Shown: one piece after another, positions 1 to 64,000 of the stretch
How positions within the stretch are numbered: position 1 is the first letter of the stretch
Layout: each line of letters opens with the position of its first letter
The notes under the pieces: generated by a model
Databases searched by the model: none
Seen by the model: only the letters and a program-made list of their open reading frames with translations
What the model was told of the DNA's origin: nothing
Program-made: the position numbers and the translations under genes
NCBI RefSeq assembly: GCF_001428505.1
Contig: NZ_LMHU01000011.1
Location: forward strand, 1 to 64,000
Length of the DNA stretch: 64,000 bases
DNA from: Terrabacter sp. Root181
GTDB taxonomy: Bacteria; Actinomycetota; Actinomycetes; Actinomycetales; Dermatophilaceae
Reading direction: 5' to 3'

Positions 1-82
1 GTTAGGCAGCTTGGTCGCTACCGATCCTGAAGACCTCGACGCATCTATGCCCGGACCGCCACGCCGAACGCCTCACCCACGC

Positions 83-403
83 TCAGATCCGAAGAGCCGG
101 GATAGATCCCTCGGCGGCAGCGAGGTGATCGGCCGCGCGAGGAGTCCAGGCGGGCGCGAGCTCGACGGGGCGGCGACGAAGAACCGCGGCTGCGTCGGTT
201 CGGGTAGGTGCGTCGAGCTTCGCCAGAATGCTGTGAACGTGGTTCTTCACCGTGGCCATCTGGATGGTCAGCCGGTTCGCGATCTGCTTGTTGGAGAGCC
301 CTTCCTGCAGGAGCGCGGCGACCTCGAGCTCACGAGACGTCAGCCGTGAGCCATATTCGAGGGGTCCGAGGAGCGGCCCGATCATGCCGAGCCGGCGAAG
401 CAA
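83..403 (-). pseudogene. truncated LuxR-type response-regulator C-terminus
   Basis: This reading frame encodes a LuxR/GerE-type helix-turn-helix: LTSRELEVAALLQEGLSNK followed by an ATVKNHVHSILAKL recognition helix, at about residues 20-70. The family binds DNA and normally follows a phospho-receiver domain. Upstream of the HTH only a short linker resembling the usual inter-domain stretch (IAASLLRRLGM) is readable, and a stop codon at about 443-445 closes the frame, so the receiver is missing. The frame can only start at TTG here. The break lies where the SLATT-like gene begins on the other strand, consistent with insertion or recombination into an older regulator gene. I call it a fragment; autonomous HTH proteins of this size exist but are less likely. 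Confidence 0.6.
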
Positions 404-447
404 GCTGGCGGCGATGTGCGGTGGATGAATATGCCACGCTCGTCAAC

Positions 448-975
448 ATGCGGAGCCAAGCTGAGGACAACCCAGGCAAGGGCGGCGGCGCCCACGGGTG
501 GATGCGCGTGGGCGGTGCGTTGCCGGAGCCCCCGCGAGCAGAGGACCGCGACGATCCCCTGTGGCAAGAGTTGACGGCCGAGTTCAACTGGTATGACAGG
601 GCCGCGACGCGAAGCCGAATCACCTATCAGATCCTCAAGTTGACAGCTCTGGTCGCAGGCGCCGCCGTGACCGTGCTTGCGGCCATCGCCGCGCCTCCAG
701 CGCTCACCGCCTCGCTTGCCGGGGCCATCGTTGTCCTGGAGGGGGCTCAACAGATGTTCCAACTCCACTCGAACTGGATCTCGTATCGATCGACTTCAGA
801 GGCCCTTCGCCGACACGCGTTCCTCTACGTTGCTGACGTCAGTCCGTTCAACGACCCGGCCACGCGCCGAGAGCGCTTGGCGGCCTTCCTCAAAGACCTC
901 ACAGCAAGGGAGAACACCAGCTGGACTGACACCATGAGGCAGATCGAGGCCCGCGGGAGCGGCCAGCAACGATAG
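448..975 (+). CDS. SLATT/DUF4231-like two-helix membrane protein
   Basis: This 175-residue protein (from the ATG at 448) has an N-terminal polar region with DPLWQELTAEFNWYDRAA. Two adjacent hydrophobic segments follow (about residues 70-110, TALVAGAAVTVLAAIAAPPA and TASLAGAIVVL), then a conserved-looking soluble tail with WISYRSTSEALRRHAFLY. This is the pattern of SLATT-domain/DUF4231 proteins, which comparative genomics predicts to be pore-forming effectors in nucleotide-dependent or other conflict systems. No partner nucleotide-generating enzyme is adjacent; the next intact gene downstream is the SIR2/NB-ARC protein. GTG at 421 is an alternative start. Family assignment is by pattern recognition; the effector role is inferred. 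Confidence 0.6.
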   Translation: MRSQAEDNPGKGGGAHGWMRVGGALPEPPRAEDRDDPLWQELTAEFNWYDRAATRSRITYQILKLTALVAGAAVTVLAAIAAPPALTASLAGAIVVLEGAQQMFQLHSNWISYRSTSEALRRHAFLYVADVSPFNDPATRRERLAAFLKDLTARENTSWTDTMRQIEARGSGQQR

Positions 976-1742
976 AGCACCACTGGACGTCTCCTCGAGG
1001 GAGCGGGATCGGCACGGGCTTTCCGGGGCCGGGAAACGGCGGATGAACCAGATGATTCACATCGCCGCGATCAGTCAGATCTGACCCCACACCCGACGGA
1101 TGGGCCTACCACCGGCGCAAGTGTGCTGAAGGCGAGAGACCTCTCGAGGACCTGCGGTGCCTCAAGCGCAGGATTTTCGATGCCCTCCACCGCCAGCCCG
1201 TGGCCGACACGACAGCCCCGATGACGGAGGCAGTGGAGGCCGGACCGGGAGGGCACTGCGGGGTCTCAAGAACTCAGCGCGGTTGACCTTGCCGCCGAGC
1301 CTCGACACTGCGGTTCAGCCAAATCCCGGGCGACCGCACAACCGGCGCTACGCCCGGCACCGACGCCAAGGGGACCGACATCGAGAAGACATCGAAGCGA
1401 CCGCTTGACAACAGAAGGGGCCCGCATGCACGCAATCCTGGGACAGCTCGGGCGGCATGGCGGATGTCCTGTCAGGCCAGATTCGGTTCAAACGTCCCTG
1501 AGAGGATGCGGTCCATGTCAGGTGCGCTCGCCGAGTCGTGCTCCCAATGCCCGCGATAACGGCGACCTCGGCGTCGTCGATTCTCTCCCGCGGTCTACGT
1601 CTGGACCGCAGTTTGCGGCTTCAGAAGGGGCGCGGCACGGCGAACGGCTGCCTTGGACACCTGCCGCCAGGTGACTGCGCCGGCGGAGTTTCCTTGGTAT
1701 AACGGGAAGTACGCGCTATCGCTGCCGCGCAAGGGGGCCCTC
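976..1742. other. gene-poor stretch with transposase relic
   Basis: Between the SLATT-like gene and the SIR2 gene I see no intact gene. The part at 1083-1286 carries an IS110-like C-terminal remnant (listed separately). The rest has open frames on both strands but no recognisable protein. The purine-rich AAGGGGG at about 1731-1738 serves as ribosome binding site for the gene at 1743. Confidence 0.4.
1083..1286 (+). pseudogene. IS110-family transposase C-terminal remnant
   Basis: Frame-by-frame reading gives a 67-codon piece including DGWAYHRRKCAEG and LRCLKRRIFDALHRQ. It resembles the C-terminal end of IS110-type transposases (typical pattern GRAYYxRKxAEGKxxxEALRxLKRRxSDxxYRQ) and continues into the usual low-complexity tail before a TGA. 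Nothing N-terminal to it is recognisable, so it is a decayed fragment. Assignment is from memory of the family pattern only. Confidence 0.4.
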
Positions 1743-4700
1743 ATGGGGAACGATGGAGCTGTACTGAACGACCTGCGCGTGCGTCTGCGCAAGAACCCAG
1801 AAAGTGTAGTATTTCTCGTGGGTGCCGGTGTCTCGATCCAGACATCCAAGCCCAAGAATGGCCCACCACTGCCGACCACGACTTGGCCCGGCCTGTTGGC
1901 CAGTGGAGTCACCTGGGCCCGCGACACACGCTTGGTATCCGATGGGGATGCAGACATCGCGCTGGCAATACTGGGCTCTGGCAAGGCTCCGACTACCAAA
2001 GGGCTTATGCGGGTCGCCGAGGACGTAAGCCAGTGGTTCAGCGGCGCCCCCGACGAGTACGGCGCCTGGCTGGAGGCGAGCGTCGGGCACTTGCCTATCC
2101 GGGACAAGGGGCCGATCCACGCCCTCGATGCGCTGGGAGGCATGCTCGTCACTACAAACTACGACGATTTGATCGAGCGGGTGTCGAGTCGACAGCGTGT
2201 CTTCACCTGGAAACAGGTACCCGATGTCAGGCAGACCTTCCTAGACGGCACTCCGTCGGTGCTGCATCTCCACGGGCATTTCGCGCAGCCGGACACCGTT
2301 GTTCTCGGCCCCAAGAGTTATGACCGCTTGCTTGCAGACAAGTCAGTGCGCCTGCTCCGCAATGCCCTGGCCTACGGCAAGCTGCTCGTCTTCGTCGGCT
2401 TTGGGGCCGGTATATCGGACCCCAATTTTGGTGACCTCCGCCGGTTGCTAACGGTTACGGACGCCGCTCGGGACATTACACACATTCGGCTGACCCTCGC
2501 CGATGACCTGCCAGCGCTTCGGCGCACGCACGCCAAGGACAACATCCATCCGGTGCCCTTTGGAACACGGTACTCAGATCTCGAGGTGTTCCTCAGAGGG
2601 CTCAAGCCCCATCGCAGCCCTGCAAAACGGCGGTGCAGCCCTGACATGCCGCCGGCCCAGCGCCTCGTCGGGACCGGGGGTATCGTGGACGACGTGGTGC
2701 AGCGGCTCCTCACCGGCACGGACATTGTGCTGTTGGGAGCGGTCGGCGGCTCGGGCAAAACGGCTGTTGCTCTCGCGGTGGCCGCGCGCCAAGAGGTCGC
2801 CGAGGCGTTTCCAGACGGGACGCTCTGGGCCTCACTTGGACAAGCGCCGGATCTCGGCGTGATCACCCGCTCGTGGGCTCGCGCGCTCGGCATGCCGGCG
2901 GGCCAGGTCAACGCCATGACGACCGTGGCCGGTGGGGCCATGACGGGCGAGGAGCTATTGCGCAAGTTCCTGCTTGACAAACGATGCCTCATCCTCATTG
3001 ACGACGCCTGGTCCACCGAGGCGGCAAGGGCGCTGCGCGTCGGTGGGGTGCGGTGCGCTCATTTGGCGACGACGCGACGACTTTCAGTGGCGCAGGACTT
3101 GCGGGGTGCCAATGATCCTCCGGCTGTCAACATCGACGCACTGGACACTGCGCGCAGCATCGAGCTGCTGCGTGACCGCGCGCCAACAGCGGTCGGTTTG
3201 CGGGAGAGTGATATTAGAGACCTGGCCGAGGCGGTCTTTGGGCTGCCCGCGTCCCTTGTCGTCCTCGCTCGACTGCTTGAGAACGAAGCGCAGAATGGGA
3301 TCGAAGGACTGGATGCGGAGATCGCGCTCTTGCGCGAAGGGCTCCACTCTGCCCATGCGTACGAACTTCCCCTTGAGGGCTTGAGCGCGGACGACACGCG
3401 CCGCGTCACGTCGTTCAGCGCAATTCTCGATCGAACGACTCAGGCACTGAGCGAACCAGCCCGCAAGGCTGCCCCGGACATCACGGCGCTACCGAAGAAG
3501 GCCGACACGTTTTCTAGTGACCTGGCTCGGGTCGCCGGCGACCTGGACGGTCCGCAGTTCAGCGAGATCCGGGAGTTTGGTCTCGTCGAGGCAACCGGCG
3601 CCCGGTATTGGATGCATCAGGTGCACTGGGACTACCTGCGGTTGCAGCAGCATCCAGCGGCGCGCGTTCGAGTTGCTGAGCATCTGATCCAGCTCATGAA
3701 AGCCGACGTTCGCGGTGCTGGGCGCACCGCATGGCTCGACTCCATCCGTGATGAGATGGGCAGCATTCGGTACTCGCTCGACAGCCTGGTCCAGGACGCC
3801 GACCGGGACCGAGCACTCCGTCTGGCCGGAGGTCTGGGGGACTATCTGTACGAACGCAGCCTTTTTCGGGACGGTATGGAATGCCTCGGATGCCTCGTGT
3901 CGGTGATCGCCCCCGGAGTCCTCGAAGGAGGCGCGGACTGGGTCAGCGAAGGGCCGATGCCCGAACAGGACCTTGCCATGCTCGCCAAGTGTGTCAATGA
4001 TCTCGGCACATGCGCGTACAACCTCGGTGAGACCGGGCTCGCGGAACAGGCTTACACGCGCGGCAAGGAGCTGCGGACGGCGCTGAAGCATCGCGACCTC
4101 AGCGGATCCTTGAACAACGTAGGGCTGATCCACCGGGACCGGGGTGCCGTGGCTAAAGCCAAGCAGCTGTTCGGTCGCGCGCTGAAGATGAACACGAAGT
4201 TGATCGTGGCCGAGCCGGAGAACGATCGCCATCACAAGTGGGCAGGCATCAACCTCGACAACCTTGCAGTGAGCGGCTTCGAGTTCACACCCCTTACTTC
4301 CGATGGCATGCATGAGCGATCACTATTGAAAAGCGCTGGCGAGCATTTCACCAACGTGGGATGGTCATGGGGCCAAGCCATGGTGACCTGCGACCGGGGC
4401 AAGCTGCAGATCTGTCTCGGAAACCTCGACAAAGCTCGTCAGCTTATCCTCGAGAGCCTCCGGATGAGGACCATGATCGGGGATGAACGCGGACAGATCC
4501 TGAGCATGATGGCGCTGGCCCACGTGGAGCTGGTCTCGGAGGACGGTCGAGCGAGTGAGAGCAAGCTGGGGGCCGCCCTTGATGCAGCCCTGAAACTGGG
4601 CGAGGACCGGCTCACCTCCGAGTGCATGATCGCCCTCGCCGCGACCCAGGCGGGCGGCCAGCGCTCCGCCGCGGGCGGATACGCACTGGCATGGCGTTCA

Positions 4701-4883
4701 GAAAGGCGACTCGCCCCAACCCGCCTTGTCGCGTGGACCCAACACGCACAAAAGCCCTCTCGTGGGATCGACGCCGCCGACGTGCAGGGCTCGCAGTCGC
4801 TCCGCACGGCAGCGCGTGCACTGGCCTTGACAGTCCGGGCCGACTGGACCTCCGTGCTCGAAGCAACACTCCGGGCTGCCTGA
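1743..4883 (+). CDS. SIR2-NB-ARC-TPR protein (NLR-like, defence)
   Basis: A 1046-residue three-part protein. Residues 1-285 are a SIR2-like NAD-binding domain: GAGVS at 27-31, TTNYDD at 137-142 and HGH at 177-179, then FVGFGAGISDPNF. Residues about 300-560 are a STAND/NB-ARC NTPase: Walker A GAVGGSGKT 332-340, Walker B LILIDDAW 416-423, sensor-like TTR 443-445. The last about 450 residues are helical TPR-like repeats (LNNVGLIHRDRGAVAKAKQ). The family logic, known from Avs- and SIR2-STAND-type antiphage systems, is ligand sensing by the repeats, NTP-driven oligomerisation and NAD+ depletion by SIR2. The start at 1743 is chosen for its AAGGGGG ribosome binding site; an in-frame ATG at 1653 is less likely. 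It stands alone, as many such one-gene systems do. Antiphage function is inferred. Confidence 0.85.
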   Translation: MGNDGAVLNDLRVRLRKNPESVVFLVGAGVSIQTSKPKNGPPLPTTTWPGLLASGVTWARDTRLVSDGDADIALAILGSGKAPTTKGLMRVAEDVSQWFSGAPDEYGAWLEASVGHLPIRDKGPIHALDALGGMLVTTNYDDLIERVSSRQRVFTWKQVPDVRQTFLDGTPSVLHLHGHFAQPDTVVLGPKSYDRLLADKSVRLLRNALAYGKLLVFVGFGAGISDPNFGDLRRLLTVTDAARDITHIRLTLADDLPALRRTHAKDNIHPVPFGTRYSDLEVFLRGLKPHRSPAKRRCSPDMPPAQRLVGTGGIVDDVVQRLLTGTDIVLLGAVGGSGKTAVALAVAARQEVAEAFPDGTLWASLGQAPDLGVITRSWARALGMPAGQVNAMTTVAGGAMTGEELLRKFLLDKRCLILIDDAWSTEAARALRVGGVRCAHLATTRRLSVAQDLRGANDPPAVNIDALDTARSIELLRDRAPTAVGLRESDIRDLAEAVFGLPASLVVLARLLENEAQNGIEGLDAEIALLREGLHSAHAYELPLEGLSADDTRRVTSFSAILDRTTQALSEPARKAAPDITALPKKADTFSSDLARVAGDLDGPQFSEIREFGLVEATGARYWMHQVHWDYLRLQQHPAARVRVAEHLIQLMKADVRGAGRTAWLDSIRDEMGSIRYSLDSLVQDADRDRALRLAGGLGDYLYERSLFRDGMECLGCLVSVIAPGVLEGGADWVSEGPMPEQDLAMLAKCVNDLGTCAYNLGETGLAEQAYTRGKELRTALKHRDLSGSLNNVGLIHRDRGAVAKAKQLFGRALKMNTKLIVAEPENDRHHKWAGINLDNLAVSGFEFTPLTSDGMHERSLLKSAGEHFTNVGWSWGQAMVTCDRGKLQICLGNLDKARQLILESLRMRTMIGDERGQILSMMALAHVELVSEDGRASESKLGAALDAALKLGEDRLTSECMIALAATQAGGQRSAAGGYALAWRSERRLAPTRLVAWTQHAQKPSRGIDAADVQGSQSLRTAARALALTVRADWTSVLEATLRAA

Positions 4884-5064
4884 CTCTGATGTCTAAGGAG
4901 GTCGGTCACCTTACTCCGGTCTGGCGCCGAGGTCGAGCCCCACAGCTCGCCGGTCTGTGCGCAAGCATGCCGATGGACGTAACGGTCAGTATCCCGCCGC
5001 GCGGCGGTCGTTGTGTCGCGGCCAATCCAGCCGCGGGGTCTGCAAGATTCAGCATCTCCAGCCG

Positions 5065-5196
5065 TCAGTCCGGTCCCGGTCGATCGGGTTTGACGCCCGG
5101 GCTGTCCTCGAGCCAGGGCTCCGGCCAGGGCAGGGGGTCGGGATCCTGGTCCAGGAGCGTGGTGTAAGACGAGGTGACCCAGCCTGGCATCGACAT
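5065..5196 (-). CDS. possible small or truncated protein, unknown
   Basis: A 43-codon frame from ATG at 5196 (a second ATG lies at 5190). It has strongly coding-like G/C-ending codons and the peptide segments MPGWVTSSYTTLLDQ and PLPWPEPWLEDS. I do not recognise it. The codon pattern suggests either a real small protein or the surviving end of a larger gene; no ribosome binding site is obvious. Confidence 0.25.
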   Translation of the reverse strand: MSMPGWVTSSYTTLLDQDPDPLPWPEPWLEDSPGVKPDRPGPD

Positions 5197-5269
5197 GGTG
5201 CCGTTACCGCGGGATATCCTCGAAGGCGGATTCCAATGGTAATTGCAACACCCGTGTGAAGGGTGTCGT

Positions 5270-5415
5270 CCACGGCGGATTGAGTGTGGGGCGGCCGGGT
5301 CTTCCCCGGGCCCGCGCCGTGAGGTGTGGCGGCGGTTCTGGGCGTTGACCCGGTCCGCGGCCCCGGTCGAGGCAGCTGCGCTCGGGGTTGGGGTCACCCC
5401 GACGCCGGCGGACTG
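5270..5415 (+). pseudogene. IS30-like transposase N-terminal relic
   Basis: Two frames together give GGLSVGRPGLPRA and then RREVWRRFWALTRSAAPVEA with AALGVGVTPT. This resembles the N-terminal helix-turn-helix of actinobacterial IS30-type transposases (RREFWRxxxxGxSTEEAAxAxGVS). The two halves are in different frames and a TGA follows at about 5412, so it is a broken fragment. Weak evidence, by pattern only. Confidence 0.3.
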
Positions 5416-5626
5416 AATCCGCAGTAGCGGCCGTTGTCGGGACGGCACCTGTCGTTCGGGGAGCGGGACGGCCGAGGCGTCCGTCCACACGCAACTCGAA
5501 CCCGACATAAACGCCCCGATCATCGACTACATTGAGCACGTCGTGGTGCTGGCCGAGCTGCCGTCACCGGCTTACTGCGCGGCCAAGAGCGACCTGCCGT
5601 CTGACTAGAGCCGCGCGATCGGATCG

Positions 5627-5640
5627 AGAGCATATGCTCT
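5627..5640. repeat. 14-bp perfect palindrome
   Basis: AGAGCATATGCTCT reads identically on both strands. It lies in a gene-poor region about 370 bases downstream of the FRG gene stop and has no obvious adjacent start codon. It could be an operator for an unrecognised gene or chance. Confidence 0.4.
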
Positions 5641-6012
5641 TCCAGCGGCTTTCGACCATCGGCGCCATTTACACGGGGTGGCCTTTGGCGCCACCCGCGC
5701 AGCTCGTTTGCCGCTGCTGGATCGATGGCGCGGTCAGTCTGCCTGTTCGTCGGGCGCCCGAAACGCGGCCACGGTCAGCAGCTCGGGTGGCCGTCGCGGC
5801 GTGGGGTCCAAACCGCGAGATTCATACCTTGCGTGACGAGGGTCGTACGGCGAAGCCATTTCAATCGTCGGCGAAGCCGCTGCCACCAGGCTCGCGCACC
5901 TTCTGACCTCGGATGAGGCCGACGTTGGGCGCCCGACGCCGGGGTCGGTGGAAGCGCCTCGCTTGATCCTGGATATGTCCAGCTCGGTGCTGTTGGCGAG
6001 GCAGACGGCGAG

Positions 6013-8106
6013 TCACGCGTCCGGCAACGCCTCCTGTGCAGCGGAAGCGAGGTAGCTCGCCTCCCAGCCCCGCACGTGCTGGAGCTTCTCCCAGGAGGCA
6101 AGGTAGAGCCCGACGGCGAGTGCCACCGCTTCACCTGACTCGTGGTCCGGTGGGCCGCCCCGGTAGTACTCGTCATCCAAGGTGCCGAGCGCACCATGGA
6201 CCTGCTGTTCGAGTCGCCGCACGTCTACCGCGAAGAGCTCGGCGAGCCGCTCCAGCGCGATGGCCAGAGGAGTCAGCGCCGCGTCGCTCTCTGGCGTCGT
6301 TTCGGGCGAACCGTCGGCGGCCCGGTGACCTAGCGATGCGAGTTCCTCGCCGACCGCGGCGCGAGCATGGGCGAGTCGGAAGTAGTCGGACAGAATCCGG
6401 CCAACCCGCGGCCGTTCTTCATCGTCGAGTGCCGCCGAGAGCCGCGGAAAAAAGTCGCTGGCCGCGCGCACCTGCCGGAACAGGTTCGCTCCGGTCGAAC
6501 CCGGCAGGCCGGCGCCGGGAAGGCGGGCCTCCGCTAGCTTCGGTGGCAGGGGGTACGTGAGTGCGTGGCTTCGACCAGCCTTGACCTTCTCGGCGAGCCG
6601 CTGAAGAACCGAGTCGGCCGGTAAGATGTCTGCCTCCGTCACGGCGGTCGCCGGGTCCTCGTAGACATCGCCCGCGTGCTGTTCGAACAGCATCACGTCG
6701 ATCGACACCGAGCTGAGATCTCGTTCTTCGAACCCGCTGAGGAAGAGGGCTGACTGCCGGCCGATGCGGTCGTCCTCGGCCCCCAGCGCCGGCTCAATGA
6801 CCTCGAAGAGACCAATCCTGATGTCGGCGGCGTCGAGCATCGAAAAACCCGGCAGGTCTTCGCCAGCGCCGGTGTCGACCTTGAGCTCGGCACGGTCCGT
6901 GTTCAGGTAGTAGATGACACCGACACAATCGGGCTCCACCAGCTGTCCTCGTGCGGGCATCGTGGCGAAGAGAGCCGCGACCGACAGGGACCTGGTGTAG
7001 TCGAGGAGCGGTGTAGGGAAGCCGTAGTGCTGGGCGACGGCGAGCAACTCGTCCTCACTGGGCGGCCCCCCGAAGAGGTCGCCCTGATGCTTCCTCAGGA
7101 CCGTGATGAATCGACGAGTTGTGTCGACCCGCTTGCGAAGCGTCTCCACCGTCAGTGGGCGCCCGTCGGATTGCGGCCGGAAAAGGGTGGGAGTCAAGGG
7201 CCACAGGGCGCTCCACTGGCCGCGAAAGACGTGGTCTCTGCCTACCTGCTGACTCCACATGAGGTCCCAGATCGACGAGTAGACTCGGCCGCGATTGGCC
7301 GTGCGCCGGACATCGGAAGCCGCGTCGAGCAGGCCGGCGTCGAGGGCTTGAACCACGTCGGAACCCAACCGGTTGGCATGACGCAGCCCCGCCAGAAGTG
7401 GGGCCGCGCTGTTGGTTTGCCACCTCAACAGGGTTTGTAGGTCGGTCCAGGTGAACGGGTCGCTCGCGTTGAGTGCCGCGCCGAGGTCCCGGCGTACGGT
7501 CCCACGCGGGTCGCGCCCGTGCATCAGGCAGAGGTCGCGCAGCACCTGACCCCCCGCCGGTTTGGGCCCGCCCAGACGACGAGCTCGGCGAGCTCGGTCT
7601 CTATGCGAACCGTCAGCCACGACCACCGATACGTCGTCCGCTTGGAGCCAAACGCGGTCCGCCTTGCTGGCGACGGCGCGGCCTTCGGGACTGACCAGCA
7701 CCAAGCGACCCAGATGGACCCCGCGGGGGACCGGACTGAACTGTATGTGCCGATCGGCGCTGCTCGACGTGTGCTGCGGGGCGTCGCAGAAGGCCGCCCA
7801 GGTGTCCACCAGACGGACCGACAGCTCCGTCCCGCCGGCGTCCGCGACGACTATCGTGCGCCCACCGAGCAGGGCCGAAGAGATCGACTCACCCTCCTCT
7901 GCCGTGAGCTGCTCCCCGTCCAGCACGACGACTTCGGCGTCGATCTGCAGTCGACTCGCGATGGCAACGGCGAGTCGCCCCGCATCGACGGAGCCGACGT
8001 AGGTCACCTGAATCGCCGAGGCGAAGCGAAGCGTGAGCGCCAGCAGCTCGACAGCGTCCACGCCAGCTCCCTCCTGCTCCCAAGGCACGTGCACTACATC
8101 GGTCAT
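6013..8106 (-). CDS. FRG-domain protein with unknown N-terminal region
   Basis: A protein of about 697 residues. An FRG domain is clear near residues 285-420: VFRGQWSALWPLTPTLFR, then AQHYGFPTPLLDYTRSLSVAALFA. FRG is named for its Phe-Arg-Gly motif, its biochemistry is unestablished, and it is often found in phage-defence or mobile contexts. Residues 1-200 alternate hydrophobic strands and helices (VTYVGSVDAGRLAVAIASRL, TIVVADAGGTELSVRLVDTW) like a Rossmann or P-loop fold but lack a GKT/S Walker A. The C-terminal about 230 residues are helical with no known domain. The start is set at ATG 8106; an in-frame ATG at 8115 is possible. The gene stands alone between gene-poor flanks. Confidence 0.7.
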   Translation of the reverse strand: MTDVVHVPWEQEGAGVDAVELLALTLRFASAIQVTYVGSVDAGRLAVAIASRLQIDAEVVVLDGEQLTAEEGESISSALLGGRTIVVADAGGTELSVRLVDTWAAFCDAPQHTSSSADRHIQFSPVPRGVHLGRLVLVSPEGRAVASKADRVWLQADDVSVVVADGSHRDRARRARRLGGPKPAGGQVLRDLCLMHGRDPRGTVRRDLGAALNASDPFTWTDLQTLLRWQTNSAAPLLAGLRHANRLGSDVVQALDAGLLDAASDVRRTANRGRVYSSIWDLMWSQQVGRDHVFRGQWSALWPLTPTLFRPQSDGRPLTVETLRKRVDTTRRFITVLRKHQGDLFGGPPSEDELLAVAQHYGFPTPLLDYTRSLSVAALFATMPARGQLVEPDCVGVIYYLNTDRAELKVDTGAGEDLPGFSMLDAADIRIGLFEVIEPALGAEDDRIGRQSALFLSGFEERDLSSVSIDVMLFEQHAGDVYEDPATAVTEADILPADSVLQRLAEKVKAGRSHALTYPLPPKLAEARLPGAGLPGSTGANLFRQVRAASDFFPRLSAALDDEERPRVGRILSDYFRLAHARAAVGEELASLGHRAADGSPETTPESDAALTPLAIALERLAELFAVDVRRLEQQVHGALGTLDDEYYRGGPPDHESGEAVALAVGLYLASWEKLQHVRGWEASYLASAAQEALPDA

Positions 8107-8438
8107 CGGAACCATGATCACGCACGCGGCGCTGCCCGACGAGGGCAAGAACCATCTTCCGGAACGGTAGCGGTCGGTGCGCCGACCCAACCATGTCGAT
8201 CCAGTGGCACGAATTCCTGTTTTGTGGACCTGACCGGATAGCGCCGGTCCCCGACAACGGCGTTGGCGGGCTGTGCTCCACCGCCCTGCGGACTCGGCGT
8301 CGAAACGCCTCTCTGCCCCCGATCGAGCGGTTCCGGCCGCGCGTCACATTGGGCGGGATGGGCGCCCTCCGCGAGTGTGATGGTCGCTGGGGCTTCCGTA
8401 CGGCAAACGCGGTGCGATGCGGCGGCTGGCACCTCAGT
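8107..8438. other. intergenic region, nothing recognised
   Basis: This gap between the start of the FRG gene and the stop of the HTH-containing conjugative-element gene holds no recognisable gene or repeat. It may contain the FRG promoter and could be near the element's left boundary, but no attachment-site repeat could be identified. Confidence 0.3.
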
Positions 8439-9815
8439 TCACAGGTCTGCAGTGCAGACCACGTCGGCCGTCAGCGGTTTCTGCCGCACGGTGGGTGGGA
8501 GTGCTCGCGCGACCTGCGTGGCGGCTGCTTGGGCTTCCCAAACGGCGCTTGGAAGGTCCGGAACGTCGCAGATCGTGGCGGTGACCATGCGTCCGGCGAG
8601 GGTGGCAGTCAGGCGTCGCGCGTCCGCGGTGGCGTGTCGCGCGTGGACGAAGAGAGCGTTGGAGTCGAGTAAACGGCTGGCCCATGTCGTAGCGGTGGGT
8701 GTCATACTCGCCAGGACGCTCGCGCCGCGCATCAGAGATTGGTACGTGGCTTCGGCATCCGGAGACGCTTGACGGGCCGGCCCGGTGATGGACGCCAGGC
8801 TCGAGTAGAGGTGGCGTGACGCGTCGACGTAGTCATGCGAGGGTGGCGCGCCTGTGGTGGTCTGCGACCATGCCTCGGCCGCACCCTGGAGGGCCACCGC
8901 CGATCGCCGGAGGCGTTCACGAACGTCTGACGTGGCAGACGTCGGCGTCGTGGCCCTCAGGACGGCGTTCAGCGCGGCGTAGAGATGCACGCCCTGCCTA
9001 TTGATGTCTCTGAGTACTTCGACGCTGGGGACGCGAGCACGAAGCTCCGCGCGGGTAGCTTTCGCCCACTGGTGGATCGCGAGATCAAGCCCCTGCGCGT
9101 CGGTGAGGATCTCCCGCGCGGGGGAGGGGGCCGCGACGTTCTGCAGCCCACTCAAGGGTGCGCCGTTCGGAAGTCGCTGGACCAAGGACGACGCGTACCG
9201 CGCGATAGCTAGGGGCCGGTCAGCGATGGCAGGGTCGCATGTGCCCAGGACGTGCGTTGCAGCAGCGCTGGCCACATCGAGGCACTCCTTCGCGATCGTC
9301 GCCGCCGACGCCGCCTGCAGCTCAGGAACGGCGGGGACCATCCTGTTGAGGACGAGGAGGTCGGTGAGGGCGCCGACCGTACACGCGAGTCGCGCGAGTG
9401 GGTGATCGTCGTCGCTCGGTGAGGGGTGGACGGGCCCGTTGAGCCCGAGCTCGCCTCTAGGGATGCGGTAGCCGGTGTCCGTGGGGGCTGCCAGCAGTGC
9501 GCCGGCCCGGATGCATTTCCTCGCTGCGGCTTCGCTGATCCCCAGGAACCGCGCGGCCTCGCGTGGCGTGTAATCGGGTTGGTCGCCTACGGGCTGGAGC
9601 GGCTGGGGATAGTCGCGGAACGCCCTGTGCAGCGCGACGGTGTGGGCGTCGGCGGGCGACCATCCGACGCGTGCGCTCACGAGCTCATGCAGCAGCCTGT
9701 AGATGCTCTGGTCGAACGACTCCCACCGCTGCCTGGACACGGGCTGACGGGATCGTTCGAGGTCGGCGAGTGTGAGACGCGCTCTCTCGAGCAGGTCAGT
9801 AGCGGTCGTCGTCAT
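8439..9815 (-). CDS. conjugative-element protein with excisionase-like HTH
   Basis: A 458-residue, mostly alpha-helical, Ala/Arg-rich protein. A MerR/excisionase-like helix-turn-helix is visible at about residues 82-118 (YTPREAARFLGISEAAARK, then AGALLAAPTDTGYRIPRGEL, the binding wing). The remaining about 330 residues have no recognised domain. It starts one base inside the stop of the upstream gene (TGATG at 9813-9817), so the two are translationally coupled at the distal end of the primase operon. A regulatory or DNA-binding role in the element is likely; the function of the long helical part is unknown. Confidence 0.6.
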   Translation of the reverse strand: MTTTATDLLERARLTLADLERSRQPVSRQRWESFDQSIYRLLHELVSARVGWSPADAHTVALHRAFRDYPQPLQPVGDQPDYTPREAARFLGISEAAARKCIRAGALLAAPTDTGYRIPRGELGLNGPVHPSPSDDDHPLARLACTVGALTDLLVLNRMVPAVPELQAASAATIAKECLDVASAAATHVLGTCDPAIADRPLAIARYASSLVQRLPNGAPLSGLQNVAAPSPAREILTDAQGLDLAIHQWAKATRAELRARVPSVEVLRDINRQGVHLYAALNAVLRATTPTSATSDVRERLRRSAVALQGAAEAWSQTTTGAPPSHDYVDASRHLYSSLASITGPARQASPDAEATYQSLMRGASVLASMTPTATTWASRLLDSNALFVHARHATADARRLTATLAGRMVTATICDVPDLPSAVWEAQAAATQVARALPPTVRQKPLTADVVCTADL

Positions 9816-10156
9816 CAGTGACGCGCCTTGACGGTGCTGTGCGGTCGCGCGTCGAGGTCTCGCGCGTTCTCCGCGAGGTCGAGGACGTGGGCGCGCCAGA
9901 ACGCGAGGTCGCTGGGCGACTCTTCGGCAGTCAGCTGGTCAAGCGCCTCGCCGGCTGACATCAGGTGGGCGTGCAGGTCCCTCACGGGAACGTTCGCAGT
10001 CGGTGGCATGGGGTCGAGGCCCGAGGCGATGAGCCGGATCGTCCCGGCCATGGCTGACCACGGGTCGAGCGGATTCCCCTGAGCGCGGTCCGCGGCGAGG
10101 TCGGAGGCCGCTTGCAGCTCGGCGGCGGCGGTCTCGAGGAGTGTCATGGATGGCAT
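9815..10156 (-). CDS. small helical hypothetical protein
   Basis: About 113 residues, entirely helical by composition (LLETAAAELQAASDLAADRA; LHAHLMSAGEALDQLTAEES), with no cysteine, membrane segment or signal peptide. An in-frame ATG at 10147 (MTLLET) is an alternative start. It lies between the primase gene (20 bases upstream) and the HTH gene it overlaps, in one minus-strand operon. Unknown function, probably element maintenance. Confidence 0.5.
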   Translation of the reverse strand: MPSMTLLETAAAELQAASDLAADRAQGNPLDPWSAMAGTIRLIASGLDPMPPTANVPVRDLHAHLMSAGEALDQLTAEESPSDLAFWRAHVLDLAENARDLDARPHSTVKARH

Positions 10157-10175
10157 GCTGTTCGAGGCTCCCGGT

Positions 10176-11624
10176 TCAGATCAGGGATGGGGTGACGGGG
10201 ATAAGTGGGGTAGCCCGGGTAGCTGTTGGCGGCTGGCGCATCGCGTCCTCGAGGGCTTTGGCGTAGGCGTCGCGCGGGTTCCAGCCGTGGCGGGTCATCT
10301 CTGACGTCGAGTCGCGCAGGAGTTGAGCGCGCTCGGTCGGTGGCAGCTGAGCAGCGAGCGCAGCGATCGTGTCCACGGCATCCCGGATGGGGTCGTCGAC
10401 GCGATCGAGCAACAGCTGGATCAGCTGTCGCCCAGGGACGACCGTGCTGAGGACTTCCAGATCGTGCGCGTTCCCGGGGCGAGCGAAGAGGTCGCCCAGT
10501 CCGTTCGGGCCTCGGGCGGCCAGCCAGTCGGCAGGATCGGACCCAGGCGGGAGTCGGCTGACCAGCACGGGGGCGCGCCGCTCGATGCAGGCGGCGTCGA
10601 GCCAACGAGTCGTGCCTTGCTGCCCGGCCGGGTCTCCGTCGAAAGCGATCCTCGGCGGCCTGTGTGTCATCGCCAGAACCTGCTCAACGTGGGTGGGCGA
10701 CACCGCGACTCCGTTGGTGGAGCAGACCGCGACGCGCGACGAGGCCTCGACGGCGGCGGCAGCGGCCGCCACGGCCAGGGCGTCGAGCGCTCCTTCGACG
10801 ACGAGCACCTGGGCGTCGGGAGCGAGTGGGGCGTGGGTCGGGCGGTAGAGGACCTCGGACTTGTCGAACACGGGCGTGTGCGTCGGGTTGCGGTACTTGG
10901 GCGCGGCGGGGTGGCCACTGATGTCCCGTCCGATGAAGCCGCGGATCTGGTTGCGGTCGTTCGTGATCGGGATGATGACTCGGTTGCGGTAGGTGTCGAT
11001 GAGGCGCCCGCCTCGGGTGCGCATGGCGAGGTCCATGCCGAGGAGCTCGTCGTCGTCGACGCCCTGGGAGCGGAGGTGATCGGTCAGGGACGACCAGCCG
11101 TGCGTGGCGTGGCCGACGAAGATCTGTCCCCCGAACGTGCGGGTGAGCGGTTCGAGGTCGATTCCGCGGCGGTGCTGCAGGTAGTGCGTGGCGAAGCCGG
11201 CGCCCACGGGCGTGGCGAAGTGTTCCCAGGCCAGCTGGTTAATCTCGAACGCGCGGCTAGAGGGGATGTCGGCAATGGCCGGTTCGGGGACGGCGCGGAG
11301 GTGGGGTCGAGGTCGGACTACGGACAGCGACCGCTCCCGGTACCGGTCCCCGTCGAGCTCAGCCACGGCTTCGAGGAAGCCCAGGTTGCGGGTGCGGCAG
11401 ACGAAGTCGATGACGTCGCCGCTGGCGCCGCACCCGAAGCAGTGGAACCGGTTCGGGACGCCGTCCACCGACAACGAGGGCGTCGCGTCGTCGTGGAAGG
11501 GGCAGCAGCCGACATAGCCGTGCCCGCGTTGGTGCAGCTCGATCCCGGCTGCCGCGACCACGTCCGCGAGTGGGTGCCGGGCGCGGACCTCCTCCACGTC
11601 GACGGAGCGTCGTTGGACGTTCAC
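10176..11624 (-). CDS. DnaG-like primase (CHC2 zinc finger + TOPRIM)
   Basis: A 482-residue protein starting at GTG 11624, coupled to the upstream gene by a GTGA overlap. A CHC2 zinc-binding domain has C41, H44, C62 and C65 (CCPFHDD; HCFGCGASGDVIDF). The middle is a catalytic-core-like region, and a TOPRIM part shows VLVVEGALDALAV (metal-binding Glu) and AFDGDPAGQQG. The family makes RNA primers for replication on single-stranded DNA. In conjugative elements it supports autonomous replication or lagging-strand synthesis after transfer. The C-terminus is shorter than chromosomal DnaG and lacks an obvious helicase-binding domain, consistent with an element-borne version. Confidence 0.85.
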   Translation of the reverse strand: MNVQRRSVDVEEVRARHPLADVVAAAGIELHQRGHGYVGCCPFHDDATPSLSVDGVPNRFHCFGCGASGDVIDFVCRTRNLGFLEAVAELDGDRYRERSLSVVRPRPHLRAVPEPAIADIPSSRAFEINQLAWEHFATPVGAGFATHYLQHRRGIDLEPLTRTFGGQIFVGHATHGWSSLTDHLRSQGVDDDELLGMDLAMRTRGGRLIDTYRNRVIIPITNDRNQIRGFIGRDISGHPAAPKYRNPTHTPVFDKSEVLYRPTHAPLAPDAQVLVVEGALDALAVAAAAAAVEASSRVAVCSTNGVAVSPTHVEQVLAMTHRPPRIAFDGDPAGQQGTTRWLDAACIERRAPVLVSRLPPGSDPADWLAARGPNGLGDLFARPGNAHDLEVLSTVVPGRQLIQLLLDRVDDPIRDAVDTIAALAAQLPPTERAQLLRDSTSEMTRHGWNPRDAYAKALEDAMRQPPTATRATPLIPVTPSLI

Positions 11625-12286
11625 AGCTGCGCCTCGACGACGTGAACGGTGTCCCGGTCGGCGGAGTCGAGCGCGGCGCCGTAGCCGGCGACGAGCTGGG
11701 CGAACGACTCGATGGACATGTGGATGTCGGTGTCCGTGGCGTGCGCGAAGGCGCGGTCGACGGCGGCGCGGGCAGCGGTCGGGGAGAGGACGGCATACTC
11801 CTGCCACGTCGGGTCGTAGGCGTAGAGCAGGCCGTGGGTGGCCGTGTCGCCGTCGAGCCGCAGGGAGATCCGCTGGTTGCTGCGCGGCCCCCAGCGCATG
11901 CCGTAGTCGCGGTCGATGCCTCGGATGTTGCGGTGCTGGGAGTCGAACGCCTTCGGCCCCGTCCATTCGATGGCCCACTTCGGGGGTGGCGCCGCAACCC
12001 CGTGGGCGTATCCCGCCGCGCGAAGGTCCGAGATCTCGCTGGCTCCGGCGTCCAGTGCCGTCGTGATGCGTTCGGCGATGGCGAAAGGGTCGTGCCCGAC
12101 GACCGGGGCCAGGAGCTGCCCGATGGCGTGGGCGTAGGCGTTGCGCTGACCGAGTCGGTACCAGTAGTCGATCGGGTCGTGCTCCTCGACGTTGCGGCTC
12201 GCGTTGCGAGCCAGGGCCAGGAGCTGGTCGACGGCTGCGTCCGACGTGGGCTCGATGGTTGGCGTGGGGTGCGCGTTGGCTGACAT
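11621..12286 (-). CDS. hypothetical protein of conjugative element
   Basis: 221 residues, soluble, with a helical N-terminus and a central segment of the form KWAIEWTGPKAFDSQHRNIR and GMRWGPRSNQRISLRLDGD that looks like beta-rich folding. I do not recognise the family. It lies immediately upstream of and overlaps the primase gene, so a role in replication or transfer preparation is plausible but unproven. Confidence 0.55.
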   Translation of the reverse strand: MSANAHPTPTIEPTSDAAVDQLLALARNASRNVEEHDPIDYWYRLGQRNAYAHAIGQLLAPVVGHDPFAIAERITTALDAGASEISDLRAAGYAHGVAAPPPKWAIEWTGPKAFDSQHRNIRGIDRDYGMRWGPRSNQRISLRLDGDTATHGLLYAYDPTWQEYAVLSPTAARAAVDRAFAHATDTDIHMSIESFAQLVAGYGAALDSADRDTVHVVEAQL

Positions 12287-12361
12287 GGCGGCCCTCCCGT
12301 GCGCGGGGCCCTCCCGCGCATCTGGAGGGAGGACAGTCCGCGGGGGACACCATGTGTCCGG

Positions 12362-12787
12362 TCAATCGGAGTGCCGCGCAGTGACTTTCGTTGCAGGCCA
12401 TGGTGCGATGAGATCGTCGCGGTGGCCGGCGACTGAGCACTGGGTCTTGCCCACGTGCTCGATCAGGATGATCTGCGCGTCGTGGAGGGCTCGGACGAAG
12501 TCCATGGCCGCGGCGGGGGAGGCGGTGTCGGCGTAGTCGGCGCGCTCGTGGTCGCGGAGCGCGGAGAGGATCTCGATGAGGGCGCCGTGCTGCGCCCAGC
12601 ACGGAGGGATGATGCGTGGCTCGACGGCGAAGCGGCGCACGAGGTGTCGCACCCACTCGTCGAGCTCCTGCATCCGGTCGCGGGATTCGTCCTCTGTGAG
12701 GGATGGCCAGTGCACGGGTCCCCGGAGTTGGCCGAAGGTCCGCTCGAACGGATCGGCACCGAAGTCCAGCGCTTCGTCGGTCGTCAC
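12362..12787 (-). CDS. hypothetical helical protein
   Basis: 141 residues from GTG 12787, which overlaps the stop of the HNH-like gene by four bases (GTGA). Sequence features: ELDEWVRHLVRRFAVEPRII, then PPCWAQHGALIEILSALRDH and a hydrophobic DAQIILIEHVGKTQCSV near the end. The composition resembles DUF4913-type actinobacterial plasmid proteins (a WCxxWWxHxE-like core), but I am not certain of that. Co-transcribed with the HNH and coupling-protein genes. Confidence 0.5.
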   Translation of the reverse strand: MTTDEALDFGADPFERTFGQLRGPVHWPSLTEDESRDRMQELDEWVRHLVRRFAVEPRIIPPCWAQHGALIEILSALRDHERADYADTASPAAAMDFVRALHDAQIILIEHVGKTQCSVAGHRDDLIAPWPATKVTARHSD

Positions 12788-13203
12788 GGAGCAGGACTGT
12801 GCGGGTGAGTGGGGTTGTCGTCGGCGCGGGCGGCCCGGGCCTGCCTCATGGAGGCGATGATCGCGGCCGTTGCCGTCGTGCGGTCTGAGCGCAGCCACGT
12901 CGGGTGGGCGTCGATGAGGGCGTGCAGCCTCTGGTGGTCGGGACGGCACAGGGGCACCAGGTCCTCGACCAGCTCGATGCCGAGACGTGCGTAGGTGGCG
13001 TGGTGCAGGTGCCCGGCTTTCAGGGTCCAGCGTCGACCGCAGACCAGGCACGATGGCTCCACGCCGGTGGCGGTCAGCCAAGCGGCATACCACTGCTTGC
13101 GCTTGTCGCTCCACACGCGGGAGTTGAGGTACGCGTCGTAGGCGGCTCGGCGGGCGCGCCGGGTCCGCCGGGCGGTGGGGTCAGGGACGGACGATGCTCG
13201 CAT
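12784..13203 (-). CDS. HNH-type endonuclease
   Basis: About 139 residues (ATG 13203; an upstream in-frame ATG at 13254 is less likely). The core is C-x2-C (SCLVCGRRW), then AGHLHHATYARLGIELVEDL, then VPLCRPDHQRLH. This is the zinc-bound HNH/HNHc pattern: paired cysteine knuckles around a GHxHH...DLxxLCxxxHxxxH nuclease motif. HNH enzymes cut DNA; in mobile elements they may act in defence or processing. It overlaps the coupling-protein stop by 23 bases and the downstream gene by 4, so it belongs to the transfer operon. Confidence 0.75.
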   Translation of the reverse strand: MRASSVPDPTARRTRRARRAAYDAYLNSRVWSDKRKQWYAAWLTATGVEPSCLVCGRRWTLKAGHLHHATYARLGIELVEDLVPLCRPDHQRLHALIDAHPTWLRSDRTTATAAIIASMRQARAARADDNPTHPHSPAP

Positions 13204-14938
13204 CTCGAATCCTCTGCTCGAGGTCCTTGCGGGCAGCAGTGAGGCTCTTGGCATCCTTGCGCTTGGTCCACGGGCTCATGGTTAGCGCGATCGGTGGCGC
13301 CGAGCGCATGAGGAGCACAGCGGACCCGAAGGGAAGGGTCCGGAGCTCGGCCGGCGTGAGGATCGGCACTTCGCTCGTGGAGGTCGACGTCGAGCGGCGC
13401 CCGTCATGGCCGGTGCTGCGGCTCGTGACGTCCTTGGGTCGGGTGCCGATGAGCTTGGACAGGTCGTCGAGGTCGCGTGCGTTGGACCCGCCGCCGAGGA
13501 TGAGCTTGACGATGGCGGCGTCCCAGATGGCCGACGCCGCGTGCTCGCCCCACACGGCTCGTGCTTGCGCCAGGGACTGGAGCACGACTGTCGTGGCGAT
13601 GCCGGAGCCGCCACCGTCGGACATGAGCGAGGTGAGCGAGGGGAGTGGGTAGTTCGCGGCCTCGTCGAGGATCATCGACAGGGGAGGGTCGAGGCGTGAG
13701 CCGGGCGAGCCGGCGGCCTTGCGCCGTGCGACCTCGAGGACGTCCTCGAGGAACGCGCCGACCAAGCCGGCGGTGGCGGCGGCGCCGGTGGAGGTGCCGA
13801 GCAGGTAGACGGTGCCGTTGTTGTCGAGGATGTGTGCCGGGTCGAGGTGCTCGCCCTGGGCGGGGGAGACGGCGTCGAGGACGCGAGGGTCGGCGAGTGC
13901 GGCGAAGGCGATGGAGACCATGGCCCAGACGGAGTCGCGCTGTCTGGGGTCGGCGCTGATGATGGAGTCGAGGCCTTGGTGCCACGCCTGTGCCGCCTTT
14001 GGGCTCGTGCTGAGGATCATGACCGCTTCGCGGGCATGGACCGCGGACAGCGACCACCGGTAGAGATCCGCCGCGTCGCACTCGCCCAGCGCAGCGGCGT
14101 GAAGAAGCGCGCGCACGGCCTGCTCGGCAGAGGACTGCCAGAAGTTCGCGTCCGTGGTGCCGGACGCCGCGCCTTTCGTCAGCGCCTTGGCGCGAATCAT
14201 CGCGACGTGCGGGTCCTCACAGCCGCGGATCGGTGACCATCGAGCTGTCGAAGGAACCCCGGGCGCGAGGCCTTGCGGATCAAAGACGGCCACCGGCCCG
14301 GCAGATTGCCGGGCGCGCAGTGTCGCTGTGATGTTGTCGGGACGGGTGCTCGTCGTCACCACCGCCCCAAGTGCGTCCAGGATGGCCGGGATGACGAGGT
14401 GCAGCCCCTTGCCGGAGCGAGGCGGCCCCAAGACGACGGTGGAGTCCTCGACCGTGACAAAGCACTTGATGCCGCTGCTGAGCCCGACCGCATGCGCGAC
14501 GTGATTGATGGATGCCGCGGCGATCGAGGGCCGCAGTGTCTGGATGCGAGCTTTGAGCCGACCTGCTCCCGCGGTACGAGCGATGTCCGAGTGGGTCGCC
14601 ATACCGGTGCGGTGGTGCCACGCCACCCGCTGAGTTCGGGCCCGGCTGGCCCGATGGATGGCGTAGGCCGCGCCTCCAGCCGCCAAACCGAGTGCGAACG
14701 CCAAGCACCAGAACTCAGGCGTGGAACCACCGCTATGGCCCCACGCGGCGCCTGGTTGATCGGGGTGCAGCAGAACAGATATGACTCCACCTGCGGAGAA
14801 CAGGGGAACCGGGCTGCTGTGGATCCACGCTTGCAGGGTGGCGGCCAGCCACAGCAGCCCGCTCATACCAAGAGCCGTCGCCAAGGCGCCGAGCGCAGCG
14901 GAGTCGCGCGCCGGCAAGGGCCGTGATGCGTCGGTCAT
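13181..14938 (-). CDS. type IV coupling protein (VirD4/TraG family)
   Basis: 585 residues. Two N-terminal membrane segments (about 15-37 and 75-95; LGALATALGMSGLLWLAATL, FWCLAFALGLAAGGAAYAIH) anchor a cytoplasmic hexameric ATPase. Walker A is VVLGPPRSGKGLHLVIP at about residue 168, preceding the family-typical TSTRPD. Walker B is LSMILDEAAN near 419, followed by a GGGSGIATTVVLQSLAQ motif. The enzyme recruits the relaxase-DNA complex to the type IV channel. It heads the minus-strand operon that runs down to the HTH gene at 8439. Confidence 0.9.
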   Translation of the reverse strand: MTDASRPLPARDSAALGALATALGMSGLLWLAATLQAWIHSSPVPLFSAGGVISVLLHPDQPGAAWGHSGGSTPEFWCLAFALGLAAGGAAYAIHRASRARTQRVAWHHRTGMATHSDIARTAGAGRLKARIQTLRPSIAAASINHVAHAVGLSSGIKCFVTVEDSTVVLGPPRSGKGLHLVIPAILDALGAVVTTSTRPDNITATLRARQSAGPVAVFDPQGLAPGVPSTARWSPIRGCEDPHVAMIRAKALTKGAASGTTDANFWQSSAEQAVRALLHAAALGECDAADLYRWSLSAVHAREAVMILSTSPKAAQAWHQGLDSIISADPRQRDSVWAMVSIAFAALADPRVLDAVSPAQGEHLDPAHILDNNGTVYLLGTSTGAAATAGLVGAFLEDVLEVARRKAAGSPGSRLDPPLSMILDEAANYPLPSLTSLMSDGGGSGIATTVVLQSLAQARAVWGEHAASAIWDAAIVKLILGGGSNARDLDDLSKLIGTRPKDVTSRSTGHDGRRSTSTSTSEVPILTPAELRTLPFGSAVLLMRSAPPIALTMSPWTKRKDAKSLTAARKDLEQRIRDASIVRP

Positions 14939-15144
14939 GAATCGCGTAGAGGCGGCAGGGGGGCACGATCGAAGGTGCGCCGTCGGCTGACGTAGTCGGC
15001 GAGCCGGTTTGGCGCAGTTCCACGCCTGCTGTCAGCCCGGGCGACTGACACCATCGCTGTCACGGGTAGGACTTGGAAGGGCGGCCTGTTGGCGTCACAC
15101 GAATTGCGGCCGGGCGCCGGGCGGCATGGGGCAGGCTGGATGAC
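14939..15144. promoter_or_regulatory. divergent intergenic region
   Basis: A 206-base spacer separates the divergent coupling-protein and ligase genes, so promoters for both must lie here or just within it. No clear sigma-70 hexamer pair or operator repeat was found by eye. Confidence 0.3.
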
Positions 15145-16098
15145 ATGCCTGTCGTGTCGTTGCGTGCACCGGTCGCGTTGGCCCGCCCCATTGATGACCT
15201 CACACCGCAGGGGGCTCAGAATCTGGTGTGGGAACCGAAGTGGGACGGCTATCGCGCGCTGGTAGGAGCAGGTCGCATCTATAGCCGGAACGGCACCAAC
15301 CTCACGCCCCTGTTCCCGGACCTCGCGCCAGTCCTGGCCGCGCGACTGCCCCAGGACCTGGTCTTGGACGGAGAGGTGATCGCGTGGGACCCGGTTGCCG
15401 GTCGCCTGGACTTCGAGGGGCTCCAGGCTCGGATGACAGCCGGTCGGCGGATCCGCGCCGTCGCCGCCCGTCGGCCGGCGCAGCTGGTTGTCTTCGACGT
15501 CCTCGCTGCCGGCGGAGAGGACCTGCGCGGCCGTCCGTTGCAGGAGCGGCGTGCTGTGCTCGAACATGCGCTAGGCACCATTGCCTCGCCCATCGTGCTG
15601 TGCCAGCAGACAGACGACCTGCTTCTGGCACGTGAATGGTTCGGCACACTGACCGCTGGTGGCGTTGAAGGTCTCGTCATCAAGGACGTCCTCAGCAGCT
15701 ATCCGACCACGGCGGGTCAACGAGTCTGGTGGAAGGTCAAGGCCAGGCGGACGCTTGACATGCTCGCGATCGGGTTCACTGGCGACGCGGCGTCACCCAC
15801 GGCATTGGTACTGGCCTTCCCAGGTGTCGTCGACGACGAGGACCAGCCAGCCACGGCCGGGTCGACGACCACATTGTCCAAAACCGTGGGCAGAGCCCTC
15901 ATGCCCTTGTTGCACCCGACTGGGGAGACGTTTCAGCGCACCTTCGCTTGGGGCTCAGCCGGACCCACGAGGGTGACGATCGTCGAACCATTCGTCGTCG
16001 AGGTAGAAGCAGACGCGTCCGCCGCCGAGGGCGTGCTCCGGCACGCGGTGCGGCTACACCGAGCCAGACCAGACATTGATCCCGCAGAAGCGATGTGA
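15145..16098 (+). CDS. ATP-dependent DNA ligase (LigC-like)
   Basis: 317 residues from ATG 15145. Nucleotidyltransferase motifs appear in order: EPKWDGYR (motif I, adenylated Lys), SRNGTNLT (Ia), LDGEVIAWD (III), GVEGLVIK (IV) and WWKVKARRTLD (V). A C-terminal OB-fold-sized segment (about 205-317) follows. The family seals nicks using ATP; actinobacterial relatives accompany non-homologous end-joining genes. Here there is no Ku or primase-polymerase partner; it is a lone cargo gene between the coupling protein and the RuBisCO-like operon. GC content matches the conjugation genes, unlike the next operon. Confidence 0.85.
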   Translation: MPVVSLRAPVALARPIDDLTPQGAQNLVWEPKWDGYRALVGAGRIYSRNGTNLTPLFPDLAPVLAARLPQDLVLDGEVIAWDPVAGRLDFEGLQARMTAGRRIRAVAARRPAQLVVFDVLAAGGEDLRGRPLQERRAVLEHALGTIASPIVLCQQTDDLLLAREWFGTLTAGGVEGLVIKDVLSSYPTTAGQRVWWKVKARRTLDMLAIGFTGDAASPTALVLAFPGVVDDEDQPATAGSTTTLSKTVGRALMPLLHPTGETFQRTFAWGSAGPTRVTIVEPFVVEVEADASAAEGVLRHAVRLHRARPDIDPAEAM

Positions 16099-16578
16099 CC
16101 GGGGCAAGGCAAACTTCATGAGCCGGCTCCCTGCAGCGCAGCAAATGTTCGCCGTAAATGCGCCATGAAGGGGCGAGCGCAGCCGCCTTCAACGCCGGCA
16201 TGAGCGCATTTAGGCCGTGGCAGCCGATGCGGCATCGGCGACGGCATCCCGGTACTGGGTCTCGTCGAGAGTGACAACCAGAAGGAGCCAGCCCACATAC
16301 GCAGCGAATCACTGGGCAGGATCCGGCCCCGCCTGACGCGCGAGTGTCCTTGGTCTGCATGGAGCACATTCTGTGGAGCCGGGTTGACATAATGCCTAGA
16401 CCGTCCGAAGTCTTCGGGCTCACGATGGCGGGACAAGAAAGAGAGAATTCGTGCGGTCGGGACCCCAGACGATGCAGCCACGCTTGGCGTCGTAGGCGGG
16501 TAGAGCCGCCAAGGGGGGCAATAGAGCTAAAGATCCTGTATAACCGATCCAACTCGTCACAACGGCAGGGGTGTGATC
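16099..16578. promoter_or_regulatory. upstream region of the RuBisCO-like operon
   Basis: No gene is recognisable in these 480 bases; the open frames look like shadows. GC content falls from left to right. TATAAC at 16539-16544 resembles a -10 element 35 bases before the GTG at 16579, but no good -35 hexamer sits at the right distance. AGGGG at 16567-16571 is the probable ribosome binding site for the GTG at 16579. Confidence 0.35.
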
Positions 16579-17748
16579 GTGCAAGCAAAGTACTACGTCG
16601 AGTCCGACCTTGAAGGCGACCAAATAGGACAAAGTATAGCAATTGAGCAGAGTGCAGGAAAGTCACGCAATTGGGATGGGATCTCCAAGTCTAGCCAGCG
16701 CTCCGGGTCAGCTCACGTGACGTCCGTCGTCGAAGTGGAACCCCTACCACACCCACTCCCTGTGTATACGGACCCAGTAGCCCACGGTGCGGTTCGGCGA
16801 GCATATGAGATCCAAGTGCGCTATAACAATTGGATACCCCAGTGTGGTATCGGAAATTTGCTTAACGTGGTTCTTGGTGAGCCCCAACACCTAGCGACGG
16901 TTCGCGCCCTTCGCTTGAAGGAGATCAGGCTCGATGCAGCAGAGATTTCCAGCTTCGGTGGGCCTCGATATGGCAGAAACGTTCTCACTCAGGGGCATGA
17001 TCTCGTCGTCGCTCCAATCAAACCATCAGCTGGGCTCTCGCCAGAGGAAGCGTCCGCGCTGGCTTTTGAAGCGGCCATGGGGGGTGTCGACATCGTTAAG
17101 GATGATGAATTGGCGTTTCCGGGTCTGCGGGGTGCCCCTGAAGAGCGATACCGACAGGTCGCCAGCGCAGTTAGGCGGGCTGAGCAGGAGACGGGAACAC
17201 GCAGAGCGTACTGGGCCAACGTAATTACTAGCCCGGCGAAGGCTCTTAAGGCCGCGGAAATGGCTGTGAACGCTGGCGCCGACGCGCTTCTGCTTGCGCC
17301 AGCCCTGCAGGGCTTGGACGTTTGTGCCGACGTCAGCGCTTCCATCGGCCTGCCGGTGGTGGCACATAATGTCGGCGTGACGTCCATGACGCGCGTAGAC
17401 GGGTTCGGCATCGATTTATCCGTTTGGATGTATCTGCAGCGGTTGGCTGGGGCGGATGCTGTACTTGCGCCCTCCCCTTTTGGAAGCTTCGGTATCTCGC
17501 CTCAGTCGGCGCGTGACGCGATTCGCGCGACCAACGATGAGGTGCCCGGAGTTTCGGCAACGCTATTCAGTCACTCCGGAGGGGTGGGTCCTGAGAATGT
17601 TCGTCGGCTGAAGTCTTTGGCCCCTGAAATTGCCGTCGCGTTCACTGCGGGAAGTGCCATCTTTGATCATCCTTTCGGGCCGCGATCAGGTGCAGAGGCT
17701 CTGGTGCTGGCCGTGAGGGCCCTTGGATCCCAGGGGCCGTCAGCATGA
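16579..17748 (+). CDS. RuBisCO-like protein (RubisCO large-subunit family, form IV type)
   Basis: 389 residues from GTG 16579, with ribosome binding site AGGGG 7 bases upstream; GTG 16573 is too close to it. An N-terminal domain of the RuBisCO type is followed by the TIM-barrel landmarks. IKPSAGLSPEEA corresponds to the KPKLGLS loop. GGVDIVKDDEL retains the carbamylated Lys and the Asp/Glu magnesium ligands. VVAHNVGV stands in place of the HRAMH region, and SHSGGVGPENV is the phosphate-binding SGG. The second Lys of KPKLG is Ser, and no loop-6 Lys is visible, so CO2 fixation is unlikely. Known RuBisCO-like proteins are enolases, isomerases, transcarboxylases or decarboxylases of keto-sugar phosphates or methylthio sugars. 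First gene of a four-gene coupled operon; substrate unknown. Confidence 0.85.
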   Translation: MQAKYYVESDLEGDQIGQSIAIEQSAGKSRNWDGISKSSQRSGSAHVTSVVEVEPLPHPLPVYTDPVAHGAVRRAYEIQVRYNNWIPQCGIGNLLNVVLGEPQHLATVRALRLKEIRLDAAEISSFGGPRYGRNVLTQGHDLVVAPIKPSAGLSPEEASALAFEAAMGGVDIVKDDELAFPGLRGAPEERYRQVASAVRRAEQETGTRRAYWANVITSPAKALKAAEMAVNAGADALLLAPALQGLDVCADVSASIGLPVVAHNVGVTSMTRVDGFGIDLSVWMYLQRLAGADAVLAPSPFGSFGISPQSARDAIRATNDEVPGVSATLFSHSGGVGPENVRRLKSLAPEIAVAFTAGSAIFDHPFGPRSGAEALVLAVRALGSQGPSA

Positions 17749-18413
17749 AAGCGAGACAAGATGGACTCGACTCGGCATGCACAATCTGCCGTGACTTCCA
17801 GGAGCCAAATGCAGTGATACTGCGGCATGCCTCCACCTCCCTTAACGAACGAGGAGAATGGCAAGGCCGCGATACCAACGCTCCTTTGAGCGCCTCTGGA
17901 CGCCACGATGCCGCCGAGGTAGGTCTTGAAATATGTCGAATATACCCGGAGGTAGAATGGACAATTTTGACCTCCCCTTTGCTGCGCGCGCAGCAGACCG
18001 CGTTAGCTTTCTCAAAAGCGGGAGTGAAGTGTCAGGAGTTGCTTGTCTGTGACGAACTGATCGAAGCGGACGTGGGTCGCATGACGGGACGGACTTGGGG
18101 TGAGTTTGCGCGTATGGCTCCGTCTGAATTCGCAGCTTGGAAGCGAGGGCTTACGCCGAGCTTTCGTGAGGGTGAAAATCGGGATCAGTTACTAGAACGT
18201 GCCCGTGACGCCCTCGCGAAGGCAAGAGGGTTTGATCGCGTCATCGTAGTCACTCATCTGATGCTAATGACAGCGGTCAGAGAGATGTTGCCGCTGTCTC
18301 GCGACACACCGATCTCGAATCTAGGTGGATTTATGGGCTGGTACGCGTCAAGCGATAGACCCCGAGAAACCTGGTGCGCCGTTGGCGACGACCATTGCGA
18401 TCCTAGGGGTTGA
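17745..18413 (+). CDS. histidine phosphatase family protein
   Basis: 222 residues. The phosphatase signature is VILRHASTSLNERGEWQGR, where RHA replaces the commoner RHG, with catalytic His at about residue 28. Supporting motifs are LTSPLLRAQQTA, the acid-containing DELIEADVGRMTGRTW, and the second catalytic His in VIVVTHLMLMTAV. The family transfers phosphate through phospho-His; members dephosphorylate small molecules or act as mutases. The start overlaps the RuBisCO-like stop (ATGA), so the two are made in a coupled way, consistent with action on a phosphorylated sugar or nucleotide product. TTA codons occur in it, unlike the GC-rich neighbours. Confidence 0.85.
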   Translation: MKARQDGLDSACTICRDFQEPNAVILRHASTSLNERGEWQGRDTNAPLSASGRHDAAEVGLEICRIYPEVEWTILTSPLLRAQQTALAFSKAGVKCQELLVCDELIEADVGRMTGRTWGEFARMAPSEFAAWKRGLTPSFREGENRDQLLERARDALAKARGFDRVIVVTHLMLMTAVREMLPLSRDTPISNLGGFMGWYASSDRPRETWCAVGDDHCDPRG

Positions 18414-18419
18414 AGTCTT

Positions 18420-19568
18420 ATGGCGAATAATCGACCTGCTGGAGTGCACCGACCGTATACGACACAAGGCAAGCTGCGCATCGCTATTTCGTGTGCGGTG
18501 CTTGCGCTTGGGCTCTTGCTCATCAGTACGCCAGGATGGCTGTTCGCAAATCAGTCCAACCCTGTTTTGACTAACGCAGTTGTTGGTTTAGCCGGTGCGC
18601 TTATTGGCTTCGCCGTAACGAGCTTCGTGAACGAGATCCTCGACCCTACCTACGACGCGGTCATGGAGGCCTTTGACCTGCAGGGAGATGTTCTGAATCC
18701 TCATGGGTTCAGAGCTGCAATCCGTGAGGAAGTTTCGACATCCGTTTCGCGGGTCATTGCTGCGCCGACAGAGTTCGGTCCACGGGCTCAAATGGTCCAG
18801 AAGTTGGCCCTTAGGGACGCGAAGACTCATGCAATCATACAATCGATATCGCTCTCCCAGAAATGGCAGACAGCCCAAACACTGGAGGACCTCTTTCGGC
18901 GCAATCCCGCTTTCTCTTTGAGAATACTCCTCATTCACCCGTACTCCAAGAACTCTCTTGCAAGAGAGACGGACCTTGGATTCGCATCCGGAACAATCAG
19001 ACAATTGGTTCAGGAGAGCCTCATACCGTTAGCCAGTCTACGGAACCAGGAGGCTATCGGTCAGCGCCTGCAAGTGCGTGGCTACTGGTCAATGCCGTAT
19101 TTTGGTATTTCCAGCGTCGATTCCGTGAGATCGCTGATCACGCTTTCGCGTGAGGGTCGCGGCGGTGACCAGAACTACGCCTGCCTGATACACGGATCAA
19201 CCCCGTCCACGTTAGCGATGATCGCTGATCTGGAGCAAGGGTTTGAAGAGCGATGGATGGCATCGCATGACCTGATGGTTCCTCTGGAATTAACCGTCAA
19301 GTCGGTCGCCTCCCAAGTTGCCGGAGACACTGAACTCAAGGTGGCGGTCGAGTCTAAGTCCGACGTGCTGGCCAAGTCCCTCGTGTTCAAGGTAGACAAT
19401 GGGAAGGTGCAAGAAGTCGCGCAATCGGATCCCAGGCGGGTGCTCGTTTCCGTGTTGCCTATCAGTGGAGGCGTGGTCCGGGTCCAAGTCACAGAGGCCC
19501 TTTCGCACGACAAGAATCAGTGGTTGGCGTCCCCGGTCGAATTGTCGATTACTGGTGGTGGCGGGTGA
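18420..19568 (+). CDS. two-helix membrane protein with PLD-like cytoplasmic region
   Basis: 382 residues. Two N-terminal membrane helices lie near residues 20-42 (IAISCAVLALGLLLIS) and 50-72 (VVGLAGALIGFAVTSFV). The region about 110-290 alternates strands and helices: LRILLIHPYSKNSLARETDL, then IPLASL, GYWSMPYFGISSVDSV and a late DLEQGFEERWMASHD. This is the shape of the phospholipase-D-like/DUF5919 fold used by several regulators and effectors, but no HxKx4D motif is visible. The last about 80 residues look beta-rich (VTVK/LKVAVESKSD/VRVQVTEAL). It starts 6 bases after the phosphatase stop. Possible sensor, transducer or effector; fold assignment is a pattern-level inference. Confidence 0.5.
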   Translation: MANNRPAGVHRPYTTQGKLRIAISCAVLALGLLLISTPGWLFANQSNPVLTNAVVGLAGALIGFAVTSFVNEILDPTYDAVMEAFDLQGDVLNPHGFRAAIREEVSTSVSRVIAAPTEFGPRAQMVQKLALRDAKTHAIIQSISLSQKWQTAQTLEDLFRRNPAFSLRILLIHPYSKNSLARETDLGFASGTIRQLVQESLIPLASLRNQEAIGQRLQVRGYWSMPYFGISSVDSVRSLITLSREGRGGDQNYACLIHGSTPSTLAMIADLEQGFEERWMASHDLMVPLELTVKSVASQVAGDTELKVAVESKSDVLAKSLVFKVDNGKVQEVAQSDPRRVLVSVLPISGGVVRVQVTEALSHDKNQWLASPVELSITGGGG

Positions 19569-19987
19569 CAAGGCTGGTTGTGGCATCCGACGCAGTTGGC
19601 GGCGCCATGCTCGATGCGACGCTTGCGCTCCTTCCCGATTCGATTGTTTATGAACGGGCTGCGCCACCTTCTGAGAATTACGCCTGGGTAGCGCGAGAGG
19701 TTTGCCACCTTGTGAAAGAGTCCGAAGGCGTCCGTGGGTTTCTCGTATGCGGAACCGGGATTGGAATGGCGATAACAGCGAACAGGATCTCTGGCGTGCG
19801 CGCTGCGGTCTGTCACGACATTTACTCCGTCGAGCGATCAATTCTATCCAACGACTGCCAGGTTCTGTGCATGGGTGCTCGCGTCATCGCCCCCGAGTCG
19901 GCGGCGCGACTCTTACAGCATTGGATGACTCTCACCTTCCAAGGAGACGGACCATCAGCGTGGAAGGTGGGTCAAATCGACGCATAG
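19565..19987 (+). CDS. RpiB/LacAB-type sugar-phosphate isomerase
   Basis: 140 residues from GTG 19565, overlapping the preceding stop by four bases. Hallmarks of the RpiB/LacA/LacB family are present: GFLVCGTGIGMAITANRISG (catalytic Cys and ligand-binding loop), GVRAAVCHDIYSVE (His) and SNDCQVLCMGARVI. The N-terminus TRLVVASDAVGG matches the usual IxxGxDxxG strand in degenerate form. The family interconverts aldose and ketose phosphates (ribose-5-P, allose-6-P, galactose-6-P, tetrose phosphates). Usual length is 140-160, so it is complete. With the RuBisCO-like protein and phosphatase it suggests processing of an unusual sugar phosphate. Confidence 0.85.
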   Translation: MTRLVVASDAVGGAMLDATLALLPDSIVYERAAPPSENYAWVAREVCHLVKESEGVRGFLVCGTGIGMAITANRISGVRAAVCHDIYSVERSILSNDCQVLCMGARVIAPESAARLLQHWMTLTFQGDGPSAWKVGQIDA

Positions 19988-20590
19988 GCGTCTCCGGGTG
20001 TCCTTAGCCGATCGCTACACATGTGGAGCGAGTCGATCTTGTTGCCGCCTCCGTCGCTACACTCTGCTCAGATCGCAAATGACCAGCTATTTCCGTGGGT
20101 TTGGCGATTGCCACCGTGATCCTCGGCAGCTGCTCGCAGGTTCGGTGGGAGGCAATGGGTCAGCCGAGGGTGGTAAGCAGCGATTGGTGACGGTGGTGCT
20201 GAAGGGCTGCTCAGCGGGCGCGTCTGGCGGGCGCCACGATCGCTCGCCGTCGCGATTCCGTGATTCACCGTGGCCGCTCGAGGGCGGTCGCATTTGAGGA
20301 TACCGATAGGGTCGTGGTCGGTCGCACGATCCGGGCCTCGTCCGCGACCTCGAACGCGAGGATGGCGTCGTCGGCGTGAACGGTGGCGCCCTGCCTAGGC
20401 TGTGAAGCAATGGTGGTGAGCCGCGACCCCGGAGCTGCTGACTTGACTTCAGCGCTTGACGACGCTCGCTTTCGGCGCCACTGCGAGTACTACACGGCCT
20501 GATCAGGCCGGCCTGACAACGGCCTCCAGCAACGTCCGATGCTCGGCAGAACGGTAGGTCATGAACGTCTGCGCTGAGTGCTGATGGGAC
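19988..20590. other. gene-poor spacer with palindrome
   Basis: Six hundred bases separate the RpiB stop from the stop of the convergent VirB4 gene. I see no convincing gene; frames on both strands are shadows or unrecognised remnants. The palindrome at 20496-20509 may form a terminator or be a protein site. Confidence 0.35.
20496..20509. repeat. 14-bp palindrome GGCCTGATCAGGCC
   Basis: A perfect self-complementary 14-mer lies about 80 bases downstream of the VirB4 stop and 510 bases after the RpiB stop. There is no following T-tract on the plus strand. It could form part of a bidirectional terminator or a binding site. Confidence 0.4.
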
Positions 20591-22051
20591 TCATATGGCC
20601 GACCTCTGGAGCTCCATACGCGAGTTGGTGTCGAAGAGCGTTAGCTCGTCGTCCGTTGCCACGTGACGGACGACGAATGCCCTCTGGCCGACGCGCCACA
20701 GTCCCTCGCCGCGTTGCAGATCCGGGAGTTGGGCTCGCTCCGCCGTGGACAGTCCCAGTTCGAGTGCGGTCTGAGGAGCCTCACTGACCTCTTGCTGGTA
20801 GATGACCTTCGTCGAGCAGTCGCCGAGCAGACCTCGAGCCAGCGCACGTGACTCGGAGCCAGCGTTTCCCACGGCGTCGAGGTCCGACAGCCGGTGCACG
20901 ATCAGCAGGTTCGCGATGCCCAGACCGCGCGACAGCTTCCACTGAGACTGCATGCGGGCGAGCAAGGCGGGCTGGCGCATGAGCCGCCAGGCCTCGTCGT
21001 AGATGACCCACCTCTGGCCCCCGTCAGGTGCCGATAGTGCCGCCTCCATCCATGCTGAGGCGCACGTCATCACCATCGCGATGAGCTGATCGGAGCCCTG
21101 AATCTGCGAAAGGTCCAACGAGACCATCGGCAGAGTCGGGTCGAAGGTGAGGGTCGAAGGTCCGTCGAAGAGGCCGCTGAGGTCACCAGCGACCAATCGG
21201 CGCATGGCATGGGCCAGGTCGCGGCCGTCGCGTGCGAGCTCAGCGGCACTCGAGCCGGGAAGTGCAGACTGAGGCTCCAGGAGCAGATCGACGACCATCG
21301 GCAATGTTGGTTCGACCGCCGCCGCGGCAGCGCCGGCCAGCGAAACGTCCAGAGCGGTGTGCTCAACAGACACCAGAGGCCGCCCGAGTGCCGACTGAGC
21401 CAACGAACCGACAAGGGCGCGTCGCCGGTTGGCGACCAGCAACTGCCACTGGGAGTCGGGGAGTGCCGGGTCGCGCGGCCCGGGGTCCAGCGGGTTCAGA
21501 CGGTTGCGTGAGCCGCCGCCGAGTTGGATAGCGGCGCCACCGACAGCCTTGGCGACGACGGACCATTCACCCTTCGGGTCGCCGGGCACGTAGACCCGCC
21601 GCCCGAAGGCGATCGACCGAGTCGCCAACGACTTGGCGAGGCAGGACTTCCCCTTCCCGACGACCCCGGCGAGCAAGCAGTTCGGATTCGTGATGATGCC
21701 TTGGCTATAGAGCACCCAGGGGTCGAAGCAGAAGCCACCTCCTGACCAGGCGTCCTGCCCGACGTAGACGCCTTCGCTCCCAAGACCAGCCTCCGCAAGG
21801 AAGGGGTACGCGCCGGCGACCACGTCGGAGGTGGCGCGGTGTCCCGGCAGCCGAAGCCGGCGATAGGACCGCCCAGCCTCAGGGCCGTTCTCTCCCTCGG
21901 CAGGAAGGAACTGCGGCGAGTCATCGTCACCACTGCGTCTGCCCCGTGCCGCTTCACCCGAGCGAGCAGCCGGTGGCTTCTCATGCCGACCACGTCGACG
22001 CTTGGTGCCCTGTGGCGCGTAGAAGGTCCCTGACGCTCCTGCCGACGACAT
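20591..22051 (-). CDS. VirB4/TraC-type conjugation ATPase
   Basis: 486 residues from ATG 22051, overlapping the upstream stop by one base (TGATG). Walker A is GVVGKGKSCLAKSLA at residues 129-136; VYVPGDPKGEWSVVA follows. Walker B is RWVIYDEAWRLM near the C-terminal half, then NLLIVHRLSDLDAVGN (the conserved loop after Walker B). The family powers assembly of the type IV secretion channel at the inner membrane. The upstream partner (SCO6880-like) supplies the membrane-anchored N-terminal portion that in other systems belongs to VirB3/VirB4. Confidence 0.85.
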   Translation of the reverse strand: MSSAGASGTFYAPQGTKRRRGRHEKPPAARSGEAARGRRSGDDDSPQFLPAEGENGPEAGRSYRRLRLPGHRATSDVVAGAYPFLAEAGLGSEGVYVGQDAWSGGGFCFDPWVLYSQGIITNPNCLLAGVVGKGKSCLAKSLATRSIAFGRRVYVPGDPKGEWSVVAKAVGGAAIQLGGGSRNRLNPLDPGPRDPALPDSQWQLLVANRRRALVGSLAQSALGRPLVSVEHTALDVSLAGAAAAAVEPTLPMVVDLLLEPQSALPGSSAAELARDGRDLAHAMRRLVAGDLSGLFDGPSTLTFDPTLPMVSLDLSQIQGSDQLIAMVMTCASAWMEAALSAPDGGQRWVIYDEAWRLMRQPALLARMQSQWKLSRGLGIANLLIVHRLSDLDAVGNAGSESRALARGLLGDCSTKVIYQQEVSEAPQTALELGLSTAERAQLPDLQRGEGLWRVGQRAFVVRHVATDDELTLFDTNSRMELQRSAI

Positions 22052-23496
22052 CAGCTCACCTTCCGCGCGAGTGGAAGTGAAGCAGACACGAAGGCTCGGG
22101 CCTGCTGCCCATAGAGCCGTCGCGTCTCGCAGCCGCACTGGATGGCGGCGCGCGAGATCTCCGCGACTGACGCTTCGAGTTCATCCCGCGAGGGCGCGGT
22201 GATGGAGATGAGGCCGGTGAGCTTGACGTCCGCGTGGCCGCTGATGAGCGCCCGTTCGCGTTCGAGGACGTCGTCGCGTTCCGCGCCGTCGGAAAGGTCG
22301 GCGATGGCGCCGATCTTGGCCTTCTGCGCCGCCTCCGTGGCGTACTCGACCTTCGCCTTCCTGATGTCGCGCATCGCCGCGTCGGCCGGGATCGGCTGGA
22401 TTGTCATGGAGAGGGTCTTGCGGATGCCCGGTTGGAAGACCAGGGAGTGCAGGAAGTATGGCGGCGCCCCGACGCGCGGCCATTCGCTGATCCAGAGCAC
22501 GGCGGAGTATGCCGTGTCGTGGCGGACGTGGTCCCACTCCTCGTCCATGGCCACGGGGCCAGCGCTCGCCAGCGTCTGAGTCTCGCGGTCGCCAGTCTCG
22601 TGTCCGGGCTCGAAGGCCTCCCGCAGCGTCGCTGCGAGCTCGCTCTCGTTGAACCATGTCGCCAGCGACAAGTCCGCGGCGCGGAGCCCGGCCTCGAGGG
22701 ACGTCATCTCCTGCCGGAGGAACGCGGCCGCTCCGCGGAGTCCTCGCCCGGCCTGCTTGATGTGCGCCCGCGCGCTGCGGAGGTCGAGCGAGAGCGCGAG
22801 GACCGTGCGGTGCGTCGATGCCGCGGGCGCGGCTGTCTTCATGAGCGACTCGTACTGCTGCACGGCCCACTGGCCGGGTTGCTTGACGCCGTTGACCTCC
22901 CACCAACCAGTGATGCCGCGGCCCGCGTCGGGTAGCGACACCTCGAGCGCCTGCAGCCGGCAGCCAGTCCCGGAAGCGGCCAGGCTGGCCAACGCCCGAC
23001 CCCATCCGTGGACGCGCCTCGCCTGCTCGTCGCTCGACAGGAGCACGTATGCCGGGTGGCGCACGAGTGCGACCGCGGTGAGCGTGTGCCCGTGTGGGTC
23101 GTGCAGCATCGCTGCGCCGGACTCCTCGTCGATGAGGAAGCGCAGGGCAGCAGCGTCGCCGGGGAGGGCGAGCGTGCCGCCTGGTCGTGGGGCTGATGGG
23201 CGCGCTCGGAACTTGGTCTGACCGTTCAGCTTCCGCACGGCGTAGTGCCCTGCCGTGGGGAGTGACTCGACGGCGGGGCGCCCATGCCAGCGCACAAAGG
23301 CGAGCGCGATGAGTCCGGCCCAGAGGGGTGCCGTCAGGCCGGCGCCGGTCGAGCTGCCGAGGAAGATCGCGGGCACGAAGACGAGCGCGGCGACGCAGAG
23401 GCAGAGGATGCGTGATGACGAGAGCCCGAGGAGCAGGCCGCGCCGGGGGAGGCGTCCGAAACGGACGGTCATCGGGGTGGTCGTGGCGTCGGTCAT
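22051..23496 (-). CDS. SCO6880-family conjugation membrane protein
   Basis: 481 residues from ATG 23496 with a GAGGAG ribosome binding site about 8 bases upstream. Two membrane segments lie at about residues 20-65 (ILCLCVAALVFVPAIFLG; LTAPLWAGLIALAFVRW). The rest is cytoplasmic, with WGRALASLAASGTGCRLQAL and LVFQPGIRKTLSMTIQPIPA. This is the SCO6880 family of actinobacterial transfer clusters, which pairs with VirB4 (VirB3-like membrane part plus an N-terminal ATPase-associated domain). No Walker A is present. The minus-strand order coupling TrbL-like, this, then VirB4 is the usual one for these clusters. Confidence 0.75.
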   Translation of the reverse strand: MTDATTTPMTVRFGRLPRRGLLLGLSSSRILCLCVAALVFVPAIFLGSSTGAGLTAPLWAGLIALAFVRWHGRPAVESLPTAGHYAVRKLNGQTKFRARPSAPRPGGTLALPGDAAALRFLIDEESGAAMLHDPHGHTLTAVALVRHPAYVLLSSDEQARRVHGWGRALASLAASGTGCRLQALEVSLPDAGRGITGWWEVNGVKQPGQWAVQQYESLMKTAAPAASTHRTVLALSLDLRSARAHIKQAGRGLRGAAAFLRQEMTSLEAGLRAADLSLATWFNESELAATLREAFEPGHETGDRETQTLASAGPVAMDEEWDHVRHDTAYSAVLWISEWPRVGAPPYFLHSLVFQPGIRKTLSMTIQPIPADAAMRDIRKAKVEYATEAAQKAKIGAIADLSDGAERDDVLERERALISGHADVKLTGLISITAPSRDELEASVAEISRAAIQCGCETRRLYGQQARAFVSASLPLARKVS

Positions 23497-23498
23497 GG

Positions 23499-24839
23499 TC
23501 AGCTCCTCGAGCCGTGGGTGAGTGGCTGCTTCATGGGCGTTTCCTGGACAGCGGCGCCAGGGCCTCCGCCGGCGGGCGAGGAGACCCCGGGTGGGTTGGT
23601 CGCGACGTCGCCGGCCTTCATGGCGACGGCCTTGGCGCCGAGGGCGACCCCGGCGACTGTGGCAGCCGGAGCAGCCAGCGAGGCGGCGGCTGCGGCGCCC
23701 CCTCCGCTGGCTGCTCCAGCCGGTCCTGTGGCACCACCGGCAAGGCCGGATCCCACGTCGGGCGGTGGTGGGCCCACTGGCCCGGAGGATCCCGGTCGCG
23801 GGGGAGGCGGCGGCGGACCGCCGCTGCCCTTGGTGCCGCGGCTGTGGCCGGACGACCCGACGGAGGCGAGCGCCCGTCCCTGGGCCTGGATCGCGCTGAC
23901 CTTCTGGGGTGCGCTGACCAGAGTCTGCGCGCCGACCGAGGCCTGCCGGGCCGTGGCATGTGCCGAGTGAAGGGTGTCGCCGGCGAAGTGGAACATGCGG
24001 ATCGCCACCCAGGGAGCCAGCCCGCCCAGCAACAGGATCAAGGACCCGCCGGCGAGCTGCGTGACGGTCTGACCCACGCTGGAGCCTGACTGTCCGGCGC
24101 CGTTGAGGACGGCGACGCCGATGCTCAGGATGATGACGAGGAGCAGCTTCGAGACGATCATGGCTGCGACGAACTCGATCCACCGGCGGACCCAGGCGCG
24201 GGTGAAGTCGGCCGTCGCGCCGGCAAAGGCCAATGGGGCGAGCACCGCGGCCACGATGAGCATCAGCTTGCGGATCATCATGGCTGCCCACACGACGACC
24301 GCCGCGACGATGATGACGACAGCCAGGAGGATCATGACCGCTGGGTTCTGCATCTGGGCCAGACCGACGAAGGAGAGCTTGCCGCCGAGGGCGCCCATCT
24401 GTGTGCCCATTGTGTAGCGGACGACTCCGTCGCTGAGGGCGTCGACCGCTCCGAGCAGGACGCGCGTCGTTGCCAGGGCGAGCGCGGACCCGACGAAACT
24501 GATGAGGAGCCCGCTGAAGGCGCGGCCCAGAGCGACGGGATGCCCGCGGAGAGCGGCTGAGGTCACCTGGATGATGAAGAGTCCCAGGCAGAGGGTGGCC
24601 GCAATTGCGCCGGTGATCGTCATCTCCCGCGCCAGAGCCGGCGATGCCAGGTCCAGCGTGGTCGCCTCGCCGATCTGCTGCCACAGCCAGGTGGTGGCGT
24701 TCTGGGCTGCGAGCCCGAAGTAGCCGGCGATGTTGCTGAAGGCGCCATCGACGACGTTGGACGCAGCCCCGGCGGTGCCCGCTGCGGCTTGGCCGATGAG
24801 ACACATCGGGTTGGCGGCCATGATGCCGTCGCAGCTCAT
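23499..24839 (-). CDS. VirB6/TrbL-like polytopic transfer protein
   Basis: 446 residues from ATG 24839, overlapping the upstream stop by ATGA. At least six hydrophobic helices lie between residues about 75 and 285: GAIAATLCLGLFIIQV, VMILLAVVIIVAAVVVWAAM, LMLIVAAVLAPLAFAG, LLLVIILSIGVAVL and LILLLGGLAPWVAIRM. A Gly/Pro-rich, low-complexity cytoplasmic tail ends the protein (PPPPPPRPGSSGPVGPPPP). The architecture matches the VirB6/TrbL channel component of actinobacterial type IV systems. The proline-rich tail is typical of the family and its length varies. Confidence 0.75.
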   Translation of the reverse strand: MSCDGIMAANPMCLIGQAAAGTAGAASNVVDGAFSNIAGYFGLAAQNATTWLWQQIGEATTLDLASPALAREMTITGAIAATLCLGLFIIQVTSAALRGHPVALGRAFSGLLISFVGSALALATTRVLLGAVDALSDGVVRYTMGTQMGALGGKLSFVGLAQMQNPAVMILLAVVIIVAAVVVWAAMMIRKLMLIVAAVLAPLAFAGATADFTRAWVRRWIEFVAAMIVSKLLLVIILSIGVAVLNGAGQSGSSVGQTVTQLAGGSLILLLGGLAPWVAIRMFHFAGDTLHSAHATARQASVGAQTLVSAPQKVSAIQAQGRALASVGSSGHSRGTKGSGGPPPPPPRPGSSGPVGPPPPDVGSGLAGGATGPAGAASGGGAAAAASLAAPAATVAGVALGAKAVAMKAGDVATNPPGVSSPAGGGPGAAVQETPMKQPLTHGSRS

Positions 24840-25627
24840 GACGTGCTCACCGCCAGAGACGAGTAGGTGACCGCGGTGACGAAGCCCCACGAGCCTCGCG
24901 TGGGAGGTCCCTCGATGTTGAGCGTCAGGGCTACGGACGACGTCGAGGTCACGGCCTTCCCCTGCTTCCGGTAGTGGAGGGTGACAGATGCGGCGACCTC
25001 ACGACCGGTGATGCCCGGGTCGCTGATCCTCCCGCTCGAGACGGCGGTGCTCCACGCCATCGGTTCAGTCACTCGTTCGATGCGGACGGTGGTGTACGCG
25101 TCCTGCAGGCCAAGGGCGGTCCACGCGTTCCGCACCGGTACAGCCGGGGTCTGACCCGCAGCGTCCGTCACCGAGTAGACGGCAAGGTGGTCGCGCAGCT
25201 CTTTGGGCACCAGTCCCACGACGAGGGGCTCGGAGGTCTGGGCGGCCTCCGACTGCACCCAGGCGAGGTGCTCGGCTCTCGACATCCGGTAGTCCTGCGT
25301 CAGGAGCCGGCGGACGAACTCCGCGGCATACAGGTCAGGCTGTTGGGAGAAGTCGCCGGTGATGCGTCGCCCCGGCGGCCCTGGTGCGACTCGTGCCGCC
25401 GCGCGGAGGCGGTCGAGCTCGGTCGCCACCGGGTCCTTGGTCGGCGCTGGCGACTGAGCGGTCGACGACTCCGGCGTCGGTGCGGCATCTGGCGTCGGCG
25501 AGCCCGAGACCTGAGGCGAGCCCCCGACGGGCGCCTCGGAGTGTGACAGCGCGACGACTCCAGCCACGAAGAGCAGGACGACGACGCTCGCAGCAGTCAG
25601 GTACGGGCGGAGAGCTCTCCAGTTCAT
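24836..25627 (-). CDS. VirB8/TcpC-like transfer protein
   Basis: 263 residues. An N-terminal membrane anchor (residues 10-30, TAASVVVLLFVAGVVAL) is followed by a Pro/Ser/Thr-rich linker and an extracytoplasmic domain with paired alpha/beta NTF2-like character (DLYAAEFVRRLLTQDYRM; VTLHYRKQGKAVTSTSSVAL). This fits VirB8/TcpC-type scaffold proteins that bridge channel parts in Gram-positive conjugation. It follows the pilin-like gene after a one-base gap and overlaps the TrbL-like gene. Confidence 0.65.
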   Translation of the reverse strand: MNWRALRPYLTAASVVVLLFVAGVVALSHSEAPVGGSPQVSGSPTPDAAPTPESSTAQSPAPTKDPVATELDRLRAAARVAPGPPGRRITGDFSQQPDLYAAEFVRRLLTQDYRMSRAEHLAWVQSEAAQTSEPLVVGLVPKELRDHLAVYSVTDAAGQTPAVPVRNAWTALGLQDAYTTVRIERVTEPMAWSTAVSSGRISDPGITGREVAASVTLHYRKQGKAVTSTSSVALTLNIEGPPTRGSWGFVTAVTYSSLAVSTS

Positions 25628-25628
25628 G

Positions 25629-25922
25629 TCACTGGACCGCAGAGCCCGCAGCGCTGAAGAAGGTCACGAGTGTGTTCGCCGCGCCGATGAGCATCGCCGC
25701 CCCCGCGGAGACGAGGACGCCGGTCTTGCCGCGGCCGGCCACGTGGGGGTTCGACGAGTGTGAACCGATGGCCCAGGCGATCGCCGAGATGGCGATGCCG
25801 GCCACGGACGCGATCAGACCGAAGGTGAGCAGCGCGCCGACGATCTTCTCGATGGCGGCGATGCCGGGCAGGCCGTTCTGGTTGGGCGGGACGTCGACGG
25901 AGGGGATCATCCAAGTCTTCAT
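25629..25922 (-). CDS. small membrane protein, DUF6112/VirB2-like
   Basis: 97 residues from ATG 25922 (AAAGG ribosome binding site upstream). Two hydrophobic helices: IVGALLTFGLIASVAGIAIS (about 28-50) and a second near 72-92 (VLVSAGAAMLIGAANTLVTF), with the short motif NPHVAGRGKTG between them. This is the two-helix, small-protein layout of VirB2-type pilin subunits and of the DUF6112 family of actinobacterial transfer clusters. Position just before the VirB8-like gene supports this. Whether it polymerises is unknown. Confidence 0.65.
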   Translation of the reverse strand: MKTWMIPSVDVPPNQNGLPGIAAIEKIVGALLTFGLIASVAGIAISAIAWAIGSHSSNPHVAGRGKTGVLVSAGAAMLIGAANTLVTFFSAAGSAVQ

Positions 25923-26031
25923 CGTGGTGCCTTTCGCAGCTCGCGCGGACCGGTTCCGCACATGGCTGCGATAGAGGACCGGTCGGGGCACTATTCGTCG
26001 AGCCATGGCAGATAGGGCCCAGATCGCTCCG

Positions 26032-27147
26032 TCAGGAGATGTGGCGAAGCCCCGAAACGCCCTGTGACACAAAGGACTTGTAGGAGACAACCCGGACGAC
26101 GTCACCAGTTCGAGGAGCGTTGACGACGAGTCCGCGTCCGATGTACATGCCGACGTGGCCCGGCGAGGCGAGCGTCCCCGCTGATCCCGGGATCATCACG
26201 AGGTCTCCCGGGGCAAGGCTGCTCGAGGTCGTCGCCGTGCCGTCGCGCAGCTGCTGGCTGACGACGCGTCCGATGGGGATCCCCGCTCGGCGCCACGCCT
26301 GTTGGGTCAGGCCCGAGCAGTCGAAGGCACTCGGCCCCTTGCCGCCCCAGACGTACGGCTTCCCGAGCTGGGCGAGGGCAAAGGCCACTGCCGTACGCGC
26401 CTCGGGAGATGTCGTGGGCGGCAGCCCGAACCCTGCTGGGAGCCCGTGCGTGCCGGATCCGCCCGGCGCGAGGGCGTCAGGCGGCGCACCTCCGCAGTCG
26501 AGGTTCGCAGCATCATGTTCGATGAAGGCGAGGACCGCTGATGAGCGTGCGGTCTGCCGCTGGTAGTTGCCTCCGACGACGCTCGAGCCACCGTTCGCAC
26601 CGCTGGGGCGCCCGGTGAAGGCTGACCGCTGGACCATCTGGGCGGCATACCAAGGCGTCATGGACTGCCAGTCCTCGAGGCGGAGGAGCGCGTCGACGAA
26701 GAGGTGAGTCGACTCGGCCGCGTCCATGCGTTTGGCCGCGCTGCCCCACCCCGGACGCTGCTGGAAGAGGCCCAAGGAGTCGTGGTCGAAGCCCACGCCC
26801 TGGCTCGGGAACGCTGAGCCCGTCGGGTCATTCGGGTTGGCGAGGACACGCAGGTCCGACTCGGCCAGAGCAGCCGTGAGAGCGATGAAGGCACCGGCCC
26901 TGCCAGCCCGCTGTTCGGCAGCCGCGACGATCGTGCGGGCGTTCTGCGCCTGGGTCGGCGAGAGTCCTGGCACCGGGCCGCTCGACACGCAGGCGGGAGG
27001 GCGGGACGGGAGCGCACCGCTCTGCGCGGCGGCGATCGTTACGACGCCCAGGCCACCGAGCACTGCGACTCCGCCCGCGGCAACGACGGTGGCTGCACGG
27101 GTGAGCGACATGCTGCGCGAACCGCGGGATCGGGGCACTACCGGCAC
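26032..27147 (-). CDS. NlpC/P60 cell-wall hydrolase with lysozyme-like N-part
   Basis: 371 residues (GTG 27147; ATG 27111, MSLTRAATV, is an equally plausible start). A signal/anchor segment is at AATVVAAGGVAVLGGLGVVT. Residues about 65-220 include a transglycosylase/goose-lysozyme-like pattern with ALAESDLRVLANPNDP and DSLGLFQQRPGWG. The C-terminal about 120 residues are an NlpC/P60 (C40) domain: catalytic Cys in FDCSGLTQQAW and His in PGHVGMYIGRGLVV. It acts outside the membrane to open peptidoglycan for the conjugation channel, the VirB1-like role. It lies upstream of the pilin-like gene and is divergent from the gene at 27206. Confidence 0.85.
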   Translation of the reverse strand: MPVVPRSRGSRSMSLTRAATVVAAGGVAVLGGLGVVTIAAAQSGALPSRPPACVSSGPVPGLSPTQAQNARTIVAAAEQRAGRAGAFIALTAALAESDLRVLANPNDPTGSAFPSQGVGFDHDSLGLFQQRPGWGSAAKRMDAAESTHLFVDALLRLEDWQSMTPWYAAQMVQRSAFTGRPSGANGGSSVVGGNYQRQTARSSAVLAFIEHDAANLDCGGAPPDALAPGGSGTHGLPAGFGLPPTTSPEARTAVAFALAQLGKPYVWGGKGPSAFDCSGLTQQAWRRAGIPIGRVVSQQLRDGTATTSSSLAPGDLVMIPGSAGTLASPGHVGMYIGRGLVVNAPRTGDVVRVVSYKSFVSQGVSGLRHIS

Positions 27148-27205
27148 GCCGTGCGCCGATGGTGCCCCTCGGCGGCAAGTTGTCCTCGCCGAGGAGGTAT
27201 GCCGT

Positions 27206-27685
27206 ATGAACCGACTGAGATCACGGCCACGTCGCGTTCACGTGATGTCGGACGAGTGGGCGGACGCTCGACAGCTTGCGCTCGAGCTGGCTGGGCTGGC
27301 GCCGCCGCTGAATGTCGATGTCATGTCGATGGGCCTCGTCCTGGAGCCCGGCGAACGCGCGCTGCGCCAGGTTCCGGTCGAGGTTCGTCACGCTGACCGG
27401 GCCCGCTGGACGGGGGAATCGCGAGGCATGGGTCTGCTGACCGACCGCCGCGTTCTGCTCAATCTCGATACAGGACAGTCGGTTTCGTTCTGGTGGGGAT
27501 CCTTGGTCGGGTTCCGGCCGTGCGTCGAAGACGGCTATGCGGTATTCGACTACGGCGACGGAGTCGCTCGGCTCATGTCGAGTCGTGCCATGGCATCGAT
27601 CGCCGTGGCCGGCATCGCTGCGCTCTACGGCACCGCCGGACTCGTCGAGCACCCGGCGCTGGCCACGCTGCGAGACGCGACGTGA
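27206..27685 (+). CDS. hypothetical protein of conjugative element
   Basis: 159 residues from ATG 27206 with a GAGGAGG ribosome binding site 9 bases upstream; ATG 27245 is a fallback. Moderately hydrophobic beta-rich core (MGLLTDRRVLLNLDTGQSV, SFWWGSLVGFRPCVEDGYAV, DYGDGVARLMSS), the look of a PH-like or GRAM-type fold. Its 3' end overlaps the 3' end of the convergent gene by 61 bases. Function unknown; its divergent orientation from the NlpC/P60 gene suggests a shared regulatory region at 27148-27205. Confidence 0.55.
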   Translation: MNRLRSRPRRVHVMSDEWADARQLALELAGLAPPLNVDVMSMGLVLEPGERALRQVPVEVRHADRARWTGESRGMGLLTDRRVLLNLDTGQSVSFWWGSLVGFRPCVEDGYAVFDYGDGVARLMSSRAMASIAVAGIAALYGTAGLVEHPALATLRDAT

Positions 27686-28059
27686 CTGCGCAGCGTCTGC
27701 ACCTGACGGCGCGCGTACTGGCGCTGCCCACCCGTGAGGTCTTGCGACACGGCATACAGCCGGAGCAGTCCGGGCCACCCCGAAGGGGAGCCGGCGAGGA
27801 GCCGGTGGACGGCGCGCCGCTGAGCGGCGGTGAAGCCGAGCTGCTCGAGCATCCGCTTGGTGCATGCGCGCGAGTTTCCGCCGGCGCGCTTGGTCGTGAT
27901 CGTGGTCAGTGGGTCTGCTGCGCCACGTCGTCTGGCTTCCTCGATCCTGGAGATGAAGAGGTCGAAGACGGGGGTCAGGTTGATGTCGGCGAGCTCCTCC
28001 GCCGTGAGGTGGAGCTGAGCCGCCGTCCAGTCGTTGAAGTTGGTCTGCATGCTGGTCAC
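27625..28059 (-). CDS. hypothetical protein
   Basis: 144 residues from GTG 28059, coupled to the preceding gene by a GTGA overlap. An internal ATG at 28050 (MQTNFNDW) would give a shorter version. Sequence includes LTAEELADINLTPVFDLFI and TKRAGGNSRACTKRMLEQLG. There is no known domain and no membrane segment. It forms a two-gene minus-strand operon with the gene at 28056-28466 and convergently overlaps the hypothetical gene 27206-27685 by 61 bases. Confidence 0.5.
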   Translation of the reverse strand: MTSMQTNFNDWTAAQLHLTAEELADINLTPVFDLFISRIEEARRRGAADPLTTITTKRAGGNSRACTKRMLEQLGFTAAQRRAVHRLLAGSPSGWPGLLRLYAVSQDLTGGQRQYARRQVQTLRSHVASRSVASAGCSTSPAVP

Positions 28060-28466
28060 GCCACTTCCGACATCTCGAGGTCGGCGAACACGACCGGTTC
28101 ACCCGGGCTCACGTGGGTCATCCCGTGAAGCGCGTCGGCCTGCGCTGCGCGTGCCGAACCGAGCGCGCCGCGGGTGGCGACGCCGCGGAGCATGATGAAG
28201 AGCTCTCGAGGCGCCATCGCTCTCGCGTGAGCCTCGTGGGCAACGAGCCACTCCATGGCCGCAAGGAGCTCGTCGGTGGAGTGCTCCGGCGTCACCGACA
28301 CGGGGGAGGTGGACCCCATCGGCACGATGTGACACGTGCTGCGGGTGCAGACCACGTCTTGAACCGTGAGCCACAGCTCGTCCCTTCCATCAGACTCCCG
28401 GGCCAACGGCCCGCACTGGCGCAGGCTCTCAGCGAGCTGCTCGGCCTTGACATCGCGAGTGGTCAT
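28056..28466 (-). CDS. hypothetical protein
   Basis: 136 residues, with an AAGGAG ribosome binding site before ATG 28466. Recognisable pieces: LWLTVQDVVCTRSTCHIVPM and a helical tail with ARAMAPRELFIMLRGVATR. No domain recognised. It is the first gene of a two-gene minus operon and is divergent from the HTH/NUDIX-like gene at 28823; the two share the DnaA-box-containing spacer. Confidence 0.5.
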   Translation of the reverse strand: MTTRDVKAEQLAESLRQCGPLARESDGRDELWLTVQDVVCTRSTCHIVPMGSTSPVSVTPEHSTDELLAAMEWLVAHEAHARAMAPRELFIMLRGVATRGALGSARAAQADALHGMTHVSPGEPVVFADLEMSEVA

Positions 28467-28822
28467 GCCCTGCTCCTTCGTGAGATCAGCGGGGCCCCGG
28501 CAGCAGCCCGCTCCCTACCATTTGTCCCGCTTGTCGCCATCCGGCGCTGGCTCGGTCTCACCCAGTTGTGGACAAGTCTCAGGACCCGACACGTTGTCCA
28601 CACGGGCGTCGCGGTCGAGTTGCGGTCCGGCGAGATCGGCGAACAATGCGCCGGGCGGCGGACGCGGATCGCCTGGACCATGGACGACGCTGTGCCTGCT
28701 TGTGGTGATGACTTCATGCGATCCAGTCAGCCAGCGCGCGCGGCATCACCCCATGACCCGCAGATGCACTGGCAATGCACTCAGGTGCACAGCCGAGTGC
28801 CGGGGCGCTCCGGGGGTGGCTC
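28467..28822. promoter_or_regulatory. divergent spacer with two DnaA-box-like sites
   Basis: A 356-base gene-free spacer. TGTGGACAA at 28567-28575 and TTGTCCACA at 28594-28602 are exact reverse complements spaced by 18 bases. TTGTCCACA equals the high-GC actinobacterial (Streptomyces) DnaA-box consensus. They could be initiator sites or an operator for the divergent genes. Nothing else was identified. Confidence 0.5.
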
Positions 28823-30346
28823 ATGACGTCCGTCGTGGTGCCGACGTGGCGGCCGGCCGACGCGGTCTGTCTGCAGCAAGCCCTGAGGCTGACGAACGAA
28901 GCCTTCGCTGAGACTCTGGGCTCAGCCGCTCGCACGGTCGCGAAGTGGCATGCGAATCCGGCTATGAAGCTCACGACTGAGATGCAGGCCGCGCTCGACA
29001 CTCTCCTCAGCCGAGCCGCCGAGGATGCGCGAGAACGCTTTGCCCAGCTTCGTTTCGCCGGGGTCGCCGAACCGGCGGCGGTGACTGAGTCCGCGACGGC
29101 GCTGCAGGGCGCAGAGCACCTCCACTCTGCTCTGGAGTTCCTCGACGAGCTGCGAGGGTGCGCTCCGGGCACATCCTTCGAAGCAGTTGCCAAACGGGCG
29201 ATCACGTTGAGTCGCGACGACCCGATCGCTCACGTCGACAGACAGGATGTCGCTGACCGCCTCGTGGATTTCTACAGCACCGAGAGCGGCCTCGCGGGAG
29301 CGATGCACCTTCAGTCCAGCGAGGGCGTCATGACGACAACTCTGGTCACCCCGCACGGGGGCCTCGCCCCTCGGAACATGGGAGTGCCGTCCTCCGGATT
29401 CGCTCGCCGTACAGCGGCTGCGCCGCTATTGGCTACGCCAGCCTTACTTGCGGCCGCCGAGACGCGGCTGGCGCGTTGTCTCTTGGGTGGCACGCGTTTC
29501 TCGGATCAACCGACCTACCGTCTTGTGGACGTCGATCACGAGTCGGGTGGCATACGTACGCAGTTCGCCATGACCACGTTCGCGCGCTACGCGCTCACGT
29601 GGGATCTGCTCGAGGCCGAGGTCCTCACGGCGCTCGCTGCTGGTACGTCGGTGCTTCCGCTCCGAGAGCAGCTGTTGCCCACCGCACGAGCGGTGCTGAC
29701 CCCAAGCGCCCGAGAGTGTGTCGGGGGAGCGCTCGCACTGTCGGCCTTCGCTCGTCCGGCATCGGGCAACCGGCCTGCCGACTACGTCCTGCTCATCCAG
29801 CAGCGCAGCAGCAGGGTCCTCAACGGAGCTGGACGCATCGCCGTGATCCCCAAGTGCTTTCACCAGCCGACCAACGAGGCGACTGCTGAGGTGGACGTGC
29901 GACTCACTCTCCTGCGGGAGACGGAGGAGGAACTGTTCGGGCGGGCGGAGACGGACAACAGCCTCGGGCCGTCATCGGTCGCCGACCTCCTGCACCCGAG
30001 CCGCATGACGCCGGCCATGCGTTGGCTGACGGAGTCCTCGGCTCTCGACGTGCACCTCAACGGCTTCGCGTACAACCTCGTGGCTGGGAGCTTCGAGTTC
30101 CCCGCCCTGCTCGCCGTGCACGATGAGACCTTCTGGCAGCGCTTCGGAGGCGACGTCGAGGCGAACTGGGAGGCCTCTGGACTGCTGCGCTACTCGAGCG
30201 CCGACGCTGACGGGCTCGAGGCCTTGCTGCACGACCCGCAATGGACCGATGAAGGACTCGTCGCCTTTGCCCTAGGTTTGAAGCGGCTCGCCCAGCTCAA
30301 TCCGGAGCGAGTGAAATTGCCGGCCCTCCAGATCGGAGTCTCGTGA
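28823..30346 (+). CDS. HTH regulator with NUDIX-like C-terminal half
   Basis: 507 residues from ATG 28823 (GGGGGTGG upstream). An N-terminal XRE-type helix-turn-helix lies at about residues 12-45 (LQQALRLTNEAFAETLGSAA, RTVAKWH). The middle is helical. Residues about 300-500 contain a possible NUDIX box, EVDVRLTLLRETEEELFG (RExxEExxG core, one residue off standard spacing), embedded in a beta-rich region. NUDIX proteins hydrolyse or sense nucleoside-diphosphate derivatives; in HTH fusions the domain usually senses the ligand. The stop overlaps the cupin start by GTGA. It is probably the element's metabolite-responsive regulator; inference only. Confidence 0.6.
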   Translation: MTSVVVPTWRPADAVCLQQALRLTNEAFAETLGSAARTVAKWHANPAMKLTTEMQAALDTLLSRAAEDARERFAQLRFAGVAEPAAVTESATALQGAEHLHSALEFLDELRGCAPGTSFEAVAKRAITLSRDDPIAHVDRQDVADRLVDFYSTESGLAGAMHLQSSEGVMTTTLVTPHGGLAPRNMGVPSSGFARRTAAAPLLATPALLAAAETRLARCLLGGTRFSDQPTYRLVDVDHESGGIRTQFAMTTFARYALTWDLLEAEVLTALAAGTSVLPLREQLLPTARAVLTPSARECVGGALALSAFARPASGNRPADYVLLIQQRSSRVLNGAGRIAVIPKCFHQPTNEATAEVDVRLTLLRETEEELFGRAETDNSLGPSSVADLLHPSRMTPAMRWLTESSALDVHLNGFAYNLVAGSFEFPALLAVHDETFWQRFGGDVEANWEASGLLRYSSADADGLEALLHDPQWTDEGLVAFALGLKRLAQLNPERVKLPALQIGVS

Positions 30347-30684
30347 GCATCGCCACCGGTAACGCCTTCGACGACGGCCCTGCGCACCGCGGGTGGCTCG
30401 TCGGGAACTTCATCGCGCCACCGGACAGCGTGGCGAACACCACCGATGTTGAGATCAAGTGGGGCACGCATGCCGCGGGGGAGGAGCGCGCCGACTGGAC
30501 CACCGGTGAGACCCGCACCTCGATGATGGTGCTGATCTCCGGGCGCTTTCTCCAGCGTTTGCCTGACCGCGAGGTTGAGCTGAGCAGGCAAGGCGACTAC
30601 GTGATGTGGGGCCCAGGCGTCGTTCACGCTTGGCGCGCCATCGAGGACTCGGTGATGCTGACCGTGCGGTGGCCGTCGGTCTGA
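30343..30684 (+). CDS. small cupin-like protein
   Basis: 113 residues from GTG 30343. The core IKWGTHAAGEERADWTTGE, MMVLISGRFLQRLP and DYVMWGPGVVHAWRAIED follows a cupin beta-barrel pattern with GDYVxWxPGxxHxW as the second metal-binding motif. The first histidine motif is reduced. It lies in an operon after the HTH/NUDIX-like gene, suggesting ligand binding or modification linked to that regulator. Confidence 0.65.
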   Translation: MSIATGNAFDDGPAHRGWLVGNFIAPPDSVANTTDVEIKWGTHAAGEERADWTTGETRTSMMVLISGRFLQRLPDREVELSRQGDYVMWGPGVVHAWRAIEDSVMLTVRWPSV

Positions 30685-30695
30685 GCAACTCGCTA

Positions 30696-30983
30696 TTAGG
30701 CGGTCGCCGACGTGTCCGATGTTGCAATGGCCTGCTCGGCACGTCGCAGGTCGCGCCGTAGCATCGCCTCGTCGGTGCCGAGCAGCACAGCGGCGCGAGT
30801 GGCGCCGGACGTGCGCACGAGACTGCGCTGGGCCTCGAGCAACTTGGCATCCGCCGCCCGCATGCGGTCTCGGGCGATGGCGCAGCCCCCGGCGGCCGTC
30901 TCGACCCTCCGCAGCGCCTCGGTTTCTGCGCGCTGAGCCTCAAGGAGGCGCTGTCGTGCTCCCGCGTCCACTGGGTGTCCCAT
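30696..30983 (-). CDS. small coiled-coil protein
   Basis: 95 residues from ATG 30983 (GGAAGGA ribosome binding site). The protein is Ala/Arg/Glu-rich and helical throughout (LLEAQRAETEALRRVETAA; LLGTDEAMLRRDLRRAEQAI), with two cysteine-free helices likely to form a coiled coil. Its 3' end lies 11 bases from the convergent cupin stop. It may be a partner or accessory factor of the relaxase; unknown. Confidence 0.5.
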   Translation of the reverse strand: MGHPVDAGARQRLLEAQRAETEALRRVETAAGGCAIARDRMRAADAKLLEAQRSLVRTSGATRAAVLLGTDEAMLRRDLRRAEQAIATSDTSATA

Positions 30984-31033
30984 GGGCAATCCTTCCGTTC
31001 GCTTCGATGTAGGTGCATGACGGGACGATTGGG

Positions 31034-31279
31034 TCACCGTCGGTGTGACACGGTCGGGGTCAGCAGCCTCGCCGGCAGCCACTGCTGCACGACAGCGGCG
31101 TCGGCCTCGATGACATAGGTGACGAACGCCCACCACCCGTCGTCGCGACGGGACCACTCAACGATCAGCCCTGGATGGGGTCCCCGCGACGCCTCCGGGC
31201 CAGTGACCCAGCAGTGCCGGCGAGCTGGAGGCGGCACCGGGATGGGGTGCTCATGCCCTCGTCCCGACCCACCAGCCAT
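31034..31279 (-). CDS. short hypothetical protein of conjugative element
   Basis: 81 residues from ATG 31279. Contains RHCWVTGPEASRGPHPGLIV, EWSRRDDGWWAFVTYVI and ADAAVVQQWLPARLL. Aromatic-rich and soluble, with coding-like composition. It resembles short proteins usually found beside actinobacterial transfer genes, but I cannot assign a family. Divergent from the relaxase. Confidence 0.5.
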   Translation of the reverse strand: MAGGSGRGHEHPIPVPPPARRHCWVTGPEASRGPHPGLIVEWSRRDDGWWAFVTYVIEADAAVVQQWLPARLLTPTVSHRR

Positions 31280-31680
31280 CCGCCCAGTATCCCGCATCGT
31301 CGAATGTCTGTTCGAACGTGCGTGGGGATTCCAGGTGGCGACGAAGTTTGAGAAGCCGGCGCCCGCACAGGGGGAGCGAGCGCCGGCTCCACGAGCATAG
31401 GGCCCGTGGCGCCGCCGACTACATACCGTGCGCAAGCACCCTCGCGGTCCGCGATCGCCAACCAGGCACGCTGACGTCCCACGTTGTCGCCACCACCGGC
31501 GCACCTCGCCGTCCTTGATCGCCCCCTAACTCCGCCTCGACCACTCGTCTCCCGATGTCGCCCGACGCCGTCGAAGCCCCAGTCGCAACTCGGCTCGACT
31601 GCGCCCCTTTCCGCTCCACACGTCTGGCACCAAGGTGGTCGCGGCGCCGTCGGGTGCCCCGTGGGCCGGGTTCGCTGCGG
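31280..31680. promoter_or_regulatory. divergent spacer upstream of relaxase, candidate oriT
   Basis: A 400-base gene-free spacer. It contains a perfect 9-bp inverted repeat, AGCCGGCGC (31354-31362) and GCGCCGGCT (31380-31388), separated by 17 bases. Relaxase origins of transfer are often next to the relaxase gene and carry such repeats near the nick site. No nic consensus was recognised. Confidence 0.35.
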
Positions 31681-34638
31681 GTGACGATGTCGATCCGCCG
31701 GATGACGCTGGGCTCGGGCTACCGCTACCTGATGGCTTCGGTCGTGCGAGGCGACGCCGCTGGGCCGGCGTCGCCTCCGCTGACCGCGTACTACAGCGAG
31801 CCCGGCTGTCCGCCGGGACGGTTCCTGGGCGCCGGCCTCGCCGGTCTCGGCGACGGCCGGGGCATCCCGGCAGGCTCGAAGGTGAGCGAGGAGCACCTGT
31901 GGCGGATGCTCGGGATGCTGCAGGACCCGGTCACCGGGCAGCCGCTGGGCCGGCCCCCGGGAGCCGAGCGGACGGCATACGTCGACGCGTTGAAGCGGCC
32001 ACGGAAGGCGCCGCAGACGGTGGCGGGCTTCGACCTCACGTTCAGCGCGCCGAAGTCGGTGTCCGTGGCGTGGGGCCTGGCCGACGAGGCCACCCGGCAG
32101 CGGATCTACGCGGCGCATGTGGCCGCGACGGAGTTCGTCATCCGGTACGCGGAGCAGACGGTGTTCGCGACCCGCACCGGACGCGGAGGTGTCGTGTCGG
32201 AGGATGTGCGCGGGGTGGTCGCGGCGGCATTCGACCACTGGGACTCGCGGTCCGGTGACCCGCAGTTGCACACCCACGTCGTCGTGTTGAACCGGGTGCA
32301 GGCGGTCTCGGACGGGGGGTGGCGCACGCTCGACAGCAAGGCGCTGTTCCGGGCCGCGGTGGGTCTGTCGGAGCTGTACAACGGCGTCCTCGCGGACCTT
32401 GTGACGGCGGATCTGGGGTACGAGTGGGAGCCGCAGCGGCGTCGTCATTCGCCGGTGGAGAAGTGGGAGGTCGCCGGGGTGGGGGAGGCTCTGCGGGCGG
32501 AGTTCTCGCAGCGCACCACCGAGATCGACGCCGTGAAGGACGCCCTCGTGAGCGAGTTCGTCGCCGGGCACGGGCGGCAGCCGACGCCGCGGGAGGTGCT
32601 TCAGATGCGTCAGCGGGCGACGCTGGAGACGCGCCCGGCGAAGGAGCTGCGGCCGTTCGGGGAGCTGGTGGCGGGGTGGCGGAGGCGGGCGCAGCCGTTC
32701 GTCGGGGAGGACTTGCAGGCGTGGGTCGCGACCCTCGCCGAGCGGAACGACCTGCCCCTGCTGCGCGCTGGTGACCTGGCCGAGGCGATGCTCGAGGAGG
32801 CGGCGCGGGTGTCGCTCGAGGTCGTGTCCGGCAAGCGGTCGACCTTCACCCGCGCGAACGTCTTCGCCGAGTCGCTGCGTCAGATCCAGGGTGTCCGCTT
32901 CGCGGCACCGCACGAGCGCACGGTGGTCGCGGAGCGGATCACGGCCCTCGCGATGAGCCATGCGGTTGATTTGACGCCGCCCGAGGTGGGCTTCGTCCCG
33001 GACGAGCTGCGCCGCCCGGACGGCACTTCCCGGTTCCGTCCACGCGACTCGGAGGTGTTCACGACGCAGGCGCTGCTTGATGCCGAGGAGCGGCTCCTGG
33101 CCGCGGGTCGGGCGGTCGACGCGCCCAATGTCGACGAGGGTGTGGCGGCGGCGGTGTGCGCCGCGGAGCTGCCGGCTCGTGACCATCCGCTGTCGGCCGA
33201 GCAGGCCGCTGCCGTATGCCGGGTGGCCGGTTCGGGTCGCTCGCTCGACGTGCTTGTGGGCCCCGCGGGGACCGGCAAGTCGACGACGATGGCCGGCGTC
33301 CGGGCCGTCTGGGAGTCGCGGTACGGGCCCGGGTCGGTGGTGGGGCTGGCGCCGTCGGCGGCGGCCGCCGAAGTGCTGTCCGATGCGGTCGGGGCGCCGA
33401 CGGAGAACACCGCGAAGTGGCTCGCCGAGGCCGCTCGGCAACCTGCCCGGCTGGCCGAACTGGACGAATTGAGAGCGGCTTTGGACCGGGCGAGCCCGTC
33501 GCTGCGGACGCGCGCCCTGACATGTCGCGCCCGGGAGCTCTCAGCGGAGGTGGTGCGGTGGGGCCTGCGCGCGGGGCAGCTCGTGATCGTCGACGAGGCG
33601 TCCATGGCTGGCACGTTCGAGCTCGACTCGCTCACGGCATACGCCCGCACCGCGGGAGCGAAGGTGCTTCTGGTCGGGGACTGGGCGCAGCTGTCACCGG
33701 TCGCCGCGGGCGGCGCGTTCAAGCTCGTGGCCACGGACCGCGACGACGCGCCTTCGCTGCATGATGTGCGCCGGTTCCGGCACGAGTGGGAACGCGACGC
33801 ATCGCTGAAGCTGCGGACGGGCTCGAAGGGTGCGTCGGGGGAGTACGCGCGCCGAGGTCGCGTGCGTGGGGGCGATCGGGAGTCGATGTTGGACGAGCTG
33901 TTCGCGAACTGGACCGACGACATCCGGGCTGGCCGGAGGACCCTGATGGTCGCTTCCGACACTGCCACCGTGGCCGATCTGAACAGTCGGGCCCGGGCTC
34001 ATCGCGTCGCGCAGGGCGCGGTGGAGGAGGGTGGGGTCACTGTGGCTGACGGGTCGGTGATCGGGGTCGGCGATGTCGTGGTGACGCGCCAGAACCAGCG
34101 CGGGCTGGGCTCTTCGACGGGGTGGGTGAAGAACGGTGACCAGTGGCTTGTCGCCGCTGTCGGAGCCGACGGGGCGCTGACGGTGCGACGTGAGACGGGT
34201 GGGGGAGTGGCCCGCCTTCCGGCCGAGTACGTCTCTGCGCACGTCGAGCTCGGGTATGCCACGACGGCGCATCGGTCCCAGGGCAGAACGGTCGACACGA
34301 CCCACGCATTCGTCACGGCGACCACGATGCGCGAACCGCTCTACGTGATGGCCACCCGCGGCAGGGAGCGCAACATGCTCTACGTCGACACTCACTACGA
34401 GCCCGACGCGGCGACGTCGCACGACGAGGTGGTGGCGACAGAACCGACGGTGGTACTTGAGCGAGTGCTGGCACGATCCGGCGCCGACGTCAGCGCCACC
34501 GAGACCCGAGCCCTGGAGCTCTCGAACAGCACCAAACCGGCCCGTCTCGAAGCCGAAGGCGCAGCGATCTTGGCCTCTCATGCCCTCCGGCGGGTGCAAA
34601 GGTACAGTGACGGTGAGTCGTCCCGACGGGAGATCTAG
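31681..34638 (+). CDS. MobF/TrwC-type relaxase-helicase
   Basis: 985 residues (GTG 31681; the ATG two codons later at 31687 is equally possible). The N-terminal relaxase has the tyrosine region SIRRMTLGSGYRYL. The three-His metal motif is FDHWDSRSGDPQLHTHVVVL, and the paired motif FDLTFSAPKSVSVAW precedes it. The C-terminal helicase part (about 520-950) has Walker A VGPAGTGKSTTMAGV, motif II LVIVDEASMAG, motif III GDWAQLSPV, motif V YATTAHRSQGRTVDTTH and motif VI ATRGRERNMLYV. The family nicks oriT, attaches covalently through Tyr and unwinds DNA 5'-3' during transfer. It is full length, so the element may still be mobilisable. Confidence 0.93.
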   Translation: MTMSIRRMTLGSGYRYLMASVVRGDAAGPASPPLTAYYSEPGCPPGRFLGAGLAGLGDGRGIPAGSKVSEEHLWRMLGMLQDPVTGQPLGRPPGAERTAYVDALKRPRKAPQTVAGFDLTFSAPKSVSVAWGLADEATRQRIYAAHVAATEFVIRYAEQTVFATRTGRGGVVSEDVRGVVAAAFDHWDSRSGDPQLHTHVVVLNRVQAVSDGGWRTLDSKALFRAAVGLSELYNGVLADLVTADLGYEWEPQRRRHSPVEKWEVAGVGEALRAEFSQRTTEIDAVKDALVSEFVAGHGRQPTPREVLQMRQRATLETRPAKELRPFGELVAGWRRRAQPFVGEDLQAWVATLAERNDLPLLRAGDLAEAMLEEAARVSLEVVSGKRSTFTRANVFAESLRQIQGVRFAAPHERTVVAERITALAMSHAVDLTPPEVGFVPDELRRPDGTSRFRPRDSEVFTTQALLDAEERLLAAGRAVDAPNVDEGVAAAVCAAELPARDHPLSAEQAAAVCRVAGSGRSLDVLVGPAGTGKSTTMAGVRAVWESRYGPGSVVGLAPSAAAAEVLSDAVGAPTENTAKWLAEAARQPARLAELDELRAALDRASPSLRTRALTCRARELSAEVVRWGLRAGQLVIVDEASMAGTFELDSLTAYARTAGAKVLLVGDWAQLSPVAAGGAFKLVATDRDDAPSLHDVRRFRHEWERDASLKLRTGSKGASGEYARRGRVRGGDRESMLDELFANWTDDIRAGRRTLMVASDTATVADLNSRARAHRVAQGAVEEGGVTVADGSVIGVGDVVVTRQNQRGLGSSTGWVKNGDQWLVAAVGADGALTVRRETGGGVARLPAEYVSAHVELGYATTAHRSQGRTVDTTHAFVTATTMREPLYVMATRGRERNMLYVDTHYEPDAATSHDEVVATEPTVVLERVLARSGADVSATETRALELSNSTKPARLEAEGAAILASHALRRVQRYSDGESSRREI

Positions 34639-35094
34639 CGAGACAAGTCGCCCGGCCAAGAGCGGATTAACCCGCCCAGACGGGCGACGAGCAGATCGAT
34701 GCCGGCCACAACCATCTTCAGTCTCCGGGCGGGGCGGAGCCCTGCCACATCGATGTGCGGGGCACGAGCCGATGGGACCCGGAGTGGTTCAGACAGCGGT
34801 GCCGCGCTTGCACGCGGAGCTCGAATCCGAGCCCGTGCATTGCGGGACAGGGGCCCGGTGAGACGCGGGCGATCGCTCATCGTGACGCGGCACCGTGGCG
34901 GGCGTAACCGCGTCATACCCACGTACGCATAAATACGTACTTACTGACGACCGCCTGCGCAGACCCGCTCAGCCGGAGCAGAGTTTTCGTCTGGACAATG
35001 CCATGGTGAGTCTCTCTCTCAATGGTGACTCCTCGGGGCCTGGCAGCTTCGCGTTGAGTACGACCGCCTTCGCGGCGGCGGAGGCGGCTGCATC
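34639..35094. other. intergenic region downstream of relaxase
   Basis: 456 bases with no recognised gene. CGCCCAGACGGGCG at about 34674-34689 can form a short hairpin after the relaxase and might be a weak terminator. The A/T-rich patch at about 34920-34945 (ACGTACGCATAAATACGTAC) contains a small inverted repeat and could be promoter DNA for the RHS-type fragment downstream. Confidence 0.35.
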
Positions 35095-35722
35095 ATGCCT
35101 GCACGGGTTGCCTTTATGGGGCGTCGGCGTCGTGGGTCCGCATTCGTAGGAATCTTGGCCTTATCGGTTGTGGTGACGATGGCCGCGCCGGCGGCTCTGA
35201 CGCCGGTGGGTCTGGCGGCGAGCCTTGCGAAGTCGGCCGTTACGCCACCTGATCACCCGAGCGTCTTCGCCGAGGAGCCGAACACTTTGGCGGGCATGGA
35301 ACCCGCGAGCCCAGCTGCAGGTGTGAGCCTGGTAGAGCCGCCGTCGGCGACGTCAATGGCGACGCAGCGCTGTCGTATCCGATCGAGGTGCCAAAGGGAC
35401 GGCTGGGCATGCAGCCCGACCTGAACGTCACATACTCCTCGGGAAACGGTTCGAGCTGGGTTGGCCAGGGATGGGACCTGTCGGTCGGGCTGGTGTCCGT
35501 CGATACCCGTTTTGGCGCGCCTCGATACAACCCAACGAAGGAGAGCGAGTCCTACCTGCTCAACGGCGCCCGTCTGGTTCCCGTGGCCGGCGCGCTCGTC
35601 GGCGGAGATCGCGTCACAGAACGGACGTTCCGGCCCTTGGTCGAGGGCGCGTTCTCCAGGATCGTCCGGCACGGTGACTCCCCCCAGAACTACTGGTGGG
35701 AGGTCACGGACAAGTCGGGAAA
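35095..35722 (+). pseudogene. SpvB/RHS-type secreted toxin, N-terminal fragment
   Basis: A signal peptide is clear (GRRRRGSAFVGILALSVVV, ending in a small-residue cleavage area). A frameshift at about 35335-35365 moves reading to the next frame. There the SpvB/TcdB N-terminal motif is seen: ALSYPIEVPKGRLGMQPDLN and VTYSSGNGSSWVGQGWDLSV, then NYWWEVTDKSGK. Family proteins (SpvB, TcaC, RHS-repeat toxins) are large; only about 200 residues survive before the sequence runs into an IS110-like remnant at 35723. It is a truncated, frameshifted gene. Confidence 0.7.
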
Positions 35723-35905
35723 GCGATCGGACTGTTCCGCGACATCGACTCACCGATCACGCTGGCGTTCCTCAACCGCTTCCCGACCCAGACCAAGGTC
35801 GACTGGCTCAGCCCGGCCCGCCTGCAGTCCTGGCTACACGGCCAGCGCTACCCCAACCCGCCGTGCCGAGCAGCTCCACGCGCACCTGGCCGCCGCCGCC
35901 CGTGG
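35723..35905 (+). pseudogene. IS110-family transposase internal fragment
   Basis: In frame with upstream noise the peptide LFRDIDSPITLAFLNRFPTQ and TKVDWLSPARLQSWL is a typical internal part of an IS110-type (DEDD) transposase. It continues in the next frame as RAEQLHAHLAAAARGE. Both ends are missing. It interrupts the SpvB/RHS fragment at its left and abuts an IS3 remnant at its right. Confidence 0.6.
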
Positions 35906-36194
35906 CGAAAAACGCGGACGCCGTCCGCAGGATCTCGTTCGCCGTGCGCGGCTCCTTGACCTCACGCTCAAGCTCGGCGATCCGCATCGCCTCCGTCGTG
36001 CTCACGCCCGGGCGGTGGCACTCGTCGACCTCGGCCTGATGGACCCAATTGCGCAACGTCTCCGGCTTGCTCCCGAGCTGCTCGCCGACCCGCCGGAGCG
36101 CACCCGACTTCGTGTCCCGGTCACGCCGCAGATCGACAGCGATCCTGATCGCCCACATCCGAAGCTTCTCTGGGTAATTCCTCGGTGCCGCCAT
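35900..36194 (-). pseudogene. IS3-family OrfA remnant
   Basis: From ATG 36194 on the minus strand: MAAPRNYPEKLRMWAIRIAV, then GALRRVGEQLGSKPETLRNW, VHQAEVDECHRPG and ELEREVKEPRTANEILRTAS. This is the small helix-turn-helix protein with leucine-zipper tail of IS3 transposons. It runs into the IS110 fragment where the FFA end normally meets OrfB, so OrfB, which carries the catalytic DDE, is lost. The element cannot move by itself. Confidence 0.75.
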
Positions 36195-36459
36195 GTCTCT
36201 CATCCTTCAGTGGAATGAGAGCCTCCATCACGCCCGGAACGGGACAGTCGGGCAGGCTGCCGGCGTCTCTTGCCGAGCTCGGGCAGAATCAGCGACCGGA
36301 ATGCCGGAGTTCCTGTTCCTCGACGATGGCGACATCGACTTCGCTGAGATGGCGCACATCGTTGCTGCCACAACCGGCGGCGCTCGGCGTCCCCAAGCAG
36401 CAGATGTCAGAGGCGGACCGGGCCAATCGACCCAACATCGCGGTCTTGTGCCGATTGGC

Positions 36460-38877
36460 CTACGGCGGCTGTGAGATCGACAGAGAAGGCGCGCCGATTA
36501 GCCCGTACGCCAGTCCTGCCGCGTGGCCCCGTCGGAGCAGCTGCATCCTGGCGTATCGGAGGGCGCTATCCGCGCGCGCGCCCTGAAGGTACTGATCGAG
36601 CACCAGGCGTCGCACCTCGGCTGCCAGGGTGAACTCGACTGGAACCTCGCTGTAGAGCAGCCCGTGGCGGGCCAATTGGGAGACCTCCTCCAGCAGCTTC
36701 TCTGGTGCTCGGTCGCTGCGCACGCCTCCGGCCTGGTCCACCGCCAGCAGGGATGGCGGCTCAGTTATCTCACTCTCGCCCAGCGCGCGCAAGGACGAGT
36801 GCGGCATGACGTCGTGCAGCCATACCACGTGTGGCGAAGTCCCTTGGATCCGGGCGATGAGCTCGGTAATGCTGCCGGAGAGGACGTCTGGATCGGTCGC
36901 CTGGGTGGGATCCATCTTGCCGTCGACCCACACCAGACGCTGAGGAGCGCCGAAGACCATCATCATTCGCGGACGGAGCGGACCGACGCTCATGGTTGTC
37001 ACGTCGGACAGGCCCAAAAAGCCGCTGGGACACACGACCGTCTCGTCGTCGAGACTCGGGCAATGCCCCTCGAAGCAGGGTGTCGCCTCGATCGGAATGC
37101 CGTCGTGAAGCGCCTGCCTCACCTCGGAGCACAACTTGGTTGGGCCAATGCCAATGCGTCGCCTGTACGCGGTTTGGAGTGGAATCAAGGGCGTGCTCGG
37201 GCCGAGCTCGATCCTGGTCGACCGATAGGGAGTGACCTGTTCGATCAGGCGACCCTCCGCGGCCAGTTCTTCGTGCAAGCGCGCGCCTTCGACGGCGAGG
37301 CCGCGCAATTGGTCCTCGAGGCTTGCCACCTCCCGCGCGTCGAGGCCGAGATCGACCGGCGTGCGCTTGTACGGCGTTCGAGCCACGTTGCCCATAAGCT
37401 CGCGCAGCTTACCGACGCGGATGGTGAACGATGGCGTCCGCGGCGTGCGTGGACGCCGATCGACGAAGGCGAACGGCTCACCTGATAAGACGAAGAGAAG
37501 CTTCTCCGAGCCAGAGCCGTGCAAGTCGCTCTTATTCATCTCCGAAGTGAGGAACTGGACCAACTCCTCGACCGTGACGACGCCGTCGCGGTTCGCATCG
37601 GCCGCCCCCTCGATGCCGTTAACGAGGTGGACCGTGAACGTTCCCTGCTCACTGGTGCTGGACTCGTAGCTCACTTCGGGCATCAGGAGGCTGACCGATG
37701 AGCTGCTGCGGAGGTTTGCGAGTGAGGCGCCCGCATTGACGGAGTTCACCTCGATCTGGCCGCCCGAGGTGTCGAGCAGAAGCACGATCCGGCCGGCGCC
37801 GCCGCTCACCAGGACGTCCTCGATCGTGGTGAGGGGCACCATGTCTTCGGGCTTCTCGAAGTCGTTGAGTGCAAGGAGGAGCTCGCCGCCCTTGCGAGTC
37901 CCGTGCCCGCTGTAGTAGAAGACCACGACGTCGTCCGGCGAGAGGCCTCTTGCCCTGTCCAGCCTGGCCCTCATCTCAGGTCCCGTGGCGGCACTTTGGA
38001 CGAGCACGTCGACGTCATAGCCGACCTTGGTCAGGACGTCGTGGATGCTCCAAGCATCGCGCTCACAGTAAAGGAGCTGCGCGCCACCTCCCCAGCCGTT
38101 GGCGCCGACCGCGATCGCCACCCGGCGGCCGACCCGCCAGGGCAGCGGCTCGTCGGTGCGAGGCGGCGACGACACCTGCACCGAGGCGGGCGCGCTGACG
38201 GTCACCCCAGCGACGGTGAGACGCCCGTGGTCATCGACCAGCGTGTTCAGGGCCGCCTCTGCCTTCTGTACGTCTCCGCGCGCCGCGGCACCATGGGCGC
38301 GCGCGAAGGTGAGCAGGTCCGGCTGCTGCTCGAGCGGTTTGCTCAGGTGATCGACGACCGACACCAGCCGCAGCACTTCGTGACGGTCAGCACGCGCGGC
38401 GCCGTCGATGGCCAGCGCCAGGTCCGCCGCCGCTCGCGCTGGCGCGACCTGTGCCTCGGCTGCCCACACCTGCGCCTGGGCGTAGCTCCTTGAGTCGACA
38501 TCCTCGCTGTCTAGGGCGGGGCGCACATGCTGGCTCAGCAACCGGGCGACCTGTGCGGCGCGCTCGGCACCGAAGCGAGGGTCGGCCACCAACTGATCGA
38601 TGAGGCGCTGGCGAACTCCTGCGGACATCGCATAGAGCTCCTCGCTGATCTGCTCGCATAGGGGGGAGAGCAGGAGATCTGGCACGGCTACCCAGGGCGC
38701 ACCGATCGGCTGGCCGTCAACATCGTGTGGGAACGTTCCCCAGATGCGGTAGGCGAGGTCGGGCGTCAACGCCAGAGGGATCGCGCAGTGTGAGGCCAAC
38801 GCCAAATGCGGCTCACCGAAACGTCGCACGAACGATGTGATCCTTCGCTCCGTCGCACGTTCGTCGGGACTGGTCAC
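36460..38877 (-). CDS. VMAP-type protein with caspase-like (Cys-less) domain and EF-hand
   Basis: 805 residues from GTG 38877 (GTGA overlap with the vWA gene). Residues 15-90 form a conserved N-terminal region (FGEPHLALASHCAIPLALTP; PWVAVPDLLLSPLCEQISE) that I recognise from effector-linked proteins of vWA-MoxR conflict systems. Residues about 250-420 are a caspase-like fold with YYSGHG (His 325), but the nucleophile position reads LLLDTSGG (369-373), with Thr-Ser instead of Cys-Cys. An EF-hand loop DANRDGVVTVEE (427-438) follows. The C-terminal about 360 residues carry unassigned alpha/beta regions. It is probably a non-proteolytic scaffold or sensor, perhaps calcium-responsive; function inferred. 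Confidence 0.7.
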   Translation of the reverse strand: MTSPDERATERRITSFVRRFGEPHLALASHCAIPLALTPDLAYRIWGTFPHDVDGQPIGAPWVAVPDLLLSPLCEQISEELYAMSAGVRQRLIDQLVADPRFGAERAAQVARLLSQHVRPALDSEDVDSRSYAQAQVWAAEAQVAPARAAADLALAIDGAARADRHEVLRLVSVVDHLSKPLEQQPDLLTFARAHGAAARGDVQKAEAALNTLVDDHGRLTVAGVTVSAPASVQVSSPPRTDEPLPWRVGRRVAIAVGANGWGGGAQLLYCERDAWSIHDVLTKVGYDVDVLVQSAATGPEMRARLDRARGLSPDDVVVFYYSGHGTRKGGELLLALNDFEKPEDMVPLTTIEDVLVSGGAGRIVLLLDTSGGQIEVNSVNAGASLANLRSSSSVSLLMPEVSYESSTSEQGTFTVHLVNGIEGAADANRDGVVTVEELVQFLTSEMNKSDLHGSGSEKLLFVLSGEPFAFVDRRPRTPRTPSFTIRVGKLRELMGNVARTPYKRTPVDLGLDAREVASLEDQLRGLAVEGARLHEELAAEGRLIEQVTPYRSTRIELGPSTPLIPLQTAYRRRIGIGPTKLCSEVRQALHDGIPIEATPCFEGHCPSLDDETVVCPSGFLGLSDVTTMSVGPLRPRMMMVFGAPQRLVWVDGKMDPTQATDPDVLSGSITELIARIQGTSPHVVWLHDVMPHSSLRALGESEITEPPSLLAVDQAGGVRSDRAPEKLLEEVSQLARHGLLYSEVPVEFTLAAEVRRLVLDQYLQGARADSALRYARMQLLRRGHAAGLAYGLIGAPSLSISQPP

Positions 38878-39989
38878 CGCGGGTTGACCCTCCCTCGGAG
38901 CGAGAGCACCGCGTCGCGGAACCCGCCACGACTTAGCTCGAACATCGCCACCTGGGTGGCGATGTCGGCGGCGGTGGTGCCCCTCCAGCGCTCTTTCGGC
39001 ATAGGGTTGATCCACGCGATCCTGTCGATGCGCTGGCGCAGCCGGGTGAGAGACGAGACGGTCTCGCCGAACCGCTCGAGTGATCGGCCACCGCGCGCCG
39101 CGCCGCCGTCGCTGAAGAAGAGGACCCCGGTGCGGTCGCTGACCCACGGCGCGATCGCTTCGTCGAACGGCACAGCCCACTGACGATGACTGTCCGTGTA
39201 GAGGTGCACGCCGGGGCAGTTGTGGAAGTAGAAGACGCCGGACTGTCCGAACCGTCCGCCGCGGCGGGCGGTCTCGATGAGCCGGTCCGCGATCCCGCGG
39301 AACGGCACCATGGAACCGCCGTCGTCGACCAGCACCAGCAGGCGCGCGAGGTTCACACGGCGCGCGACCTTAACGGGCTCGACGAGCACGCCGGTGTCTC
39401 CGACCAGGCGCACGGTGGCCTCGACGTCCAGCTCGACCATAGGCCCTGAGCGCGCAGCGTGGCGGAAGGAGCGCCAACTCTGCTTCATCTGACGCTTGGT
39501 GACCGGTACGTAGTCGCTGGTCGGTCCCGTGGGCCGCGGTTCCCCCGCGGTCGTCACAGCGGACAGCACCGCGCGTGCCGCCTGCACCTCGTCGTCGATC
39601 GCCGCGGGGATCTCTGCCGCGGTGGCCGGCGCGGACGTGCCTAAATCTTCCAGTCCGGGCAACGAGCGGCGCGTCGACTCGACCGGGGGGGACTGACCCG
39701 CCGACTCACCCGTGTCCGAAGCCGCCGCGTCGGCCGCCGTGCCTGACCCCATCACCCGGTCGAAGTGCAGGTCGAAGACGCGTTGCTCCTCGACGTCCTT
39801 GATCCACAGCGCCGACAGCAGCCGTCGCAGGGCAGCGGCGTCCGGCAGACCGAACCCCGCCTGTAGGGCACGGAGCGCGAGGCGGTACTCGTCGATGCCG
39901 AGCGGGAGCCCAGCATCTCGGAGCGAGAGAAAGACGTCGAGGAGCCACGACGCCCGTGGTCGCGCCGGTGGGGAGAGGGTGATTGTCAT
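38874..39989 (-). CDS. vWA-domain protein of VMAP-type cluster
   Basis: 371 residues. The N-terminus WLLDVFLSLRDAGLPLGIDE matches the helical region of vWA proteins that partner MoxR ATPases, and a Pro/Ala/Thr-rich linker follows. The C-terminal half (about 195-360) is a von Willebrand A-type domain: LLVLVDDGGSMVPFRGIADR carries the metal-ion site in degenerate form (DxGGSM). FYFHNCPGVHLY and VLFFSDGGAARGG supply later strands. It starts inside the MoxR stop (ATGA) and its own stop overlaps the GTG of the caspase-like gene. In known MoxR/vWA pairs the ATPase remodels or activates the vWA partner. Confidence 0.8.
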   Translation of the reverse strand: MTITLSPPARPRASWLLDVFLSLRDAGLPLGIDEYRLALRALQAGFGLPDAAALRRLLSALWIKDVEEQRVFDLHFDRVMGSGTAADAAASDTGESAGQSPPVESTRRSLPGLEDLGTSAPATAAEIPAAIDDEVQAARAVLSAVTTAGEPRPTGPTSDYVPVTKRQMKQSWRSFRHAARSGPMVELDVEATVRLVGDTGVLVEPVKVARRVNLARLLVLVDDGGSMVPFRGIADRLIETARRGGRFGQSGVFYFHNCPGVHLYTDSHRQWAVPFDEAIAPWVSDRTGVLFFSDGGAARGGRSLERFGETVSSLTRLRQRIDRIAWINPMPKERWRGTTAADIATQVAMFELSRGGFRDAVLSLRGRVNPR

Positions 39990-40894
39990 GCTGGCTGGCT
40001 GACGTACCGCCGGTGGTCCTCGAGGGCCTTCAGCAGCACGGCGGGATAGGGCAACTGGCCGTCGAGCTTGCTCAGAGCCTCGTCGGTGGGGTGGCTGCTG
40101 AGCACGCGGAACCAGTCGACCAGCTCGCTGGTGCTGACGCGTTTGCCTGCCTCGCCCTTGTCACGCACCATATCGGAGCGAAGCTTCTCGAACCGCTCAA
40201 CCGCCGCCCGAACCAGGGATGTTGGAGCCGTTGGGAAGTGGGCGCTGACGATGCGGATGAGCTCATCGGGGTCCGGGAACTCGATGTAGTGGAAGATGCA
40301 GCGGCGCAGGAAGGCGTCGGGCAGGTCCTTCTCGTCGTTGCTCGTCACGATGACGATAGGTGGGTGCCTGGCGATGACCTCACGTTCCTCCCTGTCTTCC
40401 AGCTCATCGATGGTGAACCTGCGCTCGTCCAGCTCGAGCAGCAAGTCGTTCGGGAAGTCGATGTCGGCCTTGTCGATCTCGTCGATGAGGAGCACGGTCC
40501 GCGAGTCATCGCGGAATGCGCGTCCGAGCGGTCCCCAACGGACGTAATTCGCGGCATCGGCGGCTCGGGCAACACCTTCTCCGACTCCTTGCTGCCCTAG
40601 GTTGGCATCACGGAGCCGGCCGATGGTGTCGTAGGTGTAGAGACCGTCGCGCGCACGGCTCGTCGATTTGACCGACCAGATCTCCAACGGCAGTCGCAGC
40701 CGAGCCGCCACGGCCTCGGCGAGCCGCGTCTTGCCAGCCCCCGGCTCGCCCTTGATCAACAGGGGGCGCTCCAGGTAGATCGCCAGGTTGACCACCTCGA
40801 CCAGGGCCTTGCTCGGGAGGTACGGCGCCAGGGGGACGCTGCGTCCGGGTGGCGGTCGCCTGACCCGTTTGCGGTCGTAGCGGAGCGGTGTCAT
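39986..40894 (-). CDS. MoxR-type AAA+ ATPase
   Basis: 302 residues from ATG 40894 (ATGA overlap with the preceding gene). Walker A is LLIKGEPGAGKTRLAEAVA at about residue 45. Walker B is VLLIDEIDKADIDFPNDLL, sensor 1 is PIVIVTSNDEKDLPDAFLR, and the arginine-finger/FIxYIEFPDP segment follows. The family is chaperone-like and works with vWA proteins, which is exactly the next gene. Co-encoded with two caspase-like proteins and an inactive STAND, it fits the predicted VMAP-type conflict systems. Confidence 0.9.
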   Translation of the reverse strand: MTPLRYDRKRVRRPPPGRSVPLAPYLPSKALVEVVNLAIYLERPLLIKGEPGAGKTRLAEAVAARLRLPLEIWSVKSTSRARDGLYTYDTIGRLRDANLGQQGVGEGVARAADAANYVRWGPLGRAFRDDSRTVLLIDEIDKADIDFPNDLLLELDERRFTIDELEDREEREVIARHPPIVIVTSNDEKDLPDAFLRRCIFHYIEFPDPDELIRIVSAHFPTAPTSLVRAAVERFEKLRSDMVRDKGEAGKRVSTSELVDWFRVLSSHPTDEALSKLDGQLPYPAVLLKALEDHRRYVSQPA

Positions 40895-41820
40895 GCCTCC
40901 AGCCATCTCTCCAACTCCCATCCGTGACACTGCCACAGGTCATAGATGGCCCACAGGACGTCGTCGGGGCTCATCTCCTCACCGACCACCGAGCCCGCGA
41001 TCTCCTGCATGTCGCCCACCACCAAGTGGTCGGGCAGGTGGTCGATGGACTCGGTCAACCACGCCTCGACGATGTCGGCCGGGAAACCGTCGACCTCCAC
41101 GTCCACCAGCACGCCAAGGCTAGCCGGGAGTACGACCGGCGTCGCGGGTCGGAAGTCGACCAGGAGCAGGACTAGCTTGTGCTCAGGCGTCGCGGCTCGG
41201 ACCGCCGCGACCAGTGGCTGCCACAACTGGGCCAAGCACTCGTCCACGTTGATCCGGTCGAGGTCGGACATGATGATCACGACGTGCTGGTTGGCCAGCC
41301 TGGTGACGACCTGGTCGGCCACCTGGTCCCGGGATGCGCTGTGCGGCAGCGCCATGGAGTGGCCGAGCTCACGCCAGAACGCATCGGGTGAGGAGCTAAG
41401 GACGGGAGATCCGAACCCCATCCGGATGGGGGCTGACGGCGCCACCTGATGGCTTCCGAGAAAACGCTTCAGCAAGAGGCGGACGGCGATTTGAACGGGG
41501 CCGGGTATGCCCGGCGCGGGCACGATGCGGACCGCGACCGGATCGCCTGCCACGACGTGCTTGACGAACGTCTGCACCTGGACGGTGTAGTCGAGCCGCA
41601 GCAGCGCGGTGCCGAGGCGTTGGCCGGGCTCAGCATTCAACTGACGTTGGATGTCCGCGCTTTCGCGATCTAGGTCGGCCAGCTGCTTCTGAAATTCCAC
41701 AGATCTCACAGGGTCCGTGGTGAGTGCCAACGCCCGCTGCACCGCGTCGATCTTGCGGCGGATAAGTGCCAGACTTTCGAGAAGGGCGCTCCCAGAAGAG
41801 ACGACGGCGACCTCAGTCAT
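40891..41820 (-). CDS. inactive STAND-like (iSTAND) regulator
   Basis: 309 residues from ATG 41820, overlapping the caspase stop by 8 bases. The N-terminal about 60 residues form a helical segment (IRRKIDAVQRALALT; FQKQLADLDRESADI). The body has P-loop-like strand order without a P-loop: VRIVPAPGIPGPVQIAV stands where Walker A should be, VVIIMSDLDRINVDE resembles Walker B, and KLVLLLVDFRPATP the next strand. This matches the catalytically dead STAND modules described in vWA-MoxR conflict systems. It probably bridges effector and MoxR/vWA; no NTP hydrolysis is expected. Confidence 0.65.
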   Translation of the reverse strand: MTEVAVVSSGSALLESLALIRRKIDAVQRALALTTDPVRSVEFQKQLADLDRESADIQRQLNAEPGQRLGTALLRLDYTVQVQTFVKHVVAGDPVAVRIVPAPGIPGPVQIAVRLLLKRFLGSHQVAPSAPIRMGFGSPVLSSSPDAFWRELGHSMALPHSASRDQVADQVVTRLANQHVVIIMSDLDRINVDECLAQLWQPLVAAVRAATPEHKLVLLLVDFRPATPVVLPASLGVLVDVEVDGFPADIVEAWLTESIDHLPDHLVVGDMQEIAGSVVGEEMSPDDVLWAIYDLWQCHGWELERWLEA

Positions 41821-42874
41821 CACTGCCGCCGCCCAGCAAGGCATCGATGGTCTCGATATCGGTGGCCGCCTGGCTGTGCAGGGCCATGCGTTCCAGCAAC
41901 TGCTGGTCGTACTTGAACCGGGTCAGGGGGTCGTTCTCGATCACCTGCGCGTTGCGCAGTGCGTCGATCTGGAGACCGAAGACCTGGAGGTTGGCCTGCA
42001 GCGTCTGGCGCCGTGCCGCCAGGTCGGCCTTCTGCCAGTGCGGCATCGGCAGCGGAGACGCGACCGGCGACCCGCCACCGGGGATGGCCTTGGAGCCACC
42101 CGCGTAGTAGCAGACCGGAAAGTTCTCGTCGAGGCCGTCGATTCGGTTGACGAACGGGTGTTGGACGCCGCCCAGTGCACCAGCGCGCTTCGGCACCTGT
42201 CCCAGGACGTAGGCCAGCACGTCGAGAATCCGCGCGAAGCCGTCGGCCGAGTGTGCGCCCCGTCCGGCGAACGCCTCGAGGACGCACTCGGTAAAGGTGC
42301 TGAAGGTATTGCCGACATAGGACATCTCGTCATCACGCGACGATGCGACGATGACCCGACCAGTGCCCTGCGAGAGGACCAAGTGCAGCTCAGGCGGCAT
42401 AGCTGCCTTGGTGATGGTCTGGGCGCCATCAGCCTTGGCGGTGGGCAGACCCGCAGCGAAGCAGCAGTCAAGCAAGACGAGGAGCCGTCTAGCATGGATC
42501 GCCTCGATGAGCGCAGTCAACTCATGGTCGGAGACCCCGGTCTCATGAGGACGGGCAAGGTCGAATCCGTGCGGGACCAGAAAGAACTGTTCGCTCCTGC
42601 CTTCCTGCACCTTACAGCCATGGCCCGAGTAGTAGAGGACCACCATCGAATCCTCGTCGGCACTATTCGCGAGAGTTTCGAGGCCGGAAATGATTCCGTC
42701 CCGGGTCGACTGCCCCTCTGTCAAGAGTCGCGCCTGGCCCGATGGGTAGGCACCTCGTACCGGGTCCACCAGGATTTCACGCATCGCCGTGGCGTCGTCA
42801 ACAGTGACCGGGAGGTTGCCACCAACCCCGATCAATAGCGCATGTCCGTCGACGAAAACGTTCTGGTTCGCCAT
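41813..42874 (-). CDS. caspase-family (C14) peptidase, intact catalytic dyad
   Basis: 353 residues from ATG 42874. The caspase-hemoglobinase fold is clear: HALLIGVGGNLPVTVDDATA, catalytic His 85 in VVLYYSGHG, catalytic Cys (137/138) in LLVLLDCCFAAG, then VIVASSRDDEMSY. No signal or membrane segment. The C-terminal about 60 residues form a helical segment (LQIDALRNAQVIENDPLTRF; YDQQLLERM) resembling the N-terminus of the iSTAND protein, a possible pairing module. The predicted role is a protease effector released on sensing an invader. First gene of the operon that continues iSTAND, MoxR, vWA, VMAP protein. Confidence 0.85.
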   Translation of the reverse strand: MANQNVFVDGHALLIGVGGNLPVTVDDATAMREILVDPVRGAYPSGQARLLTEGQSTRDGIISGLETLANSADEDSMVVLYYSGHGCKVQEGRSEQFFLVPHGFDLARPHETGVSDHELTALIEAIHARRLLVLLDCCFAAGLPTAKADGAQTITKAAMPPELHLVLSQGTGRVIVASSRDDEMSYVGNTFSTFTECVLEAFAGRGAHSADGFARILDVLAYVLGQVPKRAGALGGVQHPFVNRIDGLDENFPVCYYAGGSKAIPGGGSPVASPLPMPHWQKADLAARRQTLQANLQVFGLQIDALRNAQVIENDPLTRFKYDQQLLERMALHSQAATDIETIDALLGGGSDD

Positions 42875-42951
42875 TCTCTCGCCGCTCTTGCCAGTCCCGA
42901 ACTCAATGTGCAAACTACTACCACTTGCTCGTTTCCGAAAGTGAGGCTGAG
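42875..42951. promoter_or_regulatory. divergent promoter region of conflict cluster
   Basis: A 77-base spacer separates the divergent caspase (minus) and zinc-ribbon (plus) starts. It includes the A/T-richer stretch CAAACTACTACCAC (42911-42924), and both operons must be initiated here. No operator repeat was evident. Confidence 0.35.
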
Positions 42952-43254
42952 GTGCCCGAGATCCCTTGGGCCGAGATCGGCATGCCCGGCTGGCACCGGA
43001 CCGATCGCATCGAGGCCCCGGACCGATCGGTGACCGTCGACGGCCCGTGCCCGCGTTGCCATCACGAGACGAGCTTCCGCATCGAAGTGGGGCTGCCAGG
43101 TGGCGTCGGAACGAAGACGCAGACCACATCTGGCGCCCCGGGTGCTTCCTTGCCCGTGACGGTAATCTGCGGATGCGGCTATGTTCACCCGGATCGGCCT
43201 GCAGAGAGCGGCGAGTCCGGATGCGGCGCGTACTGGTACGACCAGGAGAGCTGA
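42952..43254 (+). CDS. zinc-ribbon small protein
   Basis: About 100 residues from GTG 42952; a TTG at 42925 is a weaker start. A Cys-x2-Cys knuckle (GPCPRCHHETSF) and a second cluster (VICGCGYVHP, ESGCGAYWY) make a treble-clef or ribbon-like zinc site. It is coupled by TGATG overlap to the three-helix membrane protein downstream and divergent from the caspase gene. Possibly the sensor or adaptor of that pair; unknown. Confidence 0.55.
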   Translation: MPEIPWAEIGMPGWHRTDRIEAPDRSVTVDGPCPRCHHETSFRIEVGLPGGVGTKTQTTSGAPGASLPVTVICGCGYVHPDRPAESGESGCGAYWYDQES

Positions 43255-43910
43255 TGGCGGACCCCGACGCACAGGGCCCCCGGCCGGAGAAGCGAGCTCT
43301 GCCTCGGCCGAGCATCAGCGATAAACGATGGGCACAGCTGGGCCAGGATCTCCGCCTTCGCCAGTTGCGCGACCTGCGCGCCACCGCCGAGCAGTGGCGG
43401 AATGGCTTGGCGGGGCTAACGGCCATCGTGACGGTGGTCCTTATCGTCAAGGGCACGGAGACGGTTGCTGACCTCAGCCCCTGGGCTCGCATTGCGACCG
43501 GCTTGCTAGTTGCGGGAGCGCTTGCGTTCCTCCTGCTGGGCGCGTGGAGCGCGATGGAAGCGGCTTTCGGAGTGCCGGGTGACGCGATCCTTCTCTCCGG
43601 ACCAGAGTTGCGGTCCTGGTCAGAAGAGCAGGTGCGCGCCGGCGTCAAGCAACTCACTCGCGCCCGGTGGTCGTTCTTCGCCGGGCTCGTCCTGCTCGCT
43701 GCCGCCATCGGCGTGACATGGGTCGACGCTGCCTCGACTGCCGACCCCCTGCTCAACGTCCATGTCGGAAGTCAGGTCTTCTGCGGCGCGCCTGTCGAAT
43801 CGGCGAGTGGGGAGATCGTGCTCGACACCGCCGAGCGGGGCGGCAAGCAGCAGACGGTGCTGCGTCTGAGGGACGTGACAGAGGTCGAGGTCGTCGGGAC
43901 CTGCGACTAG
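43254..43910 (+). CDS. three-helix membrane protein
   Basis: 218 residues. Membrane segments at about 47-66 (LAGLTAIVTVVLIVKG), 77-97 (IATGLLVAGALAFLLLGAW) and 136-157 (WSFFAGLVLLAAAIGVTWVD), with a basic N-terminus and a beta-rich C-terminal domain (HVGSQVFCGAPVESASG, VLRLRDVTEVEVVGTCD). Translation is coupled to the zinc-ribbon gene. It could be a membrane effector or anchor of the divergent caspase/VMAP cluster; no family recognised. Confidence 0.6.
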   Translation: MADPDAQGPRPEKRALPRPSISDKRWAQLGQDLRLRQLRDLRATAEQWRNGLAGLTAIVTVVLIVKGTETVADLSPWARIATGLLVAGALAFLLLGAWSAMEAAFGVPGDAILLSGPELRSWSEEQVRAGVKQLTRARWSFFAGLVLLAAAIGVTWVDAASTADPLLNVHVGSQVFCGAPVESASGEIVLDTAERGGKQQTVLRLRDVTEVEVVGTCD

Positions 43911-43934
43911 TCAGGACCTCACTCGTGCCAATGG

Positions 43935-44458
43935 GCCTATTGACCATTTTCGGTGAAGGCGGCGAGGATGTCTCGCGCCCAAAGCGGACCGCGGGTTCGA
44001 GGGCGAGCGTCTCCCACCGGGGGCTATGGTGGGCCGAGCGGACCGCGCGCAGCGTGTTGATGAGCTTCTTGATCGATAGCCCGGTCGCCTCCTGGAGGTA
44101 TCGGCTGACGGCGAAAGCGGCGAACACGATGGTCAGGTGCGCCTCGATGCAGTCCTGCCGGTGATGGAAGATCGGCCTGGCGGCAGGTCGGACTTGGCCA
44201 TTCGGAGGCTCTTCTCGACCTGCCACAGGTCGTGGTATCCGCCCATCACCCGCCGGACACGCTCACCTTCTGCGGGTCGATGTCTGTCACGTCGCACTTC
44301 AGCCCGGCGAGCTGCCGAGCTCGCCGCTCCCAGACCACGCCCTTGGTGGCGCCCTCGATCTTCACGAACCGATCCTTCTTGACCGGCCTATGGCCGGCGG
44401 CGACCTTCTCGGCCCGGTCGACCATCGCGTTGAGCGAGTCCTTGGTCGTGGCAAACAC
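43935..44458 (-). pseudogene. IS1634-like transposase C-terminal remnant
   Basis: Minus-strand frames give AGHRPVKKDRFVKIEGATKG and ARQLAGLKCDVTDIDPQKVS, then after a frame break ARPIFHHRQDCIEAHLTIVF and AAFAVSRYLQEATGLSIKKL. These match the C-terminal region of IS1634/IS4-type transposases. The N-terminal part is lacking and at least one frameshift is present. It abuts a PKD-protein fragment at 44459, so it inserted into or recombined with that gene. Confidence 0.6.
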
Positions 44459-44758
44459 AACTACACGGCAACGATCGACTGGGGTGACGGCAGCGCCTCG
44501 AGCGCCGCCATCACGCTGGAGGGCAGCACCCTCACCGTCTCAGGCGACCACACGTACGCCGAGGAGGGCAGCTTCACCGTCACCACCAACGTGGACCACG
44601 AGGGAATCCCCAGCAGCTCGACGAGCACGGCCACCGTCGCCGACGCGCCCCTGACCGCTGCTGCGGCGGTACCGCCGGTCTCACCGCAGGCCTTCACCGG
44701 CAACAGTGCGACCTTCACCGACGCCGACCCCCAGGGCACCGCCACCGACTACACGGGC
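44459..44758 (+). pseudogene. PKD-domain secreted protein, fragment
   Basis: Reading gives YTATIDWGDGSASSAAITLE and DHTYAEEGSFTVTTNVDHEG. This is the PKD/immunoglobulin-like fold motif (WGDGS ... HTYAEEGSFTVT) of large secreted or surface proteins, followed by the beginning of a second repeat (SPQAFTGNSATFTDADPQGT). The start is replaced by the IS1634 remnant and the end runs into noncoding sequence after about 44758. It is a relic of a longer adhesin-like gene. Confidence 0.6.
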
Positions 44759-45066
44759 CGCGGTCGAACCCTAAGGTCATGCCCAGCTGTTCACCCAACG
44801 CGTTCCGGAAAGGACGCCCATGCGTCCAAGCGAGCCCCTCGGAAACCTTGGAACGGCGACTCATCCGTGGCGTCTCGTATCGCACACCTGCTGCCCTCGA
44901 TCTCGCAGCGGTAGGGCAAGAGCCACGGATTCGCCGCCGGCTCGGGTAGGCAGGACGCAGAGTGTCCAATCTCACTCCCCGCCGAGGAATGTGCCCCGAC
45001 CTCCGTCGAAGTGCCTGTGAACGGGCCCAACGCGTGCATTGCTCGGCCCGGTCATCTCCACCTAGG
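44759..45066. other. spacer between PKD fragment and IS481
   Basis: About 300 bases with frames on both strands but no recognised gene. It ends at CCTAGG (45061-45066), the site duplicated around the IS481 element. Confidence 0.3.
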
Positions 45067-45111
45067 TGTACTCAGCCAGGACGTTGGTGACAGTCAGGCG
45101 TTGACGACGAG

Positions 45112-45167
45112 GAGAACCTCCGGGTGGGGTGGGGAGTGTCTACGTCCCGCACCGCCCGGAGGTTCTC
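45112..45167 (+). promoter_or_regulatory. fold-back hairpin masking the transposase ribosome binding site
   Basis: GAGAACCTCCGGG (45112-45124) and CCCGGAGGTTCTC (45155-45167) are perfect 13-bp inverted repeats with a 30-base loop. The 3' arm contains GGAGG, the likely Shine-Dalgarno for the GTG start at 45168. A transcript entering from outside would hide the site, the known fold-back inhibition logic of insertion sequences (as in IS10). Seen in sequence; effect inferred. Confidence 0.6.
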
Positions 45168-46147
45168 GTGTCCCACGCTAACGCCCGTCTGAATGTCCAT
45201 GGCCGCCGACTGCTGGTCGACCGGGTCCGACGGCAGGGCTGGGCCGTGGCCCACGCCGCGAAGGCGATGGGCATCTCCAGACAGTGCGCCCACCGGTGGG
45301 TGGCCCGGTTCGATGCAGAGGGCGAGGCCGGGCTGGCCGACCGGTCCTCACGACCGCACGCCAGCCCAACCCGCACTCCAGCCGCGGTGGAGGCCGCCGT
45401 GGTCGCGGCCCGGTGCGAACACCGGCGCGGACAGGACTGGCTCGGACCCGAGCTCGGGCTCGCGCCCCGGACCGCGGGCCGGGTCCTGCGCCTCCACCAC
45501 GTGCCATACCTGCGCCACTGCGACCCGCTCACCGGCGCGGTGATCCGATCGAGTCGCAGCACTGCGGTCCGCTACGAACGCGAGCGTCCCGGCGAGCTGG
45601 TCCACGTCGACGTCAAGAAGATCGGACGGATCCCGGACGGCGGCGGGTGGAAGGCCCACGGCCGCGCCGCCACCAACGCCGCGAAACGCAAACGCCCCCG
45701 GATCGGCTACGACTACGTCCACTCGATGGTCGATGACCACTGCCGCCTGGCCTACAGCGAGATCCACCCGGACGAGACCGCCATAACCTGCGCCGCGTTC
45801 CTGACCCGGGCCATCGCCTACTTCGCCGAGCACGGCATCCCCCGCATCGAGCGGGTCATGACCGACAACGCTTTCGCCTACCGCCACGAAGCCGCGCTTT
45901 CCGTGAGGTCGTGGCCGCGGCCGGCGCGCGGCAGAAGTTCATCAAGCCGCACTGCCCGTGGCAGAACGGGAAGGTCGAACGGTTCAACCGGACCCTGGCC
46001 AGCGAGTGGGCCTGCCGGCAGGTGTTCACCAGCAACGCCGAACGAGCCGCCGCACTTGCACCCTGGCTCGAGCACTACAACACTCGACGGCGCCACACCG
46101 CACTCGAGGGCCTCCCACCAACGAGCCGACTGTCACCAACGTCCTGA
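45168..46147 (+). pseudogene. IS481-family transposase, frameshifted
   Basis: From GTG 45168. The first part (to about 45895) has an HTH (AHAAKAMGISRQCAHRWVAR), then catalytic-domain pieces VHVDVKKIGRIPDGGG and HSMVDDHCRLAYSEIHPDE, and IERVMTDNAFAYRHEA. The reading then shifts frame near 45893-45900 and continues as FREVVAAAGARQKFIKPHCP and NGKVERFNRTLASEWACRQV, ending YNTRRRHTALEG. These match the DDE transposase of IS481. One frameshift breaks the gene; a sequencing error or programmed slippage cannot be excluded. Confidence 0.75.
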
Positions 46148-46162
46148 CCGGATACACCTAGG

Positions 46163-46681
46163 ACGGCCGCTCGACCGCGACGAGCCTTCGACCCACCAAG
46201 TCATCCACGAGTCCATCTTCGTGGGACAGACTCCGGCCGCGCCGGCCGAAACGCAGTCTCATGCCGCCGACAGGAACCTCGGTTGGGTGGGCGGTATCAC
46301 ACCTGGTCTCAAGGGTCTCGGCTGGCTGTGCCGTTGCGCGCCGAGAGCCCAAGCTCGGGCTGGAGATTCAAGAGAGCGTAAAGAAGTGCGCAAACTGCCC
46401 GTCGACTCGTCGACGAACCCCCATGCTCTAGGGGTCGAGCATTTTCCGTAATCCTTGGATGCTGAACCTGACACGACTCGGACACGCGTTTTCGGCTGGA
46501 TCGGAATCGCCTTTGAGTGCGCCTACCGCTAAAGAGACCTGAGAGCCGCGCTCAGAAGGATGATTAGTCGCGACCCTCTCCGCTCGACGATCAAATCGGT
46601 CAAAAGGGACTCAAGATGGTCTATTCGACATTGTCTACAGAACAATACATGCATGGACAAATCGCTTCCGATTCGCGTAAG
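46163..46681. other. gene-poor region between IS481 and SARP region
   Basis: About 520 bases without a recognised gene, moderately lower in GC towards the right. The stretch at about 46600-46670 is A/T-richer and may hold promoter DNA for the gene(s) that follow, but no clear hexamers were found. Confidence 0.3.
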
Positions 46682-46906
46682 TCATTCAGGTGCGCTCCCC
46701 TTCCGTCGCTGACGCCACTCGCCGAAAGATGTCCTGACGATGTCCACGACGTCATCCACGGACCTGCAGACCTGCGTCGTCGGCATGCTCGGGCGATCGC
46801 GCGTCACGCGTGCGCGGATTCCGTCGTCGTCGGACCACGCACTGATTACAATCACGAGGGAATCGCTGTCGACCCCCCGCGGTCCATCGACAGTTCCATG
46901 GCTCAT
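46682..46906 (-). CDS. possible small regulator-associated protein
   Basis: 74 residues from ATG 46906. The sequence reads like a real small protein: SLVIVISAWSDDDGIRARVT and VDDVVDIVRTSFGEWRQR. The pattern (short beta-strand plus two helices) is similar to small proteins that often lie beside regulators in actinobacteria. No strong ribosome binding site. It is divergent from the SARP gene at 47073. Confidence 0.4.
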   Translation of the reverse strand: MSHGTVDGPRGVDSDSLVIVISAWSDDDGIRARVTRDRPSMPTTQVCRSVDDVVDIVRTSFGEWRQRRKGSAPE

Positions 46907-47072
46907 CGCAGCACGATATGCGCCTACCGTCACTGCTTCGTGGTCACCGCAAGGCGCTGGCGTGGGGCTGTGCACGGGTCGCCGGATGGGAACGTGCAGC
47001 GGCCCAGCCGAACACGAGACTTGCCCTACCGGCAAGAATGGCCTGCACCCTGACAAGCCCGCGGGAGAACTG

Positions 47073-47819
47073 ATGTCCCCGAAAGGCAAGAGGGCGGCCG
47101 CCAGCCTGAGGTTGCTGCGCGGTTTCGAAATGCGCCTAGAAGGAGAGCTAGTGGTGCTACCGGCGCATGCCGAACGCCTGGTCGCGTTGCTGGCCATTCG
47201 CGTCCGGCCACAGCATCGGCGCAATCTTGCCGCGACCCTCTGGACGTACAGCACTGAGAGCCGAGCTGCCGCCAGTCTACGTACGACCTTGTGGCGGACA
47301 CGGCAGACCTTGGGGGACTGCGTTGAAGTGCATGGGGCAATGCTCGCGCTAGCGCCTCATGTGAGTGTCGACCTAAATGATCTGGTGACTCAGTGCCGGC
47401 AGTTGCTGGATGATGATACGGGCATGTCGGCGGAGGACGTCGATCCGGTCGATCTGGATGGTGAGCTTCTGCCTGACTGGGACGAAGATTGGATCCTGCT
47501 CGAGCGCGAGAGAACGCACCAGCTTCGCATTCACGCGCTGGAGGCGATGTGCCACGAGCTAAGTCTCGCCGGCCGGCCGGGTCCGGCCATAGACGCCGGA
47601 CTCGCGGCCGTGGCCGCAGAGCCGTTACGGGAGACCGCCCAGCGCACCCTCATCGCCGCCTACTTACGCGAAGGCAACGTGTGTGAGGCCCGACGCCAGT
47701 ACCACGCCTACATCGAGCTGCTGGGCGACGCCCTGGGAATCGAACCCTCCGAGCCCTTGCGGGCCCTCCTCGAGTCCGCCGGCGCGAGACAGGACGGACG
47801 GACGAATCCTGCCCGATGA
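47073..47819 (+). CDS. SARP/AfsR-type transcriptional regulator 1
   Basis: 248 residues from ATG 47073 (GGGAGAAC upstream). The N-terminal winged-helix DNA-binding region (LRLLRGFEMRLEGELVVLPA; NLAATLWTYSTESRAAASLR) is followed by a bacterial transcriptional activator (BTAD) domain with LERERTHQLRIHALEAMCHE, RTLIAAYLREGNVCEARRQY and LGIEPSEPLRALL. SARP proteins activate neighbouring operons. Its position upstream of the acidic cysteine-rich gene and the eCIS cluster suggests control of that cluster. Confidence 0.85.
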   Translation: MSPKGKRAAASLRLLRGFEMRLEGELVVLPAHAERLVALLAIRVRPQHRRNLAATLWTYSTESRAAASLRTTLWRTRQTLGDCVEVHGAMLALAPHVSVDLNDLVTQCRQLLDDDTGMSAEDVDPVDLDGELLPDWDEDWILLERERTHQLRIHALEAMCHELSLAGRPGPAIDAGLAAVAAEPLRETAQRTLIAAYLREGNVCEARRQYHAYIELLGDALGIEPSEPLRALLESAGARQDGRTNPAR

Positions 47820-47903
47820 CCGAACGGCCCCCGGGCAGGATCAAATGCCTCGTGCCCACGCACTGATCGGGCACTGGGTCCTCCTACGTCTCCACTGACG
47901 GGT

Positions 47904-49397
47904 TCACCGGGACGTGCTGCGTCGGGACACTCCGGACGAACTACCCCGGCGCGGGGGACCGTCGTAGCGTTCGGACCCGCGGTCGCTGCCCTCGCGACGC
48001 GACGAGCGCTCGTCACGGTCATCCTCCGGGCGGCGCCTGGCTGGCCGGCGCTCGTATCGGTCGTCGTCCTGCTCGTCCTCCAGCTCCTCGTCGTCCTCGT
48101 CGTCCTCGTCGTCCTCGTCGTCCTCGTCGTCCTCGTCGTCCTCGTCGTCCTCGTCGTCCTCGTCGTCGTCGCGCGGCTCGTCTTCATAGCGCCGAGCCCG
48201 ACCGTCTTCCGTACGGCCCCCGCCATGGTGCCGATGGTCGCCATCCCGGCAGTCCTGGCAGTCACACCCGCAGACGTCGTCGACATCCGGGTCCGTGCCG
48301 GGAACTTGGCGCACATAGCCCTGGATGATCTCGTCCACCGCGTTGTCTCGAATTCGACGACAACAGGCGTTCCGCTCCTCCCACCGAGCTTCGCGAACTC
48401 GCAGTTCGCCGTCCAGCGTGGCGATCGCCCGATGCCCGGCCATGGAGACCTTCATGGCCCGGCAGAGACATGAGACGTATGTTGCGACGTCCCCGAAACC
48501 CGCCCACACGTCGTCAAGGTGCCACTCGGCGACGAGCGCCCGCGCGTAGAGCCGGATGTAGTCGACCGGACCGGGGTCCGCCGTCTCGACGACCGGCATG
48601 GCCATCGCAGTCGAGCCCGTGCCGGACGGTGACTCTGCGGCGCCGGCCGCCGACTCCTCCGTGTCACTCGCGACCGCTGGCTTGGTGGGCGGCGCCGGCG
48701 CTGGAGTGGGCACCTTGCTCGGGAGGACCACCGCGAGGATCGCGTAGATCTCCTCGCGAGCGGCGGCGACCCTGGCCTGGAGCAGATCGGGCTCGAGGGC
48801 GAGCCTGGCGAAGCAATCGTCAGCCACAGACGTCAGATAGCCGAATCGCGCCACCTGCGCCTCGAGATCGTCGACCCCGCAATCATGCAGCTCGACGTCG
48901 AACGTCGACTCCACACAGCAGCATTGAACGCGGCAGCGCCGAAGTCGTCTGTGAACCCTCTGCCACGACCGCTGGAGACGCTCGATCGTGTCGCGATCGT
49001 CGACGTGGCATCGGATCTCATGCTTGGCGTCGTTGAGCTGGTCCCTGAGGTCCTCGACGACGGGAATGACCTTGTAGCGAGCTTGCCCGTAGGCGAGTCG
49101 GGCCGACTCGTACGACTGCGGAGCCGGAGCATCTTTGTGCTCGTCGGCGTACTTGGCTCTGGCCTTGTCGCCTTCCGACTGGCAGTGCATCTCGACCGAC
49201 TCGGTGTCGCAGGCATTGCATCCGCATCGCGTGAAGGCGCGATCGTCCTTCGGACTGCGCGGCAGGCAGTCGGTGCACGGCGCTTCCTCAGCGTCATTCG
49301 CGACGGAGGGGTCCGGCTGGGAAGGCGGCACTGCCGCAGCTGCGCCTCCATTCGCCTGGCCGTTCGCGGAGCTCTCAGTTTCCGGTTGTGTTGACAT
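47904..49397 (-). CDS. cysteine-rich protein with acidic repeat and Arg-rich tail
   Basis: 497 residues. Cysteine clusters occur near the N-terminus (RCGCNACDTESVEMHC), the middle (RCRVQCCCVES) and near residue 375 (CGCDCQDC), followed by HHGGGRTED. Nine 9-bp repeats (CTCGTCGTC, 48087-48167 on the plus strand) encode a DDE tract of about 27 acidic residues; the rest of the tail is Arg/Ser-rich (RRPEDDRDERSSRREGSDR). No signal or membrane segment. It is divergent from the second SARP and tail-to-tail with the first. I do not recognise it; it may be an eCIS accessory, structural component or cargo. Confidence 0.7.
   Translation of the reverse strand: MSTQPETESSANGQANGGAAAAVPPSQPDPSVANDAEEAPCTDCLPRSPKDDRAFTRCGCNACDTESVEMHCQSEGDKARAKYADEHKDAPAPQSYESARLAYGQARYKVIPVVEDLRDQLNDAKHEIRCHVDDRDTIERLQRSWQRVHRRLRRCRVQCCCVESTFDVELHDCGVDDLEAQVARFGYLTSVADDCFARLALEPDLLQARVAAAREEIYAILAVVLPSKVPTPAPAPPTKPAVASDTEESAAGAAESPSGTGSTAMAMPVVETADPGPVDYIRLYARALVAEWHLDDVWAGFGDVATYVSCLCRAMKVSMAGHRAIATLDGELRVREARWEERNACCRRIRDNAVDEIIQGYVRQVPGTDPDVDDVCGCDCQDCRDGDHRHHGGGRTEDGRARRYEDEPRDDDEDDEDDEDDEDDEDDEDDEDDEDDEELEDEQDDDRYERRPARRRPEDDRDERSSRREGSDRGSERYDGPPRRGSSSGVSRRSTSR
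48087..48167. repeat. nine tandem 9-bp repeats (CTCGTCGTC)
   Basis: Exactly nine consecutive copies of CTCGTCGTC fill 81 bases, encoding a DDE repeat on the minus strand. Such in-frame microsatellites are prone to slippage and change tract length without breaking the frame. Confidence 0.85.
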
Positions 49398-49865
49398 GGG
49401 CCCTCCTCAAGAGCGAACGCCAGAATTGTTTCCGTGCACCGTCACCGCAGCGTTGCGCCCACGAGCCCATGTGGAAGGCGCCCCGGACGGAGATCGCGGC
49501 TGTCACGCGCCGGTGACGGGCGGCCCGTCATGGTGGCTGCATGGGGCCGAGCCTCGAACCACGCGGGGTGTGCATCGTGCGTGTCACCAAGGACTCAACT
49601 GGCATGATCCTCACGATCGTCAGCCGGCTTGACGTCAGCCGGACGAGTCTGCCCGTCTAGCAGACGTGCTCAGGCGTCGATGAGAGCCTGGCCGTGGTCC
49701 GGTGCTTCCTCGACGACTTCGATCGCGGGAACCGCGCCGGCTGACAGGGCGGACGGGCCGAGCGCCGTAGCGGTTTCCACGAGTGCGGTGACGCCACCGT
49801 GACGGCCCGATGACGCCGTGGCGGCACGCTGTGGGCCTGAGTTCCGTAAGGCAGGGGGACCCACT
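49398..49865. promoter_or_regulatory. divergent spacer before second SARP
   Basis: 468 bases between the divergent cysteine-rich gene and the second SARP. It presumably holds the promoters and SARP-binding repeats for both genes; no direct-repeat heptamer set was recognised. AGGGGG at 49853-49858 precedes the SARP start. Confidence 0.35.
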
Positions 49866-50702
49866 ATGCGCGCGCAGCTGCAGCAACCGTGTCGAGGTTC
49901 GCTGATTCAGAGCAGGCTGTGTCTGCTCGGGGAGGTGCGCATCGACGTCGGCGGCTGGACCCCGCGGATTCCCGAGAGCAGCAAGCCGCTTCTTGTGCTG
50001 CTCGCCCTGCACAGCCGACAGGTCGAGCGTCGTTGGGCGGCGGGCGTCCTGTGGCCCGACGGAAATGACGAGCGTGCTGCAGGAAACCTGCGCTCGGCAA
50101 TCTGGCGGCTGCGCGGCGCGGGGCTGGACATCCTGGAGTCCACCAAGGTCAGCGTCCGACTTGCCGACCACGTCAGCGTGGACGTCGACTCGGTCGACGA
50201 ATGGGCCGGCAGCATCATGGCTGGCACGACGGGCGACAGCGATCTACGAGTCCATCCCGAGTGCGTCGAGGCACTTGACCTTCTGCCTGGCTGGTATGAG
50301 AACGACTACGTCATCATGGCGCGAGAGCGCTTGAGGCACAGGGTCCTTCACGCCTTGGAGGCATTGAGCCGCGCGCTCTCGCAGCGTGGCCGACACGACG
50401 AAGCCGTAGACGCGGCTCTGCTTGCGGCTCGGCTGGAGCCCTTCCGGGACAGCGCGCAACGGGTTCTGATCGCCGCCCATCTCGCCGAAGGGAACTGGAT
50501 CGAGGCGCAGCGCAGCTGCAGGCTCTACGTCGATCTACTCCAGTCAGAGCTCGGGATCGACGCGCCAACCGATCTTCGCGACTTCATGTGCCGGCCATGG
50601 GACTTTGCCGCGGGACCGGGCGGCGGCGCGCCGCAGCAACGGTCCGATTCCGGCGCCACCGCGGTGCGCAACGGGCACCGTGACGCTCGGGTGACGACCT
50701 GA
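49866..50702 (+). CDS. SARP-type transcriptional regulator 2
   Basis: 278 residues from ATG 49866 (AGGGGG upstream; an ATG at 49818 is less likely). Winged-helix region LLGEVRIDVGGWTPRIPESS then LWPDGNDERAAGNLRSAIWR. The BTAD domain has ARERLRHRVLHALEALSRAL and RVLIAAHLAEGNWIEAQRS. It lies immediately before the first structural eCIS gene, with only a few bases between, and therefore likely belongs to the same transcription unit or activates it. Confidence 0.85.
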   Translation: MRAQLQQPCRGSLIQSRLCLLGEVRIDVGGWTPRIPESSKPLLVLLALHSRQVERRWAAGVLWPDGNDERAAGNLRSAIWRLRGAGLDILESTKVSVRLADHVSVDVDSVDEWAGSIMAGTTGDSDLRVHPECVEALDLLPGWYENDYVIMARERLRHRVLHALEALSRALSQRGRHDEAVDAALLAARLEPFRDSAQRVLIAAHLAEGNWIEAQRSCRLYVDLLQSELGIDAPTDLRDFMCRPWDFAAGPGGGAPQQRSDSGATAVRNGHRDARVTT

Positions 50703-50709
50703 CAGGAGT

Positions 50710-51321
50710 ATGACGGCTGTGGCGAACTTCCGAAGCATCGCGGCAGTGGGCAAGAGTTTGGCGACTATGCTCAACTCACGCTTTGCACTGGTCCCGCCCG
50801 TGCCGAACGCCACGGCGAAGCTGATCCAGACCGACGATCTGGACAACGCCAAGGCCATGCTGCCGCTTCCCGTCGTCTCGATCCTGTTGTACCGGGTGGA
50901 CTTCAACAAGGCGATGAGAGCCTCGTGGTCGGGAGTCGGTGCCCTGGATGGCCGGGCGCACCTTCCCGTCGACCTGCACTACCTCATGACTGCATGGGCG
51001 GACAACGCCGAGTCGGAGCACCTCCTGCTCGGGCGCACGATGCAGATCATCGAGGAGGTCGGCGCCCTCAGCGGCCCGTTGCTGTGGCCGGACGCCGAGT
51101 GGCTGTCGGGCGAAGCCGTCCAGCTGTACCTCGAGGATGTCGCGACCGATGACCTAATGCGCACGTTCGAAAGCCTCACGTGCGACTTCCGTCTCAGCAT
51201 CCCGTACTTGGCACGCATCGTCGTGGTGTCGACCGACGAAGGCAATGCGGTGCCGGACGTCCTCACGCACATCCAGGGACTGCGACCGCACCTCGCACCA
51301 GCCGGGGCAGCAGGGCCATGA
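50710..51321 (+). CDS. eCIS tail terminator/cap protein (DUF4255, Pvc16/Afp16-like)
   Basis: 203 residues (ATG 50710; GTG 50719 has better spacing to AGGAG). Sequence has the DUF4255 pattern: MLPLPVVSILLYRVDFNKAM, then LDGRAHLPVDLHYLMTAWAD and LGRTMQIIEEVGALSG with the C-terminal FRLSIPYLARIVVVS. Family members cap the contractile tail and set tail length. First gene of the structural operon after the SARP; its stop overlaps the next start by ATGA. Confidence 0.8.
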   Translation: MTAVANFRSIAAVGKSLATMLNSRFALVPPVPNATAKLIQTDDLDNAKAMLPLPVVSILLYRVDFNKAMRASWSGVGALDGRAHLPVDLHYLMTAWADNAESEHLLLGRTMQIIEEVGALSGPLLWPDAEWLSGEAVQLYLEDVATDDLMRTFESLTCDFRLSIPYLARIVVVSTDEGNAVPDVLTHIQGLRPHLAPAGAAGP

Positions 51322-52202
51322 ACGAGGTGCTGCCAGATGTGTGGCTCGAGCGGATCGTCCGGCTCCAGGTCGGCGTGCTCCCCGTGGACGCTGTCGGCGG
51401 CGCCCGCCGTCTCACGTCCGTGGAGGTGTTCAGCGAGAACGTCCCCCGGCCACACGGCATACCGCCTGGGCGTGGACTCGCACCGGTCGCCTCGATCGGC
51501 CTGCCCCGGCTGCGCCGGACCCCATCGGGCCGGTATGCCGTGGTGTTCGGCACGCCCGCGGCGCGCGTCGGCATGGGCGTGCTCCGCGTGACCGTGCGGA
51601 TCGTCGATCGTTTCGGCATGTTCGTGCCGCGGCGACTGTCCATACCCGTGCACGACCTGGCCCGAATACTCGAGAATGAGGCGGTGGTCGAGGCCGACCC
51701 CACGCGGAGCCGGTTGGTCCGCTCCTGCCAGCCTTGGCTCTACCCGTCGTCGCGCTGCGCCTTGCCTGCCGGTGGGACGGTCGTGCGTGGACGAGTGGTG
51801 TCGGGAGCCTCCCGTGCTGCCGTTCCGTGGCCGCGTGTGTCGGCCAGCCTCGTAGGACAGCCGACACCCAGGTGGCACGGCCACGGCGACCAGAACGGCG
51901 AGTTCGTCATCGTCGTCGGAGCCGTCCCTCCCGCCGTCGTGAAGGAGCTGAGCGATCGGCTCGAGCTGCGCGTGACCGTGCGCGGCCGCCCGATGCCGGC
52001 CCCCACAGACCCGGTCGACTCACCAGCCGAGTCTCGCGACGACCCGCTCTGGCTCCTGCCGGTCGAGCGGGTGCCGTCTCAACCCGTCACCGACGACGTC
52101 CTGACCGGCGTGCGGACTCCACCCGGATACAGCCGATCGGCCGCAGCGCGGATCACGTGCCGCAGGGGCCATTTCACCGCCATGCACCAGATCGTCCTGT
52201 GA
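51318..52202 (+). CDS. uncharacterised eCIS-cluster protein
   Basis: 294 residues from ATG 51318 (ATGA overlap). Beta-rich with FGTPAARVGMGVLRVTVRIV, GMFVPRRLSIPVHDLARIL and GRPMPAPTDPVDS, and repeating Val/Arg-rich strands suggesting immunoglobulin- or carboxypeptidase-regulatory-like domains. No catalytic motif. It stands between the cap and the first sheath gene, where actinobacterial eCIS clusters often have a variable protein. Confidence 0.55.
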   Translation: MNEVLPDVWLERIVRLQVGVLPVDAVGGARRLTSVEVFSENVPRPHGIPPGRGLAPVASIGLPRLRRTPSGRYAVVFGTPAARVGMGVLRVTVRIVDRFGMFVPRRLSIPVHDLARILENEAVVEADPTRSRLVRSCQPWLYPSSRCALPAGGTVVRGRVVSGASRAAVPWPRVSASLVGQPTPRWHGHGDQNGEFVIVVGAVPPAVVKELSDRLELRVTVRGRPMPAPTDPVDSPAESRDDPLWLLPVERVPSQPVTDDVLTGVRTPPGYSRSAAARITCRRGHFTAMHQIVL

Positions 52203-52227
52203 CGATCGCAACCCGAGAGGAGACCCC

Positions 52228-54237
52228 ATGGAGTACCTCGCCCCAGGCGTCTACGTCGAGGAGGTCTCGTATCGGTCGAAGTCGATCCAGGGCGTGCCCA
52301 CATCGACGACCGGCTTCGTCGGGCTGACGCACTACGGCCCTGTGCGCTACGACGGTGGCCCGCGCAACTGCGAGCCCCGCCTCGTAACCAGTTACGCCGA
52401 GTTCGAGCGGGTGTACGGCGGGCTGACGGCGCTGCAGATCGCCGGCAACCGAGTCCCCTACCTGGCCCATGCCGCACGCGCCTTCTTCCTCAACGGCGGT
52501 CGGAGGCTCTACGTCTCGCGTGTCTTCACACCGAATGCCGGTGGCCCCGGGGGCGTCGCCTCGATGCCCGTCGCCGCGCCAACGGCCGCAGCCGGAGGCA
52601 ATCCTGCGCTGGACGGTGCCCGGCTCAGGGCGCGGTGGCCCGGCAAGGACGGCAACGTCACCGTCGAGGCCGTCGCGGTCCGGGGCGGAAACCTCGCGAA
52701 GCCCAAGCCGGCAGGGACCGCGGGCGAGACGCCGACGGCCATCGGCGACCTGGTCTCGGACGCGGCGACCCACGGGATCGTCGTCGAGCTAGTCCAGGGC
52801 GCTGGGCAGGGCCAGAGCCGCGTCCCGCCGGCGGTTCCGAGCCCTGACACGTCGCCGGCCGCGCCACAGCGGCTGCTACGCATGCTCTGGATCAGCCGCG
52901 ACCGCAAGACCGTGCAGCTGATCGACGACAGCGGCCAGCTGGACCCGGTGTCGTATCCGGCCGACACGCTGATCCTGCCGGTCACGGTCACCGTCATCGT
53001 GCACGGCGAGTACGGGCGGGTGGACACGTACCCCCGGCTGAACGTCGCTGCGGCGGCATCGGGGTCGATCGATCGCGTGCTGGGCTGGAACTCCGCGGTC
53101 GACGACGACGCCCTCATCGCGTTCGAGTTCACCGGTCTGGACGCGCAGGGAGCGACCATCGCCCGCTCGCCCGCCGTCCCACCGGATCCACCGCCGGTCG
53201 GCGGTGCGCCGCAGCCGGCCGCCTGGATCGGCAACTGGATCAAGGTCCTCCGGGCACTCGTGGGCCCGCTGGGCACACCCAAGTCGTGGACCTTGAACGG
53301 TGGCGATGACGGTGCGATGCCGGGACCGGACGACCTGAACGGGATGGACGCCGACCCTGACGACGCGACCAGGAAGGCCACCGGCCTCAAGGCGCTCGCC
53401 GAGGTCGAGGACATCGCCATCGTCGCGATGCCGGACGCGGCCGACCAGGACGAGGACGACAAGGTCTTCGTTGCGACCCAGTACCTCATCCGTCACGCCG
53501 AGGAATGCCGCTACCGGATAGCCGTGGTCGACGGGCCGAAGAGCGCGTCACTGAACAGGATCCGCAGCTTCCGCGGCAACTTCGACTCGAAGTATGCGGC
53601 GCTCTATCACCCATGGATAGAAATACTGGACCCGAACGGTCCACCAGCGCCGGGAGTGCCCACTCCTCGTCTGCTCCTGCCGCCATCCGGATTCGTCACG
53701 GGGATCTATGCGCGAAACGACATCACGCGCGGCGTATACAAGGCGCCCGCGAACGAGGTCGTCTACGGCCTCACGCGATTCGAGATGAACATCAACCAAG
53801 GGCGCAACGAGATGCTCAACCCCGAGCACATCAACGCCCTGCGCTTCTTCCCCGGGCGGGGAAACCGGGTGTGGGGTGCACGAACCTTGAGCTCGGACCC
53901 GGAGTGGCTATACGTCAGCGTGCGTCGATACTTTGCCTTCCTTGAACATTCAATCGACAAAGCCACCCAATGGGCTGTCTTCGAGCCCAACGGAGAAGCC
54001 TTGTGGCGCAACATAACCCGTACGGTGTCGGACTTCCTCGAAGTGCAATGGCGAGATGGTGCTCTCTTGGGATCCACGCCGGACGAGGCATTCTTCGTGC
54101 TTTGCGACCGCAGCAGTATGAGCCAGAACGATTTGGACAACGGGCGTCTTATCTGCCTTATCGGGGTGGCCGTGGTGAAGCCGGCCGAATTCGTCATCTT
54201 CCGCATCGGGCAGTGGACCGCTGCCGCCAAGGGATAG
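52228..54237 (+). CDS. contractile tail sheath protein 1
   Basis: 669 residues from ATG 52228. The N-terminus YLAPGVYVEEVSYRSKSIQG is the strand-exchange arm of phage and eCIS sheath proteins. The C-terminal conserved domain has GVYKAPANEVVYGLTRFEMN, then INALRFFPGRGNRVWGARTL and ISKATQW-like pairing (SIDKATQWAVFEPNGEALW). Sheath polymers contract to drive the inner tube. Length and domain order are normal; a large insertion occurs between about residues 90 and 380. The second sheath gene follows two genes later. Confidence 0.9.
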   Translation: MEYLAPGVYVEEVSYRSKSIQGVPTSTTGFVGLTHYGPVRYDGGPRNCEPRLVTSYAEFERVYGGLTALQIAGNRVPYLAHAARAFFLNGGRRLYVSRVFTPNAGGPGGVASMPVAAPTAAAGGNPALDGARLRARWPGKDGNVTVEAVAVRGGNLAKPKPAGTAGETPTAIGDLVSDAATHGIVVELVQGAGQGQSRVPPAVPSPDTSPAAPQRLLRMLWISRDRKTVQLIDDSGQLDPVSYPADTLILPVTVTVIVHGEYGRVDTYPRLNVAAAASGSIDRVLGWNSAVDDDALIAFEFTGLDAQGATIARSPAVPPDPPPVGGAPQPAAWIGNWIKVLRALVGPLGTPKSWTLNGGDDGAMPGPDDLNGMDADPDDATRKATGLKALAEVEDIAIVAMPDAADQDEDDKVFVATQYLIRHAEECRYRIAVVDGPKSASLNRIRSFRGNFDSKYAALYHPWIEILDPNGPPAPGVPTPRLLLPPSGFVTGIYARNDITRGVYKAPANEVVYGLTRFEMNINQGRNEMLNPEHINALRFFPGRGNRVWGARTLSSDPEWLYVSVRRYFAFLEHSIDKATQWAVFEPNGEALWRNITRTVSDFLEVQWRDGALLGSTPDEAFFVLCDRSSMSQNDLDNGRLICLIGVAVVKPAEFVIFRIGQWTAAAKG

Positions 54238-54249
54238 CGAGGCAGCGCA

Positions 54250-54708
54250 ATGGCCACAGAACGACTCAACCCGTACGGCGCATTCAGCTACATGGTCGAG
54301 TTCGGTGAGCCGCTGAACGGCGGCGGGCACCCGATCCAAGCCGGCTTCTCCGACGTGTCCGGGCTCGGCAACGAAGTGAACTACTCCGAGTACCGCACGG
54401 GAGTCGATGCAGAGAACACGGTGCGCAAGATTCCGAACACCTTCAAGATCGACGAGATCACCCTCAAGCGCGGTCTGATCGGGTCGACCGACATCTTCCA
54501 GTGGATCACCGACGTCCGGAACGGCGCCTACCAGCCGCGAAGCGTGACGATCGTGATGCTCGATGAAGCGCGCAACGACGTGCTGCACATCGTGCTGACA
54601 AACGCGCAGCCGAAGAAGTGGGTGGGTCCGACCCTGGCGGCCAAGGGTGGTGGCGAGGTCGCCATGGAGGAGCTCCACCTCGTCGCCGAGCGGATCGACT
54701 TCGAGTAG
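54250..54708 (+). CDS. phage-tail-like inner tube protein 1
   Basis: 152 residues. Motifs: GAFSYMVEFGEPLNGGGHPI, GFSDVSGLGNEVNYSEYRTG and LIGSTDIFQWITDVRNGAYQ, ending AMEELHLVAERIDFE. These are the Hcp/gp19-type beta-barrel of contractile-system tubes. It lies 12 bases after sheath 1 and precedes sheath 2. Confidence 0.9.
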   Translation: MATERLNPYGAFSYMVEFGEPLNGGGHPIQAGFSDVSGLGNEVNYSEYRTGVDAENTVRKIPNTFKIDEITLKRGLIGSTDIFQWITDVRNGAYQPRSVTIVMLDEARNDVLHIVLTNAQPKKWVGPTLAAKGGGEVAMEELHLVAERIDFE

Positions 54709-54716
54709 GGCCGGCC

Positions 54717-56843
54717 ATGACTCTGCCTCCCGGATTCTCCGAGTTGATGAACGAGGCCACGACGGCCTCGCCACGGCTCGGAGCCCCCGGCGTGTACTTC
54801 ACGTCGGGGCTGCCGATCGGGGCCTTGGCGCCCGAGGCGATGGATGTCGCGGCGTTCGTCGGTGTGACTGCCCGCGGGCCGGCGTGGGAGGTGACCAGCG
54901 ATCCGGACGTGGAGGAAGGAGAACCGTTTCGGGCCCGGTCGGTCGCCGTCCCCGTGACGAGCTGGGATGACTACGTCGAGCTCTTCGGCGGATTCGAGGG
55001 ACCCGGACTGCTGCCGTATGCGGTCTCCGCATACTTCGCCCAGGGCGGTGCGCTCGCTTACGTGGTTCGGGTCGTCGCATGGCAGCGTTGCCGCCCCGTC
55101 CCGGACCTCACGCCGCCCGGTTGCACCGAGCTCCGGATCGGGCCCGAGGAGGCGCAGCGCGGGGCCCAGTCCTCGGGGTGGCTTCGCGTGGCAGCGCGGA
55201 ACGAGGGGACCTGGGGAAACCACCTGTCGATGAGCGTGCGGTTCACGCGGCGCAGGTTGACCGACATCTCGGCGAGAGTCGACAGCGCCGAGGAGCTGAA
55301 GCTGCCCCCGGGGGCGCTCGTCACGCCGGGCGCGACCCTGGTGCTGACGGCCCCGAGTCCCGACCGCCAGGCGGACCCGATGAACCTCGCGCCGGCGCGC
55401 ACGGAGTACCGCACGGTCGACGAGATCCAGCGGCGGCCGCACCTCGACATGCCCGGGTCCGACCTGTCCGTGGTGCTCGAACCCCCGGTGGACCTCACCG
55501 TCGCGATGACGGTCGACGTGGTTGAGGCCGACGTCGTCGTGACCGACCTGGGCGACCCCGACCGGCCGAGGGTGGAGACGCTCCGAGCGGTGGGCTTCGA
55601 CGAGCGGCATCCCCGCTTCGTGAAGCGAGTGATCGGGGAGGAGTCCCGGCTGATCCAGTTCGTCTCGATCGAGAACACCCAGCTCGGCGATGCAGTGCGT
55701 CGAGGACGGGTCAGCTCGGAACTCGAGCAGCCCGGGGTGGACCTTTGGGACTCACTCGTGCCCGAGGACGTCTTCCAGGTCCGCGGTGCATCGCGGACAA
55801 CGGAGTCGAGATTTCAGTGGAACGAGCCGGAGGCCCACGCTGGGGTGGGAGCGATCACGCTGATCGACGACGTGGCATCGATCGTGGTTCCGGACCTCTA
55901 TGCACCCTGGGCTCGCCTGGCACCCCCGACCGTGACCGAGACCGACACCCGGCCGCCGACCTTCGCGCGCTGCACTCCACCTGATTCGCCACAGCCGCCG
56001 CCACCCGCGTCGCCGCCCGGCCTGCGCCTCGACCCGACCGACCCGGTCGATCGGGCGCACATACTCACGTTGCAGCAGGCCCTCGTGTCCTGGGCCGAGG
56101 CTGCGCAACGCGTAGTCCTGCTCGACGTCCCACCCGGGTTGACGATGGGTCAGGTGCTCGCGTGGCGCGCGCAGCTCGACTCGGGCTTCGCCGCCGCATA
56201 CCACCCCTGGCTGCGTACCCCGGCTCCGCCCAGCACGGTGCGACCGGTGCCGCCATCGGCCGTCGCTGCTGGAGTCATCGCGCGCAGCGAGCGAGCATAC
56301 GGAATCGCCCGGGGCCCCGCCAACGAGATCGGCGTCAGCATCGTCGATGTCGAGACGGCCGTCTCGCCGGCCGACCACACGACGCTGCATCGGCTCGGGG
56401 TGAACGTCTTCCTGGTGGACATCGACGGCATACGGCTCACCGCTGCCCGCACGCTCTCCTCCGACGCGCAATGGCGTCAGCTCAGCGTGCGGCGCCTGCT
56501 GCTGTCCATCGAAAGGGCCTGCCGGGCACGGCTCGCGTGGGCGGTCTTCGAGCCGAACGATTCTCGGCTGCGTGACGCTCTGCGACGACAGCTGGACAGC
56601 ATGCTGCACGCGCTGTTCGAGCAGGGCTCCTTCGCCGGGTCCACCGCCGATGAGTCGTGGTTCGTGCACATCGCCGAGCCGGATGACTCGAAGGCACAGG
56701 TCGACGCCGCTCGGGTCATCGTCGAGATCGGTGTGGCACCGGCGGAGCCGCTGGAGTTCATCATCGTCCAGGTGGCGCTGCAACCCGAAGGCGACATCAA
56801 GGTCGCGCTCAGAAGCGGAGCGGGGGTGGGCGTCGGTGCCTGA
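54717..56843 (+). CDS. contractile tail sheath protein 2
   Basis: 708 residues from ATG 54717. N-terminal arm with LGAPGVYFTSGLPIGALAPE and AAFVGVTARGP; variable middle with Pro-rich linker; conserved C-terminal domain with ERAYGIARGPANEIGVSIVD, LGVNVFLVDIDGIRLTAART and ACRARLAWAVFEPNDSRLRD. Homologous in plan to the first sheath but clearly divergent. Its stop overlaps the GTG start of the second tube gene by 8 bases. Confidence 0.9.
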   Translation: MTLPPGFSELMNEATTASPRLGAPGVYFTSGLPIGALAPEAMDVAAFVGVTARGPAWEVTSDPDVEEGEPFRARSVAVPVTSWDDYVELFGGFEGPGLLPYAVSAYFAQGGALAYVVRVVAWQRCRPVPDLTPPGCTELRIGPEEAQRGAQSSGWLRVAARNEGTWGNHLSMSVRFTRRRLTDISARVDSAEELKLPPGALVTPGATLVLTAPSPDRQADPMNLAPARTEYRTVDEIQRRPHLDMPGSDLSVVLEPPVDLTVAMTVDVVEADVVVTDLGDPDRPRVETLRAVGFDERHPRFVKRVIGEESRLIQFVSIENTQLGDAVRRGRVSSELEQPGVDLWDSLVPEDVFQVRGASRTTESRFQWNEPEAHAGVGAITLIDDVASIVVPDLYAPWARLAPPTVTETDTRPPTFARCTPPDSPQPPPPASPPGLRLDPTDPVDRAHILTLQQALVSWAEAAQRVVLLDVPPGLTMGQVLAWRAQLDSGFAAAYHPWLRTPAPPSTVRPVPPSAVAAGVIARSERAYGIARGPANEIGVSIVDVETAVSPADHTTLHRLGVNVFLVDIDGIRLTAARTLSSDAQWRQLSVRRLLLSIERACRARLAWAVFEPNDSRLRDALRRQLDSMLHALFEQGSFAGSTADESWFVHIAEPDDSKAQVDAARVIVEIGVAPAEPLEFIIVQVALQPEGDIKVALRSGAGVGVGA

Positions 56844-57342
56844 CCTTCTCGCTCGGACCTTTCAGTTCAGGGTCACCCTCACGCAGTCACCGGCGGTCCC
56901 ACCCGTCGGCGGGACGGATCAACCCTCGCAGTCCGGTGTGTTCACCGACGGGGCGTTCGCGGAGTGCACCGGCCTCGACATGGAGATGGACGTCGGTGAG
57001 TACGTCGAGGGCGGTCGCAACAACGGAATCCTCCAACACCTTGGCCGCACCAAGACGTCGCGGATCACGCTTCGCCGCGGCATGCTCTTCCCGATCGGCG
57101 GCAGGGTCAATGCCGAGCTGTGGCAGTGGTTCCAGGACGTCGTCGACGGAGTCCGGCCGTTGCGACGCTACGACGGCACGATCAGCATCCTCGACGACGG
57201 TGACCGGGCGGTCGCGACCTGGAGGTTCGTCCGCGGACTGCCTGCGAAGCTCGTCGGTCCCCAACTGAACGCCGCCACCGGAGCGGTTGCCATCGAAGAG
57301 CTCCAGATCGCCCATGAAGGACTCCGCTGGGAGGCCCGATGA
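56836..57342 (+). CDS. phage-tail-like inner tube protein 2
   Basis: 168 residues from GTG 56836. Contains FQFRVTLTQSPAVPPVGGTD, FAECTGLDMEMDVGEYVEGG and LWQWFQDVVDGVRPLRRYDG, ending with IEELQIAHEGLRWEAR. It is the same gp19-type fold as tube 1 with a longer N-terminus. Probably an initiator or distal tube ring, as assumed for paired tubes in eCIS; function inferred. Confidence 0.85.
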   Translation: MPDLLARTFQFRVTLTQSPAVPPVGGTDQPSQSGVFTDGAFAECTGLDMEMDVGEYVEGGRNNGILQHLGRTKTSRITLRRGMLFPIGGRVNAELWQWFQDVVDGVRPLRRYDGTISILDDGDRAVATWRFVRGLPAKLVGPQLNAATGAVAIEELQIAHEGLRWEAR

Positions 57343-58706
57343 GCGACAAGAAGTTCGAGAAGGCCGTCCTCACAGAGGTCGAGCAGAAGCCGTCCAACCC
57401 GCCTCGAGAGATCAAGAGAATCGAGGTCCAGATCAATCCGGCGACCCTGCGTCTGCAGACCACGGCCAGCGTCGACAGCGGCAAGGACACCGGTCGACAG
57501 CGCACGCAATACCAGGGCACGACGTCGACGCTGTCATTCGACCTGACCTTCGACACCTCCGACGAGGGCACCACAGACGTGCCGATCGACGTCCGCAAGC
57601 GGACCGCTGAGATCGAACGGTTCGTGTGGCCCGTCACAAAGAAGGCGGCGCCGCCTCGGGTCCAGTTCACCTACGGGACGCTCCATGTCGTCGGCGTCAT
57701 GACCAGCGTCAACATCGACTTCGACCTGTTCAGCTTCAGTGGCGTCCCGCTGCGCGCGAAGTGCGCGGTGCAGATCAAGGAGCAGAAGGCCGAGTTCGAC
57801 CTGACGCAGGACGGCGCCGGCGCCAACACCGGCGCGGGCGCCTCGGACGTCCTGCGACCCGGGGCCGCGGGCGGCCAGCCGTCGGGCGCAGACGGGACAC
57901 CCCGCCGCCCCACCGACCGCACGGGAGCGGCCGTCGCAGGAGAGAGCGCGCCGTCGTTCGCCAACCGGATGGGTCTTGACCCCAAGGCGTGGAAAGGCCT
58001 CCAGGGCATCGACGACCCGATGAACCTGACCGCCGGTGAGCAGATCGACTACGCGTCGGACCTGTCCCTCGACGTGGGGCTTGGCGTTCAGGTCGGCCCG
58101 GGGGCGGTCTCGTCGGCGCCCCCGGCGGCCGGGCCCACCGCGTCCGAACTTCCTGCGAGCCCCGTCCCCACATCCCTACCTCTGAGCGGACCCGACCTGA
58201 CGGCGGCCGGCGGCCTAACGAACGCACTCGGTCGCCTCGCGGCCAGCGCGGCGGCTGGCGCTGCGGCGGCCGCCGTTGCCTCGTTCACCGGAGCGGCCGC
58301 GCGGTCGGGGTCTGGCACAGCGACGACACCTGACGCCCCGAGCACGCCGTTTGCCTCGGCCCAGCCGGGCACCGACCGTCCCGACCCGCGCGCCGTGACG
58401 TACGGGTATGGCGCGCCACTGCGACCGCGGCGGGCCGTGGTCGGGCCCGCTGCGGTCGGTCTGGTCCACCAGCGGCAGCGCCGGCTCGCGGCAGGAGGGG
58501 AGCTACCGCCCGAGTCACACGACTCCACGGTTCCCAGCTGGCAGGCGCTCTCGGCCCATGAGATGGCACTGGCGCCGGGGCCCGACGGCGGCGGGTGCGG
58601 GTGCGGCTCCGGCGGGTGTGACGGCGGGTGCGGCTCTGGCAGCGGGGGATGCTCGCACGGCTCGACAACGGTCGTGCGCGGGTCATGCGCAGGAGGTTGT
58701 CCATGA
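57339..58706 (+). CDS. eCIS tube-initiation protein (Afp7/Pvc7-like) with Gly-Cys tail
   Basis: 455 residues. The N-terminal about 150 residues are the CIS tube-associated protein domain (KRIEVQINPATLRLQTTASV; STLSFDLTFDTSDEGTTDVP; FWPVTKKA-type core). A LysM-like stretch follows (SFANRMGLDPKAWKGLQGID). The middle is Ala/Pro/Ser-rich. The last about 45 residues are a striking Gly/Cys stretch (GGGCGCGSGGCDGGCGSGSG, then GCSHGS and SCAGGC), a potential metal-binding or disulfide-bonding tail. Its start overlaps the second tube stop by ATGA. Confidence 0.75.
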   Translation: MSDKKFEKAVLTEVEQKPSNPPREIKRIEVQINPATLRLQTTASVDSGKDTGRQRTQYQGTTSTLSFDLTFDTSDEGTTDVPIDVRKRTAEIERFVWPVTKKAAPPRVQFTYGTLHVVGVMTSVNIDFDLFSFSGVPLRAKCAVQIKEQKAEFDLTQDGAGANTGAGASDVLRPGAAGGQPSGADGTPRRPTDRTGAAVAGESAPSFANRMGLDPKAWKGLQGIDDPMNLTAGEQIDYASDLSLDVGLGVQVGPGAVSSAPPAAGPTASELPASPVPTSLPLSGPDLTAAGGLTNALGRLAASAAAGAAAAAVASFTGAAARSGSGTATTPDAPSTPFASAQPGTDRPDPRAVTYGYGAPLRPRRAVVGPAAVGLVHQRQRRLAAGGELPPESHDSTVPSWQALSAHEMALAPGPDGGGCGCGSGGCDGGCGSGSGGCSHGSTTVVRGSCAGGCP

Positions 58707-58891
58707 GCCTGCACATCGGCGACATCACCTCCGAAGTCAGGGTCGAAGGGCCGGTGCCGACTGGAGGGCCTCCGGCCGGCGGAGCCCAGCAGCCCGCGCA
58801 GCCGTGGGATTTCATCGAGCGGCATCGACTGCTGGACGAAGAGGTGTCCGACCTGCGTCGGCGCACGGACTCGGAGGGATTCGATGGCTGA
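58703..58891 (+). CDS. small eCIS protein
   Basis: 62 residues from ATG 58703 (overlap with previous stop). Contains a beta-strand start SLHIGDITSEVRVEG, a Gly/Pro spacer and a helix-forming end WDFIERHRLLDEEVSDLRRR. Small proteins of this type (DUF5908-like) occur between tube and spike genes in eCIS clusters. Function unknown. Confidence 0.55.
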   Translation: MSLHIGDITSEVRVEGPVPTGGPPAGGAQQPAQPWDFIERHRLLDEEVSDLRRRTDSEGFDG

Positions 58892-59969
58892 GACTCCGGC
58901 ATACGCATCCGCCAGTCCCGTGCTCAGCGTCGACGGCAGCCGCGAGCCTGACCTCGCCCGGGACCTCGTCCGCCTCGAGGTCGCCGAGACGACGGAAGGG
59001 CTTCGCACCCTCGTCGCCCACGTGCTCGGAAATGCCCCTCGGGTTCAGTCCTCCAAAGACGTCGTCGAGTACCTGGACGGCAGGACGCTCGACTTCGGCA
59101 AACGGCTACAGGTGTCCATCGGACCACCGGGCACCGAGAAGATCGTGTTCAAGGGCGTCATCTCCGCGATCGGTGCCGACTTCGCCGACGGGGATGCTCC
59201 GACGATCGTCATCCACGCAGAGGACGATCTCATGCGACTCCGGTTGACCCAGCGTTCGGCGACATACCTCAAGGTCACGGATGCCGACGTCCTGCGCACG
59301 ATCGCGTCGAAGCATGGCCTCACCGCCAAACCAGACGTCGACGGGCCGACCTACGACGTTGTGCAGCAGTTCAACCAGAGCGACCTGGCCTTCCTTCGCG
59401 AACGTGCGAGAAGGATCCGCGCCGAGCTGTGGGCGGACGACGGCGCGCTTCGCCTGACAACGCGCGACCGACGGCCGAGCACGACGGCGACCCTGACGCG
59501 GGGTGGGGACCTCATCTCGCTCACCGCTCGCGCCGACCTCGCCGAGCAGTGCACGTCCGTTCGCGCTGCGGGGTACGACGCATTGTCACGCAAGTCCATC
59601 GACGCGGAGGCTCCCGCCTCGACGGTGAATGCCGAGACGACCGGCGGCCGGACCGGGCCGCAGACTCTCGAACGCGCCCTCGGTGAGCTGCCCGGGCGAC
59701 TCATCCGTGACGTCCCCGTCGCCGAAACGGAAGCGCGCGCGTACTCACGTGCGGAGATGCTCGGCCGCTCGCGGCGTTTCGTCCGTGTCCGCGGGGTCAC
59801 CAGTGGCACGCCTCAGCTGCTGGTCGGCACCCAGGTCACCCTGTCGCGCTGCGGCCGGCCCTTCGACGGCCCCGGCTACTACGTCACCGCCTTTCGGCAC
59901 ACGTACGACCTACGGAACGGGATGCGCACGCATTTCGACGCCGAGCGACCGACTGTCAACGCGAGCTGA
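58884..59969 (+). CDS. spike-base protein (gpD/VgrG-like, Pvc8-type)
   Basis: 361 residues. Pattern of phage late-control gene D/VgrG N-terminal domains: PVLSVDGSREPDLARDLVRL, KRLQVSIGPPGTEKIVFKGV, VTDADVLRTIASKHGLTA, then NQSDLAFLRERARRIRAELW. The gp27-like barrel forms the platform holding the spike. It overlaps the small upstream gene by 8 bases. Confidence 0.85.
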   Translation: MAETPAYASASPVLSVDGSREPDLARDLVRLEVAETTEGLRTLVAHVLGNAPRVQSSKDVVEYLDGRTLDFGKRLQVSIGPPGTEKIVFKGVISAIGADFADGDAPTIVIHAEDDLMRLRLTQRSATYLKVTDADVLRTIASKHGLTAKPDVDGPTYDVVQQFNQSDLAFLRERARRIRAELWADDGALRLTTRDRRPSTTATLTRGGDLISLTARADLAEQCTSVRAAGYDALSRKSIDAEAPASTVNAETTGGRTGPQTLERALGELPGRLIRDVPVAETEARAYSRAEMLGRSRRFVRVRGVTSGTPQLLVGTQVTLSRCGRPFDGPGYYVTAFRHTYDLRNGMRTHFDAERPTVNAS

Positions 59970-59987
59970 GCGGAAGGGGACCCCGCA

Positions 59988-60656
59988 ATGACCGAGAACA
60001 GGCACCCGCCGAACTGGACCGGCTCCAGCTTCTTCGGGCTCTACCCCGCGATCGTCACCGACATCGTCGACCGGGATCGGCTGAGCCGGGTCGAGGTCAG
60101 CTTCCCGTGGCTGGGGGACGGGGGTTCGGATGTCCGCGCCTGGGCGACACTGCTGACCCCGTACGCCGACGACGACCAGGGCTTCGTGGCCCTGCCCGAG
60201 GTCGGCACCCAGGTCGTGGTGGGGTTCGAGGCGGGCGACCTGCATCGCCCGTACGTGGTCGGCTCGTGCTGGAACGGCAAGGAGATGATGCCCGTCACTC
60301 CGACCCGCCCGAACGACAAGCGACTCATCAAGACCAGGTCCGGCAGCCTCCTGGAGTTCGACGACACCTCCGGAGCGACGAAGGTCACGCTGTCGACGTC
60401 CAAGGGTCACAAGGTCGTTCTCGACGAGGGGTCCCTGCAGCTGCAGATCACCCACCAGAACGGATCGAGCATCACGTTCACGGCATCGGGGCAGATCCAG
60501 ATCCAGGCCAACGCCACCGTGGACGTCACGGCGTCCGTGCTGAACGTGCACGCGCCCGTCGCGAACTTCGACGGAATCATCAACTGCACCAACGTGGTGG
60601 CCTCGGTCGGCATCTCATCGCCGCTGTACACCCCCGGCGTCGGGAACGTCTGGTGA
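59988..60656 (+). CDS. baseplate spike protein (gpV/VgrG gp5-like)
   Basis: 222 residues from ATG 59988. The OB-fold region has FFGLYPAIVTDIVDRDRLSR, VEVSFPWLGDGGSDVRAWAT and EVGTQVVVGFEAGDLHRPYV. A beta-helical C-terminal spike follows: SGSLLEFDDTSGATKVTLST and IQIQANATVDVTASVLNVH. The pattern is typical of spike proteins that puncture target membranes. Its stop overlaps the next start (GTGA). Confidence 0.88.
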   Translation: MTENRHPPNWTGSSFFGLYPAIVTDIVDRDRLSRVEVSFPWLGDGGSDVRAWATLLTPYADDDQGFVALPEVGTQVVVGFEAGDLHRPYVVGSCWNGKEMMPVTPTRPNDKRLIKTRSGSLLEFDDTSGATKVTLSTSKGHKVVLDEGSLQLQITHQNGSSITFTASGQIQIQANATVDVTASVLNVHAPVANFDGIINCTNVVASVGISSPLYTPGVGNVW

Positions 60657-62335
60657 CCGCCGTGCAGACGCAGGTCGGTCACCAATGGCGCGTCGTCGCC
60701 CCTTGGTGGCACTGGCCGCAGCGCGCCTCCTCCGATCCGGGCGACCTCGGCGACCCGGACGACCGGCGCGCTGTCCGGGCGTCCCGGCCGGTCCTGCAGA
60801 AGTATGCGACGTCGGACCCCGTGACCGACTTCCTTGGCCAGCCGCAACACCGGCTGGAGTTCGACTGTGAGACGGACGAGGTCTGGGACGTCTCGCCCAA
60901 CGGCTTCGGCAAGGTGCCTTCCCGGACTCGGACCCACCGCCGCAAGCTCTTCCTCACGTCGCACCACCGTCACTACCTCGTCGTGTGCTCGATCCATTGC
61001 GACACAGCCGGTTTCCCACACGCGCGCCGCGACGACGTATGCGAGGCAGGTTTCGTCGTTCGGCGACGCCGCGTCGATCTGCCGGGCGGTCCGCGCGGCG
61101 AGGCCGCCGGCGCGTTCCGGCGACACGCGGTGGCCCGGAGCAGGCGCCTCGATCTTGAGTTCCGCCTTCGGCTCGCCACGCCGCACAAGCTCCGGATGGC
61201 AGCGCTGCGTCGGCGCCTCGAGGTGGCCCGCGAAAGCGAGCGCGACGCCGCCGACCGACTTCGCGTCTGGCTGGAGGAGCTGGGCAACGTCCGATTCCTC
61301 GAAGGATGGGTCCCGGCCGGGGTCGACCCGGCGGGAGATCGCCAGCCGGTGCCGCCGTGCACCAACCCCACCAGCTTGGAGCCGGTGCGCGGCTTCGGCT
61401 CGTGGCAGCAGGTCGAGGAGTTGCCGGCCGCACTTGGCGAGTCGTGGTTCCCGCTCTCGCCCTTGGTCCCGGACCCGACCAAGCCTGAGCACGACGCGAC
61501 CGGTGAGTCGATCTATTTCGGCGTGGTGCCCACCGGGTCGTCCGACCTCGACGACCAGCAGGCGCCCCGGTTCGGCCCGACCGACGACTACGAGATACGG
61601 TGTTTCGTCCGGCGACATCGAGCAGAGTGTCCTCGCGATGGAGGCCACTGCGGGTGCCCGCTCACCTGGTCGGAGGCGACAGAGGCGTACCGCCTGGCAG
61701 ACCCGATGGACCTCGAAGGAACGGCCAACCGTGCCTCCACGGTCGTCATGCCAGACCTCGCCCAGCTGCACGCCGACACGATGCGCCTGAGCCCTGGCGG
61801 CACGGGCGGCGTACGCTTCCAGACTCCACCGGGCTCGACGTTGAGCTTCACCTCGCAGGACACCAAGGCGACGCAGACCCCGGCCCTGCCGGACGCTCAG
61901 ACCTGCTCGTTCGCGATCCCCCTCATCACCATCGTCGCGTACTTCCTGCTCAAGCTGTTCCTGCCCATCGTCGTCTTCGTCTTCCAGCTCTGGTTCCTGC
62001 TCGCCCTTCGCTTCTGCATTCCGTCCAGCATCAAGATCGACACCGGGCTCGCCGGAAAGTTGGACCAACTGGGCGGCGGCCTCGACATCGACGCCGATGT
62101 CGTGGTCGCGAACCAGGCCGATTTCGACAAGCTCCTGAAGGACCTGCTCGACGGCCTCGAGCCCGGTGGACCGGGGACCAAACTGGGCAGCCGCATCGTT
62201 GCCGAGCACGCCAACGGTGACATGGACCATGGGTCCTTCGGCTCACTCGTGGGCGCGGTCGCGGCACGAAAGGTCACGGGGCCGAAACTCGTGTTCGCCG
62301 GGCGCGTCGAGCGATCGGAGGTGGTCCGACCATGA
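60653..62335 (+). CDS. uncharacterised eCIS-cluster protein with hydrophobic segment
   Basis: 560 residues from GTG 60653. The first about 300 residues are Arg-rich and soluble (KFLTSHHRHYLVVCSIHC-like strands; LRRRLEVARESERDAADRLR). A segment at about 420-455 is strongly hydrophobic (FAIPLITIVAYFLLKLFLPI, then VVFVFQLWFLLALRFC). The C-terminus is soluble. No family recognised. Position between spike and gp25 genes argues for a baseplate-associated or effector-loading function. Confidence 0.6.
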   Translation: MTAVQTQVGHQWRVVAPWWHWPQRASSDPGDLGDPDDRRAVRASRPVLQKYATSDPVTDFLGQPQHRLEFDCETDEVWDVSPNGFGKVPSRTRTHRRKLFLTSHHRHYLVVCSIHCDTAGFPHARRDDVCEAGFVVRRRRVDLPGGPRGEAAGAFRRHAVARSRRLDLEFRLRLATPHKLRMAALRRRLEVARESERDAADRLRVWLEELGNVRFLEGWVPAGVDPAGDRQPVPPCTNPTSLEPVRGFGSWQQVEELPAALGESWFPLSPLVPDPTKPEHDATGESIYFGVVPTGSSDLDDQQAPRFGPTDDYEIRCFVRRHRAECPRDGGHCGCPLTWSEATEAYRLADPMDLEGTANRASTVVMPDLAQLHADTMRLSPGGTGGVRFQTPPGSTLSFTSQDTKATQTPALPDAQTCSFAIPLITIVAYFLLKLFLPIVVFVFQLWFLLALRFCIPSSIKIDTGLAGKLDQLGGGLDIDADVVVANQADFDKLLKDLLDGLEPGGPGTKLGSRIVAEHANGDMDHGSFGSLVGAVAARKVTGPKLVFAGRVERSEVVRP

Positions 62336-62760
62336 GCATCCCGCCCGCTCCCTCGCCGGCCGTGCGAGATGACGTCCTCGGCGTGGGATGGCGGTTCCCG
62401 CCAACTCCGTCGGGTGCCGGTCGTTTCGAGCTGCGCAACGGAGCGGCCCTGGTCCGACAGTCCATCCTGGTCATCGTCGGCACCGAGCGCGGCGAGCGAC
62501 TGATGCGACCGAGCTTCGGCTGCGGCCTGCGGCGCTTCCTGATGGAGGCCAACACCCCGGCCACGCGGGCTGCGATCGCGCGTGACATTCGGTCGGCGAT
62601 CACCCTGTGGGAGCCTCGCGTCCGGCTCGAGTCGGTCGACGTGTCGCCGACCGGCGACCCGAGCGCCGTGCTGGTCGACATCATCTACACCCAGATCCGG
62701 GACGAGAGCGTCGGGGCAGTACAGCTCACCGTCCCCGTCGCGGGTATGCCGGGAGGCTGA
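62332..62760 (+). CDS. gp25-like baseplate wedge protein
   Basis: 142 residues. Pattern GRFELRNGAALVRQSILVIV, GTERGERLMRPSFGCGLRRF and WEPRVRLESVDVSPTGDPS is the gp25/GPW family, the baseplate component that seeds sheath assembly in contractile systems. It starts inside the previous stop (ATGA); the next gene starts after a one-base gap. Confidence 0.88.
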   Translation: MSIPPAPSPAVRDDVLGVGWRFPPTPSGAGRFELRNGAALVRQSILVIVGTERGERLMRPSFGCGLRRFLMEANTPATRAAIARDIRSAITLWEPRVRLESVDVSPTGDPSAVLVDIIYTQIRDESVGAVQLTVPVAGMPGG

Positions 62761-62761
62761 G

Positions 62762-64000
62762 ATGACACTGCCCGCACCGATCCTCGACGACAGGTCCTAC
62801 GACGAGCTGCGCGAAGAGCTCGTCTCGCGGATCTCCGTGTACCTTCCGGAGTGGACCGACATCGGGCCGAGCGATCCCGGCATCACCTTGCTCGAGCTCG
62901 TCGCCGGACTCGGCGAGAGTATGCTCTACCGGTTCAACCAGATCCCGGACCAGACCCGGCTCTGGCTGCTGCGCCTGCTGCAGCTCCTGCCCTACCCGGC
63001 AAGGCCGGCCACGGGCCTGGTCCAGTTCGAGCTTGCGGGACAGGGCGCCTCCGCCGACGTCATCGAGGGCTCGGCGGCGCAGGCGCGAGACGTCTCCTTC
63101 AGGGTCGAGAACGATGTCACGGTGCTACCCCTGACCGCGACAGCCGTCGTGAAGGCCACAGCCGATCCTCCGACTGACGAGATGCTCCAGGACGAGTACC
63201 AGCGGGTGCTCGACGCCGCGGGCCTGACCGCGGACGAGGCACAGCCGTACGAAGAGGCGGTGCTCGACCACGACCCGGGCTCCCCCGGGTTCACGGCGTT
63301 GGATGTCGAGTCGGCCGTCGACCGGTTCCTCTGGATCGCCGTGCACGCCTACCCCGACCCTGAGACCTTCGAGGTGCATCGGACCGCGCTGTTCGGCAGC
63401 ACGGGGGTGCTCAGCCGCGCACCGCTGCTGCTGGGCCTGGCCGGGGAGACCGAGTTCCCCACGATCGACGAGATCGATCCCTGTGCCGGTCCAACCCTCG
63501 CGCCCGAGGCGCAGCGCCTCCGAGACGTGCAGTCGCGTTGGTGCGAGCAGCGCTGCGACGACGGCGTCGCACCGGGCCCGGAGACCGACGGAGTCCGCCC
63601 CACGGGCGTGGCCTCCACCCTGGTGTGGCAGGCGTCCGTGCGTCGGGACGACGACCCGACGGTGCCGGAGTACGTGCCGCTGACAGTGGTCCGCGACACG
63701 ACGAGCTCGCTGCGACACGACGGTGTAGTCGCGCTCCGTCTCCCGGCCTCGAGGCTCAAGGACATCGGCGTCCCGGACCTCGCCGATCCCGACCTGGCCG
63801 GAGTGCAGGACCGACCGCCTTCGCTCGCCGACGGCAAGCCGGTGCTGTTCTGGATCCGCGTCTTCTCCCGCGACGGCACCGCGCCGCTCCGTCGGCTCCG
63901 CTGGGTGGGCCTCAACGCCGCGGACGTCGTGCAGGTCACCGATGCCTCCCCCGAGCAGGTGGCCGTCGGGACGGGTTTCAGCCATCAGGAGTACCAGCTG
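62762..64000 (+). CDS. baseplate J-like protein (partial, runs off window)
   Basis: 413 residues readable from ATG 62762, with no stop before the window end. The N-terminus DRSYDELREELVSRISVYLP and WTDIGPSDPGITLLELVAGL is the gpJ/gp6 wedge pattern. Later segments include GLVQFELAGQGASADVIEGS. Baseplate J proteins form the wedges around the spike. The remaining eCIS genes (ATPase, effector, tail fibre) would be expected beyond 64000. Confidence 0.85.
   Translation, partial: MTLPAPILDDRSYDELREELVSRISVYLPEWTDIGPSDPGITLLELVAGLGESMLYRFNQIPDQTRLWLLRLLQLLPYPARPATGLVQFELAGQGASADVIEGSAAQARDVSFRVENDVTVLPLTATAVVKATADPPTDEMLQDEYQRVLDAAGLTADEAQPYEEAVLDHDPGSPGFTALDVESAVDRFLWIAVHAYPDPETFEVHRTALFGSTGVLSRAPLLLGLAGETEFPTIDEIDPCAGPTLAPEAQRLRDVQSRWCEQRCDDGVAPGPETDGVRPTGVASTLVWQASVRRDDDPTVPEYVPLTVVRDTTSSLRHDGVVALRLPASRLKDIGVPDLADPDLAGVQDRPPSLADGKPVLFWIRVFSRDGTAPLRRLRWVGLNAADVVQVTDASPEQVAVGTGFSHQEYQL

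Follow-up and report, generated by a model that had tools for sequence, protein, structure and literature searches.

The window, a 64,000-nucleotide stretch of DNA from Terrabacter sp. Root181, contains an array of four genes, all open, in frame and on the + strand at positions 16579-19987 (Table 1). They encode a RuBisCO-like protein (RLP), a histidine phosphatase, a membrane protein and an RpiB-type isomerase. The earlier note described these genes as overlapping or nearly touching, and this is borne out: an ATGA overlap joins the RLP and phosphatase genes, a 6-base gap separates the phosphatase and membrane-protein genes, and a GTGA overlap joins the latter to RpiB. The array forms a low-GC patch between conjugation genes, with 55-59% GC in the cargo genes and 67-72% in VirD4, ligase, VirB4, relaxase and primase. 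The tight overlaps suggest co-translation, and the genes form an intact, operon-like array of foreign composition that would probably be co-transcribed. No Rfam match and no sigma-70-type promoter match were found. For the RLP gene, the start at 16579 seems preferable to the alternative start at 16573, judging from AGGGG at 16567-16571, which is spaced 7 bases from the first of these starts but only 1 base from the second.

Table 1. Coordinates of the four-gene array and other features of the window.
Feature	Position	Strand	Remarks
SIR2/NB-ARC/TPR protein	1653-4883		same window
VirD4/TraG coupling protein	13181..14938	-	TraG-D_C E 1.7e-27
ATP-dependent DNA ligase gene	15073..16098	+	PF01068 E 3.9e-30; left neighbour of cargo
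Cargo segment, other DNA in sister element	16207..20528		G008, G003 matches
RuBisCO-like protein (RLP)	16579..17748	+	389 aa, GTG start; assigned to form IV superfamily, a new deep lineage
Histidine phosphatase, branch 1	17745..18413	+	222 aa; PF00300
Orphan membrane protein	18420..19568	+	382 aa; hydrophobic helices (two) and possibly a middle domain of PLD-like (DUF5919) type
RpiB/LacAB-family sugar-phosphate isomerase	19565..19987	+	140 aa; probably tetrulose-phosphate (EryI/DerI) type
VirB4-like conjugation ATPase	20591..22138	-	named by eye; no Pfam hit; right flank

The interval holding the four genes is a cargo site of a conjugative element. The window also contains a DnaG-type primase and a TrwC relaxase, and 47 of 186 genomes of the family, the window's own included, contain a match to its VirB4-like protein at E <= 1e-60. 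One sister element (G008) matches window positions 14805-16206 at 91.6% and resumes from 20552, with other genes in between, while a second (G003) matches from 20529. VirB4 is 95% identical between the window element and the sister element sharing both flanks; the DNA ligase is common to G008 and is 93% identical in L282. With flanks conserved in G008, contents replaced and conjugation genes on either side, the proposal in the earlier note that the array is conjugative-element cargo stands. None of the four genes was found in 20 sister stretches, several of which are short or do not reach VirD4, and no convincing repeats were found at the cargo edges.

In Pfam, the RLP, the phosphatase and RpiB each exceed their own curated cut-off, whereas in NCBIfam all three fall under every cut-off, so that no substrate is assigned to any of them. 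The RLP matches PF00016 (RuBisCO_large) at E 2.6e-22 (79.9 bits, cut-off 30.1). In a ten-row alignment it retains the Mg-site columns as K148, K174, D176, E177 and H263, which we take to be the equivalents of RuBisCO K175, K201, D203, E204 and H294, while the columns of RuBisCO N123, R295, H327 and K334 hold E101, N264, L296 and S303. On this presumed numbering, the replacement of all four residues rules out a true RuBisCO (forms I-III), and the protein is assigned by its residues to form IV of the superfamily, with the KDDE Mg site kept and some carboxylase residues missing. Given the presumed roles of the kept and lost residues, enolisation without carboxylation would be expected. Two known RLP identities were also rejected on NCBIfam scores: 3-oxo-isoapionate-4-phosphate decarboxylase, OiaX (88.8 bits against 700 needed), and DK-MTP-1-P enolase, MtnW (124.8 against 409 and 87.9 against 513.6 bits, two models). 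A match to ALAD (porphobilinogen synthase; E 1.3e-7) was taken as a shared barrel motif, and the closest PDB chains by sequence, 1tel and 1ykw (E 2.2e-36), were not accepted as an indication of function.

The best relative of the RLP, 36-38% identical, comes from a Candidatus Kerfeldbacteria genome (L042), and the two pair in the tree with support 95/97. Among the 110 RLPs compared, only these two carry the motifs GEPxH and SPxGSF, and in the ten-row alignment only they have Glu at the N123 column together with Ser at the K334 column. The branch of the window RLP is very long (2.12), and it lies outside the clade of kinase-linked RLPs. It represents a deep new RLP lineage and is a very divergent member of the RuBisCO family. 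No relative of RpiB, the phosphatase or the membrane protein is present at the Kerfeldbacteria locus, which spans 9.7 kb with only about 1.7 kb upstream.

The phosphatase matches PF00300 (His_Phos_1) at E 4.9e-24 (85.5 bits, cut-off 21.7), which assigns it to branch 1 of the histidine phosphatase superfamily; its residues 27-31 read RHAST, presumably standing where RHG is usual. RpiB matches PF02502 (LacAB_rpiB) at E 3.6e-32 (111.6 bits, gathering score 24.7), consistent with membership of the RpiB/LacAB isomerase family. Against the NCBIfam model DerI (D-erythrulose-4-phosphate isomerase) it scores 113.2 bits (E 1.1e-32), below the 240 cut-off. Its identity to five RpiBs linked to an RLP or to triose-phosphate isomerase (TIM) is 41-50%, against 25-40% for 29 other chromosomal RpiBs and 43% for the chromosomal copy of L228, which groups with that of L032. 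The tree groups the window RpiB with the RLP- and TIM-linked RpiBs (100/99), but the alternative placement is not rejected (AU p 0.096) and the branch is very long (2.21). It is probably of the tetrulose-phosphate (EryI/DerI) type.

The membrane protein is an orphan. Hydropathy places hydrophobic helices at residues 16-44 and 48-74, but Pfam assigns no family: the match to DUF5919 (PF19319) reaches only 13.9 bits (E 0.047), below the gathering score of 23.5, and in a control with a separately built profile, equally high scores came from 1 of 200 shuffles and 2 of 150 background ORFs. The families named in the earlier note thus hold for the RLP, the histidine phosphatase, RpiB and the two helices, whereas its PLD-like region is only hinted at by this sub-threshold match. 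Single-sequence AlphaFold2 gave a low-confidence model (mean pLDDT 41.7) with a strand-rich C-terminus. Searches of genome contigs yielded 28 pattern stretches and 0 confirmed relatives; among 98 relatives only the protein itself appeared, and there were none in plasmids or viral contigs. In 396 genomes of the phylum, five weak partial matches were found besides itself (E 0.002-0.008), and the two that were inspected, L122 and L123, resemble by eye a mechanosensitive channel and a ROK protein, respectively. A protein in a genome of the same family (L255) likewise has two hydrophobic helices followed by a DUF5919-like region, a resemblance that is only suggestive of homology.

Recurrence of the four families together, raised in the earlier note, was not found in the searches made. 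For the RLP, genome contigs gave 82 confirmed relatives, of which the best 80 were used, and plasmids gave 356 records, all <60% identical; viral contigs held no close relative and phages no match, the contig scans, those for the membrane protein and RpiB included, using exact 8-residue seeds that can miss diverged copies. A two-row profile gave 79 matches at E <= 1e-25 in 396 genomes of the phylum. In 191 genomes of the class of the Kerfeldbacteria genome, 25 matches reached E <= 1e-20, L042 included. In the order, 152 of 396 genomes had a match (up to 4 candidates scored per genome), but most of these were short, covering query residues ~203-266, a region that also matches ALAD, and were set aside. 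RpiB gave 429 plasmid records, the best at about 42%, and none in viral contigs; the phosphatase gave one distant plasmid match (33%).

The combination of an RLP with RpiB does occur elsewhere. For example, on a Rhizobium etli conjugative plasmid (L246), an annotated oiaX, a four-carbon acid sugar kinase, triose-phosphate isomerase and RpiB are followed by a sugar ABC transporter, with RpiB two genes from the RLP in one gene run. In L032 and L070 the RLP adjoins RpiB, and each cluster has a transporter of the ABC sugar type. As the RLPs of these three clusters lie on separate branches of the tree, a functional link is a likelier explanation of the pairing than a single inherited origin. In a comparison with 105 further RLP or RuBisCO loci, the flanks of some being short, RpiB was found at only 3 (at one of these partial and on the opposite strand), and a relative of the phosphatase or of the membrane protein at none. 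The earlier idea of a shared sugar-phosphate chemistry is supported. The statement that no system with this gene set is described is not supported as it stands: RLP and RpiB are a recurring pair in sugar-catabolic clusters. Half of the set resembles a known pathway of sugar breakdown, but none of the searches made recovered all four genes at another locus.

Known systems illustrate both the likeness and the differences. The D-apiose/isoapionate cluster of R. etli pRetNXC12e, like the window, has an RLP and RpiB in one gene run, in its case on a plasmid typed as conjugative, but it also has the kinase, triose-phosphate isomerase and sugar ABC transporter that the window array lacks, and the phosphatase and membrane protein of the window are extra to it. 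Pfam detected no kinase, transporter, regulator or triose-phosphate isomerase among the four genes (NCBIfam likewise no kinase or transporter), and none of the apiose/tetrulose hallmarks (kinase, triose-phosphate isomerase, sugar transporter) when the ligase was included. The window phosphatase is of the histidine family, unlike MtnX of methionine salvage, which is a HAD-type phosphatase. MtnW, an RLP, and MtnX are described as a known pair of activities in which RLP enolisation is followed by dephosphorylation (PMC6302742), the same order as proposed for the window pair. In the Brucella ery region, rpiB lies beside tetrose-pathway genes, and tpiA2 and rpiB are the erythritol isomerases (PMC3522698); the same TIM-RpiB pair is present on plasmids in L247 and L248, and triose-phosphate isomerase also adjoins RpiB in L070 and L246. 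The window array, by contrast, has no triose-phosphate isomerase, kinase or dehydrogenase.

We tentatively favour, with a little less than even confidence, a mobile foreign cassette that enolises, isomerises and dephosphorylates a C4/C5 sugar phosphate already inside the cell. The RLP, with a Mg2+-carbamylated lysine, would enolise a C4/C5 keto-sugar phosphate, and perhaps decarboxylate or isomerise it. The tetrulose-type RpiB would then interconvert the resulting ketose and aldose phosphates, and the histidine phosphatase would strip the phosphate, a step that would render the process one-way and yield a sugar or ketone in free form. The two-helix membrane protein may hold the enzymes at the membrane, sense the product or help it to exit. 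This reading draws on the tight overlaps, the RLP and RpiB pairing elsewhere, the RpiB identities, the RLP residues, the MtnW/MtnX precedent and the lack of kinase and transporter. Counted against it are the missed NCBIfam cut-offs, the lack of triose-phosphate isomerase, a membrane protein with no assigned role, the scarcity of the partner genes at the 105 other loci, and the long branches of the RLP and RpiB, which may mean changed function. Such a cassette would be of interest in three respects. Very few RLPs have been characterised (PMC10176493), and every reaction found among them has revealed another use of the RuBisCO scaffold; the present RLP belongs to a new lineage with Glu and Ser at the N123 and K334 columns. 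An isomerase and a phosphatase packed with the RLP narrow the likely substrate to a few C4/C5 sugar phosphates, testable with a modest panel. Finally, a conjugative element would be carrying sugar-phosphate chemistry with no uptake genes among the four.

A cut-down apiose/tetritol-type catabolic cluster, for which the host chromosome would provide the kinase, triose-phosphate isomerase and transporter, is unlikely. The RLP+RpiB clusters L246, L070 and L032 do look catabolic, the RpiB tree placement is consistent with them, and the same interval in sister L160 carries, by eye, a sugar-uptake and amino-sugar set. The earlier note had reasoned that related loci with sugar transporters and kinases, and no membrane gene, would mark an ordinary catabolic cluster. 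This applies in part: the three clusters, those with a long enough neighbourhood, carry sugar transporters, and neither the phosphatase nor the membrane gene has a relative there (for the latter, from the RLP-locus comparison in L032 and L070 and the plasmid search in L246), but the window locus is the reverse. Having no transporter or kinase and an RLP of another lineage, it is not simply one of these clusters. The absence of a regulator and of triose-phosphate isomerase from the four genes, the misfit of the phosphatase and membrane protein, the OiaX score and the position outside the kinase-linked clade also speak against this reading.

A finishing phosphatase and a membrane protein would suit synthesis better than catabolism, and the array might then make a rare sugar or keto-sugar in free form that goes into a glycan for export or a specialised metabolite, with the membrane protein acting in export. 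We consider this quite unlikely, as the four genes include no member of a glycosyltransferase, nucleotidyltransferase or transporter family; genes in L173 that seemed supportive were dropped because they lie outside the cargo interval.

Defence or signalling has no direct support and is very unlikely. In this reading the enzymes would produce or degrade a signal, a phosphorylated sugar or nucleotide, to which the two-helix membrane protein with its possible PLD-like domain would respond. Effectors with two helices are known from described defence systems, the window has its own SIR2/NB-ARC/TPR protein, and on the VirD4 side of VirB4 a scan of nine hand-picked proteins found defence-like genes in 3 of 20 sister stretches: a patatin CBASS-type effector (E 8.4e-105), a SIR2 protein and a TIR protein. 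These indicate that the site accepts such cargo and nothing more. However, PADLOC matched neither the four proteins nor the ligase, the RLP, membrane protein and RpiB have no close relative in the viral contigs scanned, and the RLP is unmatched in phages. In addition, much other sister cargo is not defence-like by eye, and the nearest RLP and RpiB homologues with readable neighbourhoods are metabolic. A more specific version is more doubtful still: a mobile small-molecule system of a kind not seen before, in which a phosphorylated sugar would serve as signal, made or erased by the RLP and a tetrulose-type RpiB and reset by the phosphatase, while the membrane protein would respond and so protect the element or host against phage or rival elements.

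Finally, a chance assembly of passenger genes with no joint function would fit an exact set found only once, but is hardly credible given two stop-start overlaps, a 6-base gap, a shared low GC, reading frames free of lesions and the pairing of RLP with RpiB elsewhere.

The four genes of the cassette have open frames with no in-frame stops, and all junctions are as the earlier note described them: the RuBisCO-like protein (RLP, P0001) and phosphatase genes overlap by ATGA at 17745, a 6-base gap precedes the membrane-protein gene at 18420, and this gene overlaps that of RpiB (P0004) by GTGA at 19565. The RLP, the phosphatase and RpiB exceed the Pfam cut-offs for RuBisCO_large, His_Phos_1 and LacAB_rpiB, respectively; the NCBIfam cut-off was reached by none of the four proteins, and a PADLOC scan gave a match for none of them. 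The genome has a single RLP copy and one RpiB besides P0004, on a different contig; judged by its high GC and its genes, the host is probably an actinobacterium.

The cassette had also been proposed to be cargo of a conjugative element, which is borne out by sister elements. Matches to the VirB4-like ATPase on its right at E <= 1e-60 occur in 47 of 186 genomes of the family, own genome counted, and 20 sister stretches were taken from the best of these. In one genome with a sister element (G008), VirB4 is 95% and VirD4 and ligase are 93% identical to those of the window; homology runs up to 16206 and again from 20552, so the segment between these flanks has been swapped for other DNA. The GC content is 55-59% in the cargo genes versus 67-72% in VirD4, ligase, VirB4, relaxase and primase. 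None of the four cassette proteins was found in the 20 sister stretches (E 1e-5), of which four are short (L165, L166, L167, L172) and only eight reach VirD4 (L160, L161, L162, L169, L170, L171, L173, L174); the VirD4 and VirB4 matches lie <0.3 kb apart in L162 and L173. Extra stretches reached VirD4 for G008 and G004, but not for G003.

Features of the window, of sister elements and of other RLP loci
Feature	Location	Strand	Remark
DNA ligase and VirD4			left neighbours of cassette
VirB4-like ATPase	window 20591-22138	-	right neighbour of cassette; name assigned by eye
Patatin effector	L176 5239-6354	-	VirD4 side of VirB4, sister element; PADLOC E 8.4e-105
SIR2 protein, LmuA- and ThsA-like	L171 5926-10044	-	VirD4 side of VirB4, sister element; PADLOC
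TIR protein, CAP12-type	L167 1560-2396	-	VirD4 side of VirB4, sister element; PADLOC
Gabija-like GajA/GajB pair	L161 1171-4472	+	sister element, outside VirD4-VirB4 interval; PADLOC
Three neighbouring cargo genes	L159 2575-11386		G004, same site; last product 2059 aa
UPF0261 (Tm-1-like) gene	L070 5647-6879		immediately before RLP
RLP of Thiodictyon plasmid	L181 7926-9239		right after YjbQ gene, close to photosynthesis genes
SIR2-like, NB-ARC and TPR domains	window 1653-4883	+	one protein
Large caspase (Peptidase_C14) domain proteins	window 36460-39180, 41813-43756	-	two; fairly near contractile-tail genes
IS481-type transposase	window 45129-46451
Contractile injection system genes	window 52228-59969	+	phage-like sheath, tube, baseplate-hub

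Transporters, metal-type ATPases and sugar genes are among the cargo that sister elements, read by eye, carry on the VirD4 side of VirB4. PADLOC was run on nine sister proteins of defence-like appearance, seven from the VirD4 side (three in L159, one in L167, two in L171, one in L176) and two, in L161, outside the interval; no match was obtained for the three L159 proteins and one of the two L171 proteins. The last L159 protein carries DEAD/Helicase_C and several S1 domains. Cargo of this site is therefore mixed, and location alone leaves function unsettled.

RLP matches in 396 genomes of the order are 26-35% identical, some over partial length. Among the best 80 of 82 genome-contig RLP loci, the closest is that of Candidatus Kerfeldbacteria (L042), with 36% identity over residues 81-375. 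In a tree of 45 RLPs, thinned from 110 at 60% identity, P0001 (branch length 2.12) pairs with L042 (support 95/97), and the pair is placed, with weak support (61/36), near photo-type clades and clades linked to kinases and 3-oxo-isoapionate-4-phosphate decarboxylase (OiaX). Of the 110 RLPs, these two alone have the motifs GEPxH and SPxGSF, which are also missing from 19 additional relatives of L042 from its class. Aligned to RuBisCO, whose residue numbering we assume for the P0001 columns, the Mg-site and K175 columns are retained, and N123, R295, H327 and K334 are changed; we read P0001, from this alignment, as a putative enolising RLP without carboxylase activity.

RpiB lies near an RLP or RuBisCO in three of 105 loci, some with short flanks (L032, L070, L205); that of L205 is partial, on the opposite strand and at a contig end. 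By Pfam, L032 and L070 share RLP, RpiB and a sugar-type ABC transporter, together with Dak kinase and a SIS domain in the former and triose-phosphate isomerase (TIM) and class II aldolase in the latter. Seven plasmid regions were opened, three via RpiB and four via RLP matches: oiaX, kinase, TIM and RpiB occur together in one (L246, Rhizobium etli, typed conjugative), TIM and RpiB with no annotated RLP in L247 and L248, and RLP with no annotated RpiB in L181 and L249-L251. Of the four families, RLP recurs with RpiB in L032, L070 and L246; relatives of the phosphatase or membrane protein were found in none of the 105 RLP/RuBisCO loci, some with short flanks. The RLPs of L032, L070 and L246 fall on separate branches; RLP and RpiB were therefore brought or kept together on more than one occasion, which suggests repeated coupling of the two chemistries. 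By eye, UPF0261-like genes also lie near RLPs in L043 and L045. The record L079 is titled Klebsiella pneumoniae MAG, yet its ORF pattern looks high-GC; the contig is possibly mislabelled or contaminated.

In a tree of 36 RpiBs, with the genome's second RpiB left out, P0004 groups with five RLP- and TIM-linked RpiBs and L228 (support 100/99), apart from 29 other chromosomal RpiBs, eight of them congeneric. Its branch is long, and forcing it among the other chromosomal RpiBs is not rejected (AU p 0.096). P0004 is likely of the tetrulose type. The OiaX product is reportedly L-erythrulose 1-phosphate, which TIM-like and RpiB-like enzymes are said to convert to erythrose 4-phosphate (as attributed to Carter et al. 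2018). Decarboxylation of 3-oxo-isoapionate-4-phosphate by an RLP is described in PMC6302742.

The membrane protein has two hydrophobic helices, as claimed, whereas its PLD-like domain stands as a lead only. No family was assigned by Pfam or NCBIfam, and no relative was found in the searches made. With a profile of seven DUF5919 domains it ranked top of 10,125 sequences, yet at E 0.19; in hhalign against this profile, its score was reached by one shuffle in 200 and by 2 of 150 background ORFs. In a membrane protein of a same-family genome (P0007), two hydrophobic helices precede a DUF5919-like region.

Plain sugar use would be one explanation of such genes. The four genes include no transporter, kinase or regulator, which is evidence against it, and the phosphatase argues for a one-way final step. 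A role in defence or signalling is possible but less likely. Under our favoured reading, the cassette probably enolises a C4/C5 sugar phosphate in the cytosol, isomerises it and removes its phosphate, and the phosphatase would be the one-way end step. Among the matches listed in open-licence full-text literature for RuBisCO-like proteins with defence or phage, conjugative elements, apiose/apionate/erythrulose and isomerase/phosphatase neighbourhoods, no description of this gene set was found.

Elsewhere in the window, a BTAD protein lies upstream of the contractile injection system genes, and the protein with SIR2-like, NB-ARC and TPR domains is, by its domain make-up, a candidate STAND-type defence protein.
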